Source: a virus. Taken from it: a DNA stretch of 22,596 bases. The stretch is from positions 1 through 22,596 of IMG/VR virus record IMGVR_UViG_3300047548_000475, one strand, 5' to 3'. The position numbers were made by a program, and so were the translations under genes. Under the pieces are notes generated by a model. The model was given only the letters and a program-made list of their open reading frames with translations, searched no databases and was not told the origin of the DNA. This document shows positions 1 through 22,596 of this stretch, in pieces; the stretch's first letter is position 1, and each line of letters starts with the position of its first letter.

Positions 1-1951
1 CTTTATAGTCATTAATAGGGTTTAGATCGTTATAGTTGCATACAATTTCTTGAACAGCGAGCGGATTTGAGCTGCGTTCTATTAAATCGTAGAAAAGAGG
101 GTTATCGGCACCAGCAGTATACCAATTTTCATTGCGCTTATACTGTGCAGATTCTAGAGAATGCGTATTCAACCCTAGTGTAGTACGCAAATGAGTATAA
201 GGAATGCCCCAATTAAACTTATGAGTTCTATAACTACGATTTTTAATTACATCTGGCGGGTATTGTTGAGCTATAAGAGGTATGTTATCAGCTAAGCTCC
301 ACATAGACCCATAGGTAAAATCATGTCCGCGTGCATAGATGTCGTTATAAAACTTAAATATGCTATTATTGTGCGTTAGCCAGTCATCACCATCGAGTAA
401 CATTACAATATCGTCTGGACGAGTCTTTGAAAAACAATAAAACTGATTACCGATAGCATATTGTTTTGTTTCATTTGACATTAAAATGAACTTATGCTTT
501 ATATTTTCAGGAAGTGAGCATATAGTGTCTAGTGCAACTTTAAATGATTTATCAGTAGATACGTCATCAATTAGATAGTGAATATAGTTGTCGTAATCTT
601 GTTGCGCTACAGACTCAATACAGCGCTGCACATAAGCTTCTGCATTATAAAAAGGCGATACTACAACAATGCGACGCTCAGGCCCATAGCTGCTATACTG
701 CTGGACGCTTTCAGGATTGTTAAATCGTCTATTAAAGACACGCGATACCTTTGCGTTTATACGCGATACAGCTCGGTACTGATTAACTGACAAGAAACGC
801 TTAAACTGATTATAGAAGTGTTGATGCCACTGAAGAGCTACACTATCCCAACCTGCAATATCATCTACAACAGCACAAGCATGTTGCTTTTGTTGTAGCA
901 GATAGGGATTATAGTATGCTCGTAGCGTTTCTTCTATAAAAGCTGTAGCTTGAGCATGTTCATCTATACGCGGAAATAGTGAGTTAGGGGTTGTAGAGTA
1001 GGGTAGCTTATAACAAGCAGCATCTATAGCTGTCTCTTCTAATGCCCCAAACCGCGCAGTAATAAGCGGTGTGCGGTATAATAACGATTCTAAGCTAGAA
1101 ATACCAAACGTTTCTGGAAAAGCTGTAGGATAAAGCGTAAAACTAGCACGAGCTAGTAGCGAAGCTATTTCACTTTGCTTGATAACACCTGTAAAGCTAA
1201 CTCCTAAATTTCGTAAGTTTAGATCATTTACTAAGTCACGAACTGTGCGTTCTTGTTCATCAGGCTCAGCACCTTCTCTAAACCGATAGTAGCCGCCAAT
1301 GCATACTAGTTTAGCGTCTGGAATAGCAGCTTTAACACGAGGCCATATATTACGTACTAATGGAATTAGTCCTTTAGTAGCACTTGCATTATACACAAAA
1401 AGGTTGCGGTCTTTTGCAGTAACGTCTACATATTCAATATGTTTTACAGCGCCATTGCGTGTTTGAAAAATTGCTGGCTTGAGCATTTCAAAATTACGGC
1501 GAGCACCGTGGTCACAGTTGCTAGCATAGATAGTATGAAAGTCACTCAGCGTGAATATACGATTAATGAATCCACCAACTACCATAGCTTCTAAGTCTTG
1601 GTCGCCGTCAGTAAACGTATCGTGCATCCATAATACACGATACGGCGCTGACATTACTAGTGGCGCATATGCATTACCTGCTCTAAAAGGTTTGATAGTG
1701 CGAGAAGCTATTGCAATATCATAGCGTTCACTAGCATCAAGTTGTGAGTGGTCTACGTAACGTACACCGTCGTAAGTTCCTGGGCTTACTTCAGAATCTA
1801 TACACGAGCAATAAACTGTGACGTTATAGCCTAGCTTTACAAGCTCTCGTGACATAAGAATAACCGCAGACTCAGAGCCACCGAGTCCGCGGTTATTAAG
1901 AGTATTTCCGTCGTAGGTCAAACCTAACAAGTCTATAATAGCTATTTTCAT
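1..1951 (-). CDS. Fused GT-B (GT4-like) + GT-A (GT2-like) glycosyltransferase, C-terminus outside window
   Basis: The reading frame is open from ATG at 1949-1951 to the window edge, giving 650 codons without a stop. The N-terminal half looks like a GT4 retaining glycosyltransferase: a glycine-rich GLGGSES loop near residue 23, and the EX7E signature PETFGISSLES with glutamates at about 280 and 288. From about residue 424 a second domain begins with RRIVVVSPFYNAEAYV and carries DGDDW at 520-523, the DXD-type metal/nucleotide-sugar motif of GT2 enzymes. The expected activity is transfer of sugars from nucleotide-sugar donors in the host cytoplasm; the acceptor is unknown. It is the last visible gene of the leftward structural operon, so modification of virion fibres is plausible, but host surface polysaccharide or DNA are also possible. 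The start is followed at 71 bp by the 70-aa gene. Confident on family, not on substrate. Confidence 0.88.
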   Translation of the reverse strand, partial: MKIAIIDLLGLTYDGNTLNNRGLGGSESAVILMSRELVKLGYNVTVYCSCIDSEVSPGTYDGVRYVDHSQLDASERYDIAIASRTIKPFRAGNAYAPLVMSAPYRVLWMHDTFTDGDQDLEAMVVGGFINRIFTLSDFHTIYASNCDHGARRNFEMLKPAIFQTRNGAVKHIEYVDVTAKDRNLFVYNASATKGLIPLVRNIWPRVKAAIPDAKLVCIGGYYRFREGAEPDEQERTVRDLVNDLNLRNLGVSFTGVIKQSEIASLLARASFTLYPTAFPETFGISSLESLLYRTPLITARFGALEETAIDAACYKLPYSTTPNSLFPRIDEHAQATAFIEETLRAYYNPYLLQQKQHACAVVDDIAGWDSVALQWHQHFYNQFKRFLSVNQYRAVSRINAKVSRVFNRRFNNPESVQQYSSYGPERRIVVVSPFYNAEAYVQRCIESVAQQDYDNYIHYLIDDVSTDKSFKVALDTICSLPENIKHKFILMSNETKQYAIGNQFYCFSKTRPDDIVMLLDGDDWLTHNNSIFKFYNDIYARGHDFTYGSMWSLADNIPLIAQQYPPDVIKNRSYRTHKFNWGIPYTHLRTTLGLNTHSLESAQYKRNENWYTAGADNPLFYDLIERSSNPLAVQEIVCNYNDLNPINDYK

Positions 1952-2022
1952 TATATTACCATATTTATAATAGCATTATAACACGTGAGCTATAGTTTAC
2001 CAGAACTTTCTTGCGTAAGGTA

Positions 2023-2235
2023 TTATGCTAACGTCCAAGTGCTTCCGTCCCAATATTTAACAGGTTTTTGTACCCAGGCACTACCTGTCCAATATTTAAC
2101 TGGTTTGAGGTCCCAAGCTGTACCAGCGCCAAAGAATTCAGTTCTAGCAATATCTCCAGCTGGATTTTGGCGGAGCCAAATATCGTCGCCAGACCCAAAA
2201 AGTGTTCCTGTACGTCTTAATACAAAATTAGCCAT
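2023..2235 (-). CDS. Small virion-associated protein with duplicated KPVKYW.GS.W motif
   Basis: This is a 70-aa protein. The C-terminal half contains two tandem copies of a motif, LKPVKYWTGSAWV and QKPVKYWDGSTWT, each about 15 residues and rich in Trp, Tyr and Lys. The N-terminal part has FGSGDDIWLRQNPAG. Start ATG overlaps the end of the upstream 281-aa gene by 8 bp, with AGGTAAG upstream as a likely ribosome site. Short Trp-rich repeats of this type are common at the ends of phage fibre proteins (family knowledge), so a fibre-tip or decoration role fits its place right after three structural paralogues. I do not recognise a named family. Confidence 0.7.
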   Translation of the reverse strand: MANFVLRRTGTLFGSGDDIWLRQNPAGDIARTEFFGAGTAWDLKPVKYWTGSAWVQKPVKYWDGSTWTLA

Positions 2236-3073
2236 GAATAATCTTACCTGTACCTCTTACAGCACCTGTAGAAGTAGTATTAGCTATAATAATTGGGAAC
2301 AAGCAGCTACTATTGAATATTTCTGGTAAACTTATCTCAGCCCAAGGAGCTATAAAACGTGCGTTAGCTACAGGGCAAAATACGCCTGCGCGATAACGAG
2401 TTGCAGTGAAGCCAAAGTTACCAGCTGCACCAGTACCTGTACCGGATAAAGTAATACTATTAATATCTCTTATATATTTCCCAGCATCTCCTGTGGCAAT
2501 AAGACTATTTAGCGGTATCATTCTAGAGGCTCTTACAGTACCACCAACAGCTATAGCAGTTAAGTTACTTGAAGTACCGTCGTTAAATGTAACGTTTATT
2601 GTTGCGTTAGAAGCAGTAGCGCCTGTGTCAGTATACCACTCCATCCACCACTGAATATCTGAATAGTTAGCATCACCTTTTCTAGCGTCAAGGTTTGACG
2701 TAGCTAAGTTTGCGCTTATGTCTAGGTTAACAGTTTGTGTACTTGTAGTATTTCCTAGTAACGTTCCCATATGCATTAGTCTATCGTGTAGCTCTAGAGT
2801 CATACCAGATGTAGCTGTAATAGCCTCTAAACTAGCTAAATAGCTAGTTGCTGGAGAAGTTTGTTGAGTGAATCCAAGAGCTCCTAGAGTGGAATTAGTA
2901 AGCACGAGCGGTGTAGTGGTAGGAATAATTCCTTGACCAGGATACCCTAGAGATCTCCAAAGAGAAAAATACTGACCTGCTACTGAGTTTGCTAAAGAAG
3001 TTTTGTCTATAATAATCCTAGAGGAATTATTTCCCATAGCATTTACTAATTCGTCCATTGTTGTAATAGTCAT
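2228..3073 (-). CDS. Structural paralogue C (third copy in transcription order)
   Basis: This 281-aa protein is clearly homologous along its whole length to the two genes upstream. Shared blocks include AGQYFSLW, FTQQTSPATSYLASLE, the HDRL.HMG segment, ANYSDIQWW.EWY, NVTFNDGT..NLT, the RMIPLNS segment, GNFGFTATRYRAG and an IIHG C-terminus. No signal peptide or membrane helix is seen; the composition (Thr, Ser, Asn, Gly) suggests a beta-rich virion protein. AAGGA lies 8 bases before the ATG. The stop overlaps the start of the 70-aa gene. Its position in the tail-fibre part of the operon suggests an adsorption-apparatus subunit, but no function is known to me. Confidence 0.75.
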   Translation of the reverse strand: MTITTMDELVNAMGNNSSRIIIDKTSLANSVAGQYFSLWRSLGYPGQGIIPTTTPLVLTNSTLGALGFTQQTSPATSYLASLEAITATSGMTLELHDRLMHMGTLLGNTTSTQTVNLDISANLATSNLDARKGDANYSDIQWWMEWYTDTGATASNATINVTFNDGTSSNLTAIAVGGTVRASRMIPLNSLIATGDAGKYIRDINSITLSGTGTGAAGNFGFTATRYRAGVFCPVANARFIAPWAEISLPEIFNSSCLFPIIIANTTSTGAVRGTGKIIHG

Positions 3074-3083
3074 TATATATTCC

Positions 3084-3947
3084 TTATCCGTGAATTATTC
3101 TACCGCTTACAGTTGTTGTGCCAGTACCAGTAGTCGTAGTACATAACACAATCATTGATAAACAACTACTGTTATAAATCTCCGCTAGAGAAGTCTTGGT
3201 CCACCCAACTGTATAACGTTCAATAGGTTGCTCAGCAAATATGGCAGCTCTGTATCGCGTAGCTACAAAACCAAAGTTACCGGCTGTACCAGACACTGGT
3301 GCACAAGTTACGCTATTAATACCTCTAATGAATTTTCCTTGATCTGCTGCTGGTATTTGTGGAGCTAAAGGAAACATTCTACCTAATCTACGGTCATTGT
3401 TGCCGATATTAAATACTGTAAGGTTACCAGTAGTACCGTCATTATAGGTTACGTTAACAGTAGCGCTGGAGTTAGTACTCCCAATATCTGTATAAATTTG
3501 AAGCCACCATTGAACGTCTGAGTAATTTGAATCTCCTATGCGCTTTGTTAAGTTTGAACCGCTCAAAGTGCTAAGGTCAAAGCCAGTGATAGTTTGAACA
3601 GCGCTAGTATTTCCAGATAAACCACCCATATGCACTAAACGGTCATGAATTTCTAATGTAGAACCTATATTAGCTGCTCCGACGTTACCTGAGGTATAAC
3701 TTAGCTCTTCTAAATAACTAGTTGACGGTGCAGTTTGTTGAGTAAAGTTAAACGCACCGGTAGTAGCATTAGTAAGTATTACAGGAGTAGCTGTAGGTAT
3801 AGCACCTGTACCAGGTAACCCAGCAACTGTCCATAATGAAAAAAATTGACCAGCTCCAGTGTTAGTCACAGCAGCTTTACTCCCTATAAAGGTACTGTAA
3901 CGACCGTCAATTGCTGCCTCTAGTGCTGCTGTAGTAGTTATAGACAT
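3084..3947 (-). CDS. Structural paralogue B (middle copy)
   Basis: This 287-aa protein is the most divergent of the three tandem paralogues in its middle (YTSGNVGAANIGSTLEIHDRLVHMGGLSGN) but keeps the shared blocks AGQFFSLW, FTQQTAPSTSYLEEL, SNYSDVQWWLQIYTD, VNVTYNDGTTGNLTV, RMFPLAPQIPAADQGKFIRG, GNFGFVATRYRA and a C-terminal IIHG. It lies 3 bp after paralogue A and 10 bp before paralogue C. The ribosome-binding site is weak (GGAT), consistent with translational coupling. Presumed virion protein of unknown role. Confidence 0.75.
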   Translation of the reverse strand: MSITTTAALEAAIDGRYSTFIGSKAAVTNTGAGQFFSLWTVAGLPGTGAIPTATPVILTNATTGAFNFTQQTAPSTSYLEELSYTSGNVGAANIGSTLEIHDRLVHMGGLSGNTSAVQTITGFDLSTLSGSNLTKRIGDSNYSDVQWWLQIYTDIGSTNSSATVNVTYNDGTTGNLTVFNIGNNDRRLGRMFPLAPQIPAADQGKFIRGINSVTCAPVSGTAGNFGFVATRYRAAIFAEQPIERYTVGWTKTSLAEIYNSSCLSMIVLCTTTTGTGTTTVSGRIIHG

Positions 3948-3950
3948 AGG

Positions 3951-4799
3951 CTATCCATGAATTATTCTCGCAGTTCCATTAAGAATTCCAGTAGTAGTAG
4001 TAGTTGTAAGTATTATAGGAAATAGGCAGCTATTATTATATATCTCAGGTAAAGATAAACTATGCCATATACCCTTTGTTTTTTTGAAAACAGACCTAGA
4101 ATATATACCACCACGATAACGAGTAGCTGTGATTCCAATATTACCAGCGGTACCAGTAGATTGAGAAAGAGTTATGTTATTAACACCTCTAATAAATTTT
4201 CCCTGATCAGCTGCTGGTATAAAAGAATTAAGGGGAATCATACGACCGGCACGTACAGTACCACCAACAGCTACCACACTTAAGTTACCTGTGGTACCAT
4301 CATCATAGGTTACGTTAATTGTTGCGTTGGATGTGAAACCTCCAGTAGCAAAGTACCACTCTAACCACCACTGGATATCAGAATAGTTAGCATCACCTTT
4401 TCTAGTAGTTATATTAGATAAACTAAGAGAATTAAAATCAAAAGCAGTTATCTGAGTGGCTGTATCAGTACCGGATATACCTCCTAGATGAGCTAGACGA
4501 TCGTGTATTTCTACGGTAGCAGATGGATTGGCAGTTGATACTTCTAAGGATGCTAAGTAACTAGTTGCTGGAGAAGTTTGTTGCATAAAGGTAAAGGCGC
4601 CTACAGTAGTGTCGTTACATATAATCGGCCCAACACCAACACCGCTAGGAACCGATCCTGCTGCCGGTAATCCTGCAGATGTAAATAATGAGAAATACTG
4701 GCCAGCAACAGTGTTAGCAAAGCTTGCTTTACTTATTGTAACGTCAGAGTATCTAGATTCAATGGCATTGCCTAAAGCGTCAACGGTAGTAATAGTCAT
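3951..4799 (-). CDS. Structural paralogue A (first copy in transcription order)
   Basis: This 282-aa protein is the first of three tandem paralogues. It shares with copy C the start MTITT, the block FMQQTSPATSYLASLE, ANYSDIQWWLEWY, NATINVTYDDGTTGNL, VAVGGTVRAGRMIPLNS and ends in IIHG; with copy B it shares IPAADQGKFIRG. The mixed resemblance suggests repeated duplication with gene conversion. AGAGGT sits 6 bases before the ATG, inside the preceding 23-aa ORF, whose stop overlaps this start as ATGA. Likely a beta-rich tail or fibre subunit; no named family recognised. Confidence 0.75.
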   Translation of the reverse strand: MTITTVDALGNAIESRYSDVTISKASFANTVAGQYFSLFTSAGLPAAGSVPSGVGVGPIICNDTTVGAFTFMQQTSPATSYLASLEVSTANPSATVEIHDRLAHLGGISGTDTATQITAFDFNSLSLSNITTRKGDANYSDIQWWLEWYFATGGFTSNATINVTYDDGTTGNLSVVAVGGTVRAGRMIPLNSFIPAADQGKFIRGVNNITLSQSTGTAGNIGITATRYRGGIYSRSVFKKTKGIWHSLSLPEIYNNSCLFPIILTTTTTTGILNGTARIIHG

Positions 4800-4867
4800 T
4801 CAATAACCTCTGTAAAATCACAAGCGAATGGTTCTTTTACTATAACTGCTTGTACAAACTGTAACAT
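4796..4867 (-). CDS. Tiny ORF (23 aa) translationally coupled to paralogue A
   Basis: ATG at 4865-4867 opens a 23-residue reading frame beginning MLQFVQAVIVKEP and ending FTEVIE. It has its own good ribosome site (AAGGGA, about 7 bases upstream) and its TGA overlaps the next ATG as ATGA, the same coupling used elsewhere in this operon. It fills the only gap between the collagen-like fibre gene and the three paralogues. It could be a real small protein or a leader whose translation opens the start of paralogue A. Function unknown. Confidence 0.45.
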   Translation of the reverse strand: MLQFVQAVIVKEPFACDFTEVIE

Positions 4868-4879
4868 AGTATTCCCTTA

Positions 4880-7800
4880 TTAATTTGTATCAACCCATAG
4901 ATCGCCAATAACTGGAGAGCTAGGGGCAGTAGTTCCTACAGATATAGCAACGATTGCCGTAGTATTTGATTGTCTCGATAAGGGAGCAAGGTTATCAATA
5001 TGTTGTGCTAAATATAATGCAATGTCTGCATTGTTTTCCCAATCAGTTCCGTTATACCATAACACATCACCGCTAGCTAGTGGTGTGGTATTCTCTAATA
5101 TAACGTCAGTTAAATCGTCAAGAGCTACAGCCCCGGCACCAGCACTACCTACAAATCCTACGGAGCCAGTAAATCCTGTACCGATTGAACCAGTAAAACC
5201 TACCGTACCTACAGAACCTGTATAGCCTAAATCTCCGTTTTTTACTCCAAGTATACGTCTAACTTCGTTGTTAGCTGGAGTAGCTCCACTTTTATTAGAT
5301 ATAGGTATAGTTAACCATGTGCCATTATTTGTAATGTCACCATTAACTATAACAGAGATTGTACCTACCCCAGATAATTCAGAAATTACAATTGTAGAAC
5401 GGGCTGAACCAGGTACGTCATCTAATAAAGCTAATGTACTAGAACGATCTACGCTAGTATCATCAATAGAACTAATGTACATAGCAGTACCACCAGCATT
5501 AAATCTAAAGAAACCTGTTCCGGGGTCAGCAGCAGTTGTTGATGTAGAGAACTTATAAGAATAACCTAAAGTATAACCGACTGAGCCTACAAAACCTACG
5601 CTACCAGTAAAGCCTGTATTACCTACAGAGCCAGTAAAACCTGTGCTTCCGAAAGAACCAGTAAATCCTACAGTACCTTGTTCACCTTGTGAACCTGTAA
5701 ATCCAGTAGCTCCTGCTGAGCCTACGAATCCAGTCGCACCTACAGAGCCTGTGAAACCTACTGTACCTTGATTACCTACTGAGCCTGTAAAACCTAAAAT
5801 ACCTTGGTCACCAACAGAACCGACAAAGCCAACGCTTCCAGTAAAGCCTGTAGTACCTGTGTTACCTACAGAACCTGTAAAACCTGTATTACCAACGCTA
5901 CCTACAAAACCTACACTTCCCGTAAAGCCTACAGAGCCAACGCTACCAGTAAAACCTGTACCGCCAATACTACCTACAAAGCCAACTGAACCTGTAAAGC
6001 CTATGGAACCAGTAAAGCCTGTAGTACCTATTTCACCTACAGAACCTGTAAAACCAGTAGTTCCTATATCACCTTTAGAGCCTACAAAACCTACTGAACC
6101 AGTAAAACCAGTAACACCTACTTCACCACGAGAACCTGTGAATCCTGTATCCCCGACACTTCCTACAAAGCCTACACTACCAGTAAATCCAGCATTACCT
6201 ACAGAGCCTACAAAACCTGTGTCTCCTACAGAGCCTACAAACCCTACGCTTCCTGTGAAACCAGTAGTACCAATAGAACCCACAAAACCTGTATTTCCTA
6301 CCGAACCTACGAATCCTACACTTCCAGTAAAACCAGTCGAGCCTACACTACCTACAAATCCTACTGAACCGGTAAACCCAGAAGAACCAGCACTACCAGT
6401 AAATCCGTTGTTACCAGCGCTTCCTACGAATCCTACAGAACCTACAAATCCTACATCGCCGTGAGAACCTGTAAATCCTGTGTTTCCTAAGCTACCAACA
6501 AAACCTACTGAGCCTGTAAAGCCTGTAGTTCCGTTTGAACCTGCGCTACCTACAAAACCTACTGACCCCGTAAAGCCCGCAGCTCCTGCCTCACCAGCAC
6601 TGCCTGTAAAACCATTAGTACCAGCGCTACCAGTAAATCCATTAGTACCAGCACTACCAGTATAGCCGTTAACACCTGCGCTACCTGTATAACCAATTAA
6701 GTTGCTATTAGGTCCTACCCAATTACCAGCAGAGTCAATAACTTGAATACCATCTGCGTGATACCCGTTTAAGGAGTATACGTACTCTACGCTGAGCGGA
6801 GCTAGTGAAAAACTAGGATGAGATGTGTCAATAAACACACTTGCATCAGGCTCTGGAGTATAGTTCTTAAAAAATTTCCATATACCGTCAGTCGCATCGC
6901 GGAATAGACCGGCATGATGATATGTACCATCATTATAACCTGCAGCAAATCCTAAATCTGGATTAGAATTAGCTTTACCTCTAGCAAGACCCCCAGATAC
7001 GTAAGTATCAGTTACGTTGCTAGTAACTGTAAAAGTGGTACTATTAGCTGCTATAATGCCAGCATCAAATATGTTAAAGCTAGAAGGAGTAACTCCAGTT
7101 ACCACTACAACCATACCTGTGGTATAGTTATTATTAGCTGTGTATATAACGGCGGTACCATTACCACTAGCGTTAGTAACATTAGCTTGTATAGCTTGGT
7201 TTAGGTATAGCATATTATCATTAAGAGCAAGATTAGTCGCACTTAATGTGGTAGTAACACCAGACACTGTTAAGCTTCCGTCTATAATAACGTTGCCGCT
7301 AACGTCTAAATTAGGTACAAATACAGTATTAGAAACAGAATCAAGCCTAAAGTTATAGCTATTTACTTTAGCTATAGTATTACTAGCCACTACACTAACC
7401 ATAACAGGATACAGGTTAGAGCTAGTTAAATCTTCAACTGCGTATATAATGTCGGAAGGCCCAGCAGCGCCTACTGAGCCAGTATATCCAGCTGCGCCTA
7501 CAGAGCCTGAATACCCTGTAGCACCTGCACTACCTATTGAGCCAGTAAATCCTGTAACACCTACAGAACCAGTATACCCTAAGTCACCTACACTACCTAC
7601 AAAACCTGCGCTTCCTGTAAATCCGCTAGCTCCTACTGAACCAGTAAATCCTAATGAGCCTATAGACCCAGTAAAACCTGTAGTACCTACAGAGCCTGTA
7701 TATCCTACATCACCGTGAGAACCAGTATATCCGTTTGTTCCGTTAATACCAGCACTACCAGTAAATCCGACAGCTCCCTGATTTCCCGCACTACCAGTAA

Positions 7801-8893
7801 ACCCAGTGGCGCCAGCACTCCCTTGTGAGCCAGTAAATCCTGCAGAACCATCTGCGCCCGCGCTACCTACAAAACCTGTATCTCCGCGAGACCCACTAAA
7901 CCCTGCGCTACCAGTAAAGCCGCTATTACCTACACTACCTACAAAGCCTGTGTCACCTCTAGAACCACTAAATCCTATGCTACCAGTAAAACCACTATTA
8001 CCTACACTACCGACAAATCCAACATCGCCATGAGAGCCTGTAAAACCAGTTAATCCTACTGAGCCTACAAAACCAGTATTACCAATGCTTCCAGTAAATC
8101 CAACAGCTCCAGCACTACCTACAAACCCAACTGAGCCTGTAAATCCTACATCACCTACAGAACCGCTGTATCCAACTTCACCAGCACTACCAGTGAATCC
8201 AAACTCACCAGGAGTTCCAATATCTCCAGCACTACCAGTATAACCAATAAGACCACTAGGATTACCTACCCAGTTACCGTTTAAGTCAATTACTGGACCA
8301 TAGTTGCTGATTGTAAAAGCATTTGCAAAGACTGTATTAGTAACTGTTACGTTAGCAGTAAACGCTGTATTTCCACTAACAATGTTTGCAATATTAGACT
8401 GTATAGCACTAGTATCTACGTTTATACTAGCATTGCTTACAGCGGTAATACGACCTTGAGCATCAATAGTAATTACAGGAACATTAGAAGTGCTACCATA
8501 AGTACCAGGAGTTACTGCAGTATTTTCTAGATTAAACGTTACCTGATTATCACCAACTACTGTAGCAATACCAGTCCCACCAGCAAAAGTTAGGCTGTTA
8601 ATTCCAACTATTACAGTGTCAGTCCCGCTATCTCCAACAATAGATAAGTCAAATCCACCGCTGCCAAGTGCGTCAATAGCATTAGCCAATGCAGCAGCAT
8701 TAGCGTTTGCATAAGCAGCAAAGCTATTAAGATTTGAACTCACAGCGTGAGCGTTGCCTATGTATCGTACAACGTTTGCGAGAGTAACTTTATAAGTAAT
8801 TAGTTGAGATACGTCATCAATAACAAAAACGTCCTCAGGGGCTAGCTGAGAACTTGAGATGTTTTGTAACTGCGTTATTTTTACGTTTGCCAT
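4880..8893 (-). CDS. Giant collagen-like phage tail fibre
   Basis: This protein is 1337 aa. The N-terminus (MANVKITQLQNISSSQLAPEDVFVIDD and on to about residue 45) resembles the particle-attachment segment of many phage fibres. Gly-X-Y tracts follow at about residues 216-480 and 732-1106, with a short one near 1220-1254, dominated by GFTGSVG, GFVGSVG and GYTGSAG. Between them lies a globular segment with VSGNVIIDGSLTVSGVTTTL, NPDLGFAAGYNDGTYHHAGLF and FRDATDGIWKFF, a combination I associate with cyanophage-type structural proteins. The C-terminus ends APSSPVIGDLWVDTN, a common fibre ending. Tracts of this kind form collagen-like triple helices, so a long trimeric rod is expected. It starts at ATG in a TAATG overlap with the 77-aa gene. 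High confidence as a fibre; the receptor is unknown. Confidence 0.9.
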   Translation of the reverse strand: MANVKITQLQNISSSQLAPEDVFVIDDVSQLITYKVTLANVVRYIGNAHAVSSNLNSFAAYANANAAALANAIDALGSGGFDLSIVGDSGTDTVIVGINSLTFAGGTGIATVVGDNQVTFNLENTAVTPGTYGSTSNVPVITIDAQGRITAVSNASINVDTSAIQSNIANIVSGNTAFTANVTVTNTVFANAFTISNYGPVIDLNGNWVGNPSGLIGYTGSAGDIGTPGEFGFTGSAGEVGYSGSVGDVGFTGSVGFVGSAGAVGFTGSIGNTGFVGSVGLTGFTGSHGDVGFVGSVGNSGFTGSIGFSGSRGDTGFVGSVGNSGFTGSAGFSGSRGDTGFVGSAGADGSAGFTGSQGSAGATGFTGSAGNQGAVGFTGSAGINGTNGYTGSHGDVGYTGSVGTTGFTGSIGSLGFTGSVGASGFTGSAGFVGSVGDLGYTGSVGVTGFTGSIGSAGATGYSGSVGAAGYTGSVGAAGPSDIIYAVEDLTSSNLYPVMVSVVASNTIAKVNSYNFRLDSVSNTVFVPNLDVSGNVIIDGSLTVSGVTTTLSATNLALNDNMLYLNQAIQANVTNASGNGTAVIYTANNNYTTGMVVVVTGVTPSSFNIFDAGIIAANSTTFTVTSNVTDTYVSGGLARGKANSNPDLGFAAGYNDGTYHHAGLFRDATDGIWKFFKNYTPEPDASVFIDTSHPSFSLAPLSVEYVYSLNGYHADGIQVIDSAGNWVGPNSNLIGYTGSAGVNGYTGSAGTNGFTGSAGTNGFTGSAGEAGAAGFTGSVGFVGSAGSNGTTGFTGSVGFVGSLGNTGFTGSHGDVGFVGSVGFVGSAGNNGFTGSAGSSGFTGSVGFVGSVGSTGFTGSVGFVGSVGNTGFVGSIGTTGFTGSVGFVGSVGDTGFVGSVGNAGFTGSVGFVGSVGDTGFTGSRGEVGVTGFTGSVGFVGSKGDIGTTGFTGSVGEIGTTGFTGSIGFTGSVGFVGSIGGTGFTGSVGSVGFTGSVGFVGSVGNTGFTGSVGNTGTTGFTGSVGFVGSVGDQGILGFTGSVGNQGTVGFTGSVGATGFVGSAGATGFTGSQGEQGTVGFTGSFGSTGFTGSVGNTGFTGSVGFVGSVGYTLGYSYKFSTSTTAADPGTGFFRFNAGGTAMYISSIDDTSVDRSSTLALLDDVPGSARSTIVISELSGVGTISVIVNGDITNNGTWLTIPISNKSGATPANNEVRRILGVKNGDLGYTGSVGTVGFTGSIGTGFTGSVGFVGSAGAGAVALDDLTDVILENTTPLASGDVLWYNGTDWENNADIALYLAQHIDNLAPLSRQSNTTAIVAISVGTTAPSSPVIGDLWVDTN
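5575..6697 (-). repeat. Collagen-like coding repeat, second tract of the fibre gene
   Basis: The DNA is a long degenerate tandem array encoding Gly-X-Y triplets, usually as units such as GFTGSVGFVGSVG (13 residues or multiples of 9). The DNA copies differ at third positions, so the protein repeat is older or better kept than the DNA repeat. The opposite strand shows long proline-rich open frames here only as a side effect. Confidence 0.9.
7455..8248 (-). repeat. Collagen-like coding repeat, first tract of the fibre gene
   Basis: This is an array of Gly-X-Y codons (about 264 residues) with units such as GFTGSHGDVGFVGSVGNS and two near-identical adjacent copies of GFSGSRGDTGFVGS. It sits in frame within the 1337-aa fibre and is separated from the second tract by a globular segment. 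Confidence 0.9.
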
Positions 8894-9126
8894 TAGAATC
8901 CTACTACAAGCGGTCTATCATCCTGAGTCAGCAGGGTCAATCCATCTTGTGTTTGAAGTTCGTACTGTACAGTTTGTCGAACTATAAATCTGCCATCTTG
9001 AGCTATTATAGCATCCTCGCTTTGAGTGAGCAATACATCAAATCCTTCGCCCTGCGGTTGGGGGGCAGGGCGAAGTTTGCGGTTTATAGCAGTGATTGAT
9101 AAGACTAGGCTAGTAAGTAAGCTCAT
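8893..9126 (-). CDS. Small structural-operon protein (77 aa)
   Basis: The protein begins MSLLTSLVLSITAINRKLRP, a short hydrophobic stretch that could be a membrane-active or oligomerising helix, followed by a Gln/Asp-rich part with two similar segments, VLLTQSEDAIIAQDGRFIV and LQTQDGLTLLTQDDRPLVV. The internal similarity (TQ..D...AQDGR/ TQDDRPLV) suggests a small beta repeat. Both ends use TAATG overlaps with neighbours, showing tight coupling with the fibre gene. I do not recognise the family. Confidence 0.7.
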   Translation of the reverse strand: MSLLTSLVLSITAINRKLRPAPQPQGEGFDVLLTQSEDAIIAQDGRFIVRQTVQYELQTQDGLTLLTQDDRPLVVGF

Positions 9127-9467
9127 TACTCGCGCTCACTTATATACACTATTCCTTCGCTACCATCTAAGCCGATTACTGAAATATACTTGGAGTTTTG
9201 AGAAGCTACTAACTCTGCTCCTAACGATAAGTCCATGTAAACTCCGGCAGGTAGGATATGTGAGTTACTATCGTTAGCGGTTACAGTATCGTCACCTAAC
9301 TCAAATAAACAATTGTCAGTGCTATACACAGATACTACGCGAGTAGAAATGCTAAAAGCGCTACTTCTAATAGCTGCTGCACCAAATGAAATAGTTTGAC
9401 CACCGTGTAGTCTATAGCTTAGAACTGGGATAGCAGCATTGCCATCGTCGCGAGGTTGTTTGCTCAA
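9126..9467 (-). CDS. Small beta-rich virion protein (113 aa), TTG start
   Basis: The frame starts at TTG (9465-9467), five bases after a perfect AAGGAG, and no better ATG is available, so a TTG start is likely. The sequence AIRSSAFSISTRVVSVYSTDNCLFELGDD....SHILPAGVYMDLSLG and KYISVIGLDGSEGIVYISE follows a pattern I know from small phage structural or decoration proteins: a beta-sandwich with an LPAG turn and a C-terminal strand. It sits between the 68-aa gene (9-bp gap) and the 77-aa gene (TAATG overlap). The precise role is unknown. Confidence 0.7.
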   Translation of the reverse strand: MSKQPRDDGNAAIPVLSYRLHGGQTISFGAAAIRSSAFSISTRVVSVYSTDNCLFELGDDTVTANDSNSHILPAGVYMDLSLGAELVASQNSKYISVIGLDGSEGIVYISERE

Positions 9468-9476
9468 GACTACTCC

Positions 9477-9683
9477 TTATTCAGGCTGATTTTTTAGTGA
9501 CTCCACAAGCATGTTCATAAAAGCTTCGCGCCCTACGCGTAGTTGTGTCAGTCCAAAATCTGCCGCATTGATTTTTACGTCTAAATCTGCAACATGGTTG
9601 ATTAGAATTTTTTGTTCGTCATTTAGTTGGTCTGCGGTGTAATCAACACCATTAATAGTAATAGTTTGGTTTTTAGTATCCAT
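9477..9683 (-). CDS. 68-aa protein resembling DUF6447-type phage proteins
   Basis: I chose the ATG at 9681-9683 because AGAGGGA lies just upstream; the longer frame to 9749 would run through the promoter and inverted repeat. The protein has TITINGVDYTADQLNDEQK followed by a helical part (LINHVADLDVKINAADFGLTQLRVGREAFMNML). The order 'TINGxxYxxxxL' then a two-helix tail recalls small DUF6447 proteins common in aquatic phages (from memory, not searched). It is the first gene after the internal promoter. Function is unknown. Confidence 0.7.
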   Translation of the reverse strand: MDTKNQTITINGVDYTADQLNDEQKILINHVADLDVKINAADFGLTQLRVGREAFMNMLVESLKNQPE

Positions 9684-9704
9684 TTTTTCCCTCTTTATAT
9701 AGTT

Positions 9705-9740
9705 ACGCACTATAGTAGCAATGATACTACTATAGTGCGT
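9705..9740. promoter_or_regulatory. 14-bp perfect inverted repeat around a -10 element (putative operator)
   Basis: Arms ACGCACTATAGTAG (9705-9718) and its exact reverse complement (9727-9740) flank an 8-bp centre that holds the -10 hexamer of the minus-strand promoter. Each arm itself contains the 8-bp palindrome ACTATAGT. Because transcription would begin inside the far arm, the repeat is better read as a DNA operator than as an mRNA terminator hairpin, although a stem-loop terminating the upstream transcript cannot be excluded. Confidence 0.6.
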
Positions 9741-9749
9741 TATTGTCAA
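9721..9749 (-). promoter_or_regulatory. Sigma70-type promoter inside the structural operon
   Basis: Reading the minus strand, TTGACA (9744-9749) is followed by exactly 17 bp and TATCAT (9721-9726). This is the best consensus promoter in the window and lies about 40 bp before the 68-aa start codon. It would drive the fibre half of the structural operon separately from the genes upstream. The overlapping inverted repeat suggests control by a dimeric regulator. Confidence 0.65.
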
Positions 9750-9777
9750 TTAAAATAATACAACAGAGCACTAATGC

Positions 9778-10194
9778 TTATACGGCTGCATATGTTCTAA
9801 AAAAGTCATCAATCTCAGACTCAGTTTTTCCTTCAGCGCTAGCTAGAGCCGCTACTAGTGAGTCAGCACGATAAATTGCTGAAGGTCGAGTAGCGCGAGC
9901 ACGAGCTATAAACTGTTGATTAGTTGGTAGAGAAGCGATTAGTGTTTCAACCGCACTCGGTAGAGTGCCGACGAGCCATGCTTCTCCTTCTGGCTGCGTA
10001 ATCCAAGTCTCCATCACTAGCCCGATTAGTAGCTGTGCAAAAGTAATACTCTCTGGCACAGGCTCAGGTACTACATCTGCAGGTTCTATAGTCACGCCGT
10101 CTGGAACAGACGTAGCGAGCATTGACATACGAGAAATTCCGTCGTCATCAATTACTGCTACTACTGTATCGTTAATATATTTATAAGTTGTCAT
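9778..10194 (-). CDS. 138-aa phage protein between the two fibre transcription units
   Basis: The start ATG has CGGAG six bases upstream. The N-terminus (TYKYINDTVVAVIDDDGISRMSM, then a Pro/Val linker PADVVPEPVPES) looks like a small beta module; the C-terminus is helical (FAQLLIGLVMETWITQPEGEAWL through EIDDFFRTYAAV). It directly follows the 1536-aa fibre gene, the usual place for a fibre-assembly protein or accessory chaperone, but I see no signature proving that. The 28-bp gap after it leads to the internal promoter. Confidence 0.65.
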   Translation of the reverse strand: MTTYKYINDTVVAVIDDDGISRMSMLATSVPDGVTIEPADVVPEPVPESITFAQLLIGLVMETWITQPEGEAWLVGTLPSAVETLIASLPTNQQFIARARATRPSAIYRADSLVAALASAEGKTESEIDDFFRTYAAV

Positions 10195-10210
10195 AATTTA
10201 CTCCGTTAGT

Positions 10211-13200
10211 TTATAATCCAGCACCTGCTGCAGAGCCTAGAGAAGAACCTTGTCCAGCAGTAAGTACAGCTGTTGAAAGAGTTATTTGTGTCATAGCCGT
10301 CATATAAGTAGCCTGAACAAAGGTTGGCACGTTTACAGAAGCTGCACCAGTGGCTAAGTAGTATACGGCGTACTGACTTCCAGTACCGCTCTGCTCAAGT
10401 GCTGTAGGAGGTATTCTCATTCTAACAGGGAAGTTAGTCAATCCTATAGCGTTAGTTGTAGAGGTATTATGACCAATTGCAAATCTTGCGTTACCGTTAT
10501 CTGCAGTTACACGGTAGTAATAACGATAACATTTATCAAGTTCGTCGACAACACTTTTTTGGCGATATAGTAGAGTATCAGCTGTATTCCATACGCCTTC
10601 ACGAATATGTATACCCCAGAAGTCGACGTCAGTAGTTTGGAGACCAAGAGAGTTAGTACGTGCGTTAAAGTCGCTACCTGCAGAAGTCCAGAATAAAATA
10701 CCAAACCAATCATTACCAGCAGTGCCTAAAGTTTTTCCAGAGATAGATGGGACTGTCATTACTGCTGCAAATGGTGTCCAAGAAGTTGTTAACGCAATAG
10801 TAGTTGGTGAGGAAGTAGCTACGCCTGCAGAAGGAGTACCTCCTGTACCAAAATTCTGATAGCCTTCAATTACTATGTTACCAGCAGTAGCTCGCTTTGC
10901 CCAACCTAGGATAGTAATTGTTTGGCCAGCATATGAGCGTACACCTTCTATACGTTGTGCTGTTATTGCATATTGTGAAGTGAGTGTTTGTCCGGTTACG
11001 CTTTGACGCAAGAAGTATAGAGGGCTATTCATGCCTAGCGTATCTCCAACCGTAAAAGATTGACGAGAGTGTGTAACAGTACCACCAGTTATTTCGTTGA
11101 CCCAGCGATCTGCCGCTCCATAACCTGAAACAGTAGAGCTAGCACCGCGCTGCCAAATATCAAAGCCACCATTAATAATACGATCTTCTTCTGTATCAAG
11201 AGGAATACGAGGAACCCAAGCTGTACCGTCATACCCTTCTTCACGAGAAGTTGTAGTGTTGTATATTACAAGTCCCGCAGCAGGCGATGAAATCGCATTG
11301 CGTTGGGTAGTAGTCATGCGAGGAGGTAAGAAGCCTTTGTTACTTGATGTTACGTCTAGTACAGCAGAAGCCGCAGGAGTAGCACCAATTCCTAGGGAAC
11401 CAGCACTAGTTAAACGCATAAGCTCAGTAGAAGCTCCATAACCAAAAACAGTATCAGTTGTATTAAAACCGATATAACCCATATCAGTTGAATCTACACG
11501 TCTTTGAATACGAGTTTCAGAAGTTGTATGAGAAGTTCCTGTAGCATTTCTGTAGCTTAGAATGCGTAAGCTACTAACGTTAGCATCAGTGGCACCAAAT
11601 ATACTAATTAAGCTAGTATCGCCAGCAGTACCACCTAGTGCCGCACCTCTTACTTCAAGTTTTGCAGAAGGCGCGGTAATACCGATACCTAAGTCACCGT
11701 CTGCGTCGAGAGTCATAGCTTGTGTAAAAGTGATTGCGTTACCAGCAGTGCCGGAGGGGGCGGTAAACCAACGATGTAGGCCTGCCCATTGATCATATCT
11801 AGTGGCAGAGGCTGGTCCTGTACGGTAAATCCAGTTTGTTCCGTTGTAATAGGCATTAGTTACGAGCGTAGATGTGTCAGTTCCTCCACCTGGTGTAGTA
11901 GATATAGCAAAGTTACTAGTCTGTAGAACAGAACCTGCACCGCTCCAAGCACTAGGAGTTATACCAAGGCCTAAGTTACCAGATGAATCTATACGCATAC
12001 GTTCAGTAGATGCTGTCTTAAATAGCATGTGTGAAGTTGCAGATACTGGTAAGCTTTCAACACTAACTGTTAGCGCTTCGTCAGATAGAAATAGCTTAGC
12101 GCCTCCAGTACGAGTTAGTTGAATATTACCTTCTAATATAGATAGTTTCTGTGGAGGAGTAGCTCCCCAACCTATGCTAACGTTTCCGTCAGCAATAACT
12201 CGCATACGTTCAAGATCGTTTGTTGCTAGAAGTAAATCGGTAGACCCGCGCGCGGCAAGGGTGGCTGTACTTGCGGCAGAAGTCAGGAATACATCGCCTG
12301 TAGTGCCAGCGCCGGTACCTAGTAGACTGATGGAAGCAGCAGTAGTTCCGTCACCAATCTGCACGGTTCTTCCAAAAATAGGGGTGACACTAGTTGTACC
12401 GATTCCTACATCACCGTTATTACTAATTCTTAATCTTTCTTGTGGAGTAGCTGTACCGTCTGGTGTAGTGAAGAATGCTAAACGACCTGGCATATCGTTA
12501 GTACCTGGAGTACCATCGACAGAGGCAACAATTTGAGCTGCTTGTATAAGACCTGTGCCATCGGCACCTAAGAAGTTAATTACGCCGATTTGATCACCAC
12601 TAGTTACTGCAGTAACAGCTCCTAGAGCTGCTCCTCGTGATTTAGCTAGGTATATACCAGAAGGGTTAACATCAGCACTGTTTCTAGTAGACATTATAGT
12701 GGTGCCAGCCGCAGTAGTACCTTCTAGCTGTAAGTTAGGAGTTATACCGTTACCTACACGACCGGCTGTTGTTCCAATTAGTACTGCACCTGCGCTATTA
12801 ATGCGTAAGCGTTCCGTACCTTGAATAGCAAAACCTAATTGGCTTCCGTTCATAATAAGTGGTTGGTAGGATGCAAATAGTGTAGTATCTGCAGCAGAAA
12901 CAGCTGCACCTGTAAGACCATATGTTACGTCAGATTCAAGACGAATTGAGTGGGTAGTTCCAGCAAATCCAGCAATAGTCCCCGTAGCTCCTAGAACTTG
13001 GAATTTGCGAGTTGGTCCAGTAACACCAATGCCTACATTTCCGTCACTACTGATACGCATCTTTTCTGTACCATTTGTATGTATTACTACCGGTACTGCA
13101 GTTAAACCAGAAATTCTATTTTCAGCGGAGTTACCAAATAATCTAAATTGACTAACACCGCCAGCTTGTAGCTCTAGGACACCTGCATTAGTATCATTAA

Positions 13201-14821
13201 TAGTTAAAGATTTATAGCCAGTACCTACGTTCACAGGAGTAGTAGTATTAAGACCTAGATTGCCCGCACCATCTATACGCATGCGCTCAGTTAGGGCAGT
13301 GCTACCCCCAGCATTTTGTGTGTAGAAAGCCATGGCTCCTGTGTAGTCACTAGCACTAGCTGATGCTTTAAATCCTTGAATTGCTGCAAAACTGTAGGTT
13401 GCTGTAGGGTTTGCTGTTTGTCCTTCAAAAAGAATAGAGGGTCCAACCCCAACACCTGCTGTTGTTGTAGAACGAAGTCTGATGGCGTTAGCCCCAGGGC
13501 TATTAGAAGGTACAGCACCATCAGCCGTAGCGACCGTTAGCATGGATGCTGGAGTAATAGTATTAATGCCGACGTATCCAAAACTGTCAATACGTAGACG
13601 TTCTCCTAGAGTACCGCCAGATTTAGTAGAAAACTTAATACCTGCACTATTAGAATCTAAATTGTGGGTACCAATAGACGCCATTGGAGTAAAGGTGCTA
13701 AAACCCAGCATAATTAGATCATCGTCAGTCGAAGAATCTGTAGAGTAAACAGTTAGTTTTCCTGCTGGACTACTTGTGCCAATACCTAAGTTACCCCCGC
13801 TAGTTAACCGCATACGTTCTGTTAAACCTGTATCTGTAACTGCGTTACGAGTGCTAAAAGCTAAATCACCAGTAGTATTTGTAGCACCACTAACTAATAA
13901 ACTCTTAATAGCAGCCATGCCTAATGAGTTGGCAGTGTCACCTTGAGAGCTTGTAAAGATTATACCACCACCAGTTCCAGCTGCAGTACCTACAGAAGAT
14001 AGACGAAGTAAATCACTACGAGCACCTGCATCAGTTAGGGCAGCAGTAGTCTGCCCAGTACCAATTAATCTAGCGCCTACACGGTTGTTAGTTAGAGTTT
14101 GAGTAACGTTTTGGAAAGCACTAGCTTCAAATCCAACAGCCCACCCATCGTCCCAAGCATCTAACCCTGTTGTAGTATAGCCAAGCTGTACATCAGTAAC
14201 ATTAACCTGTGGATAGCTCCAGGTAGACGCTAGTTCGCCTATATAAATAACACACTTAGAGCTTGTAGCGTTGAATCCAAAACGAACTGTAAAGTCACGA
14301 TCAGTTGCGCTATTGCTGACTATATAAGCACTAGGAGTTTGCCAAGTAGGACCGGTACTATAGTTATAACCACTAACTATAACGTCAAAAGATTCTTGGG
14401 TAACATACTCAAATACGCTAATTCTCATTTTGACCATGTGGTTAGTGTAACCTACTGGTAGTGTAATAGCAATAGCACCAGTTACCGTAGCTGTAGCTGT
14501 AGTGTATGAACCACCTCCAGGAGAAGTTATACGACGATTAGTGCTATCGCGCATTGCAATAGCAGTTGCAACACCGGCTACGTTTGCATCACCTGCTACT
14601 GTTAGCTTAGAGCTTGCAGTGGCTGTACCAATCCCTAGATTAGCTGTACCTCCGTCTAAGAAGAGCGCATTAGCCTGACCTAGACTCTCTATACGAACAT
14701 CTACGTCTAAACCAGCATCGTTGAACGTTAAAGTACTAGGAGTACCATCCGCATGCTGCATTACGTTATTAAGTTTAGTGCGAATGCTACTACCTAATTC
14801 ACCATTGTTAAATGTTGCCAT
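10211..14821 (-). CDS. Large modular tail fibre/spike with repeats and putative sugar-binding C-terminus
   Basis: This protein is 1536 aa. The N-terminal ~90 residues include the first NLGIGTATASSKLTV unit. Residues about 90-250 look like a distinct beta domain. About 11 degenerate units follow a pattern of ERMRIDSSGNLGIGTT.P..KL.V (for example TERMRLTSGGNLGIGTSSP and GERLRIDSFGYVGINT), spaced roughly 70-150 residues apart; such units are common in large phage fibres. At about 1165-1212 is the known GFLPPRMTTTQRNAI..PAAGLVIYNTT linker. From about 1217, INGGFDIWQRG..AADRW opens a jelly-roll-like domain that I associate with carbohydrate-binding modules on fibres. The last ~100 residues could be the receptor tip. 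It starts 3 bp after the tail-tube-like gene. Good candidate for the main receptor-binding protein. Confidence 0.88.
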   Translation of the reverse strand: MATFNNGELGSSIRTKLNNVMQHADGTPSTLTFNDAGLDVDVRIESLGQANALFLDGGTANLGIGTATASSKLTVAGDANVAGVATAIAMRDSTNRRITSPGGGSYTTATATVTGAIAITLPVGYTNHMVKMRISVFEYVTQESFDVIVSGYNYSTGPTWQTPSAYIVSNSATDRDFTVRFGFNATSSKCVIYIGELASTWSYPQVNVTDVQLGYTTTGLDAWDDGWAVGFEASAFQNVTQTLTNNRVGARLIGTGQTTAALTDAGARSDLLRLSSVGTAAGTGGGIIFTSSQGDTANSLGMAAIKSLLVSGATNTTGDLAFSTRNAVTDTGLTERMRLTSGGNLGIGTSSPAGKLTVYSTDSSTDDDLIMLGFSTFTPMASIGTHNLDSNSAGIKFSTKSGGTLGERLRIDSFGYVGINTITPASMLTVATADGAVPSNSPGANAIRLRSTTTAGVGVGPSILFEGQTANPTATYSFAAIQGFKASASASDYTGAMAFYTQNAGGSTALTERMRIDGAGNLGLNTTTPVNVGTGYKSLTINDTNAGVLELQAGGVSQFRLFGNSAENRISGLTAVPVVIHTNGTEKMRISSDGNVGIGVTGPTRKFQVLGATGTIAGFAGTTHSIRLESDVTYGLTGAAVSAADTTLFASYQPLIMNGSQLGFAIQGTERLRINSAGAVLIGTTAGRVGNGITPNLQLEGTTAAGTTIMSTRNSADVNPSGIYLAKSRGAALGAVTAVTSGDQIGVINFLGADGTGLIQAAQIVASVDGTPGTNDMPGRLAFFTTPDGTATPQERLRISNNGDVGIGTTSVTPIFGRTVQIGDGTTAASISLLGTGAGTTGDVFLTSAASTATLAARGSTDLLLATNDLERMRVIADGNVSIGWGATPPQKLSILEGNIQLTRTGGAKLFLSDEALTVSVESLPVSATSHMLFKTASTERMRIDSSGNLGLGITPSAWSGAGSVLQTSNFAISTTPGGGTDTSTLVTNAYYNGTNWIYRTGPASATRYDQWAGLHRWFTAPSGTAGNAITFTQAMTLDADGDLGIGITAPSAKLEVRGAALGGTAGDTSLISIFGATDANVSSLRILSYRNATGTSHTTSETRIQRRVDSTDMGYIGFNTTDTVFGYGASTELMRLTSAGSLGIGATPAASAVLDVTSSNKGFLPPRMTTTQRNAISSPAAGLVIYNTTTSREEGYDGTAWVPRIPLDTEEDRIINGGFDIWQRGASSTVSGYGAADRWVNEITGGTVTHSRQSFTVGDTLGMNSPLYFLRQSVTGQTLTSQYAITAQRIEGVRSYAGQTITILGWAKRATAGNIVIEGYQNFGTGGTPSAGVATSSPTTIALTTSWTPFAAVMTVPSISGKTLGTAGNDWFGILFWTSAGSDFNARTNSLGLQTTDVDFWGIHIREGVWNTADTLLYRQKSVVDELDKCYRYYYRVTADNGNARFAIGHNTSTTNAIGLTNFPVRMRIPPTALEQSGTGSQYAVYYLATGAASVNVPTFVQATYMTAMTQITLSTAVLTAGQGSSLGSAAGAGL

Positions 14822-14824
14822 TTC

Positions 14825-16144
14825 TTAACCACTCCAAACTGCTGCATCATCCCAAAAACCACTATCCACCCAAATACCGAGTGCATAAGCGCTAGTAGAC
14901 TCTGCAAATCTAATTGCTTTTATTGTTAACTCATCTGCCGCACGAGGTGCGGTTTCGTGTGCTATAAAGTTAGCACTTAATCCTAATACATCTTCTACAG
15001 CAATACTAGGATAACTAAAACTTGTAGCTGGCATTTCTGCTAAAAAGTAGGGGCCAGTACGTCCACCAATATAAATTCGAGTATTAGCGTTAACTCCAAT
15101 ATCTTGACTTTCTATTGTGCTTATTTCGCGTAAAAACTTAGAAGAAGCGTTATCACCACTGCGTAAATACATACTAATGCTACCACTGATATTACGCTCT
15201 ACACTATATCCAGTAGCGACATTGTTTATACGACCAAGCTGCTCACGTTCAATATGTTTTATAGCATTGTTATACTCAAAACTAAAAGCAGTAACAGGAA
15301 ACGCATAGGTATTACCGTTATACCCAAGTTCAATTACGCTAAGACGATTCTTAATGTAAGGAGCTGTACTCACGACTCCTGATACGTTCATTCTACCATA
15401 AGGATGATAGCTGCTTTGTCTACTAAGAGTAGTTACGTTAGAGTTTGCGACGACAGTCGCACCGGAGTTTAGTACTCCACCAAATACAGTTACAGCACGG
15501 TCTCTAGGAGCTCCAATTAGTTCAGTTAGCGTAGAACCTTTGCCACCCCACTCAACTGTTACAATCTCACTAATACCAGCATTTAAACTTGCACTATTTA
15601 CAATAGCATTACTTACTTCATATATAATATTATCAAGTTTAAAGTATAAGAATCCTTCTGGACGAGAAGCGCTACTAGAACGAGAAGCGTGTGAGCCTAA
15701 AGCAGCTGGATAAGCACTAGTACTAATCTTACCTTGGCCATACCAGGTAGATTGTTCGCCTGCACCAGCAGGAGCTGTATTAGAAATCAGCGATTGCCAT
15801 AAAAACCAGTCTGCAGTTGGCTTAGCATTACCACTTGAGGTGCTATAAGGACTAGTACCGTTAGGAGCTGTTGGCTGCTCAACTCCAGTAGCTCGTAGAT
15901 AAGTAGTAAAATTCCAATCTACAGGATTTCTACCAATTGTATAGTTTGATACACTACGATCTATAGTATTACCATGCTGACTGTGAGTAATTTGACGAGT
16001 TATAGCATCAGCACTAACAGCAAATCCAGATAATACATCAAGCTTCCAAGTATTAGACGGAGTCATAGAAGTAGAAGCAACAGATTGTAAATCTATGCTA
16101 CTATAAAATATCTCTGAATTACGCTGTAGTTGAAGCTGAGTCAT
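14825..16144 (-). CDS. Tail-tube-like structural protein (439 aa)
   Basis: The protein appears to have two similar beta-rich halves: the segment YEVSNAIVNSASLNAGISEIVTVEWGGKGSTLTEL in the first, and IKHIEREQLGRINNVATGYSVERNISGSISMYLRSG with PATSFSYPSIAVEDVLGLSANFIAHE in the second. This pattern (a domain repeat with strands around VEWGGKG and SISMYLR) is typical of major tail-tube or tube-like proteins in my recollection. The start ATG overlaps the stop of the HTH gene as TAATG. No sheath protein is seen, which would fit a siphovirus, though the window is incomplete. Moderately sure of a tail role. Confidence 0.6.
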   Translation of the reverse strand: MTQLQLQRNSEIFYSSIDLQSVASTSMTPSNTWKLDVLSGFAVSADAITRQITHSQHGNTIDRSVSNYTIGRNPVDWNFTTYLRATGVEQPTAPNGTSPYSTSSGNAKPTADWFLWQSLISNTAPAGAGEQSTWYGQGKISTSAYPAALGSHASRSSSASRPEGFLYFKLDNIIYEVSNAIVNSASLNAGISEIVTVEWGGKGSTLTELIGAPRDRAVTVFGGVLNSGATVVANSNVTTLSRQSSYHPYGRMNVSGVVSTAPYIKNRLSVIELGYNGNTYAFPVTAFSFEYNNAIKHIEREQLGRINNVATGYSVERNISGSISMYLRSGDNASSKFLREISTIESQDIGVNANTRIYIGGRTGPYFLAEMPATSFSYPSIAVEDVLGLSANFIAHETAPRAADELTIKAIRFAESTSAYALGIWVDSGFWDDAAVWSG

Positions 16145-16596
16145 TATTCAAGCAAATCTTTCATTAGTCTATCATAGTTGTTAATCTGCACTGCTACAGC
16201 TGGACCTTTTTGCTGCGGTTTAAGTGTTGTTTCAATATCAGCCAAATGTTTCATCCAGTCAAGAAGGTCTTTCTTTGAATATATGCCAGTTTCAAGAGCT
16301 TCTTGTAGCTTTTGGTCGATAACAGCATTGATAAGTGCAATACGTTTACCACGGTTAAGATACCCTTGAGTAGCGTACACATTATCAATATAGCTTTTTA
16401 CTTCACGCTTTTCAATCACTGCTGTTACACGGTCTGCTGGTATACCATACTCATCCGAGATAACATCAATGCTTTTACCAGCTAGATAGTCATTAGCAAT
16501 ACTTAATAACACCGGGTCTAACGGAGGAGCCTCAAGAGTACGGTTCAGTGCTTCCACAGTTGTACTAGGTGAAATTATGTTTATTTCTTTAGTCAT
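16144..16596 (-). CDS. Helix-turn-helix protein, small-terminase-like (150 aa)
   Basis: I chose ATG at 16594-16596 (GGAAA a few bases upstream) over the longer frame to 16638, which would overlap the upstream gene. Residues about 27-63 (DPVLLSIANDYLAGKSIDVISDEYGIPADRVTAVIEKREV) read as a helix-turn-helix; a helical region (YLNRGKRIALINAVIDQKLQEALETGIYSKKDLLDWMKHLADIE) follows, and the C-terminus has PAVAVQINNYDRLMKDLLE. This order, HTH then helical oligomerisation then a VQINNY tail, matches proteins annotated as phage small terminase subunits as I remember them. Its place among tail genes is unusual for a small terminase, so a tail-assembly or regulatory role remains possible. Confidence 0.55.
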   Translation of the reverse strand: MTKEINIISPSTTVEALNRTLEAPPLDPVLLSIANDYLAGKSIDVISDEYGIPADRVTAVIEKREVKSYIDNVYATQGYLNRGKRIALINAVIDQKLQEALETGIYSKKDLLDWMKHLADIETTLKPQQKGPAVAVQINNYDRLMKDLLE

Positions 16597-16606
16597 TGTA
16601 TTTCCA

Positions 16607-18672
<2,066 letters not shown>

Positions 18673-18680
<8 letters not shown>

Positions 18681-19044
18681 TTATCCAATCAACCTCACAA
18701 ATTATATCACACATGCCATATGGCGACAGTAATCCTTCATCAGTCTCGACACTCAACACACGTGCTTCATAAATCAACGGACTATCTAAACTCTGGATGC
18801 ACTCTTCAATGCTTCTAGCGAGCGCTTCACTTGCGCCTAGCGAATCTTCGTCAGTGAGTACGTATCCACGAACTACAAAACTAAACGAATCGACTGTAAC
18901 TCGATCTCCGATGTATGCACGCTCGACGCTGGGGCGCAACAGAGCGACAGCTGGGAAATCACTCACCTGATCTATGAACCCTGGACCAACTGTTGCGATA
19001 GCGGCTAGTGCCGTCTCAATGATTTCAATTCTTGAACTTAACAT
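18673..19044 (-). CDS. Tail-completion/terminator-like protein, copy 1 (123 aa), first gene of the structural operon
   Basis: Motifs in order: a helical N-terminus (IEIIETALAAIATV), FPAVALLRP, GDRVTVDSFSFVVRGYV, DEDSLGASEALARSIEECIQSL, ARVLSVETDEGLLSPYGMCDIICEV. The RGYV..ED...LARSIE..IQ and TDEG..SPYG.CD blocks also occur in the next gene, so the two are paralogues. I see no Shine-Dalgarno sequence before the ATG; an in-frame TAG four codons upstream fixes the start nearby. Upstream lies the long non-coding junction, so the operon promoter must be there, but no convincing one is visible. The role is inferred from size and layout. Confidence 0.55.
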
Positions 19045-19396
19045 GACTAAGCTTAGCTAATTTGTGCGATATTGTCCAAACTTTTTATTTTAGGGCTGCG
19101 ATAGGGAGTGCGACAGCGTATTTTCATATAAAAAAATTTTGAGAAAGCGTTCAAGGTGCGTTCCACAACTAAGTCTGGCTGTTCTCACGAAGTGATGTAG
19201 GTGGAGTAACGATAGTTATTAGCACGGAGTGCTACCGCGGTGTAACGCTATAAGGATTATCCTTTCAAAGGACTGGCAAACTGCGCTCGGGCGTTTCCAA
19301 ATTTCCCTTATAAAGGCTCTGTGGAGGTGCCCCCTGATTCGCGAATCATGTAAGTCCTCCTAACCGCCCTCCCCCTCGTTGTCAAGCGCAAAAGCA
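19045..19396. other. Non-coding junction between structural block and early-like block
   Basis: No supported gene lies here. Contents visible: an A/T-rich stretch near 19079-19140 (Caulobacter-type or sigma70 promoter not convincing); short stems TCAC-GAA-GTGA near 19177-19187 and AGCAC-GGA-GTGCT near 19220-19232; AAGGAT-T-ATCCTT near 19251-19263; a GGAGG at 19323-19327; the perfect 14-bp palindrome at 19335-19348; and TTGTCAAGCGCAA, shared with the cassette at 20985. It is also where base composition changes. It could hold the structural-operon promoter, an origin or a structured RNA; I could not fold a tRNA from it. Confidence 0.5.
19335..19348. promoter_or_regulatory. Perfect palindrome TGATTCGCGAATCA (two GCGAATCA half-sites)
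   Basis: The 14-bp sequence is its own reverse complement and contains GATTC and GAATC, two GANTC sites. Its half, GCGAATCA, is the same sequence that overlaps the -35 of four of the plus-strand early promoters (GCGAATCG in the fifth), and TGATTCGC appears in the spacer of the promoter at 22077. This suggests a full operator for the factor that reads the half-site. Confidence 0.55.
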
Positions 19397-19416
19397 CTGT
19401 GGCCGTTAGGCCACAG
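19397..19416 (-). terminator. Hairpin at the end of HNH gene 1, stop codon in loop
   Basis: On the minus strand CTGTGGCC and GGCCACAG pair around loop TAAC, an 8-bp stem. The TAA in the loop is the stop codon of the HNH gene. CTTTTG follows a few bases later, a short U-tract, so intrinsic termination is plausible. Confidence 0.65.
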
Positions 19417-19726
19417 GCTTGTAGGGCTTGGCGATTCCCGCTGCTGCATACTTGACATAGCGCGCCCAGTATGCACGGCGCGACTTGATAAGCGCGGGCG
19501 ATTCGGTATAGGTGGCATAGGCGGCGAACACAACCTGAGCGGTCCCTTGCATCCGATTGCACGAGCCGCACAGGCGCACGAAATTTTCTTTCACCATTGC
19601 CCCGCCCTTGGACTCTGCGACGAGGTGGCCGCATTCGTCGGCGTCCCACGTCCCGCACGCGGCGCAGCAATCGAACGAGGCGAACACGTGGGCTTTGATG
19701 GCGGCGGGGATACGGGCTTTGGTCAT
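19406..19726 (-). CDS. HNH endonuclease 1 (homing-type, 106 aa)
   Basis: I chose the second ATG (19724-19726), nine bases after AAAGGA, because the first ATG (19735) touches the ribosome site. Motifs: CCAACG (first zinc Cys pair), CGHLVAESKGG (the His-containing first strand), NFVRLCGSCN (the catalytic Asn region and second CxxC). This is the zinc-ribbon-braced beta-beta-alpha HNH fold, a metal-dependent DNA nicking or cutting domain. The C-terminus is basic and aromatic (RRAYWARYVKY). It is the only minus-strand gene in the right block, has its own promoter facing away from the neighbours, and ends in a hairpin. Free-standing HNH genes of this kind are common mobile elements in phages, but a role in packaging or host DNA cleavage is possible. 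Confidence 0.85.
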   Translation of the reverse strand: MTKARIPAAIKAHVFASFDCCAACGTWDADECGHLVAESKGGAMVKENFVRLCGSCNRMQGTAQVVFAAYATYTESPALIKSRRAYWARYVKYAAAGIAKPYKPVA

Positions 19727-19752
19727 GACGTTCATCCTTTGCTGTTAGAATC

Positions 19753-19781
19753 ACCTTATGCGATTCTTACTTTCGAGTCAA
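19753..19781 (-). promoter_or_regulatory. Promoter of HNH gene 1, GANTC-bearing, divergent
   Basis: Minus strand: TTGACT (19776-19781), 17 bp, TAAGGT (19753-19758), then GATTC directly after the -10. GACTC overlaps the -35 and a third site, GAATC, lies in the spacer. GAATC and GATTC around the -10 also form an inverted repeat. The layout matches the plus-strand family, and the -35 boxes of this and the next promoter are back to back. Confidence 0.65.
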
Positions 19782-19816
19782 CAGCATATCGCGCGGGGTA
19801 GACACAAAGATTCCTC

Positions 19817-19850
19817 TTGCGAATCATTCGGCGCTATGCGATAAAGAATC
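19817..19850 (+). promoter_or_regulatory. Early-type promoter 1 (GANTC family)
   Basis: TTGCGA at 19817-19822, a 17-bp spacer ending TATGC (so TGC precedes the -10, an extended -10), GATAAA at 19840-19845 and GAATC at 19846-19850. A GAATC overlaps the -35. Confidence 0.7.
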
Positions 19851-19879
19851 ATCGAAACGCTGATAGAGGGAAGCGACAG

Positions 19880-20122
19880 ATGGCACAGATGATCGGATAC
19901 GTGGTGCGGGCGACGGACGCGGCGGTGGCTTTCGTGGCCGAGGCCGACGCGGGCAAGGCTGGCGTCAAGCCCCTCTGGATCCCCCGCCGTAAGATTGAGG
20001 CGGCCAAGGAATCGGACGCGATGGGCCGCCGTATCCAGACGGCGCAGGACGGCGAGCGGGTTGGCATCCTGCACAACCTGACCGTGTGCGACGCCTTCCT
20101 CGCCAAGGTGATGGGGGCGTAA
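19880..20122 (+). CDS. Small paralogue 1 with KPLW.PR.KI motif (80 aa)
   Basis: I chose ATG at 19880, eight bases after GAGGGA; the longer frame would include the promoter. The protein begins MAQMIGYVVRATDAAVAFVAEA, then KPLWIPRRKIEAA, and ends LTVCDAFLAKVMGA. It is homologous to the gene at 21093: both have GY.VR.T.AAVAFV, KPLW.PR.KI and .AFL.KV. The fold may be a small RNA- or DNA-binding or protein-binding domain (basic, with Trp), but I do not recognise it. The stop codon lies in the GNRA-type loop of a hairpin. It is preceded by its own promoter. Confidence 0.75.
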   Translation: MAQMIGYVVRATDAAVAFVAEADAGKAGVKPLWIPRRKIEAAKESDAMGRRIQTAQDGERVGILHNLTVCDAFLAKVMGA

Positions 20123-20129
20123 GCCCCCA
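20112..20129 (+). terminator. GC-rich hairpin with GUAA loop at gene end
   Basis: TGGGGGC and GCCCCCA pair around GTAA. The loop is a GNRA tetraloop and its TAA is the stop codon of the preceding gene. No U-tract follows, so it may protect the mRNA end rather than terminate by itself. Confidence 0.55.
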
Positions 20130-20168
20130 CGCAGTTACAAACCGAAGTTACAAATCAAGGTGGAAAAT

Positions 20169-20249
20169 ATGAAACTGTCAATCGCTCTGCAAATCGCCGC
20201 CGCTCTCGTTCTGGTTGCACTCGCCGTCGTCACCTTTCCCGCAATATAA
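20169..20249 (+). CDS. Tiny one-helix membrane protein (26 aa)
   Basis: ATG at 20169 follows AAGGTGG closely. The 26 residues are almost all hydrophobic after MKLS (ALQIAAALVLVALAVVTF), so one membrane-spanning helix is expected. It shares the transcription unit of the 80-aa gene, after the GUAA hairpin, and a new promoter follows at 20278. Too short to name; a signal-anchor micro-protein or a superinfection-related factor are guesses only. Confidence 0.55.
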   Translation: MKLSIALQIAAALVLVALAVVTFPAI

Positions 20250-20277
20250 CCCACTGAAATCACAGCAATCTTTGCTC

Positions 20278-20311
20278 TTGCGAATCGCTTCACGTTATGC
20301 GATTGTGAATC
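20278..20311 (+). promoter_or_regulatory. Early-type promoter 2 (GANTC family)
   Basis: TTGCGA (20278-20283), 17 bp ending TATGC, GATTGT (20301-20306), GAATC (20307-20311). The preceding CTC and the GAATC overlapping the -35 are conserved with the other copies. The -10 is weaker than in copies 1, 4 and 5. Confidence 0.65.
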
Positions 20312-20327
20312 AACAGAGGAGAACAAC

Positions 20328-20432
20328 ATGAACGTCCTGACCGCCCTTATCGGAATTGCAATCGCCTCGCCCTTCATCACCCTTGCAGCGGTCCTGCTGT
20401 TTAAGTTCGTCAACGCAATCATCGGAGTCTGA
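20328..20432 (+). CDS. Small membrane protein (34 aa)
   Basis: ATG at 20328 lies after AGAGGAG with proper spacing. Residues 3-30 (VLTALIGIAIASPF / ITLAAVLLFKFV, read in order) form one long hydrophobic stretch, probably one membrane helix, with a Lys near the C-terminal end. It is the first gene after promoter 2, and its 3' end carries GGAGTC, which serves as the ribosome site of the next gene, so the pair is coupled. Function unknown. Confidence 0.6.
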   Translation: MNVLTALIGIAIASPFITLAAVLLFKFVNAIIGV

Positions 20433-20435
20433 CCC

Positions 20436-20624
20436 ATGAAATTCGCTCTTATTGTCACGCTGTTCGGTATCGACGCCCCCGACTACAGCTATGCGATTGA
20501 TACAAACATGCAAGGGACTGCATGTATTGAGGCGCTGGAAAAGCATCAGGCGTTGCTGGAACAAACGTTCTATCCCGAGGATTTTGAATTGGTCTGCGAG
20601 ATGGATGACATGTTTGAGGATTGA
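20436..20624 (+). CDS. Acidic small protein (62 aa)
   Basis: ATG at 20436 is 3 bp after the previous stop, with GGAG eight bases upstream. The protein starts MKFALIVTLFGIDAPDYSYAID and ends with an acidic tail (PEDFELVCEMDDMFED). The beginning is strand-like, not clearly a signal peptide. Acidic phage early proteins often bind host factors or mimic DNA (family-level generalisation); there is no specific match here. It is followed after the stop by the A-tract and hairpin at 20632. Confidence 0.65.
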   Translation: MKFALIVTLFGIDAPDYSYAIDTNMQGTACIEALEKHQALLEQTFYPEDFELVCEMDDMFED

Positions 20625-20631
20625 CAAAAAA

Positions 20632-20658
20632 CCCTGCTAAATCAAGCATTTAGCAGGG
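20632..20658 (-). terminator. Strong hairpin with U-tract on the minus strand
   Basis: CCCTGCTAAAT (20632-20642) pairs with ATTTAGCAGGG (20648-20658), an 11-bp stem with a 5-base loop. A run of A precedes it (20626-20631), so the U-tract needed for intrinsic termination exists only for leftward transcription. Downstream on the plus strand it is GGGGCCGCGCC. It lies between two plus-strand genes and would mainly block antisense transcription. Confidence 0.65.
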
Positions 20659-20705
20659 GCCGCGCCGCACACTTTAACCCCTTGATTTGCAACGATACTT
20701 TTCTC

Positions 20706-20739
20706 TTGCGAATCAGCCTGCGCTATGCGAAGGTGAATC
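20706..20739 (+). promoter_or_regulatory. Early-type promoter 3 (GANTC family)
   Basis: TTGCGA (20706-20711), 17 bp ending TATGC, GAAGGT (20729-20734), GAATC (20735-20739). The -10 is poor by sigma70 standards, so this copy may depend on the TGC extension or an activator. Confidence 0.6.
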
Positions 20740-20756
20740 AACAAAAGGAGATAGCC

Positions 20757-20939
20757 ATGAAATACCTGCTGCTCGCGCTTCGTTATGACGGAATTATCTT
20801 CACGGCACTTAACTATCGGTTCTGCATCGCACACTACAAGAATCAAGAGCGGCTTGAGAGACAAGCCGCGGACCGGGTCCGGCAAGCTGCTATCGGACGC
20901 TATGTGGATGCACTTAGAGATGCGGGAGATTTACGGTGA
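20757..20939 (+). CDS. Basic helical small protein (60 aa)
   Basis: ATG at 20757 follows AAAAGGAG with six bases spacing. The sequence is MKYLLLALRYDGIIFTALNYRF, a hydrophobic start that may be a membrane anchor, followed by a charged helix (HYKNQERLERQAADRVRQAAIGRYVDALRDAG). A membrane-anchored helical protein is possible. No named family is recognised. It is transcribed from promoter 3 alone. Confidence 0.65.
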   Translation: MKYLLLALRYDGIIFTALNYRFCIAHYKNQERLERQAADRVRQAAIGRYVDALRDAGDLR

Positions 20940-20953
20940 TTCGGTCGAATCAC

Positions 20954-20996
20954 GCGCCAGAATTATACACCCGAATCATGTTCGTTGTCAAGCGCA
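20954..20996 (+). repeat. Intergenic cassette repeat, copy A
   Basis: Starts GCGCCAGAATTATACACCC, continues GAATCATGTTCGTTGTCAA and GCGCAA. It matches copy B at 21342 in about 38 of 43 positions. It is followed at 21023 by TGAGTCTAG and then promoter 4, so it is part of a unit of about 110-120 bp that recurs upstream of two genes. Confidence 0.75.
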
Positions 20997-21035
20997 ATCG
21001 TCGCGTTGAAACAAAACTTTATTGAGTCTAGGCTC

Positions 21036-21069
21036 TTGCGAATCATGCTGACATATGCGATAAAGAATC
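21036..21069 (+). promoter_or_regulatory. Early-type promoter 4 (GANTC family)
   Basis: TTGCGA (21036-21041), 17 bp ending TATGC, GATAAA (21059-21064), GAATC (21065-21069). TGAGTCTAG lies just upstream, adding another GANTC site. Confidence 0.7.
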
Positions 21070-21092
21070 ATCGGAAAAGAGGAGAGACCCAG

Positions 21093-21329
21093 ATGTCTAT
21101 GTTCGGTTACATTGTCCGCGAAACTGAAGCCGCCGTTGCCTTCGTGAAAGCGCCGCTGACGGCTGAAATGAAACCGCTCTGGGTTCCGCGCAAGAAAATT
21201 GCGTTCTTTGAAGAACTGGATCTGCCGTCCATGTCGATTGACATTGCAGGCGAATCGCTTCGCCGCATGGGAACCCCTGTCCACATCGGAATTGACTCGG
21301 CGTTTCTTGAGAAGGTAGGTGTGGCATAA
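21093..21329 (+). CDS. Small paralogue 2 with KPLW.PR.KI motif (78 aa)
   Basis: ATG at 21093 follows AGGAG with eight bases. It begins MSMFGYIVRETEAAVAFVKAP, has KPLWVPRKKIAFFEEL in the middle and ends DSAFLEKVGVA. It is a diverged duplicate of the gene at 19880. The basic PRKK/PRRK cluster next to KPLW suggests a nucleic-acid contact, but this is a guess. Its TAA stop sits in the loop of the 9-bp hairpin at 21317. Confidence 0.75.
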   Translation: MSMFGYIVRETEAAVAFVKAPLTAEMKPLWVPRKKIAFFEELDLPSMSIDIAGESLRRMGTPVHIGIDSAFLEKVGVA

Positions 21330-21340
21330 AAGCCACACCT
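21317..21340 (+). terminator. 9-bp hairpin with stop codon in its loop
   Basis: AGGTGTGGC (21317-21325) and GCCACACCT (21332-21340) pair around ATAAAA, and the TAA in that loop is the stop of the preceding gene. GGCGCC follows directly, then no clear U-tract, so termination would be weak. Confidence 0.55.
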
Positions 21341-21341
21341 G

Positions 21342-21384
21342 GCGCCAGTATTTTACACCCGAATCATGGTCGTGGTCAATAGCA
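21342..21384 (+). repeat. Intergenic cassette repeat, copy B
   Basis: Starts GCGCCAGTATTTTACACCC, continues GAATCATGGTCGTGGTCAA and TAGCAA. It is the counterpart of copy A (20954-20996). TGAGTCTAG follows at 21411-21419 and promoter 5 at 21435. Confidence 0.75.
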
Positions 21385-21434
21385 AAAATCACGCTATGCG
21401 AAAATAAATGTGAGTCTAGACGCGCGTTTTTCTC

Positions 21435-21468
21435 TTGCGAATCATGCGAAACCGTGCGATAAAGAATC
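21435..21468 (+). promoter_or_regulatory. Early-type promoter 5 (GANTC family)
   Basis: TTGCGA (21435-21440), 17 bp ending CGTGC, GATAAA (21458-21463), GAATC (21464-21468). The CTC before the -35 is preserved. A run of T lies just upstream. Confidence 0.7.
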
Positions 21469-21490
21469 ACCGAGACAAGGAGAGACGGTG

Positions 21491-21835
21491 ATGGGCAAGG
21501 CAAAGATTGCAGATACGGTTCGCGCAAAGGTTCTGGCCCGTGACGGGTTCATCTGCCGCGCTTGCGGATACGGCGGTTCGGCAAACCATGCCTTTGCTCT
21601 GGACTGTGACCATATCGTTGCCGAAGTGAACGGCGGCAAGGCAACGGTTGACAATCTGCAATGCCTTTGCAAAGGCTGCAACGTCGCCAAAACTGGCAAT
21701 AACTGGGAATTTGCCAAGCGTGGCGAGTCGGTCGCGGAATCGGTTTGGGCCGTGAATCAGCGTATCGTGTCGGTCGCCTTCACCGTCGGGCTGAAAGAGG
21801 GTTCGGTCGCCAAGACACTCAAGCGGCTCAAATGA
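21491..21835 (+). CDS. HNH endonuclease 2 (114 aa)
   Basis: ATG at 21491 follows AAGGAG; upstream in-frame codons run into the promoter. Motifs: ARDGFICRACG (first CxxC), LDCDHIVAEVNGG (Asp-His catalytic strand), VDNLQCLCKGCNVAKT (Asn and second CxxC). This is a textbook HNH fold with zinc support and a DH pair, as in McrA-like and phage HNH proteins. The C-terminus is helical and basic (KTLKRLK), likely DNA-binding. It is unlike HNH 1 outside the core, so the two are not recent duplicates. It has its own promoter and cassette. Role likely homing or an auxiliary nuclease. Confidence 0.88.
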   Translation: MGKAKIADTVRAKVLARDGFICRACGYGGSANHAFALDCDHIVAEVNGGKATVDNLQCLCKGCNVAKTGNNWEFAKRGESVAESVWAVNQRIVSVAFTVGLKEGSVAKTLKRLK

Positions 21836-21856
21836 GTTTAAAACCGGAGTTAGAAA

Positions 21857-21991
21857 ATGACCTATATTGTGCGGACGATAGACAGGTGCTTTACCGAAGC
21901 GCATTACAGTTGCTTTTCGACTATGGTGCGCGATTGGAGCAGTGAAATTCTGGCTGGCACTCACTATTTTATGATTCTCGGTGCAGAATAG
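21857..21991 (+). CDS. Small protein (44 aa)
   Basis: ATG at 21857 follows CCGGAG with seven bases, giving MTYIVRTIDRCFTEAHYSCF, then TMVRDWSSEILAGTHYFMIL. It lies 21 bp after HNH 2 without its own promoter, so it is probably co-transcribed. Two cysteines and several aromatic residues are seen. No family recognised. Confidence 0.5.
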   Translation: MTYIVRTIDRCFTEAHYSCFSTMVRDWSSEILAGTHYFMILGAE

Positions 21992-21995
21992 AAAC

Positions 21996-22045
21996 TAAAA
22001 AGCGTGCAAAATCAAGGGATTACAGTTAGTCGCGCCCCGACTCGT
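21996..22045. repeat. Degenerate copy of the hairpin/CGCGCC intergenic element
   Basis: TGCAAAATCAAGGGATTACAG followed by TTAGTCGCGCCCCGAC is similar in order to the two strong hairpin regions (TGC.nAATCAAG..ATTA..CAG then C.GCGCC.C), but the stem has lost its pairing except for a short AATC..GATT. It occupies the 3' end of the 44-aa gene unit. Confidence 0.4.
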
Positions 22046-22076
22046 AAGTGACTGATAAACAAAGGAAAGTTTCTAG

Positions 22077-22105
22077 TTGCTGTGTGCTGATTCGCTTGCT
22101 AGTAT
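22077..22105 (+). promoter_or_regulatory. Early-type promoter 6 (variant)
   Basis: TTGCTG (22077-22082), 17 bp containing TGATTCGC and ending TTGC, TAGTAT (22100-22105). The GANTC site has moved into the spacer, no GANTC follows the -10, and the -10 is closer to consensus than in the other copies. This copy may be wired differently. Confidence 0.6.
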
Positions 22106-22130
22106 TAACTTATCAAAAGGGAAAAAAGAT

Positions 22131-22424
22131 ATGCGCCTTGAAACTATCCGTGCCGCCAAGAATGGTTTTATTCTGGAAGATGAATACGGCAATCTTCACG
22201 TTGCAAAGACCCTGATTGAGGCAGCCCAAATTGTTGGTGATATTGTGCCTGATACACAAGGCACTCGTTACGCTGTCGGCATGAACTGCGGTGACTTGAG
22301 TGCTGCTAGGGCGTGTTTCCGCGACGGCAAAAAGATTGAGGCAATCAAGATTTTGCGTGATTGCTTCACCCCGCGTCTCGGTCTGCGTGAGGCTAAAGAA
22401 CTGATTGAGGTTCTCTGCTTTTAG
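22131..22424 (+). CDS. Small protein with ribosomal L7/L12 C-terminal-domain-like end (97 aa)
   Basis: I chose ATG at 22131, after AAAAGGGA; upstream codons of the longer frame overlap the promoter. The N-terminal ~45 residues (LETIRAAKNGFILEDEYGNLHVAKTLIEAAQIVGDIVPD) look like a small beta-alpha domain. The C-terminus KKIEAIKILRDCFTPRLGLREAKELIEVL matches the helix-loop-helix pattern of the L7/L12 C-terminal domain (KI.VIK..RE.TGLGLKEAK.LVE), with PRLGLREAK in place of TGLGLKEAK. In bacteria that domain contacts translation factors. A phage protein using it could act on translation, or merely reuse the fold. The start of the protein is followed downstream by a strong hairpin. Confidence 0.7.
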   Translation: MRLETIRAAKNGFILEDEYGNLHVAKTLIEAAQIVGDIVPDTQGTRYAVGMNCGDLSAARACFRDGKKIEAIKILRDCFTPRLGLREAKELIEVLCF

Positions 22425-22429
22425 AAAAA

Positions 22430-22457
22430 CCCTGCATAATCAAGAGGTTATGCAGGG
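22430..22457 (-). terminator. Strong hairpin with U-tract on the minus strand (second copy)
   Basis: CCCTGCATAA (22430-22439) pairs with TTATGCAGGG (22448-22457), a 10-bp stem with an 8-base loop. An A-run (22425-22429) precedes it and GCGGCGCCCC follows, the same arrangement as at 20632. It directly follows the stop of the L7/L12-like gene. Confidence 0.65.
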
Positions 22458-22504
22458 CGGCGCCCCACTGATTAAGTGTTTGATAATGCTGCGTTTTATT
22501 TATG

Positions 22505-22538
22505 TTGTGCATACTGCATAGATGCGCTATAAAGAATC
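22505..22538 (+). promoter_or_regulatory. Early-type promoter 7 (GANTC family)
   Basis: TTGTGC (22505-22510), 17 bp ending TGCGC, TATAAA (22528-22533), GAATC (22534-22538). It lacks the GANTC at the -35 but keeps the one after the -10. The region upstream (GTTTTATTTATG) is A/T-rich. Confidence 0.6.
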
Positions 22539-22559
22539 AACGCAGCAAAGGAGCTAGAC

Positions 22560-22596
22560 ATGGCAACCGTCGTTTACGCAATCTCTTACAAAGGCT
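22560..22596 (+). CDS. Start of a gene truncated by the window edge
   Basis: ATG at 22560 follows AAAGGAG with seven bases. Twelve codons are visible (ATVVYAISYKG after the Met), then the window ends. It has promoter 7 immediately upstream. Too short to identify. Confidence 0.6.
   Translation, partial: MATVVYAISYKG

Follow-up and report, generated by a model that had tools for sequence, protein, structure and literature searches.

Recurrent GANTC sites in the early promoters of a T5-like alphaproteobacterial phage probably reflect use of the host GcrA/CcrM system

The window analyzed here, a 22,596-nucleotide stretch of viral DNA, ends in a block of small genes whose promoters carry GANTC sites at recurrent positions. 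These promoters have a common anatomy, lie in DNA enriched for GANTC, carry a heptamer that floats among several positions in two orientations, and are shared among unrelated alphaproteobacterial phages. We propose that they drive the early genes of a T5-like alphaproteobacterial phage and are read by host sigma70, most likely by way of the host GcrA/CcrM system. The occurrence of GcrA/CcrM sites in almost every early promoter suggests that the first genes of the phage are switched on via the host methylation system.

The promoters show sigma70-type -35 and -10 elements about 17 bp apart (TTG, 17 bp, GATAAA, TATACA, or TATAAA). Copies 1 to 5 on the plus strand follow the pattern TTGCGAATC-N11-TGCGANNNN-GAATC; in each, 17 bp separate the TTGCGA -35 from the -10, GAATC follows the -10, and the distance between the starts of the two GAATC is exactly 25 bp. 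The features of the block are as follows.

19335-19348: palindromic GANTC pair TGATTCGCGAATCA; similar pairs occur in contigs G001, G003, G004, and L034
19781-19748, minus strand: promoter of the HNH gene at 19406-19735 (TTGACT, 17 bp, TAAGGT)
19817-19850, plus strand: early promoter 1 (TTGCGA, 17 bp, GATAAA; GAATC at 19821 and 19846), upstream of the next gene
19880-20122, plus strand: small early gene of 80 aa without a family match, whose product resembles that of 21093-21329
20278-20311, plus strand: early promoter 2 (TTGCGA, 17 bp, GATTGT; GAATC at 20282 and 20307)
20706-20739, plus strand: early promoter 3 (TTGCGA, 17 bp, GAAGGT; GAATC at 20710 and 20735)
20938-20951: palindromic GANTC pair GATTCGGTCGAATC, directly downstream of the -10 of the next promoter
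20991-20962, minus strand: promoter (TTGACA, 18 bp, TATAAT; TGATTCG in the spacer) directed against the early genes
21036-21069, plus strand: early promoter 4 (TTGCGA, 17 bp, GATAAA, GAATC), with an extra GAGTC upstream at 21024
21379-21350, minus strand: promoter (TTGACC, 18 bp, TAAAAT; TGATTCG in the spacer) directed against the early genes
21435-21468, plus strand: early promoter 5 (TTGCGA, 17 bp, GATAAA, GAATC), upstream of the HNH gene
21491-21835, plus strand: early HNH endonuclease gene
22077-22105, plus strand: early promoter 6 (TTGCTG, 17 bp, TAGTAT), whose only site is a TGATTCG in the spacer (GATTC at 22089)
22505-22538, plus strand: early promoter 7 (TTGTGC, 17 bp, TATAAA), with GAATC only after the -10 (22534)

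The initial annotation had described five plus-strand copies with a double GAATC 25 bp apart, a sixth with a spacer site alone, and a seventh with the second site alone, and each of these loci bears out its description. In the minus-strand copy at 19781-19748, GACTC does cover the -35 and GATTC does follow the -10, as it had stated; these two outer sites are separated by 27 bp rather than 25, and the spacer holds a third GANTC. The two minus-strand promoters directed against the early genes and both palindromic pairs had been overlooked.

Positions 19300 to 22596 contain 37 GANTC sites, compared with 13.2 (SD, 3.3) expected from 300 dinucleotide shuffles, none of which exceeded 24. When the five promoter cores are removed, 27 sites are left versus 12.4 expected, while positions 1 to 19299 hold 48 versus 41.3 expected, which is not significant. 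The earlier hand count of three dozen sites against about 13 expected was thus accurate, and the enrichment persists after correction for composition; outside the block, the window shows no significant excess. No other 7-mer is as strongly enriched in the block as CGAATCA. The GANTC promoter observation is confirmed as genuine, and it extends further than first reported.

The terminase, portal, and tail tube proteins are of T5 type, as in a relative of the Demerecviridae. A tail protein of the window is 23 to 25% identical to T5-like tail tube proteins, and the terminase of the syntenic contig G001 reaches about 40% in the T5-like comparison; these proteins identify the window as part of a T5-like phage genome. 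At the DNA level, it matched no phage sequence and gave a single low-value match to plasmids, and no Rfam element or tRNA was found in it. A second promoter-bearing contig, G002, has a portal 60 to 62% identical to those of Ruegeria, Phaeobacter, and Rhodobacter phages. Together with the recurrence of the same promoter in cultured Ruegeria and Rhodobacter phages, this agrees with the alphaproteobacterial setting assumed initially. Alphaproteobacterial hosts are well supported for this phage group, and the host of the window phage probably belongs to the Rhodobacterales.

Beyond these cultured phages, the promoters are found in other T5-like contigs and in one jumbo-phage contig. TTGCGAATC occurs 24 times in RcXuper versus 0.7 expected, and the Erythrobacter phage vB_EliS-L02 has about 24 copies with sites mostly 24 to 25 bp apart. 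Paired sites number 20 in the T5-like group, 25 in the jumbo phage, 21 in the roseophages, and 24 in the Erythrobacter phage, versus 0 to 9 for control palindromes and 0 to 1 in control phages. Such promoters are not a feature of every T5-like phage, as G014 to G018 demonstrate, nor of every alphaproteobacterial phage, as demonstrated by Caulobacter, Mesorhizobium, Rhizobium, Ochrobactrum, Citromicrobium, and Brevundimonas phages. A scan of genome contigs returned two matches in Planctomycetota and Bacteroidales MAGs, which have no conserved -10 and are about the number expected by chance. The literature searched contained no description of these phage early promoters as GANTC- or GcrA-type promoters.

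What is conserved is a heptamer, CGAATCR (YGATTCG when read on the opposite strand), which lies over the -35 (site 1), in the spacer, or at the start, in both orientations. Its offsets from the start of the -10 are -19 to -17, -12, -10, or -9, and the spacer heptamer is often exactly 10 bp downstream of the -35 position. In a set of 35 promoters picked regardless of GANTC, all 35 contain at least one GANTC, and the sites fall between about -35 and +7. The second site, after the -10 (site 2), is lost in six of seven promoters with a spacer site and in none of the 28 others (P = 4e-6, uncorrected for relatedness). At site 1, N is nearly always A and nearly all copies read CGAATCR, so a fixed string fits this site too. 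Roseophage site 2 is GACTC (10 cases) or GAATC (8 cases) in 18 of 21 pairs; GANTC therefore persists when N changes. In Rhizobium and Ochrobactrum phages, TAATCATCG or CAATCATCG forms the start region, and site 2 may thus in part be a general start string. These phages show TAATC or CAATC at this place, which makes it less likely that selection always acts on GANTC downstream of the -10.

The phage heptamer matches the published Caulobacter crescentus GcrA motif, TGATTCG/YGAKTCK (PMC7987155), and the extended forms YGAKTCK and YGAKTCG are both represented. YGAKTCG occurs at 2.0 to 6.7 per kb in early blocks versus 0.04 to 0.38 elsewhere. Site 2 fits YGAKTCK both in the window group (AGAATCA) and in vB_EliS-L02 (CGAATCA); in roseophages it is [AG]GA[AC]TCA, whose G-flanked versions miss the last K. 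In C. crescentus, ftsZ requires CGACTC between the -35 and -10, mipZ has its site near the start (PMC3708114), and GcrA protects -35 to +7 at ctrAP1 (PMC3667746). GcrA of Brevundimonas subvibrioides has no extended motif, just a slight preference for C. According to one review, control by methylation may be of minor importance in Rhodobacterales (PMC8116508). Early promoters of Caulobacter phages take the form TTGACA...TATGCGAGAAAGG and mostly lack GANTC, which speaks against the GcrA reading, Caulobacter being where GcrA is best studied.

We found no N6_N4_Mtase match that would indicate a ccrM-type methylase in 16 phage records and no GcrA encoded in the window; among the phages searched, only Phaeobacter phage MD18 has a GcrA-like DNA-binding domain. 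The system would therefore have to be the host's. The methylation reading of the initial annotation is partly supported. It gains from the GANTC enrichment, the alphaproteobacterial group, and the match to the GcrA motif. Of the phage-borne homologs that it had proposed to look for, ccrM did not appear in the phages searched and gcrA appeared only as the MD18 domain, and its hemimethylation timer is speculative. The presence of gcrA in the host is presumed from the report of ccrM and gcrA in most alphaproteobacteria (PMC2877005).

From the sites, we infer GcrA binding, methylation dependence, and activation rather than repression. Host sigma70 RNA polymerase would read the early promoters, nearly all of which carry one or two copies of CGAATCR/YGATTCG or close variants, a CcrM site in the context reported for GcrA. 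One copy overlaps the -35 at its downstream edge or, in other promoters, occupies the spacer, and a second often follows just after the -10. Host GcrA, bound to sigma70 region 2, would use these sites once they are methylated by CcrM and would help to open promoters whose -35 (TTGCGA) and -10 (GATAAA, lacking the final T) are both weak on their own. We consider a bolder form of this proposal only tentatively, namely, that phages infecting at least two orders of alphaproteobacteria base their early transcription on host GcrA/CcrM, with the methylation state of phage DNA as an early-gene switch tied to the cell cycle. The DNA would enter fully methylated from a CcrM-methylated virion and become hemi- or unmethylated after replication, and its state would tell the phage whether it is incoming or newly made.

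Alternatively, CGAATCR could be the operator of another regulator, a phage or unknown host protein that occupies the -35, the spacer, or the start and represses or activates the early genes irrespective of methylation. We consider this unlikely, albeit with evidence in its favor: the heptamer positions are typical of repressors, palindromic TGATTCG..CGAATCA pairs lie near early blocks, and N at site 1 is nearly invariant. However, no protein family shared across the T5-like, roseophage, jumbo, and Erythrobacter phages points to a common regulator at a blastp E value of 1e-3, a search that short or diverged proteins could escape, and RcXuper has an annotated immunity repressor together with a different repeated word, GCTTGAAGC, in several promoters. 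That unrelated phages have the site in common but no obvious common regulator weakens the alternative first offered, a single phage regulator of the half-site.

It is more doubtful still that the string is simply the best host sigma70 core promoter, in which TTGCGAATC would be an extended -35 and AATCATCG the favored start region, and that GANTC is incidental. The class A string is very constant, and AATCATCG without GANTC is present in Rhizobium and Ochrobactrum phages too. Such an optimum does not predict that the heptamer moves 10 bp downstream, off the -35, in promoters with a TTGTAA or TTGCAA -35 and a TATACA -10, that it is reversed in TTGACA/TATAAT promoters, that site 2 keeps GANTC despite changes in N, or that every promoter of the set retains GANTC. 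A direct effect of CcrM methylation without GcrA, in which m6A at -6 to -2 eases melting where the -7 T is missing, seems very improbable. The transcription bubble would form over site 2, judging from the inferred register, and a -10 without its final T is common in alphaproteobacteria (PMC8407463), but the extended heptamer, the spacer sites, and the promoters with only an upstream site are left unexplained.

If the GcrA/CcrM reading is true, host DNA methylation is an input to phage early transcription across a class of bacteria. Early expression would then depend on a host cell-cycle regulator, and host stage and virion DNA methylation could set the outcome of infection. CGAATCR-rich blocks would be a sequence signature for the early regions of such phages and a pointer to their hosts, and the promoters would amount to a large natural collection of the GcrA type in which the sites occupy several fixed positions. 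The carriers RcXuper (Rhodobacter capsulatus), RpAliso and DSS3P8 (Ruegeria pomeroyi), and vB_EliS-L02 (Erythrobacter) are cultured, so the idea is testable now.

The phage promoters resemble ftsZ, mipZ, and ctrA P1 of C. crescentus in that GANTC is embedded in a longer motif (CGACTC; YGAKTCK) and lies beside the -35, between it and the -10, or near the start. They differ in that dozens of phage early promoters are involved, often with two sites at a fixed spacing of 24 to 26 bp, in that N of site 1 is nearly always A, and in that they belong to other hosts. The GcrA homologs encoded by the phiCbK group and Brevundimonas phages are evidence of interplay between alphaproteobacterial phages and the GcrA circuit (PMC3556154); those are proteins, whereas here we find DNA sites and no GcrA in the window. 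Upstream of their small genes, Caulobacter Bertelyvirus, Rhizobium, and Ochrobactrum phages have a start string in common with the window, TATGCGAnAAAG or AATCATCG, but their -35 is TTGACA or dissimilar and GANTC is mostly missing. DSS3P8, RpAliso, and RcXuper (Rhodobacteraceae) and vB_EliS-L02 belong to another phage lineage with other -10 strings, and DSS3P8 mostly lacks site 2; yet, as in the window, their -35 bears TTGCGAATC or TTGACGAATCA, frequently followed by another GANTC 24 to 26 bp on, and they have an early block of small genes.

The seven plus-strand promoters and one minus-strand promoter (19748-19781) in the early block of the window (19300-22596) carry GANTC, the CcrM methylation site, at recurrent positions. 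The initial annotation described five of the plus-strand promoters as alike, and all five fit TTGCGAATC-N20-GAATC exactly. Their alignment reads cTC-TTGCGAATC-N11-TGC-GATAAA-GAATC, in which GATAAA may vary, with a ribosome-binding site and start codon next downstream; it places one GANTC at the -35 (site 1) and another just after the -10 (site 2). Copies 6 and 7 also match their earlier description, as does the layout of the minus-strand copy but not its outer-site spacing, which is 27 bp. The final T of a -10 is missing from GATAAA, as it is from many alphaproteobacterial promoters (PMC8407463). The reported GANTC enrichment in the last 3.3 kb withstands correction for composition: 37 sites are present against 13.2 (standard deviation 3.3) expected from 300 dinucleotide shuffles of 19300-22596, none of which reached 37. 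Without the five promoter cores, 27 sites remain against 12.4 expected, and the other 19.3 kb of the window is at expectation. When all 7-mers were ranked by block versus rest, CGAATCA came first in the window (11 versus 1).

The window spans a whole IMG/VR record (22,596 bases) and, by its gene content, belongs to a T5-like phage. The tail genes on its minus strand encode proteins distantly related to the tail proteins of T5-like phages, and a syntenic contig, G001, contains a T5-like terminase and portal. A 1337-aa collagen-like protein with GFTGSVG repeats (4880-8893, minus strand) is probably a tail fibre, and a tandem trio of similar genes (281-287 aa) occupies 2228-4799. The genes of the final 3.3 kb are small and lie mostly on the plus strand; besides the HNH endonucleases, few match a family. 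Promoters 1 and 4 precede genes (19880-20122 and 21093-21329) whose small early products resemble each other; neither product has a family match, and no homologue of the first was found in phages. Another small protein (22131-22424) weakly matches the ribosomal protein L7/L12 C-terminal domain, under the curated cut-off. At 19308-19349 (minus strand), a strong ribosome-binding site, AGGAGG, accompanies an ATG at the palindrome TGATTCGCGAATCA that would open a 13-codon frame (MIRESGGTSTEPL).

Among 2.9 million viral contigs scanned, five besides the window carry the promoter, several of them in three or four copies. G001, G003, G004, and G005 cluster with the window through shared T5-like proteins, and G002 is a different phage whose portal is 60-62% identical to those of Ruegeria, Phaeobacter, and Rhodobacter phages. 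A looser scan added carriers including a 285-kb jumbo-phage contig (G009), in which such promoters cluster at 134-153 kb. Among cultured roseophages, TTGCGAATC occurs 12 times in DSS3P8, 16 in RpAliso, and 24 in RcXuper, against 0.7-0.9 expected, and the early-region copies lie mostly upstream of small genes. It is absent from the T5-like relatives G014-G018, and single copies, about the expected number, occur in Caulobacter phage CcrRogue and Mesorhizobium phage Cp1R7A-A1. Shared promoters and related genes are our grounds for inferring the host of the window. Many TTGCGAATC promoters of the three roseophages also have another repeated word, GCTTGAAGC or GCTTCAAGC, in their spacer, a candidate operator of a phage repressor.

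Early blocks contain 6.4-11.8 GANTC per kb versus 2.2-2.8 elsewhere, and 2.0-6.7 YGAKTCG per kb versus 0.04-0.38, with block limits set by gene order in the window and by us, partly from GANTC peaks, in its relatives. The excess is strongest in intergenic DNA (RcXuper and the window), and phage MD18 has a weak block only. The densest block seen, at 4300-8800 of the compared sequence L034 (11.8 GANTC per kb), consists mostly of the YGAKTCG heptamer.

Erythrobacter phage vB_EliS-L02 (OL955261), initially meant as a control, contains 24 promoters with paired sites in its 134-150 kb block, mostly TTGACGAATCA-N17/18-CGAATCATCGG, with sites 25 bp apart in 18 of the 24; the same pair occurs in eight IMG/VR stretches. 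We counted pairs defined as TTG, 1-3 bases, GANTC, and a second GANTC 23-27 on. The T5-like phages have 20, the jumbo phage 25, the roseophages 21, L02 24, and the L02-like contigs, which share sequence with each other, 30; seven control palindromes gave 0-9, and the jumbo and roseophage counts contain some background (controls there up to 8 and 9). The control phages gave 0 and 1. At roseophage site 2, GACTC is as frequent as GAATC, so GANTC is retained while N varies. CtrA-like words (TTAACC, TTAACCAT) show 9- to 17-fold enrichment in the early block of L02, and TTAAGGTTAACC-type words lie upstream of early genes in the terminal repeat of Caulobacter phage CcrBL9 (L122); judging from these words, both phages may use CtrA as well.

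The heptamer also occurs away from the -35. In class A promoters, with site 1 over the -35, GAATC starts 19 bp before the start of the -10. A second class (G001, G003, G004, G009, and L034) has ordinary elements, e.g., TTGTAA...TATACA, with CGAATC[AG] in the spacer, where GAATC usually starts 9 bp before the -10; the two positions are thus one helical turn apart. In a third class, TTGACA/TATAAT-type elements flank a spacer that contains [TC]GATTCG, the heptamer in opposite orientation, and a palindromic GANTC pair often follows. The window has two:

20962-20991, minus strand, near-consensus third-class promoter with TGATTCG in the spacer, opposing early genes
21350-21379, minus strand, near-consensus third-class promoter with TGATTCG in the spacer, opposing early genes

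A similar promoter near 16768 of G001 is likewise directed against early genes, and antisense transcripts are possible from the opposing promoters in both. In a set of 35 promoters chosen solely by -10, AATCA[TAC]C, and ribosome-binding site, all 35 have GANTC. The GAATC after the -10 is lost in 6 of the 7 with a spacer site versus 0 of the 28 without (Fisher p 4e-6, common ancestry ignored). Because promoters within a phage are mutually related, the promoter counts given here are not independent.

Some phages encode GcrA-like proteins. Phaeobacter phage MD18 (MT270409) has a 124-aa protein (108218-108592), annotated only as hypothetical, whose residues 1-45 match the GcrA DNA-binding domain of solved structures 5yiu/5z7i/7ye1. 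Its matches in DSS3P8, RpAliso, RcXuper, and DSS3_MAL1 align solely beyond this domain, which the sister-phage proteins seem to lack. Annotated cell-cycle regulators of Brevundimonas phages match the same domain, and GcrA homologues were already known in phiCbK-like phages (PMC3556154).

The phage heptamer, CGAATCR (YGATTCG on the other strand), is the same as the GcrA motif of C. crescentus, TGATTCG/YGAKTCK (PMC7987155). This identity, the shared site positions, and the -10 without its final T lead us to propose that host GcrA and CcrM drive the phage early promoters, through predicted GcrA binding, methylation, and activation there. The methylation timer for early genes put forward in the initial annotation would go a step further and is speculation. 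Our literature search, which covered mainly open-access papers, found no publication joining phage, GANTC, promoter, and early genes. The CcrM-dependent motif CGACTC of C. crescentus lies between the -35 and -10 of ftsZ and near the start of mipZ (PMC3708114). GcrA protects methylated ctrA P1 from -35 to +7 (PMC3667746); its binding site lies downstream of the -35, and it makes contact with sigma region 2 (PMC12340889, PMC7403470). The phage sites occupy the same promoter positions as these C. crescentus GcrA/CcrM sites.
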